Shown here piece by piece: positions 1-64,000 of a stretch of DNA of 64,000 bases. The DNA comes from Prosthecobacter fusiformis (GTDB taxonomy: Bacteria; Verrucomicrobiota; Verrucomicrobiia; Verrucomicrobiales; Verrucomicrobiaceae), in assembly GCF_004364345.1 (NCBI RefSeq), contig NZ_SOCA01000001.1, positions 248,001-312,000 of the forward strand, written 5' to 3'. The position numbers and the translations under genes are program-made. Position 1 is the stretch's first letter. Every line of letters begins with the position of its first letter. The notes beneath the pieces are model-generated. The model did no database searches. It was given only the letters and a program-made list of their open reading frames with translations, and had not been told where the DNA came from.

Positions 1-204
1 ATCATATGCTTGGTTACCATTCCAATCCTCATATTGACGTGTTTCAATATTTCCCCCGTTTTCCACTTCATATGATAAAACCGGCACCCCATTGACAGGC
101 GTCAATAATAGAGAGGCAATCAAGACACTGTGTAAAGCCCAGGCATGCCTGGAATATTTCCTTAATCGGTCAAGGGCGTAGGACCGTTTATTTGCGTGCT
201 GCAT
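1..204 (-). CDS. Partial secreted protein, 5' end only
   Basis: Reading leftward from the ATG at 204-202, 68 codons stay open to the window edge, so only the N-terminus is present. After a basic stretch with many Lys and Arg (residues 5-20) comes a hydrophobic run (about 23-37, including SVLIASLLLTP), as in a signal peptide or membrane anchor. A polar Gly/Asn/Glu-rich part follows (YEVENGGN, then an acidic/Trp stretch). This looks like the start of an exported surface or extracellular protein; the family is not recognisable from 68 residues. The stretch is AT-richer than the rest of the window. An inverted repeat (ATTGAC/GTCAAT, 91-106) lies within the coding sequence. Confidence 0.55.
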   Translation of the reverse strand, partial: MQHANKRSYALDRLRKYSRHAWALHSVLIASLLLTPVNGVPVLSYEVENGGNIETRQYEDWNGNQAYD

Positions 205-531
205 AAAAATTGTCACCTATACTGACTTCCACCAGCGGGCAATAAATATTTCATTTATTTTTGCTTAAATTTGGATGAACGTTATTTCAGGCTGAAGCCA
301 GATTTGTTCTGATGGTTTGGCCAAGCCGATCATTAAATAAATGGGATCAGGCTGCAGTACTTGACAACCTTGTTTAGTGACTCCCTCCGACCTCTACGGA
401 TTAGTTCCACCGCAAAGACAAGCCTAAACAACAGATGCTACACCCGCGTGTCAGAATCTGTTTCACAATGGGTCAAAGCATGCACCTGACACCATCGCCA
501 CCCATCCGACGAACAATGAAGGAAGCGGCAC
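205..531. other. Intergenic stretch without a recognisable gene
   Basis: This gap lies between the partial gene at the left edge and the stop codon of the leftward kinase gene. It is AT-rich near 240-300, with an imperfect ATAAAT/ATTTAT inverted repeat around 243-259 that may belong to the promoter of the leftward partial gene. A TTGACA hexamer occurs at 361-366, but no convincing -10 follows it. No small gene was seen on either strand. Confidence 0.4.
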
Positions 532-1662
532 TTACGATGGTGTCGTGTAGCGTGGCATGTGCAGGGTGAAAGTCGTCTCTTCCTGCTCGGATCGTACCTC
601 GACGCGCCCGCCGTGGGCTTGGGCGATTTCGCGCACGATGAAGAGTCCTAGCCCCAGCCCGTCTCGCGGATCACCGCCCGCGCGTTGCGACGCAGCTCTT
701 TCCAGCGGGTTAAAGATCCTGATGAGGTCCGATGGATCTATGGTCGGCCCATTATTGGTGACTTCGAGGCAAACGTCCGCCTCTTCACAGCGAAGCGTCA
801 CGCGGACCGGGGTGTCGGATGATCCATATTTGATCGCATTGGCGACCAGGTTGCGGAGGAGCTGCTGCAATCGCGGACCATCCCACCGCCCATGGTTATC
901 GGGGCTGGTGGTCAGCTCGATCCGTTTGCCGGGATGGGCCGCGCGAAACTGTTCCAGCTCGTCAGCCACCACCTTTGCGAGGTCGGTATCAGAGGTGACA
1001 ACTCGCAGCTCGAGTCCAAGGTTGGTGCGGTTGAAGTCCACCAAATCGTCCAGGAGCGCCTGCATGGAGGCTCCGCTGCGCATGACCTGAGTAGCGGCAT
1101 CCGAGACTTCCTCACCTGCGTTCAGCGTCGCCAAATATGAAGCCGTGAGCTGAATGGCGTTGAGCGGATTCCGCATGTCGTGCCCGAGCATTCCCAGCAG
1201 CAGGTTGCGATACCGCTCAATGGTGAGGTGAAAGTGGCTCACGGATTCAGCAATCGCCTGATCGATCGCCTCATTGAACCGAATCATGTCTTCGACGCCA
1301 TCCTCCGCGAGCGGATGGGCATCCATCCACAGCCGCAGCACGCTCGCCCGCAACGCGCGATACTCGGCGACGAGTTGGTTGATATCAAACCGGCTGCGTG
1401 CCCGCAGGACAGCGTGCGTTTGCGCCGCCGTCTCTGGCGCGCCTGCTACCTGAACCGCGCGCCCCTTTGACTTTTCCGACTGCTCATTCCGGGTCTGGGA
1501 GGTGCCCAGGTCCTTGGCGATGGCATCCAGAATATCCTGCGCATGATCACGCAGAGCCAACGACGTCATGATCCCCGCTGCCGGAAGCAAGGTCGTGGCG
1601 AACACCTCCCACTCCGCTAGGATATCTTCCATCCGCTTTAAAATGAATTCAGCCAGTCTCAT
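532..1662 (-). CDS. Sensor histidine kinase with RsbRD_N-like N-terminus
   Basis: The protein has 376 residues from the ATG at 1662; an in-frame GTG at 1749 would add 29 residues with no recognisable feature. The first ~130 residues (MRLAEFILKRMEDILAEW...) resemble the RsbRD/RsbU-type N-terminal helical domain, so the kinase is probably cytoplasmic; no membrane segment is visible. The H-box is GHDMRNP with His161, followed by the N-box (LLRNLVANAIKYG) and the G2 box (GLGLGLFIVREI). The G1 box reads NNGPTI where most kinases have DxGxG, a mild departure. No response regulator is adjacent in the same direction, so the partner is unknown. The gene is divergent from the VWA gene. Confidence 0.85.
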   Translation of the reverse strand: MRLAEFILKRMEDILAEWEVFATTLLPAAGIMTSLALRDHAQDILDAIAKDLGTSQTRNEQSEKSKGRAVQVAGAPETAAQTHAVLRARSRFDINQLVAEYRALRASVLRLWMDAHPLAEDGVEDMIRFNEAIDQAIAESVSHFHLTIERYRNLLLGMLGHDMRNPLNAIQLTASYLATLNAGEEVSDAATQVMRSGASMQALLDDLVDFNRTNLGLELRVVTSDTDLAKVVADELEQFRAAHPGKRIELTTSPDNHGRWDGPRLQQLLRNLVANAIKYGSSDTPVRVTLRCEEADVCLEVTNNGPTIDPSDLIRIFNPLERAASQRAGGDPRDGLGLGLFIVREIAQAHGGRVEVRSEQEETTFTLHMPRYTTPS

Positions 1663-1819
1663 ACCCCGTTTGTAGGTGGAATGAACATGACCTGCAATAC
1701 ACAGTTTCGCCCTTACAGAAAGCTCAGGAGGGGGCACAAACTGGGGCACGCTCGCGCCACCATCATTTTACACCCGCTTTACAGACGCCATGCCGGGCGG
1801 CATGCAGACTGGGGGTGCC

Positions 1820-2971
1820 ATGAAAACACACACATCTACCCTCCGGCATACCCTCCTCAGTCTCCTCGCCAGCACGGCCCTGCTCAGCGCAGCGGCGGAA
1901 TCGGCCAAAGACAATGCCATCACCGACAAAGAAACCCTCGTCCAAATCGCCATCCTCATGGATACCAGCAGTAGCATGGATGGCCTCATCGAGCAGGCCA
2001 AAAGCCAGCTTTGGAAGATCGTCAATGAATTCAACGACGCCAAGCAGGGCGATAAAACACCCGTCGTCCAGGTAGCCCTTTATGAATACGGCAACAATAA
2101 CCTCAGCATCGGCACCAACTACATCCGCCAGATCCTGCCCTTCACGCGGGATCTGGATAAAGTCTCCGAGCAACTCTTCAAGCTGACCACCAACGGCGGA
2201 GATGAATACTGCGGCGCCGTCATCCGCGATGCCTTGGACAAGCTGTCCTGGGACAGCGATGGCAAAACCTACAAAGCCATCTTCATCGCCGGCAATGAGC
2301 CCTTCACCCAGGGACCAGTCAGCTCGCAGGATGCCTGCAAAGCCTCCATCCAAAAAGGCGTGGTGGTAAACACCATTCACTGTGGCAACCAGAGCGAAGG
2401 CGAAAATGGCGGCTGGCGCACCGGCGCAGCCTTGGCTGAAGGCCGCTTCCTGACCATCGACCAGGACAAAGCCATCGTCCACATTGAGGCCCCGCAGGAC
2501 AAGGAGATCACCCGGCTGAGCATCGAGCTAAACAAAACGTACATCATTTATGGCAAAGACGGCAGCCGCGGAGTCGCCAACCAGCAGGCGCAGGACAGCA
2601 ACGCCTCCCGCTACAAACAAGCTGGTGCGGAAGTCCAGCGCGCCCTCACGAAAGCCAGCTCAAACTACAGCAACACCGGCTGGGACCTGGTGGACGCTAA
2701 CAAAAAGGCTGGCATCAAGCTGGAAGAAGTGAAGGAAGACGAACTGCCTGCCGAACTCAAAGCCCTGCAACCTGAAAAACGCCAGGCATACCTGGATGAA
2801 AAAGCCGCCGAGCGTGAAAAGATCCAGTCCCAGATCAAGAAGCTCAATGAAGACCGCCAGAAATATGTGACCGAAAAAAACAAAGCCAGCGGCAGCGATG
2901 ACACCCTGGACAAAGCCATCGTCAAAGCCGTGCGCGAGCAGGCTGAAAAAAAGAAAATCACCTTCAAGTGA
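1820..2971 (+). CDS. Secreted von Willebrand factor A domain protein
   Basis: The protein has 383 residues from the ATG at 1820. It starts with a signal peptide (about residues 1-26, ending SAAAES). A VWA fold follows, with the MIDAS motif DTSSS at residues 48-52, so a divalent metal is probably bound. The last ~90 residues are Lys/Glu-rich and predicted coiled coil, apart from the VWA fold. Related single-VWA exported proteins are common in Planctomycetes and Verrucomicrobia, mostly of unknown role. The gene stands alone, 100 bp before the response regulator. An earlier in-frame start at 1790 would place charged and Gly residues before the signal peptide and is less likely. Confidence 0.8.
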   Translation: MKTHTSTLRHTLLSLLASTALLSAAAESAKDNAITDKETLVQIAILMDTSSSMDGLIEQAKSQLWKIVNEFNDAKQGDKTPVVQVALYEYGNNNLSIGTNYIRQILPFTRDLDKVSEQLFKLTTNGGDEYCGAVIRDALDKLSWDSDGKTYKAIFIAGNEPFTQGPVSSQDACKASIQKGVVVNTIHCGNQSEGENGGWRTGAALAEGRFLTIDQDKAIVHIEAPQDKEITRLSIELNKTYIIYGKDGSRGVANQQAQDSNASRYKQAGAEVQRALTKASSNYSNTGWDLVDANKKAGIKLEEVKEDELPAELKALQPEKRQAYLDEKAAEREKIQSQIKKLNEDRQKYVTEKNKASGSDDTLDKAIVKAVREQAEKKKITFK

Positions 2972-3071
2972 TCCCGTCACAGTTCATTACGCCTGACTCA
3001 AAGAAAATCAAAAGTGACCTCTGCATTCAGTTGAGCCTCCGCCGCCTTTCCGTGTAAACTCTCCGCACCTC

Positions 3072-3764
3072 ATGCCCACCATCCTTGTCATCGAAGACGA
3101 TAGCGCTATCCGGCGCGGTGTGACCGATGCCCTGCGCTTTTCCGGGTATGAGGTGCTGGAGGCGGCGGAGGGGATTGCCGGCATGGAGCAGGCGCAAAAG
3201 GCCTCCTTTGACCTCATGCTGCTGGACCTCGTGCTTCCGAACCACAATGGATTCGAGATCCTGCGTGCACTCCGGGAGCACCGGCCGGGCACCCCCGTCA
3301 TCATCCTTTCCGCACGCGGCGAGGAGGCGGACCGCGTGAAAGGCTTAAAGTTAGGCGCAGACGATTACGTCGTGAAACCCTTCAGCGTGCGCGAACTTCT
3401 CGCCCGTGTGGAGGCCGTTTTACGGAGATCACCCGAGCGCCCAAAACAAGTCCAGCAGATCCCCTTCCCCGCAGGTACGGCCGATCTGGAGCGCATGGAA
3501 ATCCGCTTCACCGATGGCGGCCGCGATGAACTGTCAGACCGCGAGTGCGGCCTCATCGAATACCTCGCCGCCCATCGCGGGCGTGCCATCTCGCGGGAGG
3601 AGCTGCTGCGCCGTGTCTGGCGCATCGAGCCCAGGCAGATGGAAACCCGCACCATTGACATGCACATCGCCAATCTCCGGGCCAAGCTCCGCGACAACGG
3701 CAGCGAGCCCAAATTTCTCCTCACCGTCCGTGGCAAAGGTTACATGCTCAGCAGCGATCCATAA
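3072..3764 (+). CDS. OmpR/PhoB-family response regulator
   Basis: The protein has 230 residues. The receiver domain (1-120) has the acidic pair Asp9/Asp10, the phospho-acceptor Asp52 (LLDLVLP) and Lys102 in VKPF. The C-terminal winged-helix DNA-binding domain (about 132-228) ends with the typical TVRGKGYML motif. The gene lies 37 bp upstream of a membrane histidine kinase in the same direction, so the two almost certainly form a two-component system. The inducing signal and target genes are not evident from the sequence. Confidence 0.93.
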   Translation: MPTILVIEDDSAIRRGVTDALRFSGYEVLEAAEGIAGMEQAQKASFDLMLLDLVLPNHNGFEILRALREHRPGTPVIILSARGEEADRVKGLKLGADDYVVKPFSVRELLARVEAVLRRSPERPKQVQQIPFPAGTADLERMEIRFTDGGRDELSDRECGLIEYLAAHRGRAISREELLRRVWRIEPRQMETRTIDMHIANLRAKLRDNGSEPKFLLTVRGKGYMLSSDP

Positions 3765-3801
3765 CCACTCTTTTTGTTAGCCCACATACCGTTCGCCCTC
3801 C

Positions 3802-5781
3802 ATGCGTCCCTTCATCCGCTGGTTCCTGTTCACCCTTTGCCTCCTGGTCTTCACCGGGGCCATGGGCTGGATCAGCCTGCGCATGCTGGACATGGAGGAC
3901 CAGCGCCAGCGCACAGCGGAGGATGCCCAGGTGCAGGAAAAGGTGCGTCTGGCCCTCTGGCGCATGGACTCCCTGGCCAGCACCATCTTGATCCGGGAAA
4001 ACTCACGCCCCGCTTATCATTACCAGGCGTTTTATGCCCCGGATGATCTCTTCGCCAGCCGCAGCCAGAGCATCCCCAAAGGCCAGGCCCTCATGCCATC
4101 CCCCTTGTTCGGCAGCCTGCCGGACCTCGTCCAGCTTCACTTTGAAATGATGCCTGCCCAGGGCATCGTCACCAGCCCGCAAGCCCCCGTCGGCAGCCAG
4201 AAAGAACTGGCCACAAGCTGGTATAATCAAAGCCCCGAAACCACCGTCTCCGCGCAAAAGCTCACCACTCTGGCTGCACTCCTGAAAAAGCATCCCGAAG
4301 TGCAAACCGCCCCCGCCATGGGTGCCATCCAGCTGCTCGAAATCAAGCCAGCTGCCCCCATGGAAAAAGCCAAGGCCGCACCCGAAGTCTCCTTCAAAGC
4401 TCCCCTGGATGTACAAGCAGCGGCCAATACCAATGAGCAGAACCAGCGGGCCTTGGTCATCAGCAACAGCATCGCCCAGGAAAAAAAGGAATTTCAAAAG
4501 CCCCTCCTCAGAAAGATGGCCCCATCACCTCCGGCGAAAGCGGAAAAGGCTGAGCCCATGGTGGCAGCAGACAGCACACCCAATGAGGAAGCTGATGACC
4601 AAAAACTGGATACGGTCACCCGCCGGTATCAGAGCGGGGGCACCGTCTTCTCATCCTCTCCCTCAGGTGCCAGCGCGGTGGCGACCCCCAGCATCCGCCA
4701 GGCACTCCCAGCCCTGGCCGGTGACCTGCAGCCCCTCTGGGTGGAAAAGGAACTGCTGCTGGTGCGCAATGCCACCGTGGAGGGGTTGCCTCGTCTGCAG
4801 GGTGTGTGGTTGGATTGGCCCCAGCTTCAGTCCCGCCTCCTGGAGACCATTCGCGATCTCTTGCCAGAGGCCACACTCATCGCCACCAGCCCCCAGGCAG
4901 CACGCACGGATGCCACCGCTCTGGTCACCCTGCCGGTCAAGCTCCTCACCGGCACCGTGCCTGTCATCGCCCTGCCAAACGGCTCCGCTTTGAAACCCGC
5001 CCTCCTTGTCGCCTGGGCCTGCCTCATCTCAGCCGCCCTGGCCATCGCTTTTGTTCTGCATCGCGCTGTCCTGCTCAGTGAGCGGCGCGGTGCCTTCGTC
5101 TCCGCCGTCACCCATGAGCTGCGCACCCCCCTGACCACCTTCCGCCTCTATTCTGAAATGCTGGCCGATGACATGGTGCCCGATGCCGCCCAGCGCCGCA
5201 CCTACCTCCAGACCCTGTGTGATGAGTCCACCCGTCTCATGCACCTCGTGGAAAACGTCCTCGCCTACTCCCGCATCGAGCGTGGCCGCACCGCTGGGCG
5301 CATGGAAACCGTCGGCGTCAAAAGCCTGCTGGACCGCATCATCCCCCGCCTGCGTCAGCGCACCGATCAGGTGGACCTAGAGTTGAAGCTCATCGCCGAT
5401 GAACAGGCACTCGCTTCCTTCCTCCACGCGGATGCCATGGCCATTGAGCAGATCCTCTTCAATCTCACGGATAATGCCTGCAAATATGCCGCCCCGGACT
5501 GTGATCACCGGCAGCTCACCCTCACGGTCAAATCCACCGGCGCAAATCTCACCTTCACTCTGCGCGACCATGGCCCCGGCCTGCCCGTTGCCCAAAAGAA
5601 ACGTCTCTTTCAGCCCTTCAGCAAATCCGCCACTGAAGCCGCCCACAGCGCCCCCGGGGTCGGCCTCGGTCTCGCCCTTAGCCGCCGTCTCGCCCGAGAG
5701 CTGGGGGGCGATCTAATTTACCAGCCCCCAACCGGTCGCGGCACTGCCTTCCAGCTCACCGTCCGCACCGCCTCTCTATAA
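3802..5781 (+). CDS. Membrane sensor histidine kinase, partner of the upstream regulator
   Basis: The protein has 659 residues. TM1 is near residues 5-28 and TM2 near 396-418. They enclose a periplasmic region of about 365 residues that is rich in Ala, Pro, Lys and Gln and matches no sensor family I recognise. The cytoplasmic part has the H-box THELRTP (His438), N-box (ILFNLTDNACKYA), G1 box (DHGPGLP), F-box (LFQPF) and G2 box (GVGLGLALSRRLAREL). All catalytic motifs are intact. It follows the OmpR-type gene in what must be one transcript. The low-complexity periplasmic part may be extended rather than a compact ligand-binding fold; that is inference. Confidence 0.92.
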   Translation: MRPFIRWFLFTLCLLVFTGAMGWISLRMLDMEDQRQRTAEDAQVQEKVRLALWRMDSLASTILIRENSRPAYHYQAFYAPDDLFASRSQSIPKGQALMPSPLFGSLPDLVQLHFEMMPAQGIVTSPQAPVGSQKELATSWYNQSPETTVSAQKLTTLAALLKKHPEVQTAPAMGAIQLLEIKPAAPMEKAKAAPEVSFKAPLDVQAAANTNEQNQRALVISNSIAQEKKEFQKPLLRKMAPSPPAKAEKAEPMVAADSTPNEEADDQKLDTVTRRYQSGGTVFSSSPSGASAVATPSIRQALPALAGDLQPLWVEKELLLVRNATVEGLPRLQGVWLDWPQLQSRLLETIRDLLPEATLIATSPQAARTDATALVTLPVKLLTGTVPVIALPNGSALKPALLVAWACLISAALAIAFVLHRAVLLSERRGAFVSAVTHELRTPLTTFRLYSEMLADDMVPDAAQRRTYLQTLCDESTRLMHLVENVLAYSRIERGRTAGRMETVGVKSLLDRIIPRLRQRTDQVDLELKLIADEQALASFLHADAMAIEQILFNLTDNACKYAAPDCDHRQLTLTVKSTGANLTFTLRDHGPGLPVAQKKRLFQPFSKSATEAAHSAPGVGLGLALSRRLARELGGDLIYQPPTGRGTAFQLTVRTASL

Positions 5782-5812
5782 AAGCGCGCCCACCCCTTCA
5801 GCGACCTCTCCA

Positions 5813-5853
5813 CAAAAAAAGCGGGACAGCGACCTCAGTCACCATCCCGCTCT
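5813..5853 (-). terminator. Rho-independent terminator of the histone-like gene
   Basis: On the minus strand an AGCGGGA / TCCCGCT stem encloses 18 nt, which can itself form a small GAC/GTC stem, and is followed directly by a run of seven T. It lies just past the stop codon of the leftward histone-like gene and also ends the region downstream of the rightward kinase. Confidence 0.8.
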
Positions 5854-5871
5854 TCACAATGTTCAGCTCGA

Positions 5872-6645
5872 TTAACGCTTCGCCTTCTTAGCCGCTTTTT
5901 TCGCGACCTTGACAGCCTTTTTAGCGACAGGCGCAACAGCCTTCTTCACCGCCTTTTTAGCCACCGGAGCCGGGGCCTTCTTAGCAGGAGCTTTCTTCGC
6001 CGGAGCCACCTTCTTGGCAGGCGCTTTTTTCGCTGGGGCAGCCTTCACAGGAGCTGCTTTCTTGGCCGGGGCCTTCTTAGCCGGAGCCGCCTTTTTCGCG
6101 GCCTTCTTAGCCGGGGCAGCCTTCACAGGAGCCGTCTTCTTCGCTTTTGGAGCCTTCGCCTTCACGATGCCCGTGATGCCGCCCTCGCGGGTGAGGCGCT
6201 GCTGCAGCAGCTCTTCACGGAAGGAGATCGCCTCCGCCAGCACCTCGTCATGATTTTCCTTCGTGTAGCGATACACACGGGACACCGTCTTCCCCTTTTC
6301 AGCGCGCACAGACACAGCGATCAGCCGCGTCACCTTGCCCTTGGCTGTCTTGTATTTGCGGTAGGAGATGCCCACATGGCCGCTCTTGTTCTTCGCATTC
6401 GTCGTGTGGGCGATGCGGCTGGCCTCGATCTCCGGCATCTCGCCCAGGAGCTGGTCACGATATTCACGGGCCACTTTCAGTGCGCCTTTGGTGCCGCCGT
6501 ACAGGCTGTCGGAGAAATGTTTGGTATGAAGCGCGCCGTTTCTGGAGATGCACACCTGGAAGCCGTGCGTCTGCTTGGAGGCATCGGTGCGGGTGTCAAT
6601 ACGTTTGATGTTGCGTTCGGAAAGTGGATTGGAGCGGCGGCGCAT
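5872..6645 (-). CDS. Histone H1-like DNA-binding protein with AP2-like N-terminal repeats
   Basis: The protein has 257 residues. The C-terminal ~100 residues are almost only Ala, Lys, Pro and Val in AKKAPAKKA-type repeats, like eukaryotic H1 tails and chlamydial Hc1/Hc2. The N-terminal ~155 residues hold two segments that resemble AP2/ERF-type small beta-sheet DNA-binding domains (about 28-70, GFQVCISRNG..., and 88-150, SGHVGISYRKY...), each followed by an amphipathic helix ending REYRDQLL or SFREELL. It is probably a nucleoid-associated protein that combines base-specific contacts with a disordered cationic tail. It is transcribed alone, between its own promoter in the end of dtd and a strong terminator. 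Confidence 0.75.
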   Translation of the reverse strand: MRRRSNPLSERNIKRIDTRTDASKQTHGFQVCISRNGALHTKHFSDSLYGGTKGALKVAREYRDQLLGEMPEIEASRIAHTTNAKNKSGHVGISYRKYKTAKGKVTRLIAVSVRAEKGKTVSRVYRYTKENHDEVLAEAISFREELLQQRLTREGGITGIVKAKAPKAKKTAPVKAAPAKKAAKKAAPAKKAPAKKAAPVKAAPAKKAPAKKVAPAKKAPAKKAPAPVAKKAVKKAVAPVAKKAVKVAKKAAKKAKR

Positions 6646-6725
6646 ATGGGGGATAAAGTCTTTGGGGGGAGGTAGAAATTGAGCGCAACCCCCTCCCGTG
6701 CAACCCGAAAGTGATTTTATTATTC

Positions 6726-6754
6726 ATTATAGGTTATTCCTTGGACTTGGAGTC
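6726..6754 (-). promoter_or_regulatory. Candidate promoter of the histone-like gene
   Basis: On the minus strand a perfect TATAAT (6731-6726) is preceded by a 17-bp spacer and a weak -35 (GACTCC). It overlaps the 3' end of dtd, about 80 bp upstream of the histone-like start codon. The -10 is clear, the -35 is not. Confidence 0.4.
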
Positions 6755-7180
6755 CATCCAAACCGTCACCGGTCCGTCATTGATTAAGGCCACCTGCATA
6801 TCTGCTCCAAAGACCCCGCATTGCACCGGCACCTCCTTGGAAAGAGTGGACATGAAGTGCTCATACAGGGGGATGGCCACCTCCGGCCTGGCCGCGCGGA
6901 TAAAGCTGGGCCGGTTGCCTTTTTTCGTGCTCGCATGAAGGGTAAACTGGCTGATCACCAGCACCGCACCGCCCACCTCCTTCACCCCCAGGTTCATTTT
7001 CCCATCCGCATCCCCAAAGATGCGCATCTGGTGGATCTTTCCCGCCAGCCACTCGGCATCCTCCGCCGTATCCTCATGCTCCACCCCCAGCAGCACCACC
7101 AGCCCATGGGAAATGCTCCCCACAGCCTCCCCAGAGATGGTTACAGTGGCTTGCAGAGAACGTTGGATCAGGGCACGCAT
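6734..7180 (-). CDS. dtd: D-aminoacyl-tRNA deacylase
   Basis: This is a 148-residue DTD1-type enzyme, the normal family size. It hydrolyses D-amino acids from mischarged tRNA, and Gly-tRNA(Ala). The SQFTL motif and the Gly-cisPro motif ([11 protein letters not shown] near the C-terminus) are both present. The start at 7180 (MRALIQRS) matches the family; the in-frame ATG at 7276 would add a 32-residue extension unlike it. The gene lies 106 bp downstream of metF in the same direction and may be cotranscribed with metE-metF, though nothing shows shared regulation. Confidence 0.95.
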
Positions 7181-7286
7181 GGGTAAAAGCGAAACCCTCA
7201 CCCAACCGCCCCCGGCTGTCCAGCCCTGAGAATATTGCCACCCTGGCCGAACCAACAGTTCATCAAAGCCTGTCATTCCGGCAGCT

Positions 7287-8186
7287 TCACCGGTTCTTCC
7301 CCGTGTATCCCAGCCCCCGCAGCACCTGCACCGTCGCCGCAGCCTGGTTCAGCGTATAAAAATGCAGCCCTGCCACCTCATGATCCAGCAGGTCCGCACA
7401 CTGCATCACCGCGTGATGAATGCCCACTTGGCGAAACCCCTCTTCATCACCTCGGGTCCTTTCCAGCGCCCGCAGCAGTTTTGCCGGATACCGCGCCCCG
7501 GCTGCCAGTTCAGCCATACGCCGCAGACTACTAGCCTGGGTTAAAGGCAGGATGCCAGCCAGGATCGGCACCTGAATGCCCTCCAGCTCACATCGGGCAC
7601 GAAAATCATGAAAGTCGTGATTGTCGAAAAACACCTGCGTGCACATCCAGTCCGCCCCCGCATCCACCTTCGCCTTCAGATGATCCATTTCAACCATCCG
7701 GTTAGGCGTCCCCGGATGCCCCTCAGGAAAACACGCCACCCCGATGCCAAAGCCACGCGCATCCGGGTGCAGCCCCCGTTCATTAAATCGACGGATGAAA
7801 CGCACCAGGTCCGCCGCCGTTTGGAAGTCCCCTCCCGCATCAGTTCCCGCAGGCAGATCACCGCGCAGGGCCAGCACATTGCTCACCCCCGCAGCCGCAT
7901 ACTTCTCCAGCAGCGTTTGCATTTCCGCCTCCGTCTGTCCCACGCAGGTCACGTGTGGGATGGGATCAAAGACATCCGACTGGCGCAGTTCCCCCACCAG
8001 CGCCCCGGTTCGCTCACGGGTGCTGCCACCCGCTCCATACGTCACGCTGACAAAGTCAGGTCGCCAGGGTGCCAGTGCATGCAGGGACTCCTGCAGCACC
8101 GCCACTGCATCCGCCGTGCGTGGAGGGAAGAACTCAAAGGAAAGCGTCGGCCGTCCCGCCGCCAGTAGGATGTCTTTGATATGCAT
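7287..8186 (-). CDS. metF: 5,10-methylenetetrahydrofolate reductase
   Basis: This is a 299-residue, bacterial-size FAD-dependent reductase that makes 5-methyl-THF, the methyl donor for MetE. The family start ([24 protein letters not shown]) is clear, with FEFFPP at the N-terminus and the (alpha/beta)8 motifs VTYGAGGS and [12 protein letters not shown]. The ATG at 8186 lies 5 bp after the metE stop; longer in-frame starts would run into metE. The metE-metF order makes a compact unit for the last two steps of methionine synthesis, and the nearby metR supports common control. Confidence 0.96.
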
Positions 8187-8191
8187 GATCT

Positions 8192-10531
8192 TCAGGCTTT
8201 CACAGGTTTCTCCGCACGCAGTTTCCTGGCCGCAGCCACCAGATGCAGGAGGGCAGGCTTCACCTCCGCCCAGCCACGGGTTTTTAAACCGCAGTCCGGG
8301 TTGATCCAAAGCTGCGCACGCGGAATCACCGCCTCCGCTTTGCGCATCAGGTTCACCATTTCATCCACACTCGGGATGCGTGGTGAATGGATGTCATACA
8401 CCCCCGGCCCGATCTCGTTGGGATACTTGAAGTCCACAAACGCCTCCAGCAATTCCATGTTGGAGCGGGACGTCTCGATCGTGATCACATCCGCATCCAG
8501 TGCTGCGATGGCATCAATGATATCGTTGAACTCCGCATAGCACATATGCGTATGGATCTGCGTCTCATCCCGCACCCCGCTCGCACAAAGGCGGAAGGCC
8601 CCCACCGCCCAGTCCAGGTAGGCAGCCCAGTCACTCCGGCGCAGCGGCAGCCCCTCCCGGATCGCCGGTTCATCAATCTGGATGGCAGCGATGCCCGCAG
8701 CTTCCAGATCCGTCACCTCATCCCGGATAGCCAGGGCGATCTGCCGCGTCGTTTCTGAGCGCGGCTGGTCATCCCGCACAAAGCTCCATTGCAGGATCGT
8801 CACCGGACCTGTCAGCATGCCCTTCATCGGACGCTCCGTCAGGGATTGTGCAAACTCGGACCACCGCACCGTCATCGGCACCGGACGGCTCACATCGCCA
8901 AAGATCACCGGCGGCTTCACATAGCGAGAACCATAGCTCTGCACCCAGCCGTTTTGCGTGAAGGCAAAACCCTCCAGTTGCTCGCCAAAATACTCCACCA
9001 TGTCATTCCGCTCGAATTCCCCATGCACAGGCATGTCGATGCCTGCCTCATCCTGGAAGGCGACACAATGCCGGATCTCCTGCTGGAGAAACACCTCATA
9101 AGATTCCGTACTCAGTTCACCTTTTTTCCAGCGCGCACGCATCGCCCGCACCTCCGCCGTCTGCGGAAAGGAGCCAATGGTCGTCGTCGGAAATTCCGGC
9201 AGTTGCAGCTTCCTACTCTGCACGGCTTGCCGCTGCGCAAATGGGCTCTGCCGGTTATAATCACCAGCCTTCACTCCCAGCAGCCGCGCCTTCACCTCCG
9301 CACGGTGAATACGTCCACTTTCCCGGCGGGAGCGGATCGCATCCTGGTTCACCTTCAGCACCTCATCATCACCACGGCCTTGCACAAAGCGGCCCAGCGT
9401 CACCACCTCATCCAGCTTCTGGTCAGCAAAAGCCATCCACTCCTTCAGTTCCGCATCCAGCCCTGGCTCATTGGCCAGCGTCAAAGGTGAATGCTGAAGC
9501 GAGCATGATGGAGCCACCCACAGGCGCTCCGCCCCCACCGCCGCTTTCGCTTTATCTAACAGAGCCAGTGATCCCGTGAAATCATTCTTCCAGATGTTGC
9601 GTCCATCCACCACCCCCAGGGACAGGATCTTGTCCTGAGGAAAACCGGCCAAGATTTCATCCAGTTCACCTCCACCTCGCACCGCATCAAAGTGCAGCGC
9701 CTGCACGGGCAGGGAAAGGAACAGCGGCAGGTTCTCCCGCAGCTCGCTAAAGTAACTCGTGACCAGGATCTTCAAACCCGGTGCCGCCTTGCCCAGGCGC
9801 GCCCACACCTCCAGCACCGCATCCCTCTGCGCCGCCGAAAGATCCAGGCCGAAGACAGGCTCATCAATCTGCACCCACTCCGCCCCCAGCGAGGCCAGCC
9901 GCTGCAAGATCTCCTCATAAACATCCGCCAGCCCACCCAGCAGGCTGAAACGATCAAAATCCTCACTGCCTGTGCCCTGCACCTTGCCTAACGAAAGGTA
10001 TGTCACCGGACCTGGCAGCACCGGCTTGAGCCGATAACCCAGCGCCTGCGCTTCCTGAAACTCACGAAAGACCTTGTCTCCCACCAGTTTGAAAACCGTC
10101 TCCGCCTGGAATTCCGGCACCAGGTAATGGTAGTTCGTATCGAACCACTTCGTCATCTCACAAGCGAACGCAGGCTGGTGAGTGCATCCCGCATCACAGG
10201 AATCATGCGCCTCACCTCGGGAACCTCGCGCCATCAGGAAAAGCGTGTCCAGGTCCATCCCCTCCCCCTTCCAGCCAAAGCGTGGCGGGACGTTGCCGAT
10301 CAGACAGGAAAAATCCAGCATCTGGTCATAAAACGTGAAGTCATTGCAGGGAATGAGATCAATGCCCGCCGCCTTCTGTGTAGCCCAGCCCTGCTCTCGC
10401 AGTTTCCTTCCTGCAGCCTCCAGCTCCTCGCCAGAAAGGCGGCCATGCCAGTAGGATTCCGTGGCTTTTTTCAGTTCGCGTTGCTGCCCGATTCGTGGGT
10501 AACCCAGGTTGTGTGTGTAGATGTCGCTCAT
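8192..10531 (-). CDS. metE: Cobalamin-independent methionine synthase
   Basis: The protein has 779 residues, full length for MetE. It transfers the methyl group of 5-methyl-THF-polyglutamate to homocysteine. The zinc ligands are visible in the C-terminal barrel: His662 and Cys664 (THMCYAEF) and Cys747 (NPDCGLKTRGW); the acidic ligand lies between them. The N-terminal barrel begins HNLGYPRIG. The start at 10531 (MSDIYTHNLGYP) fits the family; an upstream in-frame ATG would read through the promoter. metF follows after 5 bp. A MetR-like operator and promoter lie immediately upstream. Confidence 0.97.
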   Translation of the reverse strand: MSDIYTHNLGYPRIGQQRELKKATESYWHGRLSGEELEAAGRKLREQGWATQKAAGIDLIPCNDFTFYDQMLDFSCLIGNVPPRFGWKGEGMDLDTLFLMARGSRGEAHDSCDAGCTHQPAFACEMTKWFDTNYHYLVPEFQAETVFKLVGDKVFREFQEAQALGYRLKPVLPGPVTYLSLGKVQGTGSEDFDRFSLLGGLADVYEEILQRLASLGAEWVQIDEPVFGLDLSAAQRDAVLEVWARLGKAAPGLKILVTSYFSELRENLPLFLSLPVQALHFDAVRGGGELDEILAGFPQDKILSLGVVDGRNIWKNDFTGSLALLDKAKAAVGAERLWVAPSCSLQHSPLTLANEPGLDAELKEWMAFADQKLDEVVTLGRFVQGRGDDEVLKVNQDAIRSRRESGRIHRAEVKARLLGVKAGDYNRQSPFAQRQAVQSRKLQLPEFPTTTIGSFPQTAEVRAMRARWKKGELSTESYEVFLQQEIRHCVAFQDEAGIDMPVHGEFERNDMVEYFGEQLEGFAFTQNGWVQSYGSRYVKPPVIFGDVSRPVPMTVRWSEFAQSLTERPMKGMLTGPVTILQWSFVRDDQPRSETTRQIALAIRDEVTDLEAAGIAAIQIDEPAIREGLPLRRSDWAAYLDWAVGAFRLCASGVRDETQIHTHMCYAEFNDIIDAIAALDADVITIETSRSNMELLEAFVDFKYPNEIGPGVYDIHSPRIPSVDEMVNLMRKAEAVIPRAQLWINPDCGLKTRGWAEVKPALLHLVAAARKLRAEKPVKA

Positions 10532-10558
10532 GGCGACAAAACAACTATCGCCAGTTCC

Positions 10559-10587
10559 AATATAAACAATCCACAGAGTTTTGTGGA
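10559..10587 (-). promoter_or_regulatory. Candidate metE promoter
   Basis: On the minus strand, TCCACA (10587-10582; four of six bases match the -35 consensus) is followed by a 17-bp spacer and TATATT (10564-10559). Transcription would start near 10552, about 20 nt before the metE ATG. A weak -35 touching a palindrome is the usual layout of a LysR-activated promoter. Confidence 0.45.
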
Positions 10588-10610
10588 TCATCATTCAAAT
10601 CATTGATGAT
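10587..10610. promoter_or_regulatory. Candidate MetR operator upstream of metE
   Basis: A perfect 7-bp inverted repeat, ATCATCA and TGATGAT, spans a 10-bp centre. Within it, TCAATGATTTGAA on the minus strand fits the T-N11-A pattern of LysR-family sites. It abuts the putative -35 of metE, and a MetR homologue is encoded 1.1 kb away. It does not match the enterobacterial TGAA-N5-TTCA consensus, so the link to MetR is inferred from position and symmetry. Confidence 0.4.
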
Positions 10611-10656
10611 GAATCCACCCCTCCTCACCCACTAGCAGTCGTGTTTTGCCCCTGTT

Positions 10657-11604
10657 TTACGGCTGACCAGGAGGCAGCGGATCTAATGAAATTGTCTCAG
10701 CCGCTGGCGCAAGGCCACCCAGAGGCATCTCCGTGGTCGGCACAACCACCGCATCCTCAGGATGCACTGTGGCCGCCGCGACAGGCTGGTTCCTGGCCTC
10801 ATACTGAATGAGCTGGGAGACCGTGACAAAATGATACCCCTGCCGCTTCATTTCATCCAGGAGCGCAGGCATCGCATTCACCGTGGTTTCATGAATGTCA
10901 TGGCAGAGGATGATAGAGCCGGCCTTGCTCATGCTCAAAATTCGGTCATGCACTTTTTCCACCTTGCGCGGGGACTGCCAGTCCTGCGGATCCACATCCC
11001 AGAGGATGGTGGCATAACCAAAAACATCGCGAATCCGTTTACGCTGGGACAGCCTTGCCTGGCCATAAGGCGGACGATAGAGCACCGGCACCCGGCCACA
11101 GGCAGCGATGATGGCATCATGCGTGCGGCGCATCTGGGATTCCACACTCTCCGTCCCCAGAGAAGTCAGCAAAGGGTGCGACCAGCTATGGTTGGCCACC
11201 TCATGCCCCTCCTCCACCATCCGGCGTACAATCTGTGGAAAGGCCTTCACATTCCTGCCCACCATGAAAAAAGTCGCCTTGATGTTCCGGTCCCGCAGCG
11301 TGTCCAGAAGACGCGGCGTAAAGTCCGGATGCGGCCCGTCATCAAACGTTATGGCCACCACTTTTTCAGGCACTTCACAGCGTGTATAGACCGTTTGAAA
11401 CTCCTCTGGCAGGCTCCTCGGCAGTTCTTCCAGGGCTGACTCCAGCCCCAGATTCGGCATCGGCTCATCCACCGGGATTGCCTTCAGGATGACCTCCTTG
11501 GGCGGCTCAGTCCCCGCAGCCACGTTCACCTCAGGCACCTGTGCCCAGGAGGTATAAGCTGGGATCAAAATAGAAATCAGGAGATAGCGGCCAAGCGAAG
11601 TCAT
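10657..11604 (-). CDS. Exported polysaccharide deacetylase (NodB family)
   Basis: The protein has 315 residues from the ATG at 11604 (MTSLGRYLLISILIPAYTSWA), a signal peptide. The NodB domain (about 85-275) has the metal/catalytic motifs in order: TFDDGPHPD, NHSWSHP, RPPYGQ, WDVDPQDW and ILCHDIH. These residues support a metal-dependent hydrolase that removes N- or O-acetyl groups from peptidoglycan, chitooligomers or exopolysaccharide; the substrate cannot be told. It sits between metE and the divergent metR with no evident tie to methionine. About 125 bp separate it from metE. Confidence 0.88.
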   Translation of the reverse strand: MTSLGRYLLISILIPAYTSWAQVPEVNVAAGTEPPKEVILKAIPVDEPMPNLGLESALEELPRSLPEEFQTVYTRCEVPEKVVAITFDDGPHPDFTPRLLDTLRDRNIKATFFMVGRNVKAFPQIVRRMVEEGHEVANHSWSHPLLTSLGTESVESQMRRTHDAIIAACGRVPVLYRPPYGQARLSQRKRIRDVFGYATILWDVDPQDWQSPRKVEKVHDRILSMSKAGSIILCHDIHETTVNAMPALLDEMKRQGYHFVTVSQLIQYEARNQPVAAATVHPEDAVVVPTTEMPLGGLAPAAETISLDPLPPGQP

Positions 11605-11707
11605 GTCGAGGGGTGTCACCAAAGAACATAAACAGGCATCTGGCGAGCAGTTGTACTTTTTTTCCAGCTCCTTCCTGGATCATTCTCTGGCCGGGCTATG
11701 ATGCAGC

Positions 11708-12631
11708 ATGCTCGAAGTCCGCCACCTCCAGGCTCTCATCGCCCTTTCTGAAACCGGCAACTTGTCCAAAGCAGGCCGTCGCCTCCACCTTTCCCAGCCC
11801 GCCCTCTCCCATCAGATCAAAGCCGTCGAGGAACACCTCGGCGTGGAGCTTTTCCAGCGCAAAAGCAGCCCCCTCCGCCTCAGTCCCGCAGGTGAACGTT
11901 TGTTAGGCAGCGCCTACGACGTCATCAAAACCATGCAGCAATGTGAGCGCGACGTCGCCCGCATCGCCGAAGGCAAGGCCGGCCAGCTCAGGATCGCCGT
12001 CGAATGCCATTCCTGCTTCGACTGGCTCATGCCCGCCATGGATACCTTTCGTGAATCATGGCCTGAGGTGGAAATGGACCTCGTCTCCGGCTTCCAGCCC
12101 GACCCCACCGGCCTCCTGCTGGAAGATCAGGCAGATCTCGTCATCGTCTCCAAAGCCCCTTCACGCAAAGACGTCGTCTATCACCCCCTCTTCCGTTACG
12201 AAGTCCTCGCTCTGCTCGCCCGTAAACATCCCCTCACTCGCAAGACCTTCCTCACCGCGCAGGACTTCGCCAAAGAAACCCTCATCACCTACCCCATCCC
12301 CGATGACCGCATCGACATCGTGCGTGAAGTCCTCGGCCCCGTCGGTGTCAATCCCGTGCGCCGCACCGCCATGCTCACCGTCGCCATTCTTCAGCTCGTC
12401 GCCAGCCATCGTGGCATCGCCGCCATGCCTGGCTGGGCTGTGCAGCCTTATCTGGAAAAAGGCTATGTCGAATCCCGCCCTGTGCGCAAACAGGGCCTCT
12501 TCGCCAACCTCCACGCCGCCACCACCCGCAGCCTCTCCCAGACCGCCTACATGAAAGAGTTCATCTCCGTCATGAAGAAAGTCAGCTTCGATAGCCTCAA
12601 ACGCATCGCCCCCGTCGGCGCGGACGCTTAG
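11708..12631 (+). CDS. metR: LysR-type regulator of methionine genes, MetR-like
   Basis: The protein has 307 residues. An N-terminal winged HTH (1-65, VRHLQALIALSETGNLSKAG...) is followed by a LysR effector domain. The segment LRIAVECHSCFDWLMPAM and the later WPEVEMDLVSG closely match MetR of enterobacteria, more than a generic LysR protein. MetR there binds homocysteine and activates metE and metF. Here metE-metF lie close by, with a palindrome next to the metE promoter. The gene is divergent from the deacetylase over about 100 bp. Confidence 0.88.
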   Translation: MLEVRHLQALIALSETGNLSKAGRRLHLSQPALSHQIKAVEEHLGVELFQRKSSPLRLSPAGERLLGSAYDVIKTMQQCERDVARIAEGKAGQLRIAVECHSCFDWLMPAMDTFRESWPEVEMDLVSGFQPDPTGLLLEDQADLVIVSKAPSRKDVVYHPLFRYEVLALLARKHPLTRKTFLTAQDFAKETLITYPIPDDRIDIVREVLGPVGVNPVRRTAMLTVAILQLVASHRGIAAMPGWAVQPYLEKGYVESRPVRKQGLFANLHAATTRSLSQTAYMKEFISVMKKVSFDSLKRIAPVGADA

Positions 12632-12637
12632 ACCGCC

Positions 12638-13855
12638 TCACTTCACATCCCGCCACAGCCAGGTCAGCGCCTCTGGCAGATGCGGAGCCATGCCACGGCT
12701 GCCATGGAAGCACTCCGTCCAGTCCACCCTGTAGTCATAATTCATGTACTTCAGGCTCGCTTCCATCATCCGGTTCGCCAGCGGCCAGTTGCCAAATTTG
12801 TTATCCAGGTCATTCACCCCATCCAGCAGATACACCCGGATCGGCTTCCGCTCCGTCACCCGCAGCAGATACGGATACGCATTGCCACCACGGATGTCCA
12901 CAAACGTGCCCACCCAGCTCAGCACCTTGTGAAATTTGTCAGGCCGTTCCCATGCCGCCGTAAACGCACAAATGCCGCCGGAGGACCCTCCCGCAAGGCC
13001 CCTGGCCTCAGGCTCCTGGCGGAATTTCACTCCATAACGCTTCTCCACCTCAGGCAGAATCTCCGTGAGCAAAAACCGACTGTAGGCATCCCCTAGGCTG
13101 TCATACTCAGCCCCCCGGTTCGCCGCCTTTTCTCCAGGCTTTTGGTTAGGCCTGCGGCCCGGATCAATAAAGACCCCAATCGTCACCGGCATCTTCTTTT
13201 GGTGGATTAGGTTATCGAAGACCGTGCTCGCCCGCATGGATCCCTTTGGGTCCACATGTCGCCCGCCATCCTGCCACACCATCAGGCACGCCTCCTCGCC
13301 CGCCTTATACTGCTGCGGGATATACACCGTCACCCCACGATGCGTCTCCGGGAAAACCTGGCTCTCATTCCAGTCAAACTTCTCCAGCTTCCCCACCGGC
13401 ACCCCCGCCTGCGGCTCACTGTCCGCCGTGTATTCATAATGCTCCAGGTGCACCATGCCAGCCACCCGCGCCATTCCCTCCACCTCGATGCGGTAGTTAA
13501 ACTCCTGAAAATTCGCCATCTTCTGCACCAGCACTTGCAGCCCGTCATCCCCCACCCGCACCATTTCACCGATCAGCGTCCCATTCCCCCGCACCACCCG
13601 TGCCGCGCCCATGTCCATGATCGCCCAGGCCACCGTCGTTCTCTCCACCTTCGTTCCGGGCTTGCCCTTCAGCAGATTCTGTTTTCCAAACAGGCGCACC
13701 ACATCGTTATGGATCTTCTCCAGCTGACTCGCATCAGGAGAAGCTGCCAGCGCCTGCTGGATCTTCACCGGCGATGACAGAGGAGCAGGCACAGGCCCCT
13801 GGGCTTGGAGAGCAGAACAAAAGGCAAGAGTATATAAAAGCGGACGCCAAAACAT
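12638..13855 (-). CDS. Exported esterase of the enterochelin-esterase type
   Basis: The protein has 405 residues from the ATG at 13855; a TTG two codons earlier is possible. It has a short signal peptide (LLYTLAFCSALQAQ). The C-terminal alpha/beta-hydrolase domain (about 180-400) has the nucleophile elbow GGSSGG, a candidate Asp in LLDGVNDLDN and a candidate His near the C-terminus (CFHGSRGMAPH). The ~170-residue N-terminal part resembles the beta-rich cap of Fes/IroE-like esterases. Homologues in PVC bacteria are often called enterochelin esterase, but no siderophore genes are nearby, so a carbohydrate ester is equally possible. It is convergent with metR, 6 bp away. Confidence 0.75.
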   Translation of the reverse strand: MFWRPLLYTLAFCSALQAQGPVPAPLSSPVKIQQALAASPDASQLEKIHNDVVRLFGKQNLLKGKPGTKVERTTVAWAIMDMGAARVVRGNGTLIGEMVRVGDDGLQVLVQKMANFQEFNYRIEVEGMARVAGMVHLEHYEYTADSEPQAGVPVGKLEKFDWNESQVFPETHRGVTVYIPQQYKAGEEACLMVWQDGGRHVDPKGSMRASTVFDNLIHQKKMPVTIGVFIDPGRRPNQKPGEKAANRGAEYDSLGDAYSRFLLTEILPEVEKRYGVKFRQEPEARGLAGGSSGGICAFTAAWERPDKFHKVLSWVGTFVDIRGGNAYPYLLRVTERKPIRVYLLDGVNDLDNKFGNWPLANRMMEASLKYMNYDYRVDWTECFHGSRGMAPHLPEALTWLWRDVK

Positions 13856-13959
13856 GGCCAACTAAACGCCCGCAATCCCCAACCCTTTCGATGAATCCAA
13901 CGCCTGCGTGCAGAGATTCACCAAGCCTTTCTCTCCCCACACGCCCAGCCCCTTCATCA

Positions 13960-16900
13960 TCAATGCGTCTCCGCCTTCGGGACCGGCTCTTCCACCTTCG
14001 GTGCCCCGCTGATTTTTTCCGCCAGCGTCTGCACCATCACATACAGCCACGGGATAAAAAACACCCCGATCACCGTCGCCGCCGTCATGCCAAAGCACAC
14101 CGCCGTCCCCAGGCTTTGCCGGCTCGCTGCACCCGCACCACTGGATAGCACCAGCGGCACCACCCCCAGGATAAACGCCAGCGAGGTCATCACAATCGGC
14201 CTCAATCTGAGCTTCGCCCCTTCCAGTGCCGCCTCCTGGATACTCATGCCCTCCTCACGCCTCGTGCGCGCAAATTCCACAATCAAAATCGCATTTTTCG
14301 CCGCCAACCCCAGCAGCATCACCAGGCCGATCTGCACATACACATCATTCGTCAGCCCCCGCAGCCACGCCGCCATAAACGCCCCAAAGATACCAATAGG
14401 CAGCCCAAACAGCACCGCAAAAGGCACCGCCCAGCTTTCATACTGCGCCGCCAGCACCAGGAAAACAAAGAGCAGCGCCAGGCCAAAAATCGTTGTCTGC
14501 TGCCCCGATGCCTCTTTCTCCTGCAGCGCCGTTCCCGTCCACTCATAGCCATACCCTTCCGGCAGATGTTTCTTCGCCAGATCCTCCATCGCAGTGATGA
14601 CCTGCCCAGAGCTCACCCCCGGTTTCCCCGTCGCACTGATCTCCGCCGTCCGGTACACATTGTAATGCGGCAGCAGGTCAGACCCCGTGACCGTCTCCAC
14701 CTTCGCAAACGTGCTGAACGGCACCATGCCCCCTTCCGCATTGCGCGTATAGATCCCGTAAATGTCCTCAGGCTTCATCCGGTATTCCGGCTCCGCCTGT
14801 ACCTTCACTTGAAAACTCCGCCCAAACAGCGTCAGGTCATTCACATAGATACCCCCTAGATACGCCTGCAAGGATGAGAACACCCCGTCCAGCGGGATAC
14901 CCAGCGTCTTGATTTTATCCCGGTCGAGCTCCACAAAAGTCTGCGGCACCCGCGTACTATAAAAGCTAAAGACGCGCGCCAGTTGCGGATGCTCCGCCGC
15001 TGCTCCTAGAAACTGGTCCGCCACCCCCTGCAATTGCTGCGGCGTCCCCCCGCTCCGGTCCTGGAGTTCAAACTGCACCCCTCCCGCATTCCCCAGCCCC
15101 TGGATCGGCGGCGGTGCCGTCGGGATCACCATCCCCTCCGGGATCTGGCTCACTCTCGCAAAAATTGAAGGCACAAGCTGCCCCACCTGCATGGACGGAT
15201 CCGTCCGCTCCTTCCAGTCCTTCAGCGAAACAATGCACACACCAGCGCTCGAGCTCCGCGCACCACTGAGCAAATTCAGCCCGCCGATCGTGATCACATC
15301 CTTCACCCCCGGTGTTTTTCCCAGGATGTCCTCCACCTTCCTCAGCACCTTGTCCGTCCTCTCCTGCGAGGCCCCGTCCGGCAGCGTCGTGATCACAAAC
15401 ATATACCCCATGTCCTCATCCGGCAGGAACGACGTCGGCAGCCGGTTCAGCAGCCCGATGATCCCCGTATAAATCCCCAGTAGCAGCACCGCCGCGATCA
15501 CCGCATACCGCATCATCCACCGGCATATCTTCACATAGCTTCCCGTCAGCCGGTCAAACCAGCGGTTAAAAACACCCAGCAGCCGCCCCATCGGCCCCTT
15601 CGTCTCTTTTCTTGGCCGCAAAAGCATTACACACAGCGCCGGCGTCAGCGAAAGCGCCACCAGCGCCGAAAGAATCACCGAGACAGACAACGTCATCGCA
15701 AACTGCTGATACAACTTCCCCGTGATCCCTCCCATGAAGGACACCGGCACAAACACCGAGCACAGCACCAGCGCGATGGCGATCACGGGCCCGGAAACCT
15801 CATCCATCGCCTTCTTCGTCGCCTCCAGCGGACTCAGCCCATGCTCGATGTGATGCTCCACCGCCTCCACCACCACGATCGCATCATCCACCACGATCCC
15901 GATCGCCAGCACCAGCGCGAACAGCGTCAGCGTATTGATCGTAAAACCCAGCGCGCCAAACAGCGCAAACGTTCCGATCAGCGAAACCGGCACCGCCAGC
16001 ATCGGGATGAACGTCGCACGCCAGTTCCCCAAAAAGATAAACACCACTAGCACCACCAGTACAAACGCCTCCGCCAGCGTATGCATCACCTCCTCCAAAG
16101 AGGCCGTCACAAAAAGCGTCGTGTCAAAGCTCACCTTCGCCACCATTCCCGGCGGAAAGCTCTTCGAAAGCTCCTCCATCCGCTCCCTGCACGCCACCGC
16201 CGTATCCAGCGCATTCGCCGTCGGCAGTTGAAAAATACCGATCAACGCCGCCGGAGATCCATTGATCCTCCCAAAGCTCGCATAGTCTTTCCCTCCCAGC
16301 TCCGTACGCGCCACATCACGCAGCCGCACCACCGTGCCGTCCGTCAGCGTCGTGATCACGATCTCGCCAAATTCCTCCGCATTCACCAGCCGCCCCCTCA
16401 CATTCACAGAGTACTGAAATTCCGTCCCCTTCTCCGCCGGTGGCGCACCGATCTGCCCCGCCGCCGCTTGGATGTTCTGCTCCTGCAGCGCCCTCGTCAC
16501 ATCCGTCGCCGTCAGGCCCAGGTTCGCCAGCTTGTCCGGCTGCAGCCACACCCGCATGGAGTAATCCTTCTGCGTGAAAATGTTCACCGCTCCCACCCCC
16601 GGCACACGCGCCATCTGCGGCTGCAAATTCAGGAATGCATAGTTATTTAGGAACAGGTCATCATACTCGCCGTTCTCAGAACTCACCGCAAACACCAGCA
16701 GCATGTCCGGGGATTGTTTCGTCACCGTGATCCCGTTCTTCACCACATCCGCTGGCAATCTTGATTGCGCACGCGCCACCCGGTTCTGCACATCCACCGC
16801 CGCGTCATCGATGTTTTTCCCCACTCGGAAAGTCACCTTGATGCTGCACTGCCCGTCACTCGTACTCCCGCTGGACATATACAGCATGTCCTCCGCCCCG

Positions 16901-17109
16901 TTGATCTCCTGCTCCAGCGGAGACGTCACCGTCTCCTCCACCACCTGCGAGCTCGCCCCCGGATACACCGCCGTCACCTGGATCGTCGGCGGCGTCATGT
17001 TCGGGTAGCGGGCGATAGGCAGCCCCGTCAGCCCCAGCCACCCCACCAGCACGATGAGGATGGACAGCACCATCGCGAAGACGCGGCGTTTGATAAAGAA
17101 ATGAGCCAT
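13960..17109 (-). CDS. RND multidrug efflux permease (AcrB/MexB type)
   Basis: The protein has 1049 residues, normal for the HAE-1 family. It is a trimeric inner-membrane proton/drug antiporter with twelve membrane helices and two large periplasmic loops. TM4 carries the Asp408-Asp409 pair (VVDDAIVVVE), matching AcrB Asp407/Asp408 in proton relay. The N-terminus FFIKRRVFAMVLSI is typical. It follows the adaptor gene after 25 bp in the same direction. No outer-membrane factor or TetR repressor is in the window, so the pump presumably uses a TolC-like channel encoded elsewhere. Confidence 0.95.
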   Translation of the reverse strand: MAHFFIKRRVFAMVLSILIVLVGWLGLTGLPIARYPNMTPPTIQVTAVYPGASSQVVEETVTSPLEQEINGAEDMLYMSSGSTSDGQCSIKVTFRVGKNIDDAAVDVQNRVARAQSRLPADVVKNGITVTKQSPDMLLVFAVSSENGEYDDLFLNNYAFLNLQPQMARVPGVGAVNIFTQKDYSMRVWLQPDKLANLGLTATDVTRALQEQNIQAAAGQIGAPPAEKGTEFQYSVNVRGRLVNAEEFGEIVITTLTDGTVVRLRDVARTELGGKDYASFGRINGSPAALIGIFQLPTANALDTAVACRERMEELSKSFPPGMVAKVSFDTTLFVTASLEEVMHTLAEAFVLVVLVVFIFLGNWRATFIPMLAVPVSLIGTFALFGALGFTINTLTLFALVLAIGIVVDDAIVVVEAVEHHIEHGLSPLEATKKAMDEVSGPVIAIALVLCSVFVPVSFMGGITGKLYQQFAMTLSVSVILSALVALSLTPALCVMLLRPRKETKGPMGRLLGVFNRWFDRLTGSYVKICRWMMRYAVIAAVLLLGIYTGIIGLLNRLPTSFLPDEDMGYMFVITTLPDGASQERTDKVLRKVEDILGKTPGVKDVITIGGLNLLSGARSSSAGVCIVSLKDWKERTDPSMQVGQLVPSIFARVSQIPEGMVIPTAPPPIQGLGNAGGVQFELQDRSGGTPQQLQGVADQFLGAAAEHPQLARVFSFYSTRVPQTFVELDRDKIKTLGIPLDGVFSSLQAYLGGIYVNDLTLFGRSFQVKVQAEPEYRMKPEDIYGIYTRNAEGGMVPFSTFAKVETVTGSDLLPHYNVYRTAEISATGKPGVSSGQVITAMEDLAKKHLPEGYGYEWTGTALQEKEASGQQTTIFGLALLFVFLVLAAQYESWAVPFAVLFGLPIGIFGAFMAAWLRGLTNDVYVQIGLVMLLGLAAKNAILIVEFARTRREEGMSIQEAALEGAKLRLRPIVMTSLAFILGVVPLVLSSGAGAASRQSLGTAVCFGMTAATVIGVFFIPWLYVMVQTLAEKISGAPKVEEPVPKAETH

Positions 17110-17134
17110 AGCGTGGGTTCTCCGGCGGATGGTT

Positions 17135-18343
17135 TTACTTCGTCTGCGTACCGGCTTCCGGCACCTTCTTCTCAGGCGCAGCCGCCGCCGGTTCCGCCCC
17201 CTCCTCCTGCGGATTCACCACCATCCCCGGACGTGCCTTCTGCACCCCTTCGATGATCACCCGCTCCCCCTCCTTCACCCCGCTTGTCACGATGAACTGG
17301 TCATTAAACCGCCCATCCGTCTTCACCGTCCGCTGCTCCACCTTGTTCCCCTCGCCCACCACCAGCACAGATTGCAGGCTCTGCGTCTCCGTCACCGCAC
17401 GCTGCGGCACCAGCAGCGCATCCGGCTTTTCCTCAGGCTTCGCCCTCACCCGCGCAAACTGCCCCGGCCTCAGCAGATGCTCATCATTGGGAAAACTCAC
17501 CTCGATCTTCAGCGTCCCCGTCCGTGGGTCCAGCGCCCGGTCCGCAAACTCAAACTGCCCCTTCCGGTCATACACCGAGCCATCACTCAAAATCAGTTCA
17601 AACTCCATCTTCGCACTGTGCTCATCCCTCGCCGCATCATCCCCCATGAACCGACGTTGGAAGCGCAGGTAATTCTGCTCCGCCACATTGAAGACCACCC
17701 TCATCGGGTCCGTCGTTGATATCGTCGCCAGCAGCATCGTGTCCGCACTGCTTCCCACAAAGTTTCCCACATCCACATTGCGCGCCCCGATCATCCCGTC
17801 AAAAGGCGCCACCATCGTCGCATAGCTCAGGCTCAGTTCCGCCGTCGCCAGCGCCGCCTTCGCCGCCAGCAGGTCCGCATCCGCCAGCTTCGCTGTCGTC
17901 GCCGCATTGTCACTCTCCTGCTTGGAGATCGCGCTAGACGCCACCAGGGGTGCCAGCCTCACCATGTCCGCCCGCGCCCGCTCCACACTCGCCTCCGCCT
18001 TCGCCACATTCGCCTTCGCCTGGTCCACCGCCGCTTCATACGCCCGCTTGTCGATCTGAAACAGCAGATCCCCCTTCTTCACCAGACTCCCCTCCTTGAA
18101 AGGTGCCTCCGTGATGAACCCCGTCACCCGCGCCCGGATCTCCACCGTCTCCGCAGACTGCGTCTGCCCCACATTCTCCACATAGATCGGCACCGTCTCT
18201 TTCGTCACCTTCCCCACAATCACCGCCGGTGGCGGCGGCGCAGGCGGTGCCTCCTCCTTCGGTTGACAGCCCACCATCAGCACACAGCCCGTCAGAGCCG
18301 CCAGCATCCACGACGAAGAAAAGAAACCCGTGATCGCGTTCAT
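17135..18343 (-). CDS. RND periplasmic adaptor lipoprotein (membrane fusion protein)
   Basis: The protein has 402 residues from the ATG at 18343; longer in-frame starts add a Gly-rich stretch that overlaps repeat A and are rejected. The signal peptide ends in a lipobox (LMVGC, Cys26; Cys20 is an alternative). The AcrA/MexA parts follow in order: barrel-sandwich/biotinyl-lipoyl halves (VEIRARVTGFI... and LSYATMVAPFDGMIGARNVDVG), a central alpha-helical hairpin (AYEAAVDQAKANVAKAEASV...), a beta-barrel, and a Pro/Glu-rich C-terminus. It links the RND permease to an outer-membrane channel. Confidence 0.93.
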   Translation of the reverse strand: MNAITGFFSSSWMLAALTGCVLMVGCQPKEEAPPAPPPPAVIVGKVTKETVPIYVENVGQTQSAETVEIRARVTGFITEAPFKEGSLVKKGDLLFQIDKRAYEAAVDQAKANVAKAEASVERARADMVRLAPLVASSAISKQESDNAATTAKLADADLLAAKAALATAELSLSYATMVAPFDGMIGARNVDVGNFVGSSADTMLLATISTTDPMRVVFNVAEQNYLRFQRRFMGDDAARDEHSAKMEFELILSDGSVYDRKGQFEFADRALDPRTGTLKIEVSFPNDEHLLRPGQFARVRAKPEEKPDALLVPQRAVTETQSLQSVLVVGEGNKVEQRTVKTDGRFNDQFIVTSGVKEGERVIIEGVQKARPGMVVNPQEEGAEPAAAAPEKKVPEAGTQTK

Positions 18344-18448
18344 GAGAAAGTACAAGAGCATCTCGCACACACATTGCCAGACATTCCCACCCATTAAAAC
18401 GCACACACCCCCTCCCCCGGCCCCCTTTTTTCCCATCACCTCCCCCCC

Positions 18449-18586
18449 AAAAGTAGCCCGCTCAGTCCCTGAGCGGATAGCCCCTCGAAACTCCCCCAAC
18501 CCTCCTACCACCCACCCATTATCGAAGCTCCCAGCCCCACTCCCCTCATATCAATCCTGCAAATCCTGTAATCCTGTCCAAAAAAG
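18449..18586. repeat. Intergenic repeat block 1 (A1, C1)
   Basis: A1 (18449-18496) holds the hairpin CCGCTCA-GTCCC-TGAGCGG followed by TAGCCCCTCGAAACTCC. C1 (18546-18586) holds tandem AATCCTG units and ends TCCAAAAAAG. The B element found between A and C elsewhere is missing. The block fills the gap between the RND adaptor and the 3D-domain lipoprotein gene, and all elements point the same way as in the other blocks. Confidence 0.8.
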
Positions 18587-18604
18587 CTCCCTCTCCCCCG
18601 CCCC

Positions 18605-19315
18605 TCACAACGAAGCCGTCATCGGCCCCCTAAGCGCCTCCGCCGTCACCTGATACACCTGGGTTTCGATCTCATCCACCATCCGCCGCACATGCGGCCA
18701 CCGGGTGCGCTCACGCATGATCTCCATGCTCTTCCGGTAGGACCCCCACTGCAGCACCTCGATGTCCACATGCCGCACCCCCCAGTCATTCATCATCCCC
18801 TGCGTCGGCTTATAGAGATCAATCGTTCCCGTACCCACCAGCGCACTCCCATAATCATCCACCTCATAAACCACATCCGGTTGTCCAGCGATACGGAATC
18901 GCGTCCCCACCGGATACCTCGACCAATCCGCCGCCGCGCTCCGCACCGCCCCGAATTTCAGCGGCGTTCCCAGCGCATTCTTCACCCCATAGACGATGTG
19001 ATCATCCTCATCATGGCAGTAAGCCGTCGTCCTCACCGTCATCCGGCGGCCAGGGATCTGCGCCGCCGCCATCAGCGGCGGTCTCGGAGCATCCATCACA
19101 AAATAATACCGCTTCAGCTCCTGCGGGCGGAATGGCACCCCCGCCGCCAGCGCCTTGCGCACCTCATACCTCGTCCCCGGCTGCAAAGGCACCCCCTCCT
19201 TCGGTTGCGGACTCGCCCACCCCACCAGTTCCAGCGGGGATAACGCACACGAACTCAACGAAAAAACCGCCACCACCGTCGCGATAGACCAGCAAAAAAG
19301 GCGCTGTGTGCTCAT
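18605..19315 (-). CDS. 3D-domain lipoprotein (double-psi beta-barrel, MltA-like)
   Basis: The protein has 236 residues with a lipoprotein signal peptide (SLSSC, Cys23). The C-terminal half has the 3D domain named for three conserved Asp: YEVDDYGSA and GTGTIDLY are plainly visible, as in the MltA lytic transglycosylases and Bacillus YocH. The likely role is peptidoglycan binding or cleavage at the envelope; the fold does not fix the reaction. The upstream sequence is AT-rich. The gene lies between repeat blocks 1 and 2. Confidence 0.75.
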   Translation of the reverse strand: MSTQRLFCWSIATVVAVFSLSSCALSPLELVGWASPQPKEGVPLQPGTRYEVRKALAAGVPFRPQELKRYYFVMDAPRPPLMAAAQIPGRRMTVRTTAYCHDEDDHIVYGVKNALGTPLKFGAVRSAAADWSRYPVGTRFRIAGQPDVVYEVDDYGSALVGTGTIDLYKPTQGMMNDWGVRHVDIEVLQWGSYRKSMEIMRERTRWPHVRRMVDEIETQVYQVTAEALRGPMTASL

Positions 19316-19420
19316 GATATATTTTTGATTTCGAGATAATCTACCAAGAATTTAACCAAACAGCAATAAAAACCATAATATTCATCACCTTTAAGCACTC
19401 TCAGCCCCCCTCCAACCAAT
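19316..19420. other. AT-rich upstream region of the 3D-domain gene
   Basis: This is about 100 bp of AT-rich DNA in an otherwise GC-rich stretch. It probably holds the promoter of the leftward 3D-domain gene; several TATTAT/TAGATT-like hexamers occur on the minus strand but none pairs with a good -35. It ends where repeat block 2 begins. Confidence 0.35.
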
Positions 19421-19632
19421 TGTAGCCCGCTCAGTCCCTGAGCGGACAGCCACCTCGAAGCCCCCCAACCTTCCAACTCCGCCTCCTCTGCTCCTCCGCC
19501 CCTCTGCGGCCAACCGATGACAGCATAACGCCCAGTTCTCGCCGCAGATTAGCCAAAGATAGCTCCCCACCCTCGAACCCCCTCACACAGCTTACCTTCC
19601 TGTGAATCCTGCAAATCCTGTCAAAAAAAGCC
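19421..19632. repeat. Intergenic repeat block 2 (A2-B1-C2)
   Basis: This is the clearest single A-B-C unit. A2 (19421-19470) has the hairpin CCGCTCAGTCCCTGAGCGG. B1 (19472-19570) has an 8-bp inverted repeat, TCTGCGGC at 19503-19510 and GCCGCAGA at 19541-19548, around a ~30-nt loop. C2 (19588-19632) has tandem AATCCTG units and ends TCAAAAAAAG. The block lies upstream of the terminase-like gene. Confidence 0.85.
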
Positions 19633-19758
19633 CTCTCCACTTTTTTCCCCACTTAGCCCAAGTCCCCCTCCTCCCCCCTTGCACAATCCCCATCCCCTCC
19701 CCGATCTTCCCCCGGCCAACCATCATCACAAAACATCATTAAATAAAGCCTTTTTCAG

Positions 19759-19797
19759 CCTCCTGTTAATCCTGCCAATCCTGTCAAAAAAAGCCCT
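19759..19797. repeat. Solitary C-type repeat (C3)
   Basis: A copy of the C element (CCTGTTAATCCTGCCAATCC, then TGTCAAAAAAAGCC) stands alone about 55 bp upstream of the terminase-like start codon. Because it ends in a run of A, its complement would give a T-run, but no stem precedes it, so a terminator role is doubtful. Confidence 0.7.
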
Positions 19798-19852
19798 TTT
19801 TCCCCGACTACCCTTCTCATCCCTGCCCACAAACATCCATAAACATCATCCC

Positions 19853-20731
19853 ATGAACACCCTTCCAGACCCCCGCCACGAAGCCTTCTCCCGCCTCCTC
19901 GCCAGCGGTCACGATTTCCCTTCCGCCTATGTCCACGCCGGTTACAGCGTCAAAAACATCAAAACCCGCTCCCGCCAGCTTGCCAGCCACCCCGCCATCC
20001 GCGCCCGTGTCGCCCACCTCCAAAAATGCCTCCCAGAGATCAACGACCTCCAGCAGCATTTCGCCCCCTCCCTCCGACTCATGCCCGAGACCCAGGATCA
20101 AATGCTCGCCTGGCTCTGGCAGGTCATGAATGGCACCCGCAAAGTCCTCCCCCTCCAGCTTCGCGCCGCCACCCTCTTCTGCCGCCTCAAAGGCTGGCAC
20201 CTCACCAAGCCTCTCCCCGCCGAGCAGCAGCCCCAACCCAAAGCCGCCCACCTCACCGACCTCGAACAAACGCTCCTCGCCGGCCTCAACCGCCAAAACA
20301 TCGCCCAGGAACTCACCGGCCTTCCCACCCCCACCGGAGCCATCGACCAATTCCGCTCCCAAATGGCCGATCTCGACCTCATCGCCTACTTTGACTCCCC
20401 CCAGACCCGCCCCTACCCCCAGCCCATCCCCGAATCCGAACTCCCCAATCTCCTCCCCACCCCCAAACCAGCCCCTCCTCCTATTCCCCCCACTGAAATC
20501 GCCCATCTCGAAGACCGACTAACCTCCCTGGAAACCGAAATCACCACCCACCTCACCCTCCATCGCCATCCCCCCATCACCTCCCCCAAACCCCCAAATG
20601 GGGAACCAACATCCCCACCCCAATCCATTGATCCACAACCCTTTATCCCCCTAAATCCCCAAATGGGGAAAAAATCCACCCCCCATCCCTTACCCCCCAC
20701 CCTCTACCCCCACAAAAAAACCGCCTCCTAA
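19853..20731 (+). CDS. Terminase small subunit-like HTH protein, orphan
   Basis: The protein has 292 residues from the ATG at 19853; an in-frame TTG at 19679 would read through a C repeat. Residues 4-60 (DPRHEAFSRLLASGH..., AYVHAGYSVKN..., ASHPAIRARVAHLQ) match the N-terminal HTH pattern of phage terminase small subunits, which bind packaging sites. A middle helical part (about 75-130) follows, then a Pro/Thr-rich low-complexity tail to the C-terminus. No large terminase, portal or other phage gene is near, so packaging is unlikely; perhaps a domesticated DNA-binding protein. The coding strand is strikingly C-rich. A/B/C repeats lie on both sides. Confidence 0.6.
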   Translation: MNTLPDPRHEAFSRLLASGHDFPSAYVHAGYSVKNIKTRSRQLASHPAIRARVAHLQKCLPEINDLQQHFAPSLRLMPETQDQMLAWLWQVMNGTRKVLPLQLRAATLFCRLKGWHLTKPLPAEQQPQPKAAHLTDLEQTLLAGLNRQNIAQELTGLPTPTGAIDQFRSQMADLDLIAYFDSPQTRPYPQPIPESELPNLLPTPKPAPPPIPPTEIAHLEDRLTSLETEITTHLTLHRHPPITSPKPPNGEPTSPPQSIDPQPFIPLNPQMGKKSTPHPLPPTLYPHKKTAS

Positions 20732-20744
20732 CCCGCCCCACCTC

Positions 20745-21156
20745 AAAAAGTAGCCCGCTCAGTCCCCTGAGCGGACAGCCACCTCGAAGCCCCTCCTTAC
20801 CATCCAGCGATCACTCCAACTCCGCCTCCTCTGCTCCTCCGCCCCTCTGCGGCCAGCCGATGACATCATAACGCCCAGTTCTTGCCGCAGAGTAGCCAAA
20901 GATAGCTCCCCCACCCACCTCAAAAAGTAGCCCGCTCAGTCCCCTGAGCGGACAGCCACCTCGAAGCCCCTCCTACCATCCAGCGATCACTCCAACTCTG
21001 CCTCCTGCTCCTCCGCCCCTCTGCGGCCAACCGATGACATCATAACGCCCAGTTCTCGCCGCAAAGTAGCCAAAGATAGCTCCCCACCCTCGAACTCCCT
21101 CCCACAGCTTACCCTGCTGTTAATCCTGCCAATCCTGTAATCCTGTCTAAAAAACC
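20745..21156. repeat. Intergenic repeat block 3 (A3-B2-A4-B3-C4)
   Basis: This is a tandem duplication of the A-B unit followed by one C. A3 spans 20745-20796, B2 20811-20912, A4 20921-20975, B3 20990-21088 and C4 21101-21156. The A hairpins are CCGCTCA-GTCCCC-TGAGCGG. B2 has arms CTCTGCGGC (20845-20853) and GCCGCAGAG (20884-20892), extended by one pair over B1; in B3 one arm has decayed. The two A-B copies are nearly identical, which suggests recent duplication. The block fills the gap between the terminase-like gene and the large PQQ/LamG gene. Confidence 0.85.
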
Positions 21157-21223
21157 TGCCCTCCCAAACCTCCTCTCGAAACATCCCTCCCCGCCCCACG
21201 TTTCAGCGTCACCACGCCTCACC

Positions 21224-24200
21224 ATGAACCGCCCTCTGCTCGCCCTGCTTCTCTCCATCACCGCCCCCCTCTGGGCCGATGACGCCGCCGACATCCTCCA
21301 GCAATCCGGCGTCCAGGGCGGCATCATCGTCCATGTCGGTTGTGGCGATGGCACCCTCACCACCGCCCTCAAAGCCAGCGACCGCTACCAGGTCCAGGGC
21401 CTCACCCAGGACACCGCCGCCGTTGCCAAAATCCGCGAAAGCATCCACACCACCGGCAGCTACGGCAACGTCGCCATCGAAAGCTGGGACGGCAAATACC
21501 TCCCCTACATCGAAAACTTCGTGAACCTCCTCGTCATCGAAGATCCCTCCGTCTCCAAAGAGGAAATCGACCGCGTCCTCACCCCGCTCGGTGTCGCCAT
21601 GACGCGCAAAAACGGCCAGTGGGAAAAGACCGTCAAGGCCTGGCCTAACGGCATGGATGAATGGACTCACTACGCCTACGATTCCAAAGGCAACACCACC
21701 TCCAGGGACATGCTCGTCGGTCCTCCCACCCGCATGCAGTGGGTCGGCAATCCCCGCTGGAGCCGTCACCATGACCGCATGTCCTCCGTCAGCGCCAAGG
21801 TCTCCTCCGGTGGTCGCATCTTTTACATCATGGATGAAGGCAGCCGCATCTCCATCCTCATGCCTGCGAAGTTCATGCTCATCGCCCGAGATGCCTTCAA
21901 TGGCACCATCCTCTGGAAGAAACCCATCCCCCAGTGGAGCACCCACCTTTGGCCCCTCAAGTCCGGCCCCACCCAGCTCACCCGCCGCCTCGTTTCCATT
22001 GGCGATAAAGTCTATGTCACGCTCGGCATCGCCGCCCCCGTTTCCTGCCTCAATGCCGCCACCGGCGAGCTCATTCGCGAATACCCCCAGACTGCGGGCA
22101 CTGAAGAAATCATCTACCGCAACGGCACCCTCTTCGCCCTCGCCAACCAGGAACCCTGGCGTCTCAACGACGAATTCTCCGTCAAAGCCCAGAGCGACCA
22201 AAAACGTGTCGAAACCGAGTTCAACTGGGATGGCAAACCCCGCAACCTCTTTGCCATCAATGCCGAATCTGGCGAAACCCTCTGGAAAAAAGAAGACCGC
22301 ATCGCCCCCGTCACCCTCTGCCTCGATGACAAACGCATCGTCTATTACAATGGCGACGGCCTCGCCTGCCTCGACGTGAAAACAGGCGAAACCAAATTCG
22401 CCGATGTCCCCGCCCAACGTCGCAAGCTCTATGAGTTCAACTTCGCCCCCCGCGTCCTCCTCCACAATGACATGATTCTCTACGCAGGTGGCGATGGCAG
22501 CATGAAAGGCGTCAATGCAGACACCGGCAAAGACATCTGGACTGCCTCCCATGAAAAGAGCGGATACCGCAGCATGGAAGACCTCATCGTCGCCCAAGGC
22601 CTAGTATGGAATGCAGGAACCCTCAGCGGCAATCAAAGCGGTGAATACACCGGCCGCGATCCCCTCACTGGCGAGGTCAAAAAACAATTCTATCCCGACG
22701 TCCCCGAAGGCACCTACTGGTTCCACCACCGCTGCTACCAGGCCAAGGCCACCGAAAAATACCTCATGCCCTCACGCACCGGCATCGAGTACGTGGACAT
22801 GGAAAAGCAGCATTGGGATCTCAATCACTGGGTCCGTGGTGCCTGCCTTTACGGCGTACTGCCCGCCAACGGCCTCACTTATGCCGGCCCGCACAACTGC
22901 GCCTGCTACCCCGAGGCCAAGCTCGATGGCATGGCCGTCATGGCCTCCGCACCCCGTTATCCCCTGCCCCCTTCCACACCTGATGCCCAGCGCCTAACCA
23001 AAGGTGCCGTTTATGCCGATCCGGTGGCAGAAGTCGCAGCCGACAGCAAAGACTGGCCCACCTACCGCGCCGATAACTCCCGCAGCGGCTCCTCCAGCCA
23101 GGACCTCAAAAAAGACCTCGGCATGGCCTGGGAGGTCAAGCTCACCCCACCCCTCACCACCACCTCCAGCGCCGCTGGTCTCACCTTCGTCGCCGAGACG
23201 GACAAGCACACCCTCCACGCCTTCGATTCCGCCACCGGCCAAGCCGCCTGGCACTTCATCGCTGGAGGCCGCATCGACTCACCACCCAGCTACTGGCAGG
23301 GCCGCATTTATGTGGGCGGCAAAGACGGTTACGTCTATTGCCTCCGCGCCAAAGACGGAGCCCTCCTATGGAAATTCCAAGGCGCGCCCAGCCCGCTCAG
23401 CCATGCCGCCTGGGAGCAGATGGAAAGTGTCTGGCCCATCCACGGCAGTGTCCTTGTGGAAAACGGCCTCGTCAGTTTCGTCGCCGGGCGTTCCTGCTTC
23501 CTGGATGATGGTCTCTGGTTCTACCGCCTCGATGCCCGCACCGGAGAAATGAAGGTCAAGGAGCATTACGATGACCGCGATCCCGACACTGGCGGCGACC
23601 TCAATGATCGCCACAAGACTCTCCAGATGCCCGTCGCCTCCAATGACATCCTCAGCAGCGATGGCCACTGGACTTACCTCCGCACCCAAAAGATCGGGGC
23701 CGATGGCAAGCGCGTTGAAATCGGACCCGTGTCCGGAGATTTCGACAAGCAGGGCGGTGCCCATAAAGGCGAGGGCCAGCACCTCTTCGCTCCCATGGGT
23801 TTCCTGGACGATTCCAATTTCCACCGCAGCTACTGGGTTTACGGCAAAAGCTTCGCCGGAGGTCACGGCGGATACTTCCAGGCCGGCAAGTACGCTCCAG
23901 CAGGCCGCATCCTCGTGCACGATGACAAGAACGTATACTCCTACGGTCGCGAGGCCCAGTATTACAAGTGGACCACCACCATGGAATATACCCTCTTCTC
24001 CACTCCCAAAGGAGCTCCGGATGAAGCTTATGACACCGCCTCCGCCACCACCGAGCGCAAAGGCAATTCCGTCGTCCTCGGCCCTGACGGCCAGCCCCTC
24101 GCCCAGCAGCCCGCCAAAGAAACCCAGGTCGGCCATAGCGAAACCATGAAGGCCAAAGCTGCCGCCAAAAAGAAAGGCAAGGGCAAAGGTAAGGGTAAAG

Positions 24201-25234
24201 GTAAAGGCGCAGCCGTTGCCAAAGGTCAGCCCGTCCCTGGCAGCGTCCAGTTCCCCGATGCTGACCTCCTCGATCCTTCCCAGACCGCTCTCACGGTCGA
24301 AGCCTGGGTCCTCCCGGATACCGCCAGCGGCACCATCCTGCACCATGGCGGCCCCCTCCAGGGCGTCGTCCTGGACATCCGCGAAAAGAAACCCCAGTTC
24401 CACGTCCGCAGCTCCTCCAAAGTCACCACCATCGTCTCCCCCGAAGCTCTCACCGACGGCTGGCACCACATCGTCGCCACCCTCGCCGAAGACAAGAGCA
24501 TGAGCCTCTACCTGGACGGTAAGCTCGTCTCCCAAGGCCTTGCCAGTGACCTCATTGCCTCCCGCCCCAAAAACCCCCTCCTTCTCGGCCAGGGTAAGGG
24601 TGCTGCCGATGGCGATGCGGGCGGCTTCAGCGGCCTCATGGACCAGTTCGCCCTCTACCACAAAGTCCTATCCCCTGCCGAAGTGGAATCCCGTTTCGCT
24701 GCCCCCGATACCCGTCCCGCCGATGCTGTTCTCGTCTGCAACTTTGACAATGGCGATTCCCGCGACAGCTCCGGCAACGACCTTCATGGCGTCGGAGCTG
24801 GCGTCGAAACGGGCAAAGGCAAAGTCGGTGCCGCCCTCTGGTTTAAAGGCACCTCCAGCAAGCCTGGCAAAGCCGGTGGCAGCTTCGTCAAACACACCTG
24901 GGACCGTTACGTCCCCATCGTCGCCCGCAGCATGGCCCTCGCCGGTAACACCCTCTTCGTCAGCGGCCCCCCGGATACCATCGATGAAGAATACGCCTTC
25001 GAACGCCTCGCCGCCCGCGACCCCGAAATCCTCAAAGAACTCGCCGAACAGGACGCCGCCCTCAGTGGCGAACGCGGTGCCAAAATGTGGGCCGTCAACG
25101 TCGAAACCGGCGAGCAAAGCGACGGCCTCGAAATCACCAGCCCCCCCGTCTGGGACGGCATCACCGTCGCCCAAGGCCGCGTTTACGTCAGCACCATGGA
25201 CGGCCGCCTCCAATGCTTCGGCAAAGACCCATAA
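21224..25234 (+). CDS. Exported methyltransferase-like / PQQ-propeller / LamG fusion protein
   Basis: The protein has 1336 residues. A signal peptide (about 1-18) is followed by a Rossmann-like part (about 25-130) with HVGCGDG at 37-43 and a distal VNLLVIEDP, as in SAM-binding class I methyltransferases. Many PQQ/quinoprotein-type blades fill about 140-960, with GTILWKK- and GETLWKK-like strands. A Lys/Gly linker (about 981-997) leads to a LamG/concanavalin A-like domain (about 1000-1160, GWHHIVATL, LYLDGKLV); a final blade follows (VSTMDGRLQCFG). The LamG part is thus inserted in the propeller. Such propellers are abundant in PVC bacteria; the substrate is unknown. The gene stands alone between repeat blocks 3 and 4. 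Confidence 0.72.
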   Translation: MNRPLLALLLSITAPLWADDAADILQQSGVQGGIIVHVGCGDGTLTTALKASDRYQVQGLTQDTAAVAKIRESIHTTGSYGNVAIESWDGKYLPYIENFVNLLVIEDPSVSKEEIDRVLTPLGVAMTRKNGQWEKTVKAWPNGMDEWTHYAYDSKGNTTSRDMLVGPPTRMQWVGNPRWSRHHDRMSSVSAKVSSGGRIFYIMDEGSRISILMPAKFMLIARDAFNGTILWKKPIPQWSTHLWPLKSGPTQLTRRLVSIGDKVYVTLGIAAPVSCLNAATGELIREYPQTAGTEEIIYRNGTLFALANQEPWRLNDEFSVKAQSDQKRVETEFNWDGKPRNLFAINAESGETLWKKEDRIAPVTLCLDDKRIVYYNGDGLACLDVKTGETKFADVPAQRRKLYEFNFAPRVLLHNDMILYAGGDGSMKGVNADTGKDIWTASHEKSGYRSMEDLIVAQGLVWNAGTLSGNQSGEYTGRDPLTGEVKKQFYPDVPEGTYWFHHRCYQAKATEKYLMPSRTGIEYVDMEKQHWDLNHWVRGACLYGVLPANGLTYAGPHNCACYPEAKLDGMAVMASAPRYPLPPSTPDAQRLTKGAVYADPVAEVAADSKDWPTYRADNSRSGSSSQDLKKDLGMAWEVKLTPPLTTTSSAAGLTFVAETDKHTLHAFDSATGQAAWHFIAGGRIDSPPSYWQGRIYVGGKDGYVYCLRAKDGALLWKFQGAPSPLSHAAWEQMESVWPIHGSVLVENGLVSFVAGRSCFLDDGLWFYRLDARTGEMKVKEHYDDRDPDTGGDLNDRHKTLQMPVASNDILSSDGHWTYLRTQKIGADGKRVEIGPVSGDFDKQGGAHKGEGQHLFAPMGFLDDSNFHRSYWVYGKSFAGGHGGYFQAGKYAPAGRILVHDDKNVYSYGREAQYYKWTTTMEYTLFSTPKGAPDEAYDTASATTERKGNSVVLGPDGQPLAQQPAKETQVGHSETMKAKAAAKKKGKGKGKGKGKGAAVAKGQPVPGSVQFPDADLLDPSQTALTVEAWVLPDTASGTILHHGGPLQGVVLDIREKKPQFHVRSSSKVTTIVSPEALTDGWHHIVATLAEDKSMSLYLDGKLVSQGLASDLIASRPKNPLLLGQGKGAADGDAGGFSGLMDQFALYHKVLSPAEVESRFAAPDTRPADAVLVCNFDNGDSRDSSGNDLHGVGAGVETGKGKVGAALWFKGTSSKPGKAGGSFVKHTWDRYVPIVARSMALAGNTLFVSGPPDTIDEEYAFERLAARDPEILKELAEQDAALSGERGAKMWAVNVETGEQSDGLEITSPPVWDGITVAQGRVYVSTMDGRLQCFGKDP

Positions 25235-25245
25235 CCCCCACCCAA

Positions 25246-25515
25246 TAAAAAGCAGCCCCCCTCAGTCCCCTGAGCGGAAAGCCACCTCAAAACTCCTCAT
25301 GCCTCCTTCCTTCCCGCCCACCCTCGAAGCTCCTCAAAAAGTAGCCCGCTCAGTCCCCTGAGCGGAAAGCCACCTCGAAGCCCCTCCCACCCTCCTAACA
25401 CCACTCCAACTCCTCCTCTGCCCCTCTGCCCCTCTGCCCCTCTGCGGCCAACCGATGACAGTATAACGCCCAGTTCTTCCCGCAGAGGAGCAAAGTAGCA
25501 AAGATAGCTCCCTCC
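25246..25515. repeat. Intergenic repeat block 4 (A5, A6-B4)
   Basis: A5 (25246-25297) is a diverged A element. A6 (25335-25389) keeps the hairpin CCGCTCAGTCCCCTGAGCGG. B4 (25404-25515) has the arm pair CTCTGCGG and CCGCAGAG and an extra tandem expansion of CCCCTCTG on its left side. No C element follows. The block lies just past the large PQQ/LamG gene and before the convergent end of the next leftward gene. Confidence 0.85.
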
Positions 25516-25553
25516 TTTCACAACTACCTTCATCCATTTTACCTATTTTCGCC

Positions 25554-26240
25554 TTACTCCGGAACCACCACTTCCGGGATGATAACGGGCGCACTCTGCC
25601 CAATCCGGCCACTATACAGGTCAATCGTGCGCCGGGCCAGAATATCAATGATCGCCGGCTGCAACGTGCGTGCCGCCACATTCGATACCGCCACTCCTGC
25701 CCAGACCATGGGGGACTTATACTTCACCACCTGCCACACCGGCAGCAGCCGCTTATACCATTTCCCAGCCGTCTGCATTGCCTCATGCGTGGCGATCTTA
25801 TGTGTCATCTCCCACGTCTTCAAAGCCGTGCTCGCACTCACATCCACCAGCCTGCCGATGGACCGAGTCTGCAGAAAGTCCGAGATATCCATCGCCGCCA
25901 AATGCACCGCCCGGCTGAACTGGCTCAGCCCCGGTGCCAGCAGCGGCTCCGGATGTTGCGGATGATAGATCCGGGCGATCTCACGCACCAGTCTCGGCAC
26001 CTCATCAACCAGAGGCGGCAGCCACTCCGGATTCATGCGCTTCTGCCAGCGCAACCGGTTCTTGCAAGCCTCCACCGTGCGCTTGGCCTCGACGTCCTTG
26101 GGCGATTCCGCCGCATTCATATACCCGGCCACCTCAGCCCTCACCGCCTTGATATCCATGATAAAACGGAACGCCATCCACAGCAGCCACGTCGCCGTGC
26201 CACAGATGAAACCCGCCAAAAAGGTAAGAAGGTAGGTCAT
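25554..26240 (-). CDS. Unknown membrane-anchored protein
   Basis: The protein has 228 residues. One N-terminal membrane helix (about 3-27, YLLTFLAGFICGTATWLLWMAF) anchors a mostly alpha-helical, basic soluble part. A second hydrophobic patch (about 175-200, VWAGVAVSNVAARTL) may touch the membrane. I recognise no family. It is the last gene of a leftward run radC-pabA-unknown (70 bp after pabA), so it may be cotranscribed without sharing function. Confidence 0.65.
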   Translation of the reverse strand: MTYLLTFLAGFICGTATWLLWMAFRFIMDIKAVRAEVAGYMNAAESPKDVEAKRTVEACKNRLRWQKRMNPEWLPPLVDEVPRLVREIARIYHPQHPEPLLAPGLSQFSRAVHLAAMDISDFLQTRSIGRLVDVSASTALKTWEMTHKIATHEAMQTAGKWYKRLLPVWQVVKYKSPMVWAGVAVSNVAARTLQPAIIDILARRTIDLYSGRIGQSAPVIIPEVVVPE

Positions 26241-26309
26241 GGAAGGAGCGAAATCCTGTTTGTCAAAAACACCGGCAGGCCCTTCACCAGGACCTCCCCG
26301 GCCAGTTCT

Positions 26310-26879
26310 TCACATCTCCAGGAAGTTCCTCAGCAGTTTCTTGCCCTCCTGCGTCAGGATGGATTCTGGATGGAACTGTACCCCATGAATCGGCAGTTCC
26401 TTGTGCTTCAGCCCCATGATCTCGCTCTCATCATCCCCCGCCACCGCCGTGATCTCCAGGCAGTCCGGCAATGTATCCCGCTTGACTAACAAAGAATGAT
26501 ATCGCGTGGCCGTAAACGGCTGCGGCAGATCCTTAAACACCGACTTGCCCGTATGCTCAATGACCGACGTCTTCCCATGCATGAGGCGGCCCGCCCTCAC
26601 CACCTCGCCACCAAACACATGCCCGATGCTCTGATGCCCCAGGCATACTCCCAGCACCGGTGTGCTCTGCCCGAACGTGCGGATCACATCACAACTGATA
26701 CCCGCCTCTTTCGGCGTACAAGGCCCTGGCGAGACACAGATATGGTCCGGCTTCATCTTGGCGATTTCCTCCAGGGTGATCCGGTCATTCCGGTGGATCT
26801 CCATCTGCGCCCCCATCTCGCCAAAGTATTGGACGAGGTTGTAGGTGAAGGAGTCGTAATTGTCGATGATCAAAAGCAT
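26310..26879 (-). CDS. Glutamine amidotransferase of anthranilate/aminodeoxychorismate synthase
   Basis: This 189-residue TrpG/PabA protein supplies ammonia from glutamine to a chorismate-using synthase for tryptophan or folate. The class I triad is visible: Cys79 (GVCLGHQ), His170 and Glu172 (QFHPES). The N-terminal [14 protein letters not shown] is typical. TrpG and PabA cannot be told apart by sequence alone, and in many bacteria one protein serves both. No trpE/pabB or other trp gene is adjacent. It follows radC by 51 bp. Confidence 0.95.
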
Positions 26880-26930
26880 GGCTCTCGAACCATCCGCTCA
26901 CGTCTCCGAAATGCAAGTTTCGCCCTCGAC

Positions 26931-27626
26931 TCAGATCATGCCGTTTTCCCGGAAGCTGAAATACGGCTGCCCCCGGTTCTCCCCAGGCAGGCCGATGATT
27001 ACATGATCCACAAAATTCAGCCCCAAAATCTCCGCCCCCTCCTTCAGCCTCCGCGTCAGCGTCTTGTCCGCCGCGCTCGGGCTCGGATCCCCCGATGGAT
27101 GATTGTGCACCAGTGCGAAACCAAAGGCCTTATGCACAATCGCCACCTGCAAAATCTCGCGCGGATGCGCCACCGATTCATTCACAGTCCCACGAAAAAG
27201 CTCCTCGTCCCTCTGCAAATGCAGCCGGGTATTCACCAGCAGCACCCGCACCGATTCATGCGCCAAGCATTGCATTTCCGCCGCCAGATACCTGTAAATC
27301 AGCTCCGGTGCATTCATCGGCACCTCCCTGGCCCATTCCCGCTCTGCCCGTTTACCGATCTCAAAAGCCGCCGCCAGATGCGCAGCCTTCGCCGGTCCCA
27401 GCGCCCGGGAGGATGCCAGCTCCGCCGGGCTGGTGCGCGAGAGCTGCCTCAACGTGCCCACCTCTCGCAAAAGCCGCTGCGCCACCTGGATCGCATTCTC
27501 CCCCTTCATCCCTGTATTGATAAAGATGGCCAGCAGTTCCGCATCCGTCAGCACCCCCGGCCCCAGCCGCAGCAGGCGCTCACGTGGACGGTCTTCCTCG
27601 GGCAGGTCATGAATACGATGGCTCAT
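26931..27626 (-). CDS. radC: RadC-family JAB/MPN-domain protein
   Basis: The protein has 231 residues. An N-terminal helix-hairpin-helix-like part (about 1-95) precedes the RadC/JAMM domain with HNHPSGD (His174, His176) and Asp187 (SPSAAD), the set of zinc ligands of JAMM metalloproteases. Despite the name, a direct role in DNA repair has been questioned, and its activity is not established. It starts the leftward run with pabA and is divergent from the HupE gene over about 95 bp. Confidence 0.93.
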   Translation of the reverse strand: MSHRIHDLPEEDRPRERLLRLGPGVLTDAELLAIFINTGMKGENAIQVAQRLLREVGTLRQLSRTSPAELASSRALGPAKAAHLAAAFEIGKRAEREWAREVPMNAPELIYRYLAAEMQCLAHESVRVLLVNTRLHLQRDEELFRGTVNESVAHPREILQVAIVHKAFGFALVHNHPSGDPSPSAADKTLTRRLKEGAEILGLNFVDHVIIGLPGENRGQPYFSFRENGMI

Positions 27627-27721
27627 TCCACCTAAAAAGGCGGATGACCCCAGCTCTGAAAAGTGAAAAATGAATACACCGCGCCAATTCCCACCGTTAT
27701 GCTCCCTCCGCCCTGCCCCGA

Positions 27722-28366
27722 ATGCTAAAAAGTATCCATACCCTCCTCATCCTGCCGCTCCTCCTGCTCCTGGGGCTCAATGAGGTTATACCTGCGGATG
27801 GTATCGGCGTATTCGACCTTCAAATCTTCCGTCAGGAACTTGCCTCCGGCTTCAGCCACATCCTGCCCGACGGACTGGACCACATCGCCTTTATACTCGG
27901 TCTATTCTTCCTTTCGCGCACCCTGCCCATCCTGCTCATCCAGACCACTCTCTTTACCCTCGCCCATTCCCTCATGCTCGGCGTGGTTATCCTGACCGGT
28001 TTGAAAGTCCCCAGTCATTGGGTGGAAATCGGCGTCGGCCTCAGCATCGCCATCCTCGCCCTCGAAGGCTTATACCCCACCCGGCTGGAGCGCTGGCGCC
28101 CTCTCATGATCCTCCTCTTTGGAGGTATACACGGCCTCGCCTTTGCCCACAGCCTTATTCAGCAAACCAGCATCCGCACCAGTCCCATCGCCGCCCTGTT
28201 CGGGTTCAATCTCGGTGTCGAACTGGGCCAGCTCGTCCTCATCTTCGGCTTGGTAGCCATCTTCAGCCCCTGGTGGCAGCGCACCTGGTATCATACCCGC
28301 ATCTGCCTCCCCGCCCTCACCCTCATCGCCCTCTCCGGCCTCCTCTGGGCCTGGGACCGCTGGTAA
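27722..28366 (+). CDS. HupE/UreJ-family membrane protein
   Basis: The protein has 214 residues and about six hydrophobic helices. The conserved loop has His46, Asp50-Gly51 and Asp53-His54 (HILPDGLDHIAF), the metal-binding pattern of the HupE/UreJ nickel/cobalt permease family. No hydrogenase or urease gene is in the window, so nickel or cobalt transport is inference; the adenosyltransferase 17 kb away gives only a weak hint of cobalt use. The stop lies 6 bp from the convergent tRNA gene. Confidence 0.85.
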   Translation: MLKSIHTLLILPLLLLLGLNEVIPADGIGVFDLQIFRQELASGFSHILPDGLDHIAFILGLFFLSRTLPILLIQTTLFTLAHSLMLGVVILTGLKVPSHWVEIGVGLSIAILALEGLYPTRLERWRPLMILLFGGIHGLAFAHSLIQQTSIRTSPIAALFGFNLGVELGQLVLIFGLVAIFSPWWQRTWYHTRICLPALTLIALSGLLWAWDRW

Positions 28367-28371
28367 CAAAG

Positions 28372-28445
28372 CGCGCCCGGCTGGATTCGAACCAGCGACC
28401 ATCGGATTAGAAATCCGGTGCTCTAATCCACTGAGCTACGGGCGC
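28372..28445 (-). tRNA. tRNA-Arg (anticodon UCU)
   Basis: The full cloverleaf can be drawn on the minus strand. The acceptor stem GCGCCCG/CGGGCGC is perfect, the D-stem is GCTC/GAGC, the anticodon loop TTTCTAA gives anticodon UCU, and the T-arm is GCTGG-TTCGAAT-CCAGC. The anticodon stem has one C-A mismatch at pair 27-43. The discriminator base is G, and the 3' CCA is not encoded. It reads AGA codons. Confidence 0.95.
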
Positions 28446-28564
28446 TTCCACTTGATGTGGCATGGGTTTAGCTGCTTTCTGATGGGTTTGCAACTGGCTT
28501 TACCTGGCATTGCTGAGCCGTTTCATGGACGCTGCTATTGAGTGTGAGTAAATCCCAAGAGGTA

Positions 28565-31500
28565 TCACTGAGTTTCATCCAAGACGGTCAGGCCACTGAG
28601 GACTGGCGATGTCTTGATGGTCTGACCGGGTTCAGGGAGTTTGGGAAGGAGGAAGTAACCCATGGCACTGTAGGCGCTACCATCCCAGACGATGATGCCT
28701 TGATACTTGGCAGTGCGCACCAGTGCGGAGTTAGCATTGGGAAGGGTGAAGGCACCAATGAAGGCCCCTGAAGGACTGGAGGCGAGGGCGAAGTTGACCT
28801 TGTAGGGATTAGGGTTGGGCGAGATTCGGGTATTGTAGGCGATTACTTTGACACTCTGGGTGATGCCTTTGGTCTTGGTATTGCGAATGCTGAAGATGTG
28901 CGGGGTGATGTCGCCAGGATTAAGGCCTCCATCGCTGAAGTTGATGCGGGCTTTATTATCGTAATTGGTTAGGCCCATGACCACACCGCCGGACACAGGT
29001 GCTTTGTATTTGCCGCCCGCAAGGTCGAGTGCCATGGAGGGGAATCCGGGGCGGTAGGCTTGATCGCTGGACGTCTTAGGCGCGACGCCTTTGTTCCAAG
29101 TCGCGCTTCCAGTGAAGGTGTTGTTGGCGAAGGCCCCGGCAGGAACTGCGGTGATGGTGCCCATCCCAACGAGCGAGCCAATGCTGGGCTTAAATGGGGC
29201 AAAGAACACCACCTGGCCTGAAGGTCCGGCAAAGCCAGCCGTGGTGTAGGCCAAGCCATCGGCAGTGCGGCCGGTAACGGAGAGTTTACCGTCCTCGGCA
29301 ACGTTGAAGCTGCCAAAGCCATTCCCTTGCGGGCAGTCGATATCACCGATGTTGGTAGGGGTGAGATCGAGGCCAAAGGTGTAGTAGCCGACGTAGTCTG
29401 TGGCTTTCAGTCCACTCTTGCTCCATTTGTTGCGAATGCCGTCGATGAGTGCTGTGTCGGCTTTGGCGGGATCCAGCAGGCTTCCAGTCAATAAATTATT
29501 TGTTAGGCCTAAAACGAAGTTCAGGTCCAGAGATGGAAGGCCTTTGCGAGTGAAAAAAGTCCTACCTCTAACGCTGCTAACCACTGGCGAAGGGCCGCTG
29601 GTATCGATGTCCACCATGAGGTTTCCCTTAATGGCCAGCGAGGTGCCGCTGAGCAGGAGCTTGCCCGTGTAGTTGCCAGTGGAGGTGACGGTCAGATCCA
29701 AGCGCGCGCCAAGATTATCGCCCACACCCGGACGCCGTTCCATCACGCCCAGCCAGGTGCCCTGCACGGTGGGCGGCAGACCAAGGATGGTGATCTTACT
29801 ATTGACCTTGGTGCTGGTGCCAGCGGAGTTGGTCGCGGTGATAGTGATGGCCTTGTCTGTCACCCCGACAGTGCAATCGCCACTGATCACTCCGGTGGTA
29901 GCATCCAGCTTTAACCCAGTAGGCAGGCCGGTGACAGAGAAGCTTTTCGGGGCTTTGAGAGGATCATCGTTAAACTCGATCACATGCAAATACGAGCCGC
30001 CCACAACGCCGGGCGGCAGCGCAGTGATGGGGGTGATTTCGGGCTTCGAAGTCGGTACAGTGAGCCTGAACTCACCACTGGTTAGGCTGTCTATTCCAGA
30101 CTTGCTGACGATGCAGGTGTAAACAGCCGCATCCGCGGTGGTGAGCTTGCTCAAGGAGAGTGTCTTGGTCTTCGCGGGGGTGATCACGGTCACACCTTTG
30201 TACCATTGAAATCCAAGACCCACGCCACCGGTATTGACTGTGAAAGTGATCTTAGAACCCACGGCCAGAGAAGCGTACTTCGGCGTGGTGTCCACCACGT
30301 ATAGATCGACCTTGGCGCTGGGCTTGGTGCCTATCGGGTTGGTCACATCGACTGTGTAGTTGTTAGCCGCAGTCAAGGGCGTGTTTAGAATGCTGTAGCT
30401 GGCTGACGTGGCTCCGCTGATTTTGGCACCGTTCTTTTTCCATTGATAGGTCAGCGGGCCGGTCCCAGTGGCTGTGACACTGAGGGTGGTGGTGCTGCCC
30501 ATCGCGACAATTTTTGACTGCGGCTGTGTGACGATAACCACGGCCACATCACCATCCTGCAACGTGATGGTATGAACGGTGCTGCCCCCCAGGGTGGCTC
30601 CTGCTGAAGGTGGGTTCAGGGTCACAATGAGGGTCTTTTCCACCTCGGGTATCAGGTCGTTGCGAATGGGAATGGTTATACGTCCCACCATCTGACCCGC
30701 CACGAAAGACAGCGACGAAGCCGGTGCCGTATAATCCCCTGTGGAGCCTGGCGTGGCGGTGCCGGTGATGATGAAGGGAAGGTCAAAAGAAACGGGCGCA
30801 GGTGCACTGAGGGCTACCATTATGACAGCGGTTCCGTCGCATTCTTTCACTGTGGAGCTGGTGCTCTCAAAGGCTACCGTCACGGGAGGGGCGGTGCCTG
30901 TGGTGGTGAAGGTGCGCATGCCGCCGGAGCGCTGGCCAAATGGATTGCTGCCCACCAATTGATAATAATAAGTCGTACCCTCTGTTAGGCCAGTCACAGG
31001 TACAGCCAAAGGCACATCGTCAGTGCCGTCGCCCATGACCGTCACGCTGGTCAGCACGGCGCCAACCATGTCCAGGCGGGGTGAATAACGGAACCAAGCG
31101 GTGGTGGCCAGTTCACGGGGATTGATGATGCCATTGAGCGTGGCACCGCTGCCGGTGACGGATGTTGCGGCATTGGTTTGCACCTTCATCACGGGTGGCA
31201 AATCGAGTTTCCAAAGGCTGTTATTGTGGCTGGTGCCGCTGCCGCCACCAAACACCCAGACATCACCGCCGGTATCCGCGGCTGCGGAGGCGCTGCGAAG
31301 AGATCCTGGAGTATTGCTCGGCGCACCAATTCCGAAGTCTCCGTAGATTGGCTTGATGAAGGCGAGGGAGCTAGAGCCTTTTATCCAGGTCCACTGATTG
31401 GTATCAGGCAGGTAGCGCCAGATATCATCACGTACTGCCCGGCCATCACCACCGAAGAAGCACAGAGCACCTTCGGCATCCACCCAAGGGGAGGCACCTG

Positions 31501-34500
31501 CACGCGCTGCGGGATCGTTGGTGGCCGCAGGGATGCCCAGTGTACCGTAGTTGCCTAAAGAGTCCGTCTGGGTCTCGCCGCGCACCCAGGTCCACAGATT
31601 GGCGGAAGGATCATATTTCCAGAGGTCATTGAGATCCCCTGCCCCGCCAGTGAGGCCGATGCCATTGCCGCCAAAAAGCCAGAACATGCCATTTTTATCC
31701 ACCCAGGCGGAAGCGTCACTGCGTGAACCAGGGATCGTGCTAGCAGTCGCGACTCCCTGGGCACCATAAGTCCCCACAGCTTTGATGGTGCTGGGTCCCT
31801 TCATCCACGTCCACTCCTGAGTGGTGATGTTGTACTTCCACAGATCATTGAGTGTGCCGCTAGACTTGGTGGTGGCTCCATAACCAGTGCCGCCAAAGAG
31901 CCAGAGATTACCCAGGGTATCCACCCAAGTGGCTGCGCCGCTGCGCGCGCCGGGAACATTGGCCGGCTGGGGTGAACCTTGAGTACCATAGACACCCGGG
32001 GCCTTGATCGTTTTACTGCCGCCCATCCAGGTCCATTGAGTCAAACTGGGGGAATATTTCCAAAGGTCATTCAAGAGGCCATTGCCTGATGCCGTGCTGT
32101 CCAGGCCAGTGCCGCCAAAGAGCCAGAGGTCACCGGCAGAGTCTATCCAGGTACTTCCACCGGTGCGTGCACCAGGAATGTTATCTGCGGCGGCAACCCC
32201 CAGCGTGCCGTAGGTGCCTTTGGTCTTGGTCGTTTTACTGCCGCCTAACCAAGTCCATGTTTGCGTGGTGAGATTGCAACGCCACAGGTCATTGAGCAAG
32301 CCGGTGTTCTTGCTGTCTCCACAACCGGTGCCGCCGAAGACCCACAGCATGCTGGAGCCTGGTAAAGACCACGTGGCCTGGCCGCTGCGCGAGCCCACCA
32401 CACCGATGGAGTTGGGTCCAGCGATGTTATAGGTACCGGGCTGATTCACCACGGAGTATCCCGCCATCCATGACCAATGGGATGGCTGCCGAACCACCAT
32501 CAGAGTCACCGTGGTCACATTGGAGTCGAAGCCGCCGTCATTGACCAAGTAGGTAAACTTATCTGCCCCGAGAAAATTATCGTCTGGCAAATAGCTGTAG
32601 GTGCCGTCTTCATTGATCGTCACCGTGCCGTGCTCAGGCTCGTCTTCCAACGTATAAGTCAGCGCATCTCCATCCGGATCATAGGCCTGCAAGGCCACAT
32701 GCAGAAGGTCATTTTCCTTACCCATATCTGCCTGATCCAGAGCGATGGGTGGCTCAGAAACTGGATCGACAGTGAGAACAAAGGTGACGACGGCGCGGTT
32801 CCCTGAGCCATCGGCAGCCTCCACGAAAATAGTGGCTACGCCTGAACGATCTGCCGCTGGTGTGAGGGTGATGGTACGGTTGCCGTCCGAACCGCCGAAA
32901 ACGATGTTCTCATCGGGAATCAAATCCGGATTTTCAGAGGTGCCGCTCAGCGTCACTGCGGACGCTGGACCATCCTCATCCGCGACAGTGAAGGCAATGG
33001 GTCCCACTGGAGTGTCCTCATCGGTAGATTGATCAGGGATCAAGCTGATCATGGGAGCACCGTCTGAACCGGTCAGAGTGATTTGGAAAGGATTTTCATC
33101 ACTGTCGTTGTTGCCTATGGAAAGCGTGGCCGAGCGGGAACCGCCATCTCTCGGTTGATAGGTGACGGTAAATGTGGTGGTTAATCCCACGCCCACCGTG
33201 TTTGTTACTGGTGCAGAAATGATGAAGTCATCAGGATGGGCTCCGCCCTTCGTGAAGGTTTGCAGGGAGAGGCTTCCTGAACCTGTATTCCTGATCGTGA
33301 AGGTCTTGGCCGCACTGGTCGTTGTCGGTGCCTGAATGCCAAAAGAAATGCTGGCAATGCCGCTGGTGAGATCTTGATCTGACGGATACTCGACAGCAAT
33401 CTCCGGCGACAAACCGGTGCCTGTACCCTGGATGTCGAAGGTGTAGGGATTTTCGTCGCTGTCATCGTTTTGGATGCTCAGTGTAGCGCTACGCAGGCCC
33501 GTGGCAGCAGGGGCAAAGGTAACCTGAAAGGTCGTGCTGCCACTGGCGGCGATTGATGCACCCGGCTGTGTCGTTACGGAAAAGTCTGCCGCATGGGTGC
33601 CGCTCACCGCTACCTTGGGGGAGCCCGTGAGGTTCAGCACGGCACTGCCAGAATTGGCAATCGTGAAGGTCCGCAACAGTGACCCGCCAGGGGTGGCCAC
33701 ATCACCAAAGTCCGTGTGATCCGCCGTGGTGGGTGCATCTGACCCATTTGCGATTTCGACGCTGTTTCCTGAAACGGCGATCTCCGGTGTGACTGCCGTG
33801 CCTGTGCCCTGGATGCTGAAGTTGTAAGGATTTTCGTTGCTATCATCATTGGTTATACTCAACGTGGCTGTGCGCAGGCCCGAAGCGCTGGGATCAAAGA
33901 TCACTTCAAAGGTCGTGCTATTGTTACTGGCCACGGGAGAGGATGGCTGCACTGACACGGTGAAGTCCCCTGCATGGGAACCGCCTACCACCACCTTCGG
34001 TGTACCGCTGAGGTTTAGCTCCAGGGGGCCGGTATTCTCAATGGTAAACATCCGCTCCACCGTACCGTCCTCTACGGTGGTGCTGCCGAATTCTGTGTTA
34101 TCCGCCTCGGCTGGCGAGGTATCACCATCGGTGATGACGTTGCCGCTTCCCGAGACCTCAATCTCCGGACCCGGAACTGCGGTGGAAATGATGACCACCT
34201 TGTTTTGGAAGCCCGTTCCCAAAATAACACGCTCGCCCAAGGGATCGAAGTCATTATGAATATAAGTTCTGCCGAAATAGGTGTTGGAGGTTGATGGCTG
34301 ACCACTCACTGCCATATCCCCGCGAACGTAGGTGAGGGCTCCCTCAAAAAAGTTATAGTAGGGGCTGTACAAGAGGTATCCACCGTTAGAAAAGGCTTCA
34401 ATGCCGTCAGCAGGCAGATTATCATATTCCGTAGCTCCGATAATGGAGTTACTCGCAGTGACGACGCCGGTTGTACCCGTGCTGCCATTACCCCAAGTCG

Positions 34501-36331
34501 CGGCCCCCACCCAACCGACACCGGTGGCAGGGTTGGTCCAGGATGGACTGCCAAAGGCATAGTTGCCATTGGCTAAGGCAACGGCCCCGCGTTCTCCAAC
34601 TGCATCATCCGCAGTAACGCCGATCATTGAATTTGCAGCCGTCACCAAACCCTGAGTGGTGGTGCCATCGCCTTTACACCATGTCACAGCACCGACATTC
34701 GCCACGGGTCCGGCTGGATTGTCCCACGATGGACTGCTCACAACATAATTGCCATTGGTCAAAAGGCTGGCCCCAAATCCTGAACCCACTCTATCGCCAG
34801 ACGACCCGCCAATCAACGAGTTGGCAGCGCTGACCGCCCCGCTTCTGCCTGTGGTGCCGTTGCACCAAGTCACCGCTCCCACATCCGCAGCCGGGCCTAC
34901 TGGATTGTCCCAAAGAGAGCTGCACACGACATAGTTGCCATCCGGAAGCGCGGTGAGAGCGAGGATGCTGCCCCCCGCTATTCGATCATCGTTCGTGCTG
35001 CCAGTGAGTGAATTGCCCGATGTTACCAGGCCCACGGTGGTGCCGTCGCCTTTGCACCAAGTCACCGCGCCAACATCCGTCACCGGTCCGGAAGGATTGT
35101 CCCACGTTGGACTGGCCACCACATAATGGCCATTTGCCAGAGGCGTGACGCCAGTAAAACTCCCGGACGTTCCCACATTGTCGCCGCTCCTGCCGCCGAT
35201 CAAGGCATTGGATGCGGAAACCTCCCCCACCGTACCGCCACTGCCATTCCCCCAAATCACAGCGCCCACATCCGCCACCGGCCCGGTCGGATTATCCCAA
35301 CCCGGCAGCGCGATCACATAGTGGCCCGTCGTCAGTGGCACCACAGCCATGTAAGAGCTGTCGTGCTCGCTCGTGCCAACGATGGAATTGCTGGAGGAAA
35401 CCACGCCCACGGTGCCTCCCAGGCCATTGCACCAAGTCGTTGCACCTGCATTGCTCTTGGCACCCGAGGGATTATCCCATGTCACAGTTCTAACCACATA
35501 ATTCCCATTAGTCAAAGGCATAACTTGACTGCCTACCCCATCGGATGTGGAGCCGCCGATCAAAGAATTGGAAGCCGTGATCAGCCCCACCGTACTGCCT
35601 GCGCCATTGCACCAGGTCACCGCCCCCACGTTTAAAATGGAGCCTGAAGGATTATCCCAACCCGGACAAGCCACAACATAGTTTCCATTGGAAAGCACCG
35701 CGATCTTTGGCTGGTTGCCATCATCTTTTTTACCCCCCACCAAAGAATTGCTGGGTGAGACCAAGCCCACAGTGACACCGCCAGCATCACACCAGGTATA
35801 GGCACCTACCTTGGTTACGGGACCGACGGGGTTATTCCATTCTGAACTGGCTACGACATACCTGCCGTTGGCCAATGCACACACTCCAGAGGCATTAATG
35901 GCTGCGCCCACAGCATCGTTGGCGCTGCCACCGACGAGTGAATTGCTAGCGGAAACGGTATTGGAAGAGAAGCCCGTGGTACTATTGCCCCAGGTCACGG
36001 CGCCGTTATTGCCATTCCAGCTCGAGCTAATGACAACAAAGTTACCATCACTCAATATGACAATGCCCCCACTGCCCACCTGATCATCGGTATTGCTGCC
36101 GGTGAGGGTGCTGATCACGTCCAAAGTCGCTCCATCGATCAGATAGGCTGCTCCCGCCTTGGTGGCCCCGCCAGGAATGCCATAGCTAGGGTCTGTCACC
36201 ACAATGTTTCCATTTGGCAAGACTTTGACATAAGAACCAAAAGCCACACTGCCTGGGGGGCCGGTGAGATCCGTCGTCGCCAATGCAGGAAAGGAGAGAA
36301 GCAGGGAGACAAAAAGGAGGAGATTTTTCAT
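28565..36331 (-). CDS. Giant secreted surface protein (repeat, HYDIN, kelch, Calx-beta, Ig modules)
   Basis: The protein has 2588 residues from the ATG at 36331 (MKNLLLFVSLLLSFPALA, signal peptide); a longer in-frame start precedes it by 24 codons. Approximate layout: nine ~70-residue repeats with WDNP and VGAVTWCNG signatures (30-690); three choice-of-anchor/HYDIN-type modules (723-1090); cadherin/VCBS-like modules (1095-1280); about six kelch repeats with LWLFGGTG and LNDLWKY (1284-1710); an FN3-like module (1712-1810); Calx-beta (1815-1930); two Ig-like modules (1930-2093); a putative-Ig module (2095-2185); and a C-terminal ~400 residues. No transmembrane anchor or PEP-CTERM motif is visible at its end. 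Probably adhesion or matrix; inference. Confidence 0.78.
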   Translation of the reverse strand: MKNLLLFVSLLLSFPALATTDLTGPPGSVAFGSYVKVLPNGNIVVTDPSYGIPGGATKAGAAYLIDGATLDVISTLTGSNTDDQVGSGGIVILSDGNFVVISSSWNGNNGAVTWGNSTTGFSSNTVSASNSLVGGSANDAVGAAINASGVCALANGRYVVASSEWNNPVGPVTKVGAYTWCDAGGVTVGLVSPSNSLVGGKKDDGNQPKIAVLSNGNYVVACPGWDNPSGSILNVGAVTWCNGAGSTVGLITASNSLIGGSTSDGVGSQVMPLTNGNYVVRTVTWDNPSGAKSNAGATTWCNGLGGTVGVVSSSNSIVGTSEHDSSYMAVVPLTTGHYVIALPGWDNPTGPVADVGAVIWGNGSGGTVGEVSASNALIGGRSGDNVGTSGSFTGVTPLANGHYVVASPTWDNPSGPVTDVGAVTWCKGDGTTVGLVTSGNSLTGSTNDDRIAGGSILALTALPDGNYVVCSSLWDNPVGPAADVGAVTWCNGTTGRSGAVSAANSLIGGSSGDRVGSGFGASLLTNGNYVVSSPSWDNPAGPVANVGAVTWCKGDGTTTQGLVTAANSMIGVTADDAVGERGAVALANGNYAFGSPSWTNPATGVGWVGAATWGNGSTGTTGVVTASNSIIGATEYDNLPADGIEAFSNGGYLLYSPYYNFFEGALTYVRGDMAVSGQPSTSNTYFGRTYIHNDFDPLGERVILGTGFQNKVVIISTAVPGPEIEVSGSGNVITDGDTSPAEADNTEFGSTTVEDGTVERMFTIENTGPLELNLSGTPKVVVGGSHAGDFTVSVQPSSPVASNNSTTFEVIFDPSASGLRTATLSITNDDSNENPYNFSIQGTGTAVTPEIAVSGNSVEIANGSDAPTTADHTDFGDVATPGGSLLRTFTIANSGSAVLNLTGSPKVAVSGTHAADFSVTTQPGASIAASGSTTFQVTFAPAATGLRSATLSIQNDDSDENPYTFDIQGTGTGLSPEIAVEYPSDQDLTSGIASISFGIQAPTTTSAAKTFTIRNTGSGSLSLQTFTKGGAHPDDFIISAPVTNTVGVGLTTTFTVTYQPRDGGSRSATLSIGNNDSDENPFQITLTGSDGAPMISLIPDQSTDEDTPVGPIAFTVADEDGPASAVTLSGTSENPDLIPDENIVFGGSDGNRTITLTPAADRSGVATIFVEAADGSGNRAVVTFVLTVDPVSEPPIALDQADMGKENDLLHVALQAYDPDGDALTYTLEDEPEHGTVTINEDGTYSYLPDDNFLGADKFTYLVNDGGFDSNVTTVTLMVVRQPSHWSWMAGYSVVNQPGTYNIAGPNSIGVVGSRSGQATWSLPGSSMLWVFGGTGCGDSKNTGLLNDLWRCNLTTQTWTWLGGSKTTKTKGTYGTLGVAAADNIPGARTGGSTWIDSAGDLWLFGGTGLDSTASGNGLLNDLWKYSPSLTQWTWMGGSKTIKAPGVYGTQGSPQPANVPGARSGAATWVDTLGNLWLFGGTGYGATTKSSGTLNDLWKYNITTQEWTWMKGPSTIKAVGTYGAQGVATASTIPGSRSDASAWVDKNGMFWLFGGNGIGLTGGAGDLNDLWKYDPSANLWTWVRGETQTDSLGNYGTLGIPAATNDPAARAGASPWVDAEGALCFFGGDGRAVRDDIWRYLPDTNQWTWIKGSSSLAFIKPIYGDFGIGAPSNTPGSLRSASAAADTGGDVWVFGGGSGTSHNNSLWKLDLPPVMKVQTNAATSVTGSGATLNGIINPRELATTAWFRYSPRLDMVGAVLTSVTVMGDGTDDVPLAVPVTGLTEGTTYYYQLVGSNPFGQRSGGMRTFTTTGTAPPVTVAFESTSSTVKECDGTAVIMVALSAPAPVSFDLPFIITGTATPGSTGDYTAPASSLSFVAGQMVGRITIPIRNDLIPEVEKTLIVTLNPPSAGATLGGSTVHTITLQDGDVAVVIVTQPQSKIVAMGSTTTLSVTATGTGPLTYQWKKNGAKISGATSASYSILNTPLTAANNYTVDVTNPIGTKPSAKVDLYVVDTTPKYASLAVGSKITFTVNTGGVGLGFQWYKGVTVITPAKTKTLSLSKLTTADAAVYTCIVSKSGIDSLTSGEFRLTVPTSKPEITPITALPPGVVGGSYLHVIEFNDDPLKAPKSFSVTGLPTGLKLDATTGVISGDCTVGVTDKAITITATNSAGTSTKVNSKITILGLPPTVQGTWLGVMERRPGVGDNLGARLDLTVTSTGNYTGKLLLSGTSLAIKGNLMVDIDTSGPSPVVSSVRGRTFFTRKGLPSLDLNFVLGLTNNLLTGSLLDPAKADTALIDGIRNKWSKSGLKATDYVGYYTFGLDLTPTNIGDIDCPQGNGFGSFNVAEDGKLSVTGRTADGLAYTTAGFAGPSGQVVFFAPFKPSIGSLVGMGTITAVPAGAFANNTFTGSATWNKGVAPKTSSDQAYRPGFPSMALDLAGGKYKAPVSGGVVMGLTNYDNKARINFSDGGLNPGDITPHIFSIRNTKTKGITQSVKVIAYNTRISPNPNPYKVNFALASSPSGAFIGAFTLPNANSALVRTAKYQGIIVWDGSAYSAMGYFLLPKLPEPGQTIKTSPVLSGLTVLDETQ

Positions 36332-36623
36332 AGGCGCGGCTAGACGTAAACTGCTCAAAGCGAGACTCGACCAGCCAGAGGGAGACCGGCCAAAGCACGC
36401 CATTCACTTCCCCGGCTTCGTAGGAATCCGGGAATTGTCATGTCAGACTGGATGAAATGGGTGCAAGACTCCCTGAATCCGGCAGCATGGGAGGATTTCT
36501 CTTGTCCATTGGCTCCATGCGCATTTCATTTAGCTGCGCCTAGCGGCTTCTTCACGTGTGGCACGAATTCAGCTTCTTCCCTTTTCCACTCCTACTTAGT
36601 CTGCTTTTTCCAGGTCGCCTGGC
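36332..36623. other. Divergent intergenic region
   Basis: The 292 bp separate the start of the leftward giant gene from the start of the rightward LytTR regulator and presumably hold both promoters. No clear -10/-35 pair, palindrome or small ORF was seen. A cAACGCTGGGAAT-like direct repeat, the usual LytTR site, was not found here. Confidence 0.35.
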
Positions 36624-37403
36624 ATGAACAACAAGCTCACAGCGGTCGTCATTGATGACGAGGCCATCCATCGACGCATGACGAAGGCTCTGATCGCGCG
36701 TCATGATAAACTGCTCTGGCTGGGTGAGGCGGACAACCTTGTGACAGGTGCGGCGATGATCGAGAGGGAGAAACCGGATGTGGTTTTCCTGGACATCTAT
36801 CTTTCCACAGGCACGGGCTTTCATCTGCTGCCGAATCTACAGGAGCAGCCAAAGATTGTCTTCGTCACTTCTTCCCGAGATCATGCACTGCAGGCGATTG
36901 ACGTTGAAGCTGTGGACTACCTGATCAAGCCCGTGGAGGAAGAACGGTTCGCAGCTACGGTTCGCCGTCTGGAGCGCCACTTTTTTAAAGAGGCCGATCC
37001 TCAAGAACGACATGAGCGCAACGACCGCCTGTGTCTGCGCACGGAATCCCAGACGTACATCGTCCCCATCTCCCGCATCTCCGCGCTGGTGGCCGATGGT
37101 AACTTCACGGGCGTATTTTCCACCGGCCGCTCCAAGATCCTGGTTTGCAAACCCCTGGGCAATTTTGACGAGACGCTTCCCACCCCACCTTTTGTTAGGC
37201 TGGACCGCTCCCTGATCATCAATACTGAGCGCGTGATGCGCACGCAGCGGGTTTCCCGCAACCTCACCAAACTGTGGATGAAGGACCAGGATGAGCCGCT
37301 GGAAATAGGCCGTACCGCCATGGCGCGGCTGAATGAAGTGCTGGATGAGCCCAGCAGTGGACAGGCCGCTAGGCCCCCATCCCGGTTGGCAGCGTCACTG
37401 TAA
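36624..37403 (+). CDS. LytTR-family response regulator
   Basis: The protein has 259 residues. The receiver domain (1-120) has Asp11/Asp12 and phospho-acceptor Asp57 (VFLDIYLS), with the KPVEEE loop after the VDYLIKP motif. The LytTR DNA-binding domain fills about 140-245 (ending MRTQRVSRNLTKLWMKDQ). Its coding end overlaps the end of the convergent kinase gene by 35 bp (37369-37403). The two face each other rather than forming an operon, so pairing with that kinase is likely but unproven. Confidence 0.9.
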   Translation: MNNKLTAVVIDDEAIHRRMTKALIARHDKLLWLGEADNLVTGAAMIEREKPDVVFLDIYLSTGTGFHLLPNLQEQPKIVFVTSSRDHALQAIDVEAVDYLIKPVEEERFAATVRRLERHFFKEADPQERHERNDRLCLRTESQTYIVPISRISALVADGNFTGVFSTGRSKILVCKPLGNFDETLPTPPFVRLDRSLIINTERVMRTQRVSRNLTKLWMKDQDEPLEIGRTAMARLNEVLDEPSSGQAARPPSRLAASL

Positions 37404-39213
37404 AGTGAGAGCCTTCCCCAGGGGTGCTCGCCACCTGGATGCTGCCGTCCAGCATGTGTGCCAGCCGACTGGCGATGGACAGACCCAAGCCCGAGCCACC
37501 ATGCCTGCTGGCAGTCTGCACATCCGCCTGTACGTAAGGCTCAAAAATGCTGCTCAAATTTTCCGCCGCAATGCCAGGTCCACTGTCACTGACACGGAAG
37601 ACGATGCAGGCCGCCCCTGCTGCGCTCTCACCCGCCGCGACTGACAGGCGCACCCAACCGCTGCTGGTGAATTTGATGGCATTGGCTAACAAATTATATA
37701 GAATCTGCTGCAACCGTACAAGGTCCGTCCGCATCGACTCCGGCGCGCCAGGCGCGATATCATGCTCCAGCCGGATCCCCTTCGCCACCGCAGCCGCCTG
37801 GAACAGGCCGCACACCTCCCGCACAAATTCTGGAATCGTGATCGAGGACGGGTCCAGGGTCATGTGGCCGGACTCGATCCGGGCGTGATCCAGGATGTGA
37901 TCCACCATGTGCAGTAGCTTTTTCGTGGAGCTTTCCGCGATCTTGACGATGTCCCGCTTTTCCTCTGTGACCGGTGTTTGGTCATACAACCAGAGCGAGG
38001 CTAGAATCCCGGACATGGGTGCGCGGACCTCGTGAGCGAGGATGGCGTAGAAATGGGTCTTCGCTGCGCTTTCCTCACGCGCTTGGTTTTCGGCATGTTG
38101 GCGGGCGATGACTTCGCGGCGCAGCTTCCGATTTAACTTCCAAGTCAGCAGCGACGAAGCGGAGGTCAGCGTGATGATTCCCAGCACGATACCGCCGACC
38201 CAGTAGAAGGGGGTCCAATTAAAAGAAGAATCGGTCTCATAGATAAAGCCTTTGAGGGAGACTCCTTTATTCATCATGCTCATGGTTTCATACACATGGG
38301 CAATGTTCTGCCAACGTCCTGGATTGATGTAACCCACTTCGATGAGTTCGGGGTGTACGAGCTTCGCCGTTTCCCTGGCCTCGAAGAGCAGTTTATCGCG
38401 GTTCTTGCCCCGGTTATACTTTTCAAGAATGAGATCCACGATCTCCTCTGGATGGGCCATGGCATAGATCCACCCTTGCAGACTGGCGGCGCGGAAAGCG
38501 GCCACCCGTTCGGGATGTTCACGGATTTCCTGCTCGGTGGTGAACAGATTGTCCCCGTAAAAATCTATCCCCCCGGCACGCGGGGTGAACACTGAATACT
38601 CGGCCCCGCGCGCAATCATATCGAAGGGTTCATCAGTGGAGTAAGCTGACATCGCTGCCGCCTTGCCGGAGATGATGTCTTGGACATCGAAAGAATGCGG
38701 CAAATGCTTTAACCGGCGGGGATTAACCCCCTCACTCTGAAAGTAGGCCTGCAATTCCGCTGCATCCGGTTCCATCATGATCTGCTTGTCCACGAGATCA
38801 TGGATATCCTCCACGCCGGATGTTTTGCTGGCGAGCAGAACGAAGGGGGAATGCTGATAGATCACCGCGAGCACCACCACCGGGTGGCCCTGACTGCGCA
38901 GCAAAATGAGATTGGAGGTGCCGACCCCGTACTGCGCATGGCCATTGAGGACTTCCCCCATGGGATCATCCCCCGGCTGGGCCTCGTGCAGAGTCACGCT
39001 CAATCCCGCCTTTTCATAATACCCTTTCGCCACAGCCGCGTAATAGCCCGCGAATTGAAATTGATGGCGCCACTTCAACTGCAAGGACACCTGTTCTCCA
39101 GCGATGGCCGCAGGAATTCCCCAGGACGCCAAAGACCATAACACAAGCAGCAGCCTCCCCCAGAAAGGCCTGCCGTGTTGATTGAGAAATATAGCGTCGT
39201 TTGGCAATGCCAT
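37369..39213 (-). CDS. Histidine kinase with NMT1/THI5-like periplasmic sensor
   Basis: The protein has 614 residues from the ATG at 39213; a GTG at 39270 is an alternative. After a signal anchor (about 17-38, LLLVLWSLASWGIPAAIA) comes a ~280-residue domain like SsuA/THI5/NMT1 solute-binding proteins (LQLKWRHQFQFAGYYAAVAKGYY...), the fold of sulfonate and pyrimidine-precursor binding proteins. TM2 is near 335-358. A coiled linker leads to a H-box AHEVRAP (His394), N-box (LLANAIKFTS), G1 (DSGPGIA) and G2 (GSGLGLSIASRLA). A binding protein thus became the kinase's own sensor. The ligand is unknown; no transport genes are adjacent. Confidence 0.87.
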   Translation of the reverse strand: MALPNDAIFLNQHGRPFWGRLLLVLWSLASWGIPAAIAGEQVSLQLKWRHQFQFAGYYAAVAKGYYEKAGLSVTLHEAQPGDDPMGEVLNGHAQYGVGTSNLILLRSQGHPVVVLAVIYQHSPFVLLASKTSGVEDIHDLVDKQIMMEPDAAELQAYFQSEGVNPRRLKHLPHSFDVQDIISGKAAAMSAYSTDEPFDMIARGAEYSVFTPRAGGIDFYGDNLFTTEQEIREHPERVAAFRAASLQGWIYAMAHPEEIVDLILEKYNRGKNRDKLLFEARETAKLVHPELIEVGYINPGRWQNIAHVYETMSMMNKGVSLKGFIYETDSSFNWTPFYWVGGIVLGIITLTSASSLLTWKLNRKLRREVIARQHAENQAREESAAKTHFYAILAHEVRAPMSGILASLWLYDQTPVTEEKRDIVKIAESSTKKLLHMVDHILDHARIESGHMTLDPSSITIPEFVREVCGLFQAAAVAKGIRLEHDIAPGAPESMRTDLVRLQQILYNLLANAIKFTSSGWVRLSVAAGESAAGAACIVFRVSDSGPGIAAENLSSIFEPYVQADVQTASRHGGSGLGLSIASRLAHMLDGSIQVASTPGEGSHFTVTLPTGMGA

Positions 39214-39552
39214 ACGTGCGGGAAATCCTATGAAAATGTGGCCACCATTGAATGATGTGAAACGAAACACCGCGATTCGTGCAGAGTTTCACATAGCAGA
39301 GGCCTAACCAACTCGTGCAAGAAGGGTTGGCATCTTAATGATTTGGAGGATTTCGGCACATTCGAGCTGGCTGGAAAGTCCTAGCGCCATTGTTCGACAG
39401 CCCCAGGCTCTCGCCTTTTTGGAGGAAACTAAACACCATTTTACATTATCATTTATAACGATAATAAACTACGTGAGTGTACTGAGTCAGACCGTCTCGC
39501 TCATTCGGACTCTAATGCCTTTGATGGCAGTGCCACCAAAGACAACAGTGTC
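39214..39552. other. Intergenic region between the THI5-type kinase and rbfA
   Basis: The 339 bp hold no gene. They contain an AT-rich imperfect palindrome at 39446-39464 (TTATCATT-TAT-AACGATAA, one mismatch) that could be an operator for the leftward kinase gene, and the long hairpin at 39519-39541 after rbfA. Confidence 0.4.
39519..39541 (-). terminator. Possible terminator hairpin after rbfA
   Basis: CTTTGGTGGCA and TGCCATCAAAG, on the minus strand, pair over 11 bp including one G-U wobble, around a single-nucleotide centre, so the real loop must open the top pairs. It lies 12 bp past the rbfA stop codon. There is no T-run, so rho-independent termination is uncertain. Confidence 0.4.
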
Positions 39553-39936
39553 TTATTTAAAATCTGGCTCCTCGCTGCCTTCGGGCAGCGGATCGGCTGG
39601 GGGAGGCAAGTTGTCGATGGCATTGAGGATGCGCACGCCTTTTTCCACAGACTTGTCCAGGCGGAAGAAGATCTGGGGGGAGTTCTTCATGATGACGCGC
39701 TTGTGCACCTCACGCTGAATGGCTCCGCGCTGTTTGTTGAGCTTTTCAATGATGGCCTCATCATCGCTGTCCCCGGTGCTGATGATGCCGACGTAGGCGA
39801 AGCATTGCTTCAAGTCCGGCGTGGCGCGCACTTCGTGCACGGTGAGGATGGCATTATCCATTCGATAATGCCGCTCCAGCACCATGCTGAGCTCTCTTTT
39901 GACCAGTTCGCTAACGCGTAGGACTCGTTGGGACAT
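39553..39936 (-). CDS. rbfA: Ribosome-binding factor A
   Basis: The protein has 127 residues from the ATG at 39936 (MSQRVLRVSELVKREL), the family's normal start; an upstream in-frame start runs into infB. It is a KH-type protein that matures the 30S subunit by binding the 5' end of 16S rRNA. RbfA-typical stretches are ILTVHEVRATPDL and RLDKSVEKGVRI. It lies 11 bp after infB, last of the nusA-infB-rbfA operon. Confidence 0.93.
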   Translation of the reverse strand: MSQRVLRVSELVKRELSMVLERHYRMDNAILTVHEVRATPDLKQCFAYVGIISTGDSDDEAIIEKLNKQRGAIQREVHKRVIMKNSPQIFFRLDKSVEKGVRILNAIDNLPPPADPLPEGSEEPDFK

Positions 39937-39947
39937 TTGGATAAACC

Positions 39948-42215
39948 TTAGAGTACCTGGGCGAATTTCTCTAGCTCGTAACACTCGATGACGTCGCCTT
40001 CTTCGTAATCGCTGAAGCCGCTGAGTTTGATACCGCACTCGAGACCGTTGCGGACCTCGGGCACTTCATCGTGGAACCGGCGAAGGGTTTCAAAACCACC
40101 GTCATAGACGGCCTGGCCGTTACGCAGCACGCGGGCGCGCTGCTTGCGGTCGATACGGCCATCGGTGACGAGGGAGCCGCCGACGTAGCCGCGGTTGACC
40201 TTGAAGACCTGTTTGACCTTGGCATGACCGAGGACCTTCTCGCGAGTGAGCGGGTCGAGCATTCCAGTCAGGGAATCCTTCACCTGGTCGATCAATTCGT
40301 AGATGATGGAGTAAAGCTTGATCTGGACACCTTCACGCTTGGCGACGCTGAGGGCTTTGTTTTCCACCTTGGTATTGAAGCCGATGATGACGGCATCTGA
40401 ACCGGAGGCGAGAAGCACGTCGGATTCCGTGATCGGGCCGACGTCGGAGTGGAGGATCTTCTGGTTGATCTTGTCGCTGGTGATCTCTCCCAGGCACTTG
40501 ACGATGGCTTCCACAGAGCCCTGCACATCCGTCTTGAGGACGATTTTGAGGGTCTTCTTGTTGCCTTCGTCAATGCTGTTGAAGAGGGATTCCAGGGTGG
40601 AGCGACGGGTGACGGTGAGCTTCTTCTGGCGCATCTCTTCGAGGCGCTCGACGCTGAGTTTCTTCACCGAACGCTCACTGTCCATGACGACGACTTCATC
40701 ACCCACGTGAGGCATGTCGCTGAAACCGACGAGTTCCACGGGCATGCCGGGACGCACTTCCTTGATGGGTGCGCCACGGTCATTGATGAGGGCGCGGGAC
40801 TTGCCCCAATGCGGGCCGCAGATGAAGGGCTGGCCGACTTTGAGGGTGCCCTGGCGGACGATGACAGTAGCCACGGGGCCTTTGCCTTCGACCATGGAGG
40901 ACTCGATGACGGTGGCACGTGCGGGAGCTTTTGGGTCAGCCTTGAGTTCGAGAACTTCAGCCTGAAGGGCCATGGTCTCAAGGAGGCTTTCAATGCCAAG
41001 ACCGGACTTGGCGGAGACCTCCATCACTTCTGTATCGCCACCCCAGTCAACGGGTGCGAGGCCAATGTCCTGAAGCTGGCCTTTGACGCGCATGACGTCT
41101 GCGGAAGGCAGGTCACACTTATTGATGGCGACCATGATGGTCACATCCGCAGCTTTGGCGTGGTTGAGTGCTTCACGGGTCTGCGGCATGATGCCGTCAT
41201 CCGCAGCGATGATGAGGACGACGATGTCCGTGACGTGAGCACCACGGGCACGCATCCCCGAGAAGGCGGCGTGACCAGGGGTGTCGATAAAGGTGATGGG
41301 CTTGCCATCGTGGAAGACGCTGTAAGCACCAATGTGCTGGGTGATGCCGCCGGCCTCACCATGAGTAACCTGGGTCTTGCGGATAGCATCCAGCAGGGAG
41401 GTCTTGCCATGGTCAACGTGACCCATGAAGGTGATGATGGGAGCGCGGAGTTCGAGCTTCTCTTCTTCGATTTCCTCAACGACTTGTGCCGTTGGCTCGA
41501 CGATGACTTCTTCCACCTTGTGGACGCCGGCACCTTTTTCGCGTTTTTCGCGCTCGAGATGGAAGCCGTGTTTTTCACAGACTTTTTCAGCGACTTCGAT
41601 GTCAATGGCCTTGTCGGCATTGGCGACGAAGACCTTGAGGGCGATCAAATCGGCGATGATTTTGAAGGGGCGGAGGCCCATCTTCTCAGCCAGTTCCTTG
41701 ACAATGATTGGCGGCTTGAGGTGAATCACCCTTTCACCCGCTTCGTTGATTTCCACTTCAGGAATCACGGCGGCGGGTTCTGGAACAGCCACCTTGGGCA
41801 CCACGACCGCAGGCAGCGAAGGCGGTGGCGGCATTTGCTGGATGGGGCCTGGCTCACGGATCATGGAGATCGGCGGCAGGGAGGTAGGCTGTTCCGGCGG
41901 ACGACGGCGGACCTTGGGCTTGTCGTCGTCTTCGAAAAGGTTCAGGGCCTCACGCTTGTGGTCATCCAGCGTCTTTTTGGGCGCTTCGGGGGCCTTGGGC
42001 AAAGGCTTAGGGGCTGGCTTGGCACCCAGGGCAGGCAGAGGGGTGGCCTCGCGCCGGGGTGCTCTGGTCTTCGGTTTCTCGTCCTCCTCAATCAATGAGA
42101 GCACTTTTTTAGCCGCCACTTTCTTGGGGGGCGTGCTCTCAGCCGCAGCTCTCTCGTCAGCAGTGCTGTCGGGATTGGCTTTGGCAGGTTTGGATGAAGA
42201 GGATCGGCTTGGCAT
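39948..42215 (-). CDS. infB: Translation initiation factor IF-2
   Basis: The protein has 755 residues. The first ~150 are low complexity (Ser/Lys/Ala/Pro-rich), as expected of the variable IF-2 N-terminus. The GTPase domain has G1 GHVDHGKT (about residues 264-271), G3 DTPGHAAF and G4 NKCD; domains II-IV end with the fMet-tRNA-binding C2 domain. It delivers initiator tRNA to the 30S subunit. The gene follows nusA after about 80 bp and precedes rbfA by 11 bp. Confidence 0.97.
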
Positions 42216-42294
42216 GAGAAACGTTGGTCGTTCGAACGGCGGGTCGGGCTGTCGGTTTGAGATTTGTAAAGTTGTAGGAAGCGCGGCTCATAAG

Positions 42295-43548
42295 CTACGC
42301 TTTAGGAGTGTAAGCTGCAATGAGAGTATAGACCTGCTGGGCAAGCTGGTCATCACCCCCGAGGACTTCAGAAATGTCCTCCATATCCACGCGGCGAAGT
42401 TCCTGAAGGTCGCCCAGACCACCATTGGCCAGTTTGCGGGCGGTATCGAGATTGATGCCGAGGGCGCGCTCCAGTTCATGGGCGGCGGTATCGAGCTGGC
42501 CTTCGAAGACTTCGGCGGCGTGCTCATCGCGCTCAATGCTGAGCTCCATGCCGACGAGGCGGGAGGTGAGGCGGGCATTCTGGCCACGGCGACCGATGGC
42601 CTTGGAAAGATCTTCTTCACTGACGGTCAGGCGGGCGGCCTTGTGGTCAGGAGCGACCTGGATGGAAAGGACTTTGATGGGCTTCAAGGCCTCGCGCACA
42701 AATTCGGCAGGGTCTGACTTCCAGCGGATGATGTCCACCTTCTCATTGTTCAGCTCACGAACGATGTTCTTCACGCGGGCACCCCGGAGGCCGACGCAAG
42801 CGCCGACAGGGTCCACTTTTTCATCGGCGCTATGGACGGCGACTTTGGTGCGATAACCAGCTTCACGAGCGATGCTGGCAATTTCCACCGTGCGGTCACC
42901 GATTTCGCTGACTTCGAATTCGAACAGACGACGGACGAAGTTCACGTGGGCACGGCTGAGGACGATCTCAGGGCCACGGGCACCTTCACGCTCCACGGCC
43001 TTGACGTAAAAGCGCATGCGATCACCGGGAGTGTAGTCCTCCGTGGAGACGCGTTCTTTGGAAGGCATGGTGCCTTCGAATTTGCCGAGGTCCACCACAA
43101 CGTCGGACTTATCGAAACGACGGATGGTGCCGTTGACGACATCGCCCGTACGGTCCTTAAACTCATCGTAAAGATTTTCCTTCTCTGCCATGCGCAGACG
43201 CTGGAGCATGGTCTGCTTGGCGGTCTGGGCGGCGATGCGGCCCATGTTTTTCGGAGTGACCTCAAGGTCGATCTCATCACCGAGCATGGCTTCCTTTTTG
43301 ATCATCCGGGCTTTGGCCAGCGGAAGCTCTTCCCATGGATTGGTAACTGTCTCAACGGCCAGCAACTTGGCCCACGCCTTGATCGTTCCTTTCTCAGGAT
43401 CAATATCAATGCGCAGCTCGCGGGCAGGACCGATGCTCTTCTTCGAGGCCGCGAGAAGTGCTTGAGAAAGCGCCTCGACCATCTTTGCACGGTCAATGCC
43501 CTTCTCTTTCTCGTAGTAATCGAATAGTGCTTTTAGTTCGCTGATCAT
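42295..43548 (-). CDS. nusA: Transcription elongation factor NusA
   Basis: The protein has 417 residues from the ATG at 43548 (MISELKALFDYYEKEKG). It has the NusA N-terminal RNA-polymerase-binding domain (1-125), S1 (about 130-200), and KH1/KH2 (about 205-345, including VGACVGLRGARV and GRRGQNARL). One helix-hairpin-helix-like C-terminal repeat follows (about 345-415), not the two of E. coli. It controls pausing, termination and antitermination. It heads the operon; rimP and ylxR, often present here, are missing. Its leader contains a terminator-like hairpin, see that entry. Confidence 0.95.
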   Translation of the reverse strand: MISELKALFDYYEKEKGIDRAKMVEALSQALLAASKKSIGPARELRIDIDPEKGTIKAWAKLLAVETVTNPWEELPLAKARMIKKEAMLGDEIDLEVTPKNMGRIAAQTAKQTMLQRLRMAEKENLYDEFKDRTGDVVNGTIRRFDKSDVVVDLGKFEGTMPSKERVSTEDYTPGDRMRFYVKAVEREGARGPEIVLSRAHVNFVRRLFEFEVSEIGDRTVEIASIAREAGYRTKVAVHSADEKVDPVGACVGLRGARVKNIVRELNNEKVDIIRWKSDPAEFVREALKPIKVLSIQVAPDHKAARLTVSEEDLSKAIGRRGQNARLTSRLVGMELSIERDEHAAEVFEGQLDTAAHELERALGINLDTARKLANGGLGDLQELRRVDMEDISEVLGGDDQLAQQVYTLIAAYTPKA

Positions 43549-43570
43549 AAAAATGGTGACCTCACCAGAC

Positions 43571-43598
43571 AAAAAAGAGCGGGGAAGACCCCACTCTT
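43571..43598 (-). terminator. Terminator-like hairpin in the nusA leader (attenuator candidate)
   Basis: On the minus strand AAGAGTGGGG and CCCCGCTCTT (10 pairs with one G-U wobble; arms 43589-43598 and 43575-43584) enclose a TCTT loop, followed by a run of T (43576-43571). The run ends 22 nt before the nusA ATG. No minus-strand gene lies upstream for which this could be the end, since the next gene is divergent. It therefore lies in the nusA 5' leader, where it could end transcription early. Confidence 0.65.
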
Positions 43599-43607
43599 GC
43601 CAAAAAA

Positions 43608-43636
43608 CAGTGCCTTGTCCCGGTAAAGGAGCACTG
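43608..43636 (-). promoter_or_regulatory. Second hairpin in the nusA leader
   Basis: CAGTG...CCTT and AAGG-CACTG, on the minus strand, can form a bulged stem around a ~9-nt loop. It lies 10 bp upstream of the terminator-like hairpin and would be transcribed first, as an anti-terminator or a ligand/protein-binding stem would be. Confidence 0.35.
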
Positions 43637-43829
43637 AGTGTAGTTCAGGGCGACATTTCGGCAAGCCCAAATTCCGATAGACTTGTAGTCGTGGGAACCC
43701 GGATGGAATGAAAGCATGAGGCGGATGTGGTGGGTAAACCTTTTTTTCGCAAAAAGCCCGGAAAGTGGATGCATAATTCCTCCAGCCATCATTTGGCACC
43801 AGGGCGCAGTGTGGTAAACTCCGTAGCTT

Positions 43830-44609
43830 ATGGTCCTCCTTCGTGTCGAAAACCTGCAAGTTCATTTCCCGATCCGCTCGGGGTGGTTTGGTCGCCGAGA
43901 CGTGGTGAAAGCTGTGGATGGAGTGAGTTTCCAGGTCGAAGAAGGCAAAACTCTGGGGCTGGTGGGGGAAAGCGGCAGTGGCAAGTCCACCGTTTCCCGT
44001 GCCCTGCTGAAGCTCATCCAGCCCACCCAGGGCAGCGCCTATTACCGGGATCGTGAAATTTTCGGCCTGGCGGAGTCTGATTTCCGCCCGCTGCGCAAGG
44101 AGATGCAGATGATTTTCCAGGACCCCATCGGCTCCCTGAATCCACGCATGACCATCGAGACGATCCTCGCGGAGCCTTTGACGATCCATTTTAAGGAGAT
44201 GACCAAGAGGCAACGCCGGGATGTCTCCGCAGCTCTGCTCCATCGGGTGGGTCTGCCGGAAGATTCTTTGCAGCGTTACCCCCATGAATTCAGCGGTGGG
44301 CAGCGCCAGCGCATCGGCATCGCCCGCGCCCTGGCCGTGCAGCCGAAATTCCTCATTTGCGATGAACCGGTGAGCGCGCTGGACGTGAGCGTGCAGGCGA
44401 GCGTGCTGAATCTGCTAAAGGACCTGCAGGACGAATTTAAGCTGACTTACCTTTTCATCGCCCATGACTTGGCCGTGGTGCGGCACATGAGCGATGACAT
44501 CATCGTCATGAACCGGGGCGAAGTCGTCGAAAGCGGCCCTGCGGATGAACTGTGCGAGAACCCGCAGCATGAATACACGCGTAAGCTCCTGGCCTCCATC
44601 CCTGCCTGA
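43830..44609 (+). CDS. Oligopeptide/dipeptide ABC transporter ATPase (OppF/DppF type)
   Basis: The 259-residue ATPase has Walker A (GESGSGKST), Q-loop (IFQDPIGSLNPRMT), signature (FSGGQRQRIGIARAL), Walker B (LICDEPVSALD) and H-loop (IAHDLAVV). The NPRMT and QYPHEFSGGQ-like motifs are typical of OppF/DppF. No permease or binding-protein genes are adjacent, so the partner subunits lie elsewhere. rodA follows after 30 bp and the adenosyltransferase after another 34 bp, all rightward. Confidence 0.9.
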   Translation: MVLLRVENLQVHFPIRSGWFGRRDVVKAVDGVSFQVEEGKTLGLVGESGSGKSTVSRALLKLIQPTQGSAYYRDREIFGLAESDFRPLRKEMQMIFQDPIGSLNPRMTIETILAEPLTIHFKEMTKRQRRDVSAALLHRVGLPEDSLQRYPHEFSGGQRQRIGIARALAVQPKFLICDEPVSALDVSVQASVLNLLKDLQDEFKLTYLFIAHDLAVVRHMSDDIIVMNRGEVVESGPADELCENPQHEYTRKLLASIPA

Positions 44610-44639
44610 CCCCGCCGAAACGGGCTCCCTTCCCACCCC

Positions 44640-45854
44640 ATGACCCCTCTTTTCAAAAAATTCCTCGGCATCAACTGGATCCTCATCCTGACGATGCTCG
44701 GCCTACTGGCCTTCGGTGTATATGCCATTTACAATGCCTCCTACTTCCGGGATGACTCCGGTGTACTCAAGCTGCACCTGAAATGGAAAGACCAGATGAA
44801 GTGGATCGGCCTCGGTTTGCCCTTCCTGCTTGGGGCGGCGTTGATCGACTACAAATGGGTCCGCTGGGCCTGTGTGCCAATGTATATGGCAGGTCTGGGC
44901 GGTCTCGTTTACCTGCAACTTTACGGAGTGGAGGTGAAAGGAAACCTCGCCTGGGTGACCATTGCCGGGGTGAATGTGCAGCCGTCCCAGTTTGCCATCA
45001 TGGCCGGAATTGTGATGCTGGCGGTGGTCTTTGGAGAGCTGCCGCGAATGTGGCCGGTGTTTAGACGTCCGTGGTTGCGGCTGATTGTGGCAGGCATCGT
45101 GGCCGGCATTCCTGCGGCCATGGTGATCAAGGAAGACTTAGGCTCCGGCCTGGTCTGGGGACCGGTTTTCCTTTCTATGATGCTGGTGGGCAGCATCCCT
45201 TTCCGCTACATGATCACTCTCATCCTGGGGGCCTTGTGCATCATCCCCATCGTCTATTTCTTCGTGCTGAAGCCATACCAGCAGGCACGTATCGATACGA
45301 CCTGGTACATGATCACCAACCAGATGGACAAAGTGGACACCCGAGGAGACGGCTGGGTGCCAACGTTTGTGCAGATCGCGGTGGCATCGGCTGGCTTTGA
45401 AGGCAAAGGCCCGATGTCTGAAAAAGTGCCCGACCATGGCACCATCCACCGGCAGTTCTTTCCTTCCACCGAAGCACACAGCGACTTCATCTTTGGGGTC
45501 ATTTGCGAAGAATTCGGCTTCCGGGGCGCGGTGCTGCTGCTGACGGGAATCGCGCTGCTATTGATCCAGGGCATCTTCATGGCCTTTTACTCCAGAGACC
45601 AAGTGGGGCGGCTGCTAGTGGTGGGCGTGGTGGCCATGTTCTTTGCCCATACTTTCCAAAATGCGGGCATGAACCTGGGCATGCTGCCGGTGATCGGCCT
45701 TCCCCTGCCCTTCATCAGTTACGGGGGCACGTTCATGATCGTCACCCTTTTCCTCATGGGCATGATGCAGAGCGTGTGGGTGCACCGGAACATCTCCCCC
45801 GTGAAACGGAAGACCATGGGCGGACGTGATTTCCGGGATGATGACGATGATTGA
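44640..45854 (+). CDS. rodA: Peptidoglycan glycosyltransferase RodA (SEDS family)
   Basis: The 404-residue membrane protein has about ten helices. Typical SEDS motifs are the FGVYAIYNAS start, the extracellular loop ending in HSDFIFGVICEEFGF, and LPLPFISYGGTFM near the end. RodA polymerises lipid II for cell elongation with a class B PBP. The PBP2 gene mrdA and mreBCD are not adjacent. FtsW is the alternative, but no division-cluster gene is near and the sequence reads more as RodA. Confidence 0.88.
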   Translation: MTPLFKKFLGINWILILTMLGLLAFGVYAIYNASYFRDDSGVLKLHLKWKDQMKWIGLGLPFLLGAALIDYKWVRWACVPMYMAGLGGLVYLQLYGVEVKGNLAWVTIAGVNVQPSQFAIMAGIVMLAVVFGELPRMWPVFRRPWLRLIVAGIVAGIPAAMVIKEDLGSGLVWGPVFLSMMLVGSIPFRYMITLILGALCIIPIVYFFVLKPYQQARIDTTWYMITNQMDKVDTRGDGWVPTFVQIAVASAGFEGKGPMSEKVPDHGTIHRQFFPSTEAHSDFIFGVICEEFGFRGAVLLLTGIALLLIQGIFMAFYSRDQVGRLLVVGVVAMFFAHTFQNAGMNLGMLPVIGLPLPFISYGGTFMIVTLFLMGMMQSVWVHRNISPVKRKTMGGRDFRDDDDD

Positions 45855-45888
45855 ACCGCGACCGCTGTTTCATCCGTAAACTGAGCTC

Positions 45889-46425
45889 ATGTCCATCGCC
45901 ACCCGCCGCGGCGACCAGGGGGAGACCGATCTCCTTTTTGGTCAGCGCCTTTCCAAATCCCATCCCCGTGTCCACGCCCTCGGTGCCGTGGATGAACTCA
46001 ATGCCGCGCTGGGTCCTCTGCGCATCGCTGCCCTGAAGGCGGAAACCCGGGAAATCGTGGCCAAAGTGCAGCCGCTGCTCATCAGTCTGATGGGGGAACT
46101 GGCCACGCCTCCGGGCATGGAGGAACGTTATGCCGCGACTCACAAACCCTTTGAGCCTGCCCACACTGCGTGGCTGGACGAATGGGTGGCCAAGCTGGAA
46201 GCGGGCGGTGCGCTGCAATTCAAAGGCTGGGCGCTCCCAGGGGAAGCTGGGGTGATGACCGGTGCCTATGCCGACCTGGCCCGCACGGCCTGCCGCCGAG
46301 CGGAAAGAATGGTGGTGGACCTCACCGGCACCGAACAAGAAGTGCCGAATGCCGAAGTCGTGCGTTTTTTAAACCGCCTGGCCGATGTACTCTGGCTGTT
46401 GGCACGCTGGGAAGAGCGGGACTGA
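45889..46425 (+). CDS. Cob(I)alamin adenosyltransferase, PduO type
   Basis: This 178-residue enzyme converts cob(I)alamin and ATP to adenosylcobalamin. Motifs are the N-terminal TRRGDQGET, VDELNAALG, and CRRAERMVVDL with the ATP-binding Arg residues near the C-terminus. Length is normal for the family. It ends 3 bp from the convergent PQQ-propeller gene. The organism thus appears able to use B12, yet encodes the B12-independent methionine synthase MetE 36 kb away. Confidence 0.93.
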   Translation: MSIATRRGDQGETDLLFGQRLSKSHPRVHALGAVDELNAALGPLRIAALKAETREIVAKVQPLLISLMGELATPPGMEERYAATHKPFEPAHTAWLDEWVAKLEAGGALQFKGWALPGEAGVMTGAYADLARTACRRAERMVVDLTGTEQEVPNAEVVRFLNRLADVLWLLARWEERD

Positions 46426-46428
46426 CGG

Positions 46429-47676
46429 TCATTTCCCCACCCGCCACAGGTGGCCTTCAGTGCGGATAAGGAAATCATCCTCAATCACCGCATAGGAGGC
46501 CAGGGATCGCTCGGCCATGTCGTTCTGCGCCACGATTTGGAGTGTCTTCCCAGGCTTCACCACGACGCCTAGGCCCTTTTCATCCTGGAGATAAAGGAGA
46601 CCGTTGGCATGCAGGATGGAGGCGCTGATGGGACCAGTGCAGCGTTCCTGAAAATGCACCGCGCCCGTCTTGGCATCGGCACAGGTGAGCACGCCATTGT
46701 CCGCGACGAAATAGAGCTCATCCCCCACGATGACCATGCTGGGATTGTGCGGGACAAATTTTTCGATCTTCCAGGCGATGTGGGTATCCGTCACGTCCCC
46801 TTCCCCATCTGCCCGGATGGCCAGAGCGACTGGTTTACCATAACCAGTGGTGACATAGACCATGCCATGCGCATAGAGCGGACGTGGCACCACGGAAAAG
46901 CCTTGGTCATAACGCGCTTTCCAGATTTCCTTGCCGGTCAGCGGATCCAGAGAATTCACCACCCCGCTGCCCGCCGTGATGAGCTGTCTGCGGCCATTCA
47001 CCTCGATCACCAGCGGCGTGCTGAAGGAAAATTTGTTCTTCGCCTCGCTGATCCGCGCAAACTTCCACACCTGCTTGCCAGTGTTTTTGTCCAGCGCGAT
47101 GACCACCGGGTCCACGTCCGCATCGGCATTGAAAATGAAAAGACCGCCTTCAATGACAGGGCTGCCGCCATTGCCGTGCACGGGCTGGTAGCTGAAATCC
47201 TGCGTCTTCCACAGCACACTGCCATCCACCGCATTCAGGCAGGCGCTGCCCTGATGGCCAAAGTGGACATACAGTTTCCCATCTTCATAGACCGGCGTGG
47301 GGCTGGCATGGCTGTTCTTTTTATGCACCTGAGGCGCATCCTTGGGCTGTAAAAAGATCTCCGCTTCCCACACCAGGCTGCCATCAGCGGCCTTCAGGCA
47401 TAGCACCCGCAGGCTGCGATCCACCACCGGTTTTTCCTCTCCCCCCACAGCGACGGCGGAGGTGAGGTAAATGAGGTCCCCCACGACTACGGGCGATGAC
47501 CAGCCGATGCCCGGCACGGGTGCTTTCCACAGGATATTTTTATTCACCGCTGGGCTCCATTCCGTCGGCAGACCCGCCGTGGCAGACTGACCCTGCCGGG
47601 AGGGGCCGCGAAATTCCGGCCAGTCTTCAGCAGCGGCGTAGGACGTGATGGCGAGGAGAGGGAGAAAGAAGCGCAT
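46429..47676 (-). CDS. Exported PQQ-type beta-propeller protein
   Basis: The protein has 415 residues with a signal peptide (about 1-16). The start (DWPEFRGPSRQGQS) and blades with GTGY- and DGSVLW-like strands (EDWPEFRG, TGKQVWKFARI, TGKEIWKARYD) mark the single-domain quinoprotein/BamB-like propeller family that PVC bacteria carry in many copies. It is shorter than the large methyltransferase-like/LamG fusion in this window and lacks its extra domains. The ligand and function are unknown; PQQ itself may not be bound. It is convergent with the adenosyltransferase. Confidence 0.82.
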   Translation of the reverse strand: MRFFLPLLAITSYAAAEDWPEFRGPSRQGQSATAGLPTEWSPAVNKNILWKAPVPGIGWSSPVVVGDLIYLTSAVAVGGEEKPVVDRSLRVLCLKAADGSLVWEAEIFLQPKDAPQVHKKNSHASPTPVYEDGKLYVHFGHQGSACLNAVDGSVLWKTQDFSYQPVHGNGGSPVIEGGLFIFNADADVDPVVIALDKNTGKQVWKFARISEAKNKFSFSTPLVIEVNGRRQLITAGSGVVNSLDPLTGKEIWKARYDQGFSVVPRPLYAHGMVYVTTGYGKPVALAIRADGEGDVTDTHIAWKIEKFVPHNPSMVIVGDELYFVADNGVLTCADAKTGAVHFQERCTGPISASILHANGLLYLQDEKGLGVVVKPGKTLQIVAQNDMAERSLASYAVIEDDFLIRTEGHLWRVGK

Positions 47677-47804
47677 GGACGGGTAATGACGCTGCTCAGC
47701 CCCCTAACCTATCCTGTTTCACAAGGTCCGTGCAAATTTCCTCCGCGTCATTCTTCCGCCCTTCAGTTGTCATCCGCCTAATTCTGGCTACTCTCCCCTC
47801 CCCC

Positions 47805-49166
47805 ATGCCACGAGTTCACATCAAGACCTACGGCTGCCAGATGAACGAACGCGATACGGAACAGGTGTCGCAAATGTTCGTCGAGCGCGGCTACACCATG
47901 ACCGCCACCGATGAAGACGCGGATGTGGTGCTGATCAATACCTGCTCCGTGCGGGATCAGGCGGAGCAAAAAGCCATCGGCAAAATGGGCATGGTCAGGC
48001 GCCGCCGTGTGCCCTTGGTCACTGGCTTTATGGGCTGCATGGCGCAGAGCCGCGGCAGTGAACTGGTGGAAAAAACCAAGGTGGACCTGGTGGTGGGCAC
48101 GCAGAAATATCATCGCGTAGTGGAGTATGTGGATGAGATCATCCGCGCCAAAGAAGCCCGCATGATGGATGAGGAGCGCTTTTCCATCGTGGACATCGAG
48201 GAGGAAAAAGCCAGCCAGAACGCCATCCGTGACCACACGCTGAAGGAGAAGCAGGGGGCGGCCTTTGTCAGCATCATGCAGGGCTGCAACATGAAGTGCA
48301 CCTTTTGCATCGTCCCCTATACCCGGGGAAGCGAGCGCGGGCGACCCATCGCCGACATTGTGGAGGAGGTGCGCCGTCTGGCAGACAAGGGGGTGAAAGA
48401 GATCACTTTGTTAGGCCAGATCGTCAATCTTTACGGCCGTCATGAATTCCCCGCGGTGGATGGCAAGAGCCCTTTTGTGCAGCTCTTGGAAGCGGTGCAT
48501 GAGGTGCCTGGCATCCAGCGCATCCGCTTCACCAGCCCACATCCCATCGGCTATAAAAAGGATCTGATCGAGGCCTTCACGTATCTGCCCAAGCTGGCGG
48601 AGCATGTACATCTGCCCGTGCAAAGTGGCAGCGACGAGATCCTCAAAAGGATGCATCGCCCTTACACCGCAGCGAAGTTTACCGACCTCGTGGAACGCAT
48701 CCGCGCAGCGCGGCCAGGCATCGCCGTGACCACCGATGTCATCGTCGGTTTCCCCGGTGAGACGGACGAGCATTATCTGGAGACCCGGGAACTGTTCGAC
48801 CGCCTGAAGTTTGAAAACGCCTTTGTCTTCCGTTACTCCAAGCGACGTGGCACCCCGGCTGCGGAGATGGATGAAGCCATCCAGCTCAGCGAGCAGGTGA
48901 AGGAAGCCCGCAACCAGGACCTCCTGGCGCTGGTGAACAAACATGCGTGGACCAAGTATGAAGAGCTCCTCGGACAGGAGGTGGAGATCCTCTGCGAAGG
49001 CACCAGCAAGACCAATGAAAGCCGGCTCATGGGCCGCACGCGCACCAACAAGATCGTCATCTTTGAAGGCAACCCCGAGCGCCACATCGGCGAACTCATC
49101 AACATCCGCATCAGCCACTATGAGAACTTCACGCTTTATGGCGATGTGGTGACCCGCGATGAATAG
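47805..49166 (+). CDS. miaB: tRNA-2-methylthio-N6-dimethylallyladenosine synthase
   Basis: The protein has 453 residues from the ATG at 47805 (MPRVHIKTYGCQMN). An in-frame start at 47730 adds residues unlike the family. The N-terminal UPF0004 domain has Cys11, Cys47 and Cys78, which bind the second Fe-S cluster. The radical-SAM motif has Cys161, Cys165 and Cys168 (GCNMKCTFC); a TRAM domain ends the protein. It methylthiolates A37 of tRNAs that read codons starting with U. The proA gene follows 66 bp later. Confidence 0.96.
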   Translation: MPRVHIKTYGCQMNERDTEQVSQMFVERGYTMTATDEDADVVLINTCSVRDQAEQKAIGKMGMVRRRRVPLVTGFMGCMAQSRGSELVEKTKVDLVVGTQKYHRVVEYVDEIIRAKEARMMDEERFSIVDIEEEKASQNAIRDHTLKEKQGAAFVSIMQGCNMKCTFCIVPYTRGSERGRPIADIVEEVRRLADKGVKEITLLGQIVNLYGRHEFPAVDGKSPFVQLLEAVHEVPGIQRIRFTSPHPIGYKKDLIEAFTYLPKLAEHVHLPVQSGSDEILKRMHRPYTAAKFTDLVERIRAARPGIAVTTDVIVGFPGETDEHYLETRELFDRLKFENAFVFRYSKRRGTPAAEMDEAIQLSEQVKEARNQDLLALVNKHAWTKYEELLGQEVEILCEGTSKTNESRLMGRTRTNKIVIFEGNPERHIGELINIRISHYENFTLYGDVVTRDE

Positions 49167-49232
49167 AGCTCGCCTGCTGTTAAAGATTCCTCAGCCCTTC
49201 CCGTCCCACCTTTCGTTCTCTCTTAGACTTCC

Positions 49233-50501
49233 ATGACCGATTCTGAAATCCAAGCCGCCATTCACGAGATGGGCAGCCGCGCCCGTGCCGCCTCCCGCGA
49301 ACTGGTGAAACTCAGCACCGGGCAGAAAAATAGCATCCTCCTGGCCATGGCGGATGAGATCCAGGCCCGCGAAGAATCCATCCTGGCGGAGAACGCCAAG
49401 GACCTGGCACGTGCTGAAGAAAACGGCCTTTCCAAAGCCATGCTGGACCGTCTGACGCTGGACTCGAAGCGCCTGACCGCCATCGCCCAGGCTGTGAGGG
49501 ACGTCGCCGCCCTGCCTGATCCGGTGGGCGAAGTGCTCACGGAATGGACGCAGCCTAACGGATTGCACATCACTAAAAAGCGCGTCCCCATCGGCGTTAT
49601 TGGCATCATTTTCGAATCCCGGCCTAACGTCACCACGGATGCCGCCAGCCTCTGCTTCAAGACAGGCAACGCCACCCTGCTACGTGGCGGTAGCGAGGCC
49701 ATTCATTCCAATGTCGCCCTAGCCGCCGCCCTTCAGGCCGGGGGCGAACGCGCGGGCCTGCCTGCGGACAGTGTGCAGCTCATCCCCTTCACCGACCGCG
49801 CCAGCGTGGAGCACATGGCACGGATGGACCAGCACCTGGACCTCATCATTCCCCGTGGTGGCAAAGGGCTGATTGAAAAAGTCGTCGCCACGGCACGCAT
49901 GCCCGTCATCAAGCACTATGATGGCGTCTGCCATGTGTATGTGGCTGCGGATGCGGACCAGGAAATGGCGGCAGACATCATCGTCAATGCCAAGACGCAA
50001 AAACCCGGCGTCTGCAATGCCCTGGAGACCATCCTGGTTCATCGCGACATTGCGGCCAGCTTTTATCCCCTCATCGGCCAGCGCCTGGCTGCGGCCAAAG
50101 TGGAAGTGCACGCAGATACGGAAGCGCAAAGTTTGTTAGGCGTGACCAGCATTCCAGCCACCGAGCAGGACTGGAGCACCGAATGGCTGGACCTCATCCT
50201 TTCAGCCAAGACTGTCTCGGGTCTCGATGAAGCCATCACCCACATCAACCGCTACGGCAGCCATCACACGGACAGCATCATCACCCGCGACCGCGCCGCC
50301 GCTGAACGCTTCCAGCATGAAGTGGACAGTGCGGTTGTGCTTCACAATGCTAGCACCCGCTTCAATGACGGCGGGGAATTTGGCTTCGGTGCCGAGATCG
50401 GCATCAGCACGGACAAGCTTCATGCTCGCGGTCCCATGGGCCTGGCCGAACTGTGCAGCTACAAATATCTGGTGGATGGCAGCGGGCAGATCCGCAAATA
50501 G
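49233..50501 (+). CDS. proA: Gamma-glutamyl phosphate reductase
   Basis: This 422-residue enzyme reduces gamma-glutamyl phosphate to glutamate semialdehyde for proline synthesis. The catalytic Cys261 (KPGVCNALETIL) and the NADPH-binding motifs (FESRPNVTTDAA, LIIPRGGKGLI) are intact. Length is normal. proB is not adjacent. A palindrome (50502-50525) follows the stop codon and may end transcription. Confidence 0.96.
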   Translation: MTDSEIQAAIHEMGSRARAASRELVKLSTGQKNSILLAMADEIQAREESILAENAKDLARAEENGLSKAMLDRLTLDSKRLTAIAQAVRDVAALPDPVGEVLTEWTQPNGLHITKKRVPIGVIGIIFESRPNVTTDAASLCFKTGNATLLRGGSEAIHSNVALAAALQAGGERAGLPADSVQLIPFTDRASVEHMARMDQHLDLIIPRGGKGLIEKVVATARMPVIKHYDGVCHVYVAADADQEMAADIIVNAKTQKPGVCNALETILVHRDIAASFYPLIGQRLAAAKVEVHADTEAQSLLGVTSIPATEQDWSTEWLDLILSAKTVSGLDEAITHINRYGSHHTDSIITRDRAAAERFQHEVDSAVVLHNASTRFNDGGEFGFGAEIGISTDKLHARGPMGLAELCSYKYLVDGSGQIRK

Positions 50502-50525
50502 CCACCTAACATTTGGGTTAGATGG
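50502..50525. terminator. Possible terminator hairpin after proA
   Basis: CCACCTAAC and GTTAGATGG pair over 9 bp with one mismatch around ATTTGG, right after the proA stop. It lies between convergent genes and could serve both. No T-run follows on either strand. The arms contain the CTAAC/GTTAG core of the heptamer noted elsewhere in the window. Confidence 0.3.
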
Positions 50526-50550
50526 CTAGCACACTTCCGCGCGGAGGATT

Positions 50551-52251
50551 TTATTTCTCCGCCTTTCGCAGCACCATCTGCGGGAAAGGAATGTTCCAGC
50601 CATGGCGGGTGGCGGAATCCAAAGCAGCCCGCTGCAGCACACGCGTCAGGTTGGGATAGTTGGCAGCCTGACTGCCAGTAAACACGCCCACGATGATGAA
50701 GTTCAGGGATGAATCCGCCGCTTGCTCGAATTCCACAATCACATTCACCAGTTCCTCTTCGCGCATGGTTTCCAGCAGGGCCTTGCGCACATCCGCTTTC
50801 AGCAGTTCCGGTATTTCCTTCAGAGCCTGGGCCTGGTGTTTATAGTCCAGTCCCAGAGTCATGGAACGGGCGAAACCACCGGATAGACAGGAGACATCTG
50901 CCTTCATAAATTCGCCAATCGGCATCCAGCGTTTAAGCCCGCCCCCATGCACCAGTTCTACGCGGTCTGGAGTGATGTCGGTGACCTGGGCAAACAGGCT
51001 GCCATCAATGATCACATAGGATCGTTTGGAACAGGGAAACCAGGGCTCATCGAGGCCGCTCGGACGGGAGGTGAAAGTGGATAAGATATCCAGAGGCAGG
51101 CGCAGACCGGAGCCGCCAATTACGATATTTGTAAGTTGGGTGAACATGTGAATGGCCCCTACACGCCAGGGAACTCCATCAATGTATATCCGCTCCCCTT
51201 CGCGCACCTGGCCCAGGTTCAGCATCATTTGCAGGTCCTCCATGTGCCTGCTGATCCCGGATTTGGCCGTCATCACCATGGCCCCTACAGCAAAGAGAGC
51301 CAGGCCACCCAGCAGCCAGTCACCCCGCGCATACAGGACCAGCAAGGCCGCCGCCACCGCTAGCACCACGCTCACCCCTTTATGCACCACATCCAGCAGC
51401 CTGCTGGAAAAGCTGAGCTTCTCATACTTCTTCACCGGCACCAGTTTCAGCACATAGTAATAAGCACCGCGCAGACCAAAGAGGACGACCAGAAAGGCCA
51501 GCAGAGCCAGCGCGATATTCGCGCCCCGGACAAAGATAAAATTCGTCACCTGCCGACCCAGTTCGGACCAGAAACTCCCGGCGTCCTTTTCCACTTCCTT
51601 CAGCTCATTTTCAATGACGGCAATGCGGTTCAGAACATCGTCACGCCGCACCTGCCAGCGCTCACGCGTTGCCAGCAGTTCCTTGGTCAGAGAAGCATCT
51701 TTTTCAGGTTCCGCTTTGAGTTCCCCAAGCAATACCTCGACATCATCCAAAGCACGCTCGGCCTGAGTTTTTTGGGATAGCAGCAGAGCCAGCTCCTGCC
51801 GCAGTGATTGCAGTTCTTGCGGTCGGCGGGTCACGTCTCGCAAGTCGCTAAAAACAGGGATGAGCAACTGGCCGATTTCATCCTGAAGTTTCATCGGCGT
51901 CTGCGCCACAGGATCACTGGTCAGATCCACCAGCGACTGTCGGCCTGTCACCAAAGCATTAAAATCACGCTCCACCTCCAGACGTCGTTTCTCCAAACGC
52001 TCGATCTCAGCTTGGACATCCTGTTTGCCCGTTTCGGTGATTTCGCTGCGCAGCTTTTTCCTCTGTTCCTCCATGCCTGCACGCAGGCTTTCACGTGTGG
52101 CCAGGAGGGCGCTCAGGGTCGCTCTCTTAGTTGGAGCAGCCTGCTCAGCCAGCGCAGGTACAGGTGCCTTTTCCACCGCCTCCTGCGCAAGTAAAATCGA
52201 AGTCAGCAGCAGCGACAAGAGACCCGTCTTTAATATCCAAAACAATCGCAT
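50551..52251 (-). CDS. MscS-family mechanosensitive channel with long coiled-coil N-terminus
   Basis: The protein has 566 residues. A signal peptide/first helix (about 5-23) is followed by ~210 periplasmic residues rich in heptads (ERLEKRRLEVERDF...). Membrane helices lie near 232-255, 278-300 and 303-325, the last lining the pore; the MscS beta domain follows (VGAIHMFTQLTNIVIGG...). The extra periplasmic coiled coil resembles MscK/MscM architecture more than plain MscS. It probably releases solutes under low osmolarity. It is divergent from the next gene. Confidence 0.85.
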   Translation of the reverse strand: MRLFWILKTGLLSLLLTSILLAQEAVEKAPVPALAEQAAPTKRATLSALLATRESLRAGMEEQRKKLRSEITETGKQDVQAEIERLEKRRLEVERDFNALVTGRQSLVDLTSDPVAQTPMKLQDEIGQLLIPVFSDLRDVTRRPQELQSLRQELALLLSQKTQAERALDDVEVLLGELKAEPEKDASLTKELLATRERWQVRRDDVLNRIAVIENELKEVEKDAGSFWSELGRQVTNFIFVRGANIALALLAFLVVLFGLRGAYYYVLKLVPVKKYEKLSFSSRLLDVVHKGVSVVLAVAAALLVLYARGDWLLGGLALFAVGAMVMTAKSGISRHMEDLQMMLNLGQVREGERIYIDGVPWRVGAIHMFTQLTNIVIGGSGLRLPLDILSTFTSRPSGLDEPWFPCSKRSYVIIDGSLFAQVTDITPDRVELVHGGGLKRWMPIGEFMKADVSCLSGGFARSMTLGLDYKHQAQALKEIPELLKADVRKALLETMREEELVNVIVEFEQAADSSLNFIIVGVFTGSQAANYPNLTRVLQRAALDSATRHGWNIPFPQMVLRKAEK

Positions 52252-52347
52252 ATGTCATTACACTACGGACGCCCGCCTTTGCAAGGCGGTGTCTGTTTTC
52301 GGCTACGGCATTGCTCTTACACGCAGGCTCGCTAAAGTGGCTGCTTC

Positions 52348-54723
52348 ATGACTGCTCAGCGCCAACCACGCAAGACCCAGCCACCTGCACGAAATGCTGC
52401 CCCTATTGTTCCCTTGGGGACCATCATCCAGGAGCATGACCGCTGGCGCAAAACCCAGCCGGGCAAACTTGGGCGGGGAGCACTTCGAGACCATTGGCAG
52501 AAGTTGGATGCCCAGCATTCTCAGCGTCCAGATTATCTCCTGTGGCGGGAGCTTCAGGGGACGGAATGTCCACCCCAGCGGAAGCAGGATCCGGTGGACT
52601 TGGCAGTGCGTGCTTTGAAGTCGCCTGAACCGGCCATTCACTGGGCTGCATTGGCCCTGATGCCAGATGTGATGCAATCCCCGGCCCTGGCTTCGGTGGC
52701 GCGTAAAAACCTGCTGCTGGATGCCTTGCGCCAATGGCTTGGTGGCGGTCGGCAACCGAGGGTGCCACTCACGGCCGCACCACAAGCAACAGCCCTTTTG
52801 TTATGGCTGGGACGCGGCTTCATCAATCCCGATGATGCGACACTTTGGTCTGATCTTAACGCATTGATCCAAGCCGCCCAGAGTGATTGGAAACTGGGGC
52901 GTAAACCGGATCTTGGCTTCTGGGAAAGCGGTCTGGTCTGGCCTCTCACCCAGGGACAAATTGCGCGGCGTCTGGCCCTGGCCATTCATTCTTTGATCCA
53001 GCATCAAACCGCAGCGAACCCTGCCCGCACCAGCGACTTGGCCCCGTGGCATTTCACGGCCTGGATGCTGCTGAGGGATACCCGCACGGCTCAGAATCCT
53101 GCACGCGTGATTGAGATCGAAGTATTGCTAGCGGCTGCCACCACAGCCCGCCTCGGTGGTGACGCCGACCAAGCCGGAAGACTGGCTGCGCTGGCCCTGA
53201 ATCTTTCACCGCCCAACCTGCCTGAGCCGATGCAGCAAAGCTGCCGTGTCGCCGCCTGGGCCTTGGCAGAAGCCGGGCTCTCTGTGCCACCAACTTTGCG
53301 GGTCATCTACGATGAACTCCCCTTCCCTGGAGATCCACCTGCCAGTGAAAGCGGACAGACTGCCGCGCGCCAATACCTGGACAGCAAGGATGCCGCCCAT
53401 CGACAGCTCATGCTTGAGGTGGAAAACGATCCCGACTGGGAATTGCTGCGCAAGGCAGGTGTGGTGCTGCATCATCCCCTGGCCGCACTTTCTTGGATCG
53501 CCCGCAAGGCGCAGTCTTATGCCCTAAAAAAGCAGCACGACCTCCTGCAATCCGCCGCCACTCTGGCCACCCGTCATCATCGCTTGACGACTCTTGGTCG
53601 CTTGCTTCCACACCTGCCTGCAAATGCTGAACGGGTGCTCAATTTTGCTCAAAGTCTGCGTCAGAGCCAGAGGCGAATGCCCTTCCTGCGCGATCATGAA
53701 ATCTGGCAGGACTGGACCCGCTCCCTGCGCACTGCGTGGGCACGCCTAGAGCCGGAGGCTATTCAGGATCCCGAACAACTCTTCATCCTGCACGAGACGC
53801 TGCATGATCGTGAGGTCACCCTGTTACGCATTCTTCCTCTAGAGTTGCGCCTGCTGTCGCTGCGCCATTTGCATGGTCGCAAGCAGCCTTCCTCTCTCGT
53901 GCAAACACTGGCGACAGAGCCTCGTCACATGCAGCAGCTTGAACATCAGCGGCAGGTGGAGCTCTGGTCAGTCGCTGCGGAATTACGTGAGCGCCCGGAA
54001 CTGGTAGGCACCGTCTGGATCAGCCTCGTCTTTCGTGGTGATCCCGCCCAGGGCCGGTATAGTTTGATCGTGCAAGGGCCAGCTGGACGCGTCATCCATC
54101 ATGACCGGCTGCGCACATTACAGACGACACCTGCGGAACTGGACTGGACGCCCCTTTGGTCTGTCCTCAGCAACAGCGTAAAAGAGGTGAATGCGGAAGC
54201 CAGCCACATCCTCGCTGCGGTGGATCCCACCATGACCGAGCTGCCCTGGGCCAGCCGCCTGCGGGAAACTGGGCTCGAAGCCTCCATCAGCTTCATCCCA
54301 AGCTTGGAATGGGCCTTCCGTGTCATGCGCGAAACCTCAGCCCCAACTCATCCTGGGGAATACCTCTTGCCTGAAAACACGACCGCCACCCTGCCTGACA
54401 AACCTTTGCCTAACGGAACATGTGTCCTCCTGCCCACAGCTCCGCAATGCAATGCAGGCACTCGATGGACGAGTTCCGCCAACGTAGCAGAAGACGAAAA
54501 GCCCGCCAGCCAGCGCTCGCTGCAAGTGGGTGCGCATGAACGCATCCTCAGCGCGATGCCTATTGTTAGGGGACCGCTAAAAGAAGACCTCATCCGACTG
54601 TGCTTGGCGAATGCCACCCGACAGTTTACCGCCCCTGATACTGCACTGACGGAAGAGCAAAGCGCGGCTTTCCAAGCGGCCCCACTTTCTCCCCCAGGTG
54701 ACTGGTTGAGGTATGGGGTATAA
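52348..54723 (+). CDS. Unknown 791-residue helical protein with possible degenerate CHAT domain
   Basis: The protein has 791 residues with no signal peptide or membrane segment. The first ~540 are alpha-helical and Leu/Ala/Arg/Gln-rich like TPR or HEAT-type repeats, though no clear repeat register was made out. Around 600-690 a stretch (SHILAAVDPTMTELPWASRL... ISFIPSLEWAF) follows the strand pattern of CHAT caspase-like domains before their catalytic His, but no His or Cys at the usual places is evident. It may be an inactive CHAT relative, or unrelated. The stop codon (54721-54723) directly abuts that of the convergent PEP-CTERM gene. Confidence 0.6.
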   Translation: MTAQRQPRKTQPPARNAAPIVPLGTIIQEHDRWRKTQPGKLGRGALRDHWQKLDAQHSQRPDYLLWRELQGTECPPQRKQDPVDLAVRALKSPEPAIHWAALALMPDVMQSPALASVARKNLLLDALRQWLGGGRQPRVPLTAAPQATALLLWLGRGFINPDDATLWSDLNALIQAAQSDWKLGRKPDLGFWESGLVWPLTQGQIARRLALAIHSLIQHQTAANPARTSDLAPWHFTAWMLLRDTRTAQNPARVIEIEVLLAAATTARLGGDADQAGRLAALALNLSPPNLPEPMQQSCRVAAWALAEAGLSVPPTLRVIYDELPFPGDPPASESGQTAARQYLDSKDAAHRQLMLEVENDPDWELLRKAGVVLHHPLAALSWIARKAQSYALKKQHDLLQSAATLATRHHRLTTLGRLLPHLPANAERVLNFAQSLRQSQRRMPFLRDHEIWQDWTRSLRTAWARLEPEAIQDPEQLFILHETLHDREVTLLRILPLELRLLSLRHLHGRKQPSSLVQTLATEPRHMQQLEHQRQVELWSVAAELRERPELVGTVWISLVFRGDPAQGRYSLIVQGPAGRVIHHDRLRTLQTTPAELDWTPLWSVLSNSVKEVNAEASHILAAVDPTMTELPWASRLRETGLEASISFIPSLEWAFRVMRETSAPTHPGEYLLPENTTATLPDKPLPNGTCVLLPTAPQCNAGTRWTSSANVAEDEKPASQRSLQVGAHERILSAMPIVRGPLKEDLIRLCLANATRQFTAPDTALTEEQSAAFQAAPLSPPGDWLRYGV

Positions 54724-57700
54724 TTACACAACCCGTCGGCGGCGCATGCCCAGTGCGCCGATTCCGACGAACACCAAGAACAACCTCGAAGGCTCAGGAA
54801 TGACGACCGTGATGACGCCAGTGGTATAAAGATTGGAGACATCCCAAAAGAAGCCGAGGGGACTCAGGTCCGGCAGTTGGGGAAAATTGGCCACCTGAGA
54901 TCCCGTCAGATTGCTAAAAGACCCAGTTACACCTCCAGTTAGACCGCTCCAGTCGATCACCTGCCAAGAAGTGCCTTCCACCCATCCTGCTGAATTTTCC
55001 GCATCAATGGCAATGCTCGTGGAGATGCTCAGTATAGCACCTGCCCCCAGCGTCAGACCATCGGCTCCTTCCAGGACTAGCATGTCCGCAGTAGTGGCGG
55101 CATTCAGTACACCACTCTGCTGACCGCTGAACAGATCGATGTTTACCCGGCCGCCAATCTCCAGCGAACCCATGCCGCTCGTACTCAATGTGAGCGCATT
55201 ACCTGCCGTCTGCGACGGCGCACCAATAGTAAGTGTGCCATTGACGGTGATATCCATATCCGCCGCTGAAGCGATCCTACCATTGCCAGTCAGAATGGCC
55301 GGAGATGCCAGGATAAAGGCACCGCTACCGGTGGCGCTGCCAGTTGTGTTGAGAATGCGCAATGTGCCCGCACTGATGGTGGTGCCGCCGCTGTAGGTGC
55401 TGGCGGTATTCATTACTAGAGTGCCATTACCGGTCTTTTCGATTGCCGCAGCCCCCATCGCCTTCACCCCGATCGTGGTCGTCCCGGAGGTGATCTGGAA
55501 AGTGCGTGTGCCAGTGCCCAGATGCAGTTCAGCCTCCACGGCACCCGAGGAACCCGTGGTGATGGAATTGGTACCTGTCGCGGTGAGGTTACCCAGCAGA
55601 TGCATTTCCACCCCGGCATTGCCCCGGTTGAGGGTGATGGTCCGGCCGCCCAGAGTGAGGCCACCTTCACCGATAGTTAAACTCGTCTTAGGATTGCCCA
55701 CTCCATTGTTCCCACCGACCAGCATTCCCGCCCCGGTCAATTCCGCCGCATAAAACTCCCACACCGGGGCATCCGCGCCGCCGCTGTTGATCGTCATATC
55801 ACGGCCGCCGAGAAGCTTGACCGTGCCAAGGACCGTTAAATCCCCCCTATTACCGGAAGCAAGAAAACCTCCCGTTTCCTGGGTATAGTAGGCCAATGTT
55901 TCCTGTGTGGTAAATCCTGAAATGGTTCCGCCCTGGACAGTTATGCCTGTGGTATTGGCGATCTGCTCGTTTTGACTGAGCAATAGTGTGCCACCTGTGG
56001 CGATCACCAAAGGTCCCGTGATGGCATCCGTGCCCGCTGTTTGATCCAGGTCCAGAATGCCGCCGCTCACCGTTGTCGTGCCGGTATAGGTTTTGGGCAG
56101 GTATCCCGTGAATGTCAGAGTTCCATTTCCAGTTTTGGTTATACCCCCATTCCCCACGATGCCGACACTGATATCGGTGGTGCCGCTGGTGATATCAAAG
56201 ATGCGGACGGCATTCCCCAGATCGATGTGCGGCTCAATGGTGCCACTGTTGCTAACCAGGATAAAATTATTCCCTGTACCAGAGAAGTCACCGTTGAGAT
56301 TGAGAGTGACGCCTGAATTGCCACGATACAGGGTAATGGTGCGTCCCGCCATGGAGAGGCCGTCACTGCCAACGGTCAGAGCCGTGCGTGGATTCCCCGT
56401 GCCGTTGTTGCCACCGATCAAAATGTTCGCCCCGGTGAGGACAACGCTGCGAGCCTGAAAATGCGGAGCAATGGCTGAGCCGGGCAGACTGTTGATGGTG
56501 AAGGTATTGCCTCCACTCAGAGTCAGTGCACCTGTGATGGTGACCTGACCACTGTTATCGGAAGCTGTTAGGCCGCCGCCATTCTGTGTGTAGTAGGCAA
56601 TGGTTTCAGTGGTCAGCCAGCCGGAAATAGTCCCCCCGGTATTCACCGTGATACCCGCTGTATTTGCGATCTGTTCATCCGCCGCCATCGTGAGGGTGCC
56701 GCCAGAGTTGACAATAATGTCACCAGCCACAGCGATTACATTGTCGGATTGATTCAGAACCAGCTCTCCCCCATTGACGCGGGTCAGCCCTGAGTAGCTA
56801 TTAGCCCGGTCACCGGAAAGAGTAAGCCTTCCAGCCCCTGTCTTCGTCAACCCCGCCTCCAAAGAAGCCCCGTTGGTAATTTCCACATTGATAGTTAGGC
56901 TGGCCCCTCCACCGCTGACATCGAAGACACGCTCCACAGGATCTGCGTCACCGCCCAGTTCCACACGCACCATGCCGGTTCTTCCACCCGCCGTATCCTC
57001 CCAGATGGCTGAAGCCGTGGTTCCAGTCACGGTGACATCACTGTTAAGCACCAGTTTACTACCAGCAGCTTCCGAATTCCCTCCGCGAAGATTCAGCCTC
57101 GATCCATCGAGGAACAAACCACCCTCTTTAATGGTGATGATGCCGAGGGTTGGTGAGTTTCCATAGAGGGTAAAGCTGTTGTTTGTTGGCACTGTACCGC
57201 CCGCAGTAGCGGGCATATTAGTGAGGCTGAGGCTGCCAAAAGTCAGGCGAGCACTGCTGTTTCCGACAAAGATGGTATTCTCGCTTCCGCCAGTGAAACT
57301 CCCTGCACCGTCGATCGTCCAGTTGGAACCCGATCCAGCGTTGAACGAGCCGCCAGTCATGGTCAGACCGCCGATGGTTTCGGTCAGATTTGAAGTCAGC
57401 ATCGAATTGGTTCCCTGGCCATTAAAGACACTGCCCAGGCCGCTAACGGTGACCACCGTGGTATCCGCAAGCTGATGAGAGCGAGCGAAGGTCACTTTGC
57501 CACCATTGCGGATATCTAGATTCCCAGCTACCGCATTGCGGTTGGAGGTTTTATCCAGCCGCAGAATCCCGGCCTCGACGGAGGTTAGACCGGTATAGGT
57601 ATTGGAGGCGGTGCCACTAAGAGTGAGCGTCTGAGTTCCGATCTTTGTGAGGCCCCCATCTCCACTGAGGATACCGCTCAAGGTCAGGCTCCCTGCTGCC

Positions 57701-58101
57701 GCATCAAAGGTGCGTGTGGCCTGCATCAGCATGGCCAGGCTGAGGGTCTGGAGAAAAGTGGAGTTATTGGTTACATCGCCGCCGAGAATAATGCGGTTTC
57801 CCGAAAGGGTGAAGGCCTCCGCATCTGCATTGAAGGTGATGCCAGCGAATTGAGTATCCGCAGTGAGGTTATTGGCCGCAGTCAGGCGCAAGGCACCACC
57901 AAAGAACAAAGAATCACCGCTCAGGGGTAGCTGGCCGCCCCAGTTGAGAGCCGTGCCCCAGTTGTTATCCGCCCCGCCGCCATTCCAGGTGACAGCAGCC
58001 CCTTTGACCAAACCAGGTAATGAGAAGATCAGCGATGCAATCCAAGATAGAAAGAGCACCCGACCATGAATAGGCCGAGAAAAGGGATGGGGGGACATCA
58101 T
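54724..58101 (-). CDS. PEP-CTERM protein with autotransporter-type beta-strand repeats
   Basis: The protein has 1125 residues with a signal peptide (about 12-35). Most is made of beta-strand repeats of the autotransporter-associated kind (GGLTKIGTQTLTLSG, KTGNGTLTFTGYLPKTYTG, KTGNGTLVMNTASTYSGGTT and others), forming an extended beta-helix. The C-terminus has the PEP-CTERM sorting signal: VIPEPSR, a hydrophobic helix and the basic end RRRR (about residues 1100-1125). That signal is processed by an exosortase, encoded elsewhere. The protein is probably exported to the surface or matrix; the outer-membrane beta-barrel of true autotransporters is absent. No terminator separates it from the convergent gene. 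Confidence 0.88.
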   Translation of the reverse strand: MMSPHPFSRPIHGRVLFLSWIASLIFSLPGLVKGAAVTWNGGGADNNWGTALNWGGQLPLSGDSLFFGGALRLTAANNLTADTQFAGITFNADAEAFTLSGNRIILGGDVTNNSTFLQTLSLAMLMQATRTFDAAAGSLTLSGILSGDGGLTKIGTQTLTLSGTASNTYTGLTSVEAGILRLDKTSNRNAVAGNLDIRNGGKVTFARSHQLADTTVVTVSGLGSVFNGQGTNSMLTSNLTETIGGLTMTGGSFNAGSGSNWTIDGAGSFTGGSENTIFVGNSSARLTFGSLSLTNMPATAGGTVPTNNSFTLYGNSPTLGIITIKEGGLFLDGSRLNLRGGNSEAAGSKLVLNSDVTVTGTTASAIWEDTAGGRTGMVRVELGGDADPVERVFDVSGGGASLTINVEITNGASLEAGLTKTGAGRLTLSGDRANSYSGLTRVNGGELVLNQSDNVIAVAGDIIVNSGGTLTMAADEQIANTAGITVNTGGTISGWLTTETIAYYTQNGGGLTASDNSGQVTITGALTLSGGNTFTINSLPGSAIAPHFQARSVVLTGANILIGGNNGTGNPRTALTVGSDGLSMAGRTITLYRGNSGVTLNLNGDFSGTGNNFILVSNSGTIEPHIDLGNAVRIFDITSGTTDISVGIVGNGGITKTGNGTLTFTGYLPKTYTGTTTVSGGILDLDQTAGTDAITGPLVIATGGTLLLSQNEQIANTTGITVQGGTISGFTTQETLAYYTQETGGFLASGNRGDLTVLGTVKLLGGRDMTINSGGADAPVWEFYAAELTGAGMLVGGNNGVGNPKTSLTIGEGGLTLGGRTITLNRGNAGVEMHLLGNLTATGTNSITTGSSGAVEAELHLGTGTRTFQITSGTTTIGVKAMGAAAIEKTGNGTLVMNTASTYSGGTTISAGTLRILNTTGSATGSGAFILASPAILTGNGRIASAADMDITVNGTLTIGAPSQTAGNALTLSTSGMGSLEIGGRVNIDLFSGQQSGVLNAATTADMLVLEGADGLTLGAGAILSISTSIAIDAENSAGWVEGTSWQVIDWSGLTGGVTGSFSNLTGSQVANFPQLPDLSPLGFFWDVSNLYTTGVITVVIPEPSRLFLVFVGIGALGMRRRRVV

Positions 58102-58159
58102 AGGTTGTCCCTATTCATACCACACCATCTCTGCTGATCTCTCATACAGAGTACCCTAG

Positions 58160-58191
58160 CAGCCATAGAATAAAGATTATTCTGAAGGCTG
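58160..58191 (-). terminator. Hairpin terminator candidate after mlaA
   Basis: CAGCC and GGCTG plus AGAATAA and TTATTCT form two stacked stems with a small internal loop and a 3-nt loop. It lies 22 bp past the mlaA stop codon and upstream of the PEP-CTERM start. The T-run is weak. Confidence 0.5.
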
Positions 58192-58213
58192 TCTAAAGAC
58201 TCAAATAGCGGGC

Positions 58214-58993
58214 TTATTCCTTCACCGCTGCATCCCGGTTCTGCATGTAAGTACTGCGGACGGAGAGGTATGGATCCACGGAGTTCTTGCAGGACTCGTC
58301 ATAGTAATACAAGAGGTCCGGGCTGGACTGGATGGTATCTACGGTGCCAGGAATCCAGGCCCAGTCATTGGTATCACCCTTCATGAACAGACCCCAGTGG
58401 GTGGGATTCAAGACATAGTCTCCTGCATAACCAACAGCATCGCGTAGATTGCTTGGTCCAAGTATCGGCAAGACAAGATAAGGTCCTGTACCGACACCCC
58501 AGCGGCCAAAGGTCTGACCGGTATCCTCTTTGGGGACAGCGGTCAGGGCGGGGATCTTGTCTGACTGGCGGATGAATCCACCAAATCCAGCAATGGTATT
58601 CACGCCGAACTTTTGAGCTTCCTTACCTGCACGGCCAAATTTGCCCTGGAGACCGCTATTAACGAAACGGATGGGGAATTTGACGTTGTCGAAAAAGTTG
58701 CCCAGGCCCTTGCGGACGGGGGTTGGGGCAACGAATTCATACCCTTTGGCGACTGGACGGAAGACAAAGTTATAGATACCGTCATTGAGCTTGAAGGTGG
58801 CCCGGTTCAGACCCTCAAGAGGATCTGAAACTGCGACGGTGGCCCCATAGTCATCCAGTTCATCCACAGCATCCGCAGCATCAACCACAGGGGCGTCCGC
58901 TGGAGGTGCAGGTTGGGATTTGGTAGCGCAGTCCGTCAAAAACGGAATGACGGAGAGGAAAAGCAGGCGGAGGGTGGTGGATCCAGGCTTCAT
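58214..58993 (-). CDS. mlaA: Outer-membrane phospholipid-transport lipoprotein MlaA (VacJ)
   Basis: This 259-residue lipoprotein has the lipobox LTDC (Cys22). It has the VacJ/MlaA domain (about 55-245) with DPLEGLNRATFKLND, the family's opening, and GPSNLRDAVGYAGDYVLNP. It sits in the inner leaflet of the outer membrane and removes mislocalised phospholipids, passing them to MlaC. The stop of mlaC overlaps its start by one base, so the two are translationally coupled. In many Proteobacteria mlaA is separate from mlaFEDCB; here all are linked. Confidence 0.93.
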   Translation of the reverse strand: MKPGSTTLRLLFLSVIPFLTDCATKSQPAPPADAPVVDAADAVDELDDYGATVAVSDPLEGLNRATFKLNDGIYNFVFRPVAKGYEFVAPTPVRKGLGNFFDNVKFPIRFVNSGLQGKFGRAGKEAQKFGVNTIAGFGGFIRQSDKIPALTAVPKEDTGQTFGRWGVGTGPYLVLPILGPSNLRDAVGYAGDYVLNPTHWGLFMKGDTNDWAWIPGTVDTIQSSPDLLYYYDESCKNSVDPYLSVRSTYMQNRDAAVKE

Positions 58994-59574
58994 TAGGGGC
59001 GAGAGACAGATTGTTCGAGAGAGCTAATTACAGCGGTCGCCCCCCCTTTCTTAAAAGATGCATCAAGCTGGGCACGATAATTGGCCACCATGCTGACGCC
59101 TTCGATGACGACATCGACAATGCGCCATCCGCTTTCCTGCTCCATGCGGTAGGTGACGTTGTAACGGCTGCCCTTATAGATCAGATCCGTCGGGACATCC
59201 ACGCGGCCAGCGGCCGGGGCGAGAGCCGTCTTGAAATTGACCGTGGCGCTTTCACCCGGAGTGAACTTGCCGCTATAAGTGCGGATCACCAGGGTGGTGA
59301 AAAGCTGCACGGCTTTTTTCTGCTGGTCACCACTGAACTGGCGCCAGCCGACACCCACCGCTCGGCGGGTCATGGTTTCAAAGCTGATGTGCTTTTGCAA
59401 AACAGGCCGGGCTTTTTCTGCCAAGGCACTGCGGCTGGAAACGCTATTGGAAACAGCGAGCACTTCATTCACAGCCGTTTTTAAACGCTGCTGAGCTTCT
59501 GCGGTGGATGCATGCACAGGCCCCGCCAGAAATGGCGTCAGTGCGATAAGGGCAAAAAAGGAACGTCGGTTCAT
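58993..59574 (-). CDS. mlaC: Periplasmic phospholipid carrier MlaC
   Basis: This 193-residue protein has a signal peptide (about 1-22) and the MlaC/Ttg2D fold; characteristic stretches are ISFETMTRRAVGVGWRQFS, and DVVIEGVSMVANYRAQ near the end. It shuttles lipids between MlaA and the inner-membrane MlaFED complex. Its ATG overlaps the mlaD stop by 4 bp. Confidence 0.92.
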   Translation of the reverse strand: MNRRSFFALIALTPFLAGPVHASTAEAQQRLKTAVNEVLAVSNSVSSRSALAEKARPVLQKHISFETMTRRAVGVGWRQFSGDQQKKAVQLFTTLVIRTYSGKFTPGESATVNFKTALAPAAGRVDVPTDLIYKGSRYNVTYRMEQESGWRIVDVVIEGVSMVANYRAQLDASFKKGGATAVISSLEQSVSRP

Positions 59575-60047
59575 GGAGGAGGAGCTTTTTCTGTTTCTTC
59601 TGAGACGCTACCGAAGGCCATCTTTCCGATTAACGATTCTATATCAACGGAAGACTCCGTCATTGTGATTCGCTCGCCAGCCTTCAGGAAAGTTTCGTCT
59701 GCACCGGGTGAAAGTGCTACATATTTATCACCAATCAGACCGGTTGTCTTAATCGAAGCCATGGAATCTGTGGGAAGACGCAGGTCGGACATCACGCGGA
59801 AAGAGACAATGGCGGTGTATTCGGAAGGTTCCACGCGGATAGCCTCCACCCGCCCGACGGGCACGCCAGCGACTAGGACGCTGCTGCCAGTATTCAGACC
59901 GCTGACACTGCTGAACCGGGCCTCCAAAGCATATGTATCCCCTCCCAGCAAGGAGCCGCCGCCGAGCTTCACCGTCAGGTAAGCGATGGCGGCAAGACCG
60001 AGGAGGACAAAGACTCCAACGAGGAATTCGAGCTTGGTCTGTTTCAT
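59571..60047 (-). CDS. mlaD: MCE-domain protein MlaD
   Basis: The 158-residue protein has one N-terminal membrane helix (about 7-28, FLVGVFVLLGLAAIAYLTVKL) and one MCE domain (about 37-118, VLVAGVPVGRVEAI, TTGLIGDKYVAL). MlaD forms a hexameric periplasmic ring on the MlaFE transporter. Its start overlaps the mlaF stop by 4 bp. Confidence 0.93.
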   Translation of the reverse strand: MKQTKLEFLVGVFVLLGLAAIAYLTVKLGGGSLLGGDTYALEARFSSVSGLNTGSSVLVAGVPVGRVEAIRVEPSEYTAIVSFRVMSDLRLPTDSMASIKTTGLIGDKYVALSPGADETFLKAGERITMTESSVDIESLIGKMAFGSVSEETEKAPPP

Positions 60048-60853
60048 GAATCTTGAGATGGAAGAGTTTCGCCACTGCGAATGGCGGTCAATGAAGCGCT
60101 CAGGGCGGTGGTATTGTCGCGGAAACTTGTCACTACAGGATCGGATGAGACCCGGAACTCTGCGGGTGTGCCTTGAAAATGCATGCGGCCCTGATCCAGC
60201 AAAGCGACGCGGTCACTGGAGATCAGCGCCTCAGGCACATCGTGAGTGACAACGACGGCGGTGAAGCCAAACTGGCGCTGATACTTGGCGATCATAACAA
60301 AAACGGCGTTTCTGCGCAGAGGGTCCAGACCGGCGGTGGGTTCGTCAAAAAGCACCAGTTCAGGCCGGGTGACAATGGCGCGGGCCAGGGCCAGACGCTT
60401 CTGCATGCCGCCGGAAAGCTGGCTGGGGTAGCGGTCATGATGTGCCTCCAATTCTAGCTGGCGCAAGGCCTCGAGACTGCGCTCGCGGATTTCCTTGTCA
60501 GACAAATCCAAGGTCTGCTCCAAAGGCAGGGCGACGTTTTCCAAAGCGGTCAGGGAATCAAACAGAGCGTTGCTTTGAAATAGGAAACTGCAACGTCGGC
60601 GAAACTCCATGCGGGTTTTGGCATCCCTGGTTTCCAGCGGGCGGCCATCAAAACAGATGCTGCCTGAGTCGGGGCGAATGACATCGGCCAAGCATTTGAG
60701 GAAGACGGATTTGCCGGTGCCGCTGCGTCCCATGACAGTAACTACGCTGCCGCGAGGGACATCCAGATCTGCCCCAGCGAGCACCACATTATCACCAAAG
60801 CGTTTATGAACGCCCTGCACCTGAAGCAGCAGATTCTGGGAAGGGGTAACCAT
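60044..60853 (-). CDS. mlaF: Phospholipid-transport ATPase MlaF
   Basis: This 269-residue ATPase has Walker A (GRSGTGKS), signature (LSGGMQKRLALARAI), Walker B (LVLFDEPTAGLDP) and H-loop (VVVTHDVPEAL). The GMQKR signature and the DEPTAGLDP motif are typical of MlaF. It powers the MlaEFD complex. The gap to the mlaE stop is 2 bp. Confidence 0.94.
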   Translation of the reverse strand: MVTPSQNLLLQVQGVHKRFGDNVVLAGADLDVPRGSVVTVMGRSGTGKSVFLKCLADVIRPDSGSICFDGRPLETRDAKTRMEFRRRCSFLFQSNALFDSLTALENVALPLEQTLDLSDKEIRERSLEALRQLELEAHHDRYPSQLSGGMQKRLALARAIVTRPELVLFDEPTAGLDPLRRNAVFVMIAKYQRQFGFTAVVVTHDVPEALISSDRVALLDQGRMHFQGTPAEFRVSSDPVVTSFRDNTTALSASLTAIRSGETLPSQDS

Positions 60854-60855
60854 GA

Positions 60856-61632
60856 TCAGACAAGGAAGGAGGTGATCATGTAATCGGCCGCCAGCACCGT
60901 GATGCTGGACTGAACCACAGCCCGGGTGGTGGAGGCACTGACGGCGCGTGCTCCGGTGGCCGTGCGGCAGCGGTGGGCGTTATACCCGTGATAAGCACAG
61001 AGGGCGATGGTGAGGAACCCAAAGGTGGTGGCCTTCAAAAAACACTCCGTGACATCCTGCATCTGCACCGCCCGCTCCACAGCAGACCAGTATATGCCTG
61101 ACTCTAATCCGAGCAACCAGGAGCCGGAAAGACTGCCGCCGAACAAACCAATGGTGACAAAAAGCGCGGTCTGCATGGGATACACGACCAAGGCCGCGAG
61201 CAAACGCGGGGTGACCAGATAGCCGATGCTGCTGACGCCCATGGTTTCCAGAGCGGCCACCTGCTCCGTATTGCGCTGGATGCCCAGCTCTGCCGCAAGG
61301 GCGGAACCCGCCTGGCCTACGAGCATGAGAGCAGCCAGCACGGGACCCATCTCGCGAACAAGACTGAGTGAAACCAGTGCGCCCAAGAGGCTCTCCGAAC
61401 CGAAACGGTTAAGCACATAGTATCCCTGGAGACCAAGAACAAGGCCGGTGAAAAGGCCAACGATGAGGATCACCGGCAGGCAGCGGACGCCTTGCTCAAA
61501 GACGGCACGCAAGACCCGACGGAACAGCCGCCGCGAACTTAACACGGACTGAAAAGACTTCAGCGCAAAGAGCGCAAAATCCCCCAGCCCGTGAACAATC
61601 GCGAGAGTCTGAAATCCCAGGGTGCGCACCAT
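60856..61632 (-). CDS. mlaE: Phospholipid-transport permease MlaE
   Basis: This 258-residue inner-membrane permease is typical of MlaE/Ttg2B in length and in motifs such as LVGQAGSALAAELG and MGVSSIGYLVTPR. The ATG at 61632 is preferred over a TTG 13 codons upstream. It heads the operon mlaE-F-D-C-A. MlaB, the small STAS-domain regulator, is not present here or elsewhere in the window. A palindrome lies 19 bp before its start codon, see the next entry. Confidence 0.92.
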   Translation of the reverse strand: MVRTLGFQTLAIVHGLGDFALFALKSFQSVLSSRRLFRRVLRAVFEQGVRCLPVILIVGLFTGLVLGLQGYYVLNRFGSESLLGALVSLSLVREMGPVLAALMLVGQAGSALAAELGIQRNTEQVAALETMGVSSIGYLVTPRLLAALVVYPMQTALFVTIGLFGGSLSGSWLLGLESGIYWSAVERAVQMQDVTECFLKATTFGFLTIALCAYHGYNAHRCRTATGARAVSASTTRAVVQSSITVLAADYMITSFLV

Positions 61633-61650
61633 AAAGCCGCATACTATCAC

Positions 61651-61665
61651 CCAGCCCGAGGCTGG
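61651..61665 (-). promoter_or_regulatory. Palindrome just upstream of mlaE
   Basis: A perfect CCAGCC-TCG-GGCTGG hairpin on the minus strand lies 19 nt before the mlaE ATG, in the gap after lepA. It is not followed by T and so is not a clear terminator. It may affect mlaE translation or be an operator. Its role is unknown. Confidence 0.3.
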
Positions 61666-61760
61666 ATGCAACGTCCAGGTGATTGTTCTTACAATTTGAA
61701 AAGTGGTCAGAACATGGCGCGCTCAGCCGGGGGAAAGCGCACCCAAAATTAAACACGCTT

Positions 61761-63557
61761 TTAGTTAGTCTTCAGCACTTCAATGAACGCCTCTTGCGGG
61801 ATGTTCACGCGGCCAATGGACTTCATGCGCTTCTTACCTTCCTTCTGCTTTTCCAGGAGCTTGCGCTTACGGGAAATGTCACCGCCGTAGCACTTGGCGG
61901 TCACGTCTTTGCGCAGAGCGCTGATGGATTCACGGGCGATGACCTTGCCACCAATGGCGGCCTGGATGGCGACGACGAAGAGCTGCTGGGGAATCACTTC
62001 CTTCAGCTTTGCAGCGAGCTGGCGGCCACGCGCCTCAGCTTTGCCACGGTGCACGATGCAGGAGAAGGCGTCCACAGGTTCACCTGCGATGAGCATGTCC
62101 ATCTTCACCAGGTCATCGGCCTTATAACCAGCATGTTCATAGTCCATGCTGCCGTAACCACGGGTGAGGGACTTGAGCTTGTCATTGAAGTCCACGAGGA
62201 TTTCATTCAGCGGGATGACGGTGTGCAGCAGCACGCGACGATCATCCAGGGTTTCGGTGTTGTTCACCTGACCGCGCTTATCCATCACCAACTGCATGAT
62301 ATCGCCGATGTATTCATTCGGGATCATGATAAAAACCTTCACGATGGGCTCACGGATTTCATCAATCTCGTTGGCCGACGGCAGGAAGCTGGGGTTATCC
62401 ACAAGGATCTCGGTGCCGTCCGTTTTACGAAGTTCATAAATAACGGATGGATACGTGGAAATGACATCCATGTTGAACTCACGACGCAGACGCTCCTGGA
62501 CGATTTCCATGTGCAAAAGCCCCAGGAAACCGCAGCGGAAACCAAAGCCCAGCGCGGCGGAGCTTTCCGCCATGAAGGTGAAGGCGGCATCGTTGATCTG
62601 AAGCTTGCCCACGGCGAGCTTCAGGGCTTCAAAGTCATCAGTGCTGATGGGATAGATGCCACTGAAGACCAGGGGGTGGATTTCCTTAAAACCAGGAAGC
62701 GGCTCAGGAGCCGGCTTGCGGGATTCCGTCAGCGTATCGCCAATTTTCACATCCGCTGTGGTTTTCACGTTAGCGATGATGTAACCCACATCGCCAGCTT
62801 CCAGCTTGTCACAGGCCACCATCTTCGGGCGGAAAGTACCGACTTCCTTGATTTCGGAGTCGTTTCCGGAAGCCATAAGACGGACTTTTTGACCGCGCAC
62901 AATGGAGCCGGACATCACGCGGATGTAACTGATGACGCCACGATAGGGATCGAAAATGGAATCAAAAACGGAGGCGCGAAGGTAGCCATCACCCGGTTCT
63001 TTTGGAGCAGGAACGAAAGCGACGATGGCCTCCAGGATGTCAATGATGCCAATGCCCATCTTGGCACTGGCGGAGACAGCTTCATCCGCAGGAAGTTGAA
63101 GGATTTCCTCAAGCTGCTTCTTCACCTTATCCACATCCGCATTCGGCAGGTCGATCTTGTTGATGACGGGGATGACATGCAGGTTTTGCTGCAAGGCCAG
63201 ATTCAGGTTGGCCACGGTCTGGGCTTCCACACCCTGGCTGGCATCCACCAGCAAAAGAGCGCCTTCACAAGCGGCAAGGGAGCGGCTGACTTCGTAGCTG
63301 AAATCCACGTGGCCAGGGGTGTCCAGCAGGTTCAGCTTATAAATCAGGCCGTCTTTGGCCTTGTAGTTCATGCACACCGGGTGGGCCTTGATGGTGATGC
63401 CACGCTCACGTTCCAGGTCCATGCTGTCGAGCAACTGGTCCTGCTGCTGACGTTGGGTGATGGTCTGCGTGGCCTCCAGCAGCCGGTCAGACAGCGTGGT
63501 CTTACCGTGGTCAATGTGGGCAATGATGGAGAAATTGCGGGTACGTTCGATGGACAT
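61761..63557 (-). CDS. lepA: Translation elongation factor 4 (LepA)
   Basis: The protein has 598 residues, normal for LepA/EF4. G1 is AHIDHGKTT (13-21), G3 DTPGHVDF and G4 NKIDLPNAD; the C-terminal [16 protein letters not shown] is typical. It is a ribosome-associated GTPase. It is upstream of the mla operon in the same direction; about 130 bp separate them. A palindrome cluster lies 100 bp upstream. Confidence 0.97.
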
Positions 63558-64000
63558 CAGGGGATGGTCGGCTGGCGAACCGATACCCTAGCCCCGAGTG
63601 GTGAAAGGGTCAAGGTCGGTGCGCGGCTACCGTAGCGGTGGGGGATGGGGAAAGCTGCGAATTTTTCCCCATTTGGGGATGATTGAACTCAATTCGTTGA
63701 AAATCAACGAACTGCCATGGGGATAATTGTCCCCATGGAATCCCCATGCGGGGAACGGAGGGGGAAATAAAACCGGGAAGCCTTCATGGAAGGAGATGAT
63801 TTAAAGAGGTCAAACGGGGCCTGGAGTGAGCACTCCCTAATGGAAAACCCATATGCTGGGATTATCGCTCAGAATGGGCGGTGGCGCAAGGGGACGACCC
63901 GCCGGATCCGGCAAAGGTAAAAATTTCCTGATCCTGCGAATAGTGGGCGAGGAGCCTCCGTCTGAAAACTCATCCCAGCGATGTCTGCGAGCTCGTTTGA
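63558..64000. other. Right-end intergenic region with palindrome cluster; gene content uncertain
   Basis: The first ~100 bp lie upstream of lepA and include GCTAC-C-GTAGC. From 63662 to 63755 come four inverted repeats (see the next entry). Beyond 63780 three uncertain reading frames were seen: 44 codons rightward from 63786, one rightward from 63853 open to the edge, and one leftward open from the edge to a stop near 63840. None shows a recognisable motif, so no gene is called. Confidence 0.35.
63662..63755. promoter_or_regulatory. Cluster of four inverted repeats upstream of lepA
   Basis: In order: CCCC-ATTT-GGGG (63667-63678), TTCGTTGA-AAA-TCAACGAA (63693-63711, perfect), CCATGGGGA-TAATTG-TCCCCATGG (63715-63738, perfect) and TCCCC-ATGC-GGGGA (63741-63754). 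Three of them share a TCCCCAT half-site. The perfect 8- and 9-bp arms suggest binding sites for dimeric proteins or a structured RNA leader. Positions 63662-63680 match, inverted, 19 bp inside the terminase-like gene (20655-20673). Confidence 0.5.

Follow-up and report, generated by a model that had tools for sequence, protein, structure and literature searches.

Oriented REP repeats at the centre of a lineage-specific strand-skew island in Prosthecobacter fusiformis

Results

Three repeat families, A, B and C, occupy four intergenic gaps between 18.4 and 25.5 kb of the window, the 64,000-nucleotide stretch of the P. fusiformis genome that was analysed here. A sequence-only reading had described these repeats as sharing one orientation despite the mixed directions of the genes, in the orders A-C, A-B-C, C, A-B-A-B-C and A-A-B. 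Pattern searches, with counts above chance, confirmed the single orientation, and the orders and the mixed gene directions were as described. The features of the locus are as follows.

12500–28400, strand-skew island: plus strand C-rich at silent sites, genes of both directions
18453–18495, plus, REP A copy 1: GTAG head, hairpin, conserved tail (pattern match)
18553–18584, plus, C element copy 1: tandem AATCCTG, A-run (pattern match)
19422–19463, plus, REP A copy 2 (pattern match)
19472–19568, plus, B copy 1, decayed palindrome (pattern match, folding)
19597–19629, plus, C element copy 2 (pattern match)
19759–19792, plus, C element copy 3; the terminase-like gene starts about 60 bp beyond its end (pattern match)
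19853–20731, plus, terminase-small-subunit-like gene (profile search)
20592–20669, plus, two D palindromes (CCCCAAATGGGGA) within the 3' end of the terminase-like gene
20750–20790, plus, REP A copy 3 (pattern match)
20812–20912, plus, B copy 2 (pattern match, folding)
20927–20968, plus, REP A copy 4 (pattern match)
20988–21085, plus, B copy 3 (pattern match, folding)
21122–21154, plus, C element copy 4 (pattern match)
25252–25290, plus, REP A copy 5, with a head decayed to GCAG (read directly in the sequence)
25341–25382, plus, REP A copy 6 (pattern match)
25402–25512, plus, B copy 4 (pattern match, folding)

Five A copies, at 18453, 19422, 20750, 20927 and 25341 and all on the plus strand, carry an intact 17-base head, against 0.20 expected by chance in the window at up to three mismatches. 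The sixth of the six copies claimed earlier is decayed and readable at 25252–25277. B has four copies, all plus (0.00 expected in the window), and C has four plus-strand sites, at 18553, 19605, 19768 and 21122; the C pattern gave six matches in the window, two of them shifted registers, with 0.73 expected. The claim that the families occur nowhere else holds for the 64 kb window, where the three patterns had no further match, and fails genome-wide, where 34 exact copies of A (none of the reversed pattern) and 31 matches of the C pattern were found.

The gene between the blocks, called terminase-like in the sequence-only reading, is terminase-small-subunit-like by profile search. All seven members of its family matched phrog_51 (E up to 0.1, best 1.7e-8), and two of the seven, the window member not among them, matched PF03592 of Pfam (best 2.6e-4). 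Long copies of the gene were found in two of the 56 genomes searched.

Family A is a GTAG-type REP, and the earlier statement that it resembled no IS or REP element that could be named was therefore wrong. The GTAG stands directly 5' of a short palindrome, and stem changes in the hairpin are matched between subfamilies. A putative gene for a REP-transposase (RAYT, Y1) at C1:328k (locus L022) of the same genome has stem-variant A copies on its flanks; it scored 26 bits with PF01797 (cut-off 23) and 55.9 bits with NF047646, below the cut-off of 80. The sister genome G034 has 81 A-pattern matches, and one of its A arrays surrounds a RAYT gene (locus L175) whose product is 69% identical to the C1:328k RAYT. 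In seven REP loci of G034, 25 of the 32 plus-strand A copies were paired as inverted copies, and in the P. fusiformis sequence examined inverted pairs (BIME/REPIN) within 300 bp were absent except for two head-to-head pairs at the RAYT gene. The GTAG head, the short stem-loop and the nearby RAYT are shared with the GTAG REP families, and the inverted pairs of G034 with the BIME/REPIN pairs, of Di Nocera 2013 (PMC3733652), where O. terrae is also named as a member of the Verrucomicrobia with many GTAG repeats. The earlier proposal of a non-autonomous mobile element fits A, given its GTAG head, its hairpin, its association with a RAYT and the lack of copies where two sister genomes have the orthologous locus. 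As such, the REP family is ordinary.

According to a further source (PMC6006769), Y1 transposases need ssDNA, and IS608 and ISDra2 prefer one strand, which is set by replication forks. A and its RAYT would share with this single-strand transposition of the IS200/IS605 type an HUH Y1 transposase, an ssDNA substrate and a one-strand preference, whereas the strand of A follows patches of 10–40 kb with alternating sign rather than replication forks. A belongs to the type of GTAG REP that a RAYT, as an HUH transposase acting on ssDNA, would mobilise.

Family B is a decayed palindrome that is losing its second arm, and not a maintained fold. Its outer arms had been described as kept paired in most copies, as in a structured RNA, and this reading was not supported: paired changes were seen in 12 of 376 cells (reference structure L199), so that pairing is not kept by paired changes. 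The folding energy was −8 to −27 kcal/mol in nine of 12 copies and −43 to −54 kcal/mol in the other three; nine copies kept 13–23 of the 37 reference pairs, and two intact copies kept 25 and 27. The right arm is depleted of G. Family C is a widespread short repeat, present in many phyla among the matches listed. At gathering thresholds, Rfam matched only a tRNA in the window and neither B nor C, and a literature text search with the C sequence gave two matches, both unrelated. C was rejected as a marker of skew that would hold in all phyla. Of the 58 single-orientation loci that were left of 80 loci, from at least 118 stretches, after 22 with both orientations had been dropped, 29 lie on the C-rich side, and C thus shows no agreement with skew outside the family. 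The three most skewed of these loci belong to two Verrucomicrobiaceae MAGs. Among phylum loci (up to 3 kb), 15 of 23 are on the C-rich side, with seven dropped.

The repeat block lies at the peak of a strand-skew island (~12.5–28 kb). This island, which is behind the one-way orientation, was missed in the sequence-only reading.

Along about 15 kb of the plus strand, silent sites have shifted towards C in the P. fusiformis lineage and not in the two sisters, whatever the direction of the genes. At ancestral silent sites on the plus strand of the island, 73% of G, 62% of A and 70% of T became C, and 87% of C was kept. In a second island 83% of G became C and 90% of C was kept, and in control genes these values were 19% and 66%. 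The preference of the G to C change for context was not strong (0.56–0.90 depending on the neighbour). Pooled over its four genes, the second locus gives G to C at 47% of 133 sites and C kept at 73% of 147; its genes were divided post hoc at the visible edge of the skew, two being counted as island and two as control. Synteny was lost in the first control block, which yielded one usable gene; a paralogue of 31% identity was excluded from the pooled control. A second two-way set of four genes, meant as a control, showed 139 C to G against 33 G to C changes at 735 sites and is not neutral, gene L200 being strongly skewed the opposite way (+0.67 here versus −0.49 in G034). A C12 gene picked for another island had no orthologue in the sisters.

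Neither sister branch moved towards C. The repeats are missing at the orthologous locus of both sister genomes, where the skew is also absent and the terminase-like gene was not found. The same genes stand there in the same order, with skews from −0.28 to +0.26 except for the gene at 27.7 kb. Over C1:1–525k the sign of the skew flips every 10–40 kb, and adjacent genes on opposite strands share the strand skew (rho 0.56, n = 113); the same comparison in an E. coli stretch gave rho −0.53 (n = 13, p = 0.06).

Replication-associated GC skew, as generally known, is likewise a strand-wise excess independent of gene direction, and the island could be an ordinary skew of this kind cut up by rearrangement. 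From 14 to 26 kb the plus strand has a negative GC skew and a mostly mildly positive AT skew, which is lagging-strand-like, and synteny with the sisters stops near the tRNA at 28.4 kb. We consider this origin unlikely, because the sign changes every 10–40 kb along C1:1–525k, the collinear sister genes have the low skews given above, and the second island ends on its right inside a block of the same order in both sisters. Unlike replication-associated skew, moreover, the skew described here is local, lineage-specific and repeat-centred, and reaches −0.94 at four-fold sites.

A slightly likelier and still doubtful candidate is biased gene conversion that is strand-asymmetric and takes place at oriented hot spots of recombination, where the same strand always invades and C mismatches on it escape repair. 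Besides being gained, C was kept more often in the island (472 of 545 sites) than in the controls (108 of 163; p = 2e-8), two of the three control genes adjoining the second island and having been set apart after their skew was known. A strong mutational bias with multiple hits would likewise keep C, and A and T go to C as well. With GC-biased gene conversion, as generally known, the island has in common a fixation-like silent-site bias fading from a centre, as expected of a hot spot; it differs in being strand-asymmetric and directed towards C, not towards G plus C. We could not match the pattern to any described process, and titles and abstract openings among the listed matches of a full-text literature search on skew, with subscription papers mostly outside its range, describe none.

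In the P. fusiformis sequence examined, it is the locally C-rich strand that carries A, except for the paired copies at the RAYT gene. This was so for all 46 copies in one count and, in another, for all 45 copies, in 19 of 19 clusters; the counts cover about 1.0 Mb of the 5.8 Mb genome (C1:1–525k nearly contiguous, 517 kb) and leave outside one copy at C3:533855. A looser pattern gave 69 matches, 56 of them on the C-rich strand, of which seven look like chance; the other 13 comprise two at the RAYT gene, opposed to a weak local skew, and 11 without the GTAGCC head. The mean oriented skew was about −0.40 at A and faded over 8–10 kb on both sides. C was on the C-rich strand in 32 of 37 copies (22 of 27 clusters) of the same genome, and family E in 23 of 24 copies. 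E is independent of A and, by our own reading, GGAG-headed. In G034, A occurs mostly in inverted pairs irrespective of skew, and 29 of the 54 copies in the loci examined lie at an absolute skew below 0.2; the presence of a C or A match guided the choice of most sister-genome stretches, so that their skew statistics do not represent random samples.

Composition alone might orient the repeats, if the C-rich strand offers more of the CT and CA sites at which a RAYT cleaves, or if reverse copies erode. The ratios were indeed uneven: across 139 skewed gap pieces CT:AG was 1.35 and CA:TG 1.73, and the corresponding counts for the four gaps of the window were 150:85 and 146:45. The G-depleted right arm of B would fit erosion. 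These ratios predict about 57–63% agreement (64–76% with the window values) against the 19 of 19 clusters found; young reverse copies would remain under erosion, and the A copies still present are intact. We therefore regard composition as a rather improbable sole cause.

Conversely, the REPs might cause the skew, if the RAYT repeatedly nicks the GTAG strand and nick repair biases substitution around REP clusters. A stands at the centre of the skew, and the sign of the skew goes with the orientation of A. Intact A cores retain their G bases in DNA that lost 73% of its silent G to C; the copies thus probably arrived after the skew had built up (or are maintained) rather than having caused it. 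Other repeat families are oriented too, and the strongly skewed stretches C1:345–357k, 411–426k and 234–240k have no match of A or C. Many of the G034 copies, as counted above, lie at low skew, although their pairs could cancel. A causal role of the REPs thus appears improbable.

Discussion

We tentatively propose, leaning slightly to doubt, that recurrent strand-specific ssDNA both orients REP insertion and biases substitution. One strand at the islands would be recurrently exposed as ssDNA, REPs would insert into this strand in one orientation, and substitutions on it would be biased. The intergenic repeats would have accumulated at the centre of such a strand-asymmetric island. During ordinary replication it is the G-rich strand that is exposed, as template of the lagging strand. 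The position of the A top strand on the C-rich strand therefore counts against the ssDNA model, as do the skewed stretches free of A and C, the inverted pairs of G034, the weaker agreement of C, two intact B copies on a G-rich strand and the two A copies opposed at the RAYT gene.

We also consider, with belief and doubt in equal measure, that the genus has a so far undescribed strand-asymmetric substitution process, which has turned the silent sites of 10–20 kb patches to C on one strand since the sister split, and that unrelated repeats settle there oriented by that strand. Repeats oriented by the C-rich strand may then mark the places at which one strand undergoes exposure or processing. A change of 73–83% of silent G to C on one strand, in genes of any direction, points to a force not obviously supplied by replication skew or GC-biased conversion. 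The orientation of REPs, as a readout of local strand asymmetry at a locus where the two sister species have neither, would offer a handle on when and where ssDNA arises in the chromosome.

Distribution and identity of the repeats

In the window, all pattern matches of the three repeat families, A (a GTAG-type REP), B (a decayed palindrome) and C (a tandem AATCCTG repeat with an A-run), fell in four inter-gene gaps at 18.4-25.5 kb and were on the + strand, which agrees with the confinement and one-way orientation reported in the sequence-only reading. The neighboring genes are on both strands, and therefore the direction of the repeats is not set by that of the genes.

Gaps with repeats and neighbors of the blocks
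18341-18604: inter-gene gap 1
19316-19852: inter-gene gap 2
20732-21223: inter-gene gap 3
25235-25553: inter-gene gap 4
minus strand: HlyD-type efflux protein gene
minus strand: 3D-domain gene
+ strand: terminase-small-subunit-like gene
+ strand: PQQ_2/laminin-G gene
minus strand: 228-aa gene, without Pfam match

A is a REP. The earlier view that the block families resemble no REP does not apply to A, which has a GTAG start, a hairpin with the loop TCCC or shorter, a tail like CCTCGAAGCCCC in most copies, and an association with a RAYT (REP-associated Y1 transposase). It is like the GTAG REPs described in an excerpt of PMC3733652 in its head, its RAYT association and its single, paired or clustered layout. 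According to excerpted text of PMC8266576, RAYT recognizes the hairpin and GTAG, and cleaves ssDNA at CT. The confinement of A did not extend beyond the window: the exact pattern gave 34 copies in the 5.83-Mb genome of P. fusiformis (22 forward, 12 reverse; reversed control, 0), so that A is not local to it. With the stem positions free, 42 copies were found in P. fusiformis, 81 in the sister genome G034, and none in the remaining 54 of the 56 genomes searched. P. fusiformis has 14 Y1-transposase matches. The match at C1:328k has A with a changed stem (GTAGCCTGCACAGTCC...) and a similar tail on either side, and its G034 relative (69% identical) sits within an A array. An inverted partner is present within 300 bp for 25 of the 32 plus-strand copies of G034 (seven REP loci); the P. 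fusiformis sequence examined has just two inverted A pairs within 300 bp, both at the RAYT. A G034 array of REP pairs (L185, 6762-7266) is absent from P. fusiformis at C1:294419-294435, where matches to the two genes flanking the array end 16 bp apart. Another Y1-transposase match has a GGAG hairpin array in both orientations on either side (L015, 1036-2631).

The arms of B had been read as kept paired in most copies, as in a structured RNA or a hairpin-recognized DNA element; the structured-RNA reading was not supported, with pairing-preserving double changes in just 12 of 376 cells. Nine copies on C-rich strands fold at -8 to -27 kcal/mol, with 13-23 of 37 reference pairs formed and 4-13 G in the right arm, versus -43 to -55 kcal/mol and 17-19 G in three long copies.

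B in its long form (stable palindromes, ~95 nt or more, related loop region)
L199 13153, - strand
L200 8858, - strand
L072 5635, + strand

The skew of the B strand is +0.40 at L199 and +0.37 at L200 (towards G) and L072 is in unskewed DNA, so we infer that the decay of B was caused by the drive towards C.

C, the AATCCTG repeat, is present in 63 of the 288 genomes sampled from the phylum and, among the matches listed (L257-L336), in very distant bacteria and some archaea, Methanoperedens included. At 8 or more of these 80 listed loci it forms inverted pairs ~40-90 bp apart. In two Verrucomicrobiaceae MAGs, H1_MAG_00048 and CE-Jul18-43, the strand that carries it is strongly rich in C (skew -0.32 to -0.47; L264, L268, L299).

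Orientation of the repeats on the C-rich strand

Local skew was taken from the third codon positions of predicted genes (simple ORF choice) within 4 kb, so the repeats contribute nothing to it. In the sequence examined, which is partial, in part chosen around repeats, and covers all 34 exact and 41 of the 42 stem-free-pattern copies, A was on the C-rich strand in 46 of 46 copies from 54 sources; another count gave 45/45 copies and 19/19 clusters, where cluster counts assume independent patches. C followed in 28 of 30 copies by a stricter pattern, in 32/37 copies and 22/27 clusters by a looser one, and in 27/32 in five relatives. The same strand carried E, a double hairpin read as GGAG-headed (23/24 copies, 16/17 clusters), palindrome D (7/7), AATCTTTCTACC (8/8) and CTGAGCACTGAG (18/23).

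Further repeat families
D, palindrome CCCCAAATGGGGA: window 20592-20604, 20657-20669, 63667-63679; 3' gene ends in L428-L431
E, apparently GGAG-headed hairpin, then GTCTTGTGCGTCCCGCGCAAGAC: C12:29436, 47562, 62326, 82804; C1:473849 and others

In skewed gaps, the most frequent 10-mers of A, C and E were on the C-rich strand at 9-14 loci and on the opposite one at 0-1. The mean oriented skew was about -0.4 at A clusters and near zero past 8 kb on the 3' side; on the 5' side it was still -0.08 to -0.16 (standard errors 0.08-0.16) up to 20 kb.

Skew alternates along C1:1-525k in patches of 10-40 kb, with the largest 3-kb value (-0.67) at the window block. Strand skews of adjacent opposite-strand genes were correlated in P. 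fusiformis (rho 0.56, n=113, in C1:1-525k; 0.58, n=220, in all loci examined); rho was 0.35 (n=64) in G034, and 0.29 (n=30, p 0.12) in the other sister, G019. For stretches from three further members of the genus it was -0.25 (n=19, p 0.29), and for an E. coli stretch -0.53 (n=13, p 0.06). Twenty P. fusiformis stretches picked without regard to repeats had a mean absolute third-position skew of 0.18 and a 95th percentile of 0.43, so strong skew is by no means exceptional in P. fusiformis.

Substitutions towards C in two islands

The + strand GC skew reaches -0.43 at 18-22 kb of the window. At third positions it ranges from -0.45 to -0.74 between 11.7 and 25.2 kb, whichever strand the genes are on, and is +0.27 in the gene past the tRNA at 28.4 kb. 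From 12.6 kb on, gene order is kept in G019 and G034 (protein identity 78-95%), where the orthologues have skews of -0.28 to +0.26, except for the gene at 27.7 kb (-0.46 and -0.45 in the sisters, -0.53 in P. fusiformis). The beta-propeller orthologue ranges from -0.32 to +0.11 in eight further genus members versus -0.64 here. The sequence-only reading suggested checking for sites that are empty in sister strains; neither the A, B and C patterns nor the terminase-like gene was found in the orthologous 34-kb stretches of G019 and G034. The island and the synteny with both sisters end near the tRNA gene (28372-28445), beside which a gene for a 2612-aa repetitive protein (28565-36403) had no match in the sister stretches examined.

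With the state shared by G019 and G034 as ancestral, G to C accounted for 374 of the 686 changes on the P. fusiformis branch at 1937 four-fold sites. It made up 5/167 and 9/156 changes on the sister branches, where C to G numbered 64 and 50, an excess partly expected as the counts require P. fusiformis to keep the ancestral base. In the island core, C replaced 73% of ancestral G (n=456), 61% of A (n=80) and 70% of T (n=60), and 87% of ancestral C (n=541) were unchanged. The G to C fraction per 1-kb bin was 0.57-0.88, dropping to 0.40-0.54 at 25.5-28 kb. At saturated four-fold sites parsimony gives an approximation, which does not account for an asymmetry of this size.

A second island (C1:655-662.7k) also carries A and C. 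Four of its genes have four-fold skews of -0.73 to -0.94 versus -0.08 to -0.37 in G034, and the skew ends at the next gene (-0.13), inside a block ordered alike in both sisters. In two genes, 83% of 65 G became C and 90% of 71 C were kept (47% and 73% in the four three-way genes of the locus pooled before the island/flank split). Three control genes, two of them from the flank of this island, gave 19% of 113 and 66% of 163. In two-way comparisons, six genes outside islands (1242 sites) showed 103 C to G and 77 G to C, and another four-gene set (735 sites), with one gene oppositely skewed in P. fusiformis, 139 versus 33. At first and second codon positions, gains of C outnumbered losses in the islands (111 to 65, 33 to 8) and in the controls too (19 to 7), so no island-specific claim is made for these positions.

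The terminase-like gene

Long terminase-like copies were found in P. fusiformis (3) and G034 (4), the two genomes carrying A, and in no others among the 56. Each of the seven has a match to terminase-small-subunit PHROGs, at E up to 0.1. In six, the strand of the gene is rich in C (-0.42 to -0.56). The seventh copy stands at the end of a contig, and its locus has a skew of -0.24. An AATCCTG repeat lies ~70-300 bp upstream, codirectional, in five of the seven (in one as two separate motifs). D, which is repeated in the genome, is part of the 3' end in 5/7. The gene may be cargo, a marker or a participant.

A possible common cause

There are seven G in every intact A core, in DNA that has lost most of its silent G. 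A therefore probably postdates the skew, or else it is maintained. The orientation is common to two REP-like families that differ in their heads, and to other repeats, which suggests that it stems from the island itself. Y1 transposases require ssDNA, as stated in an excerpt of PMC6006769. On these two grounds, we favor strand-specific ssDNA, which would both orient the insertions and bias the substitutions. The step from ssDNA to C may be either a mutational bias with multiple hits or a strand-asymmetric conversion bias, as the island and control counts are compatible with both.
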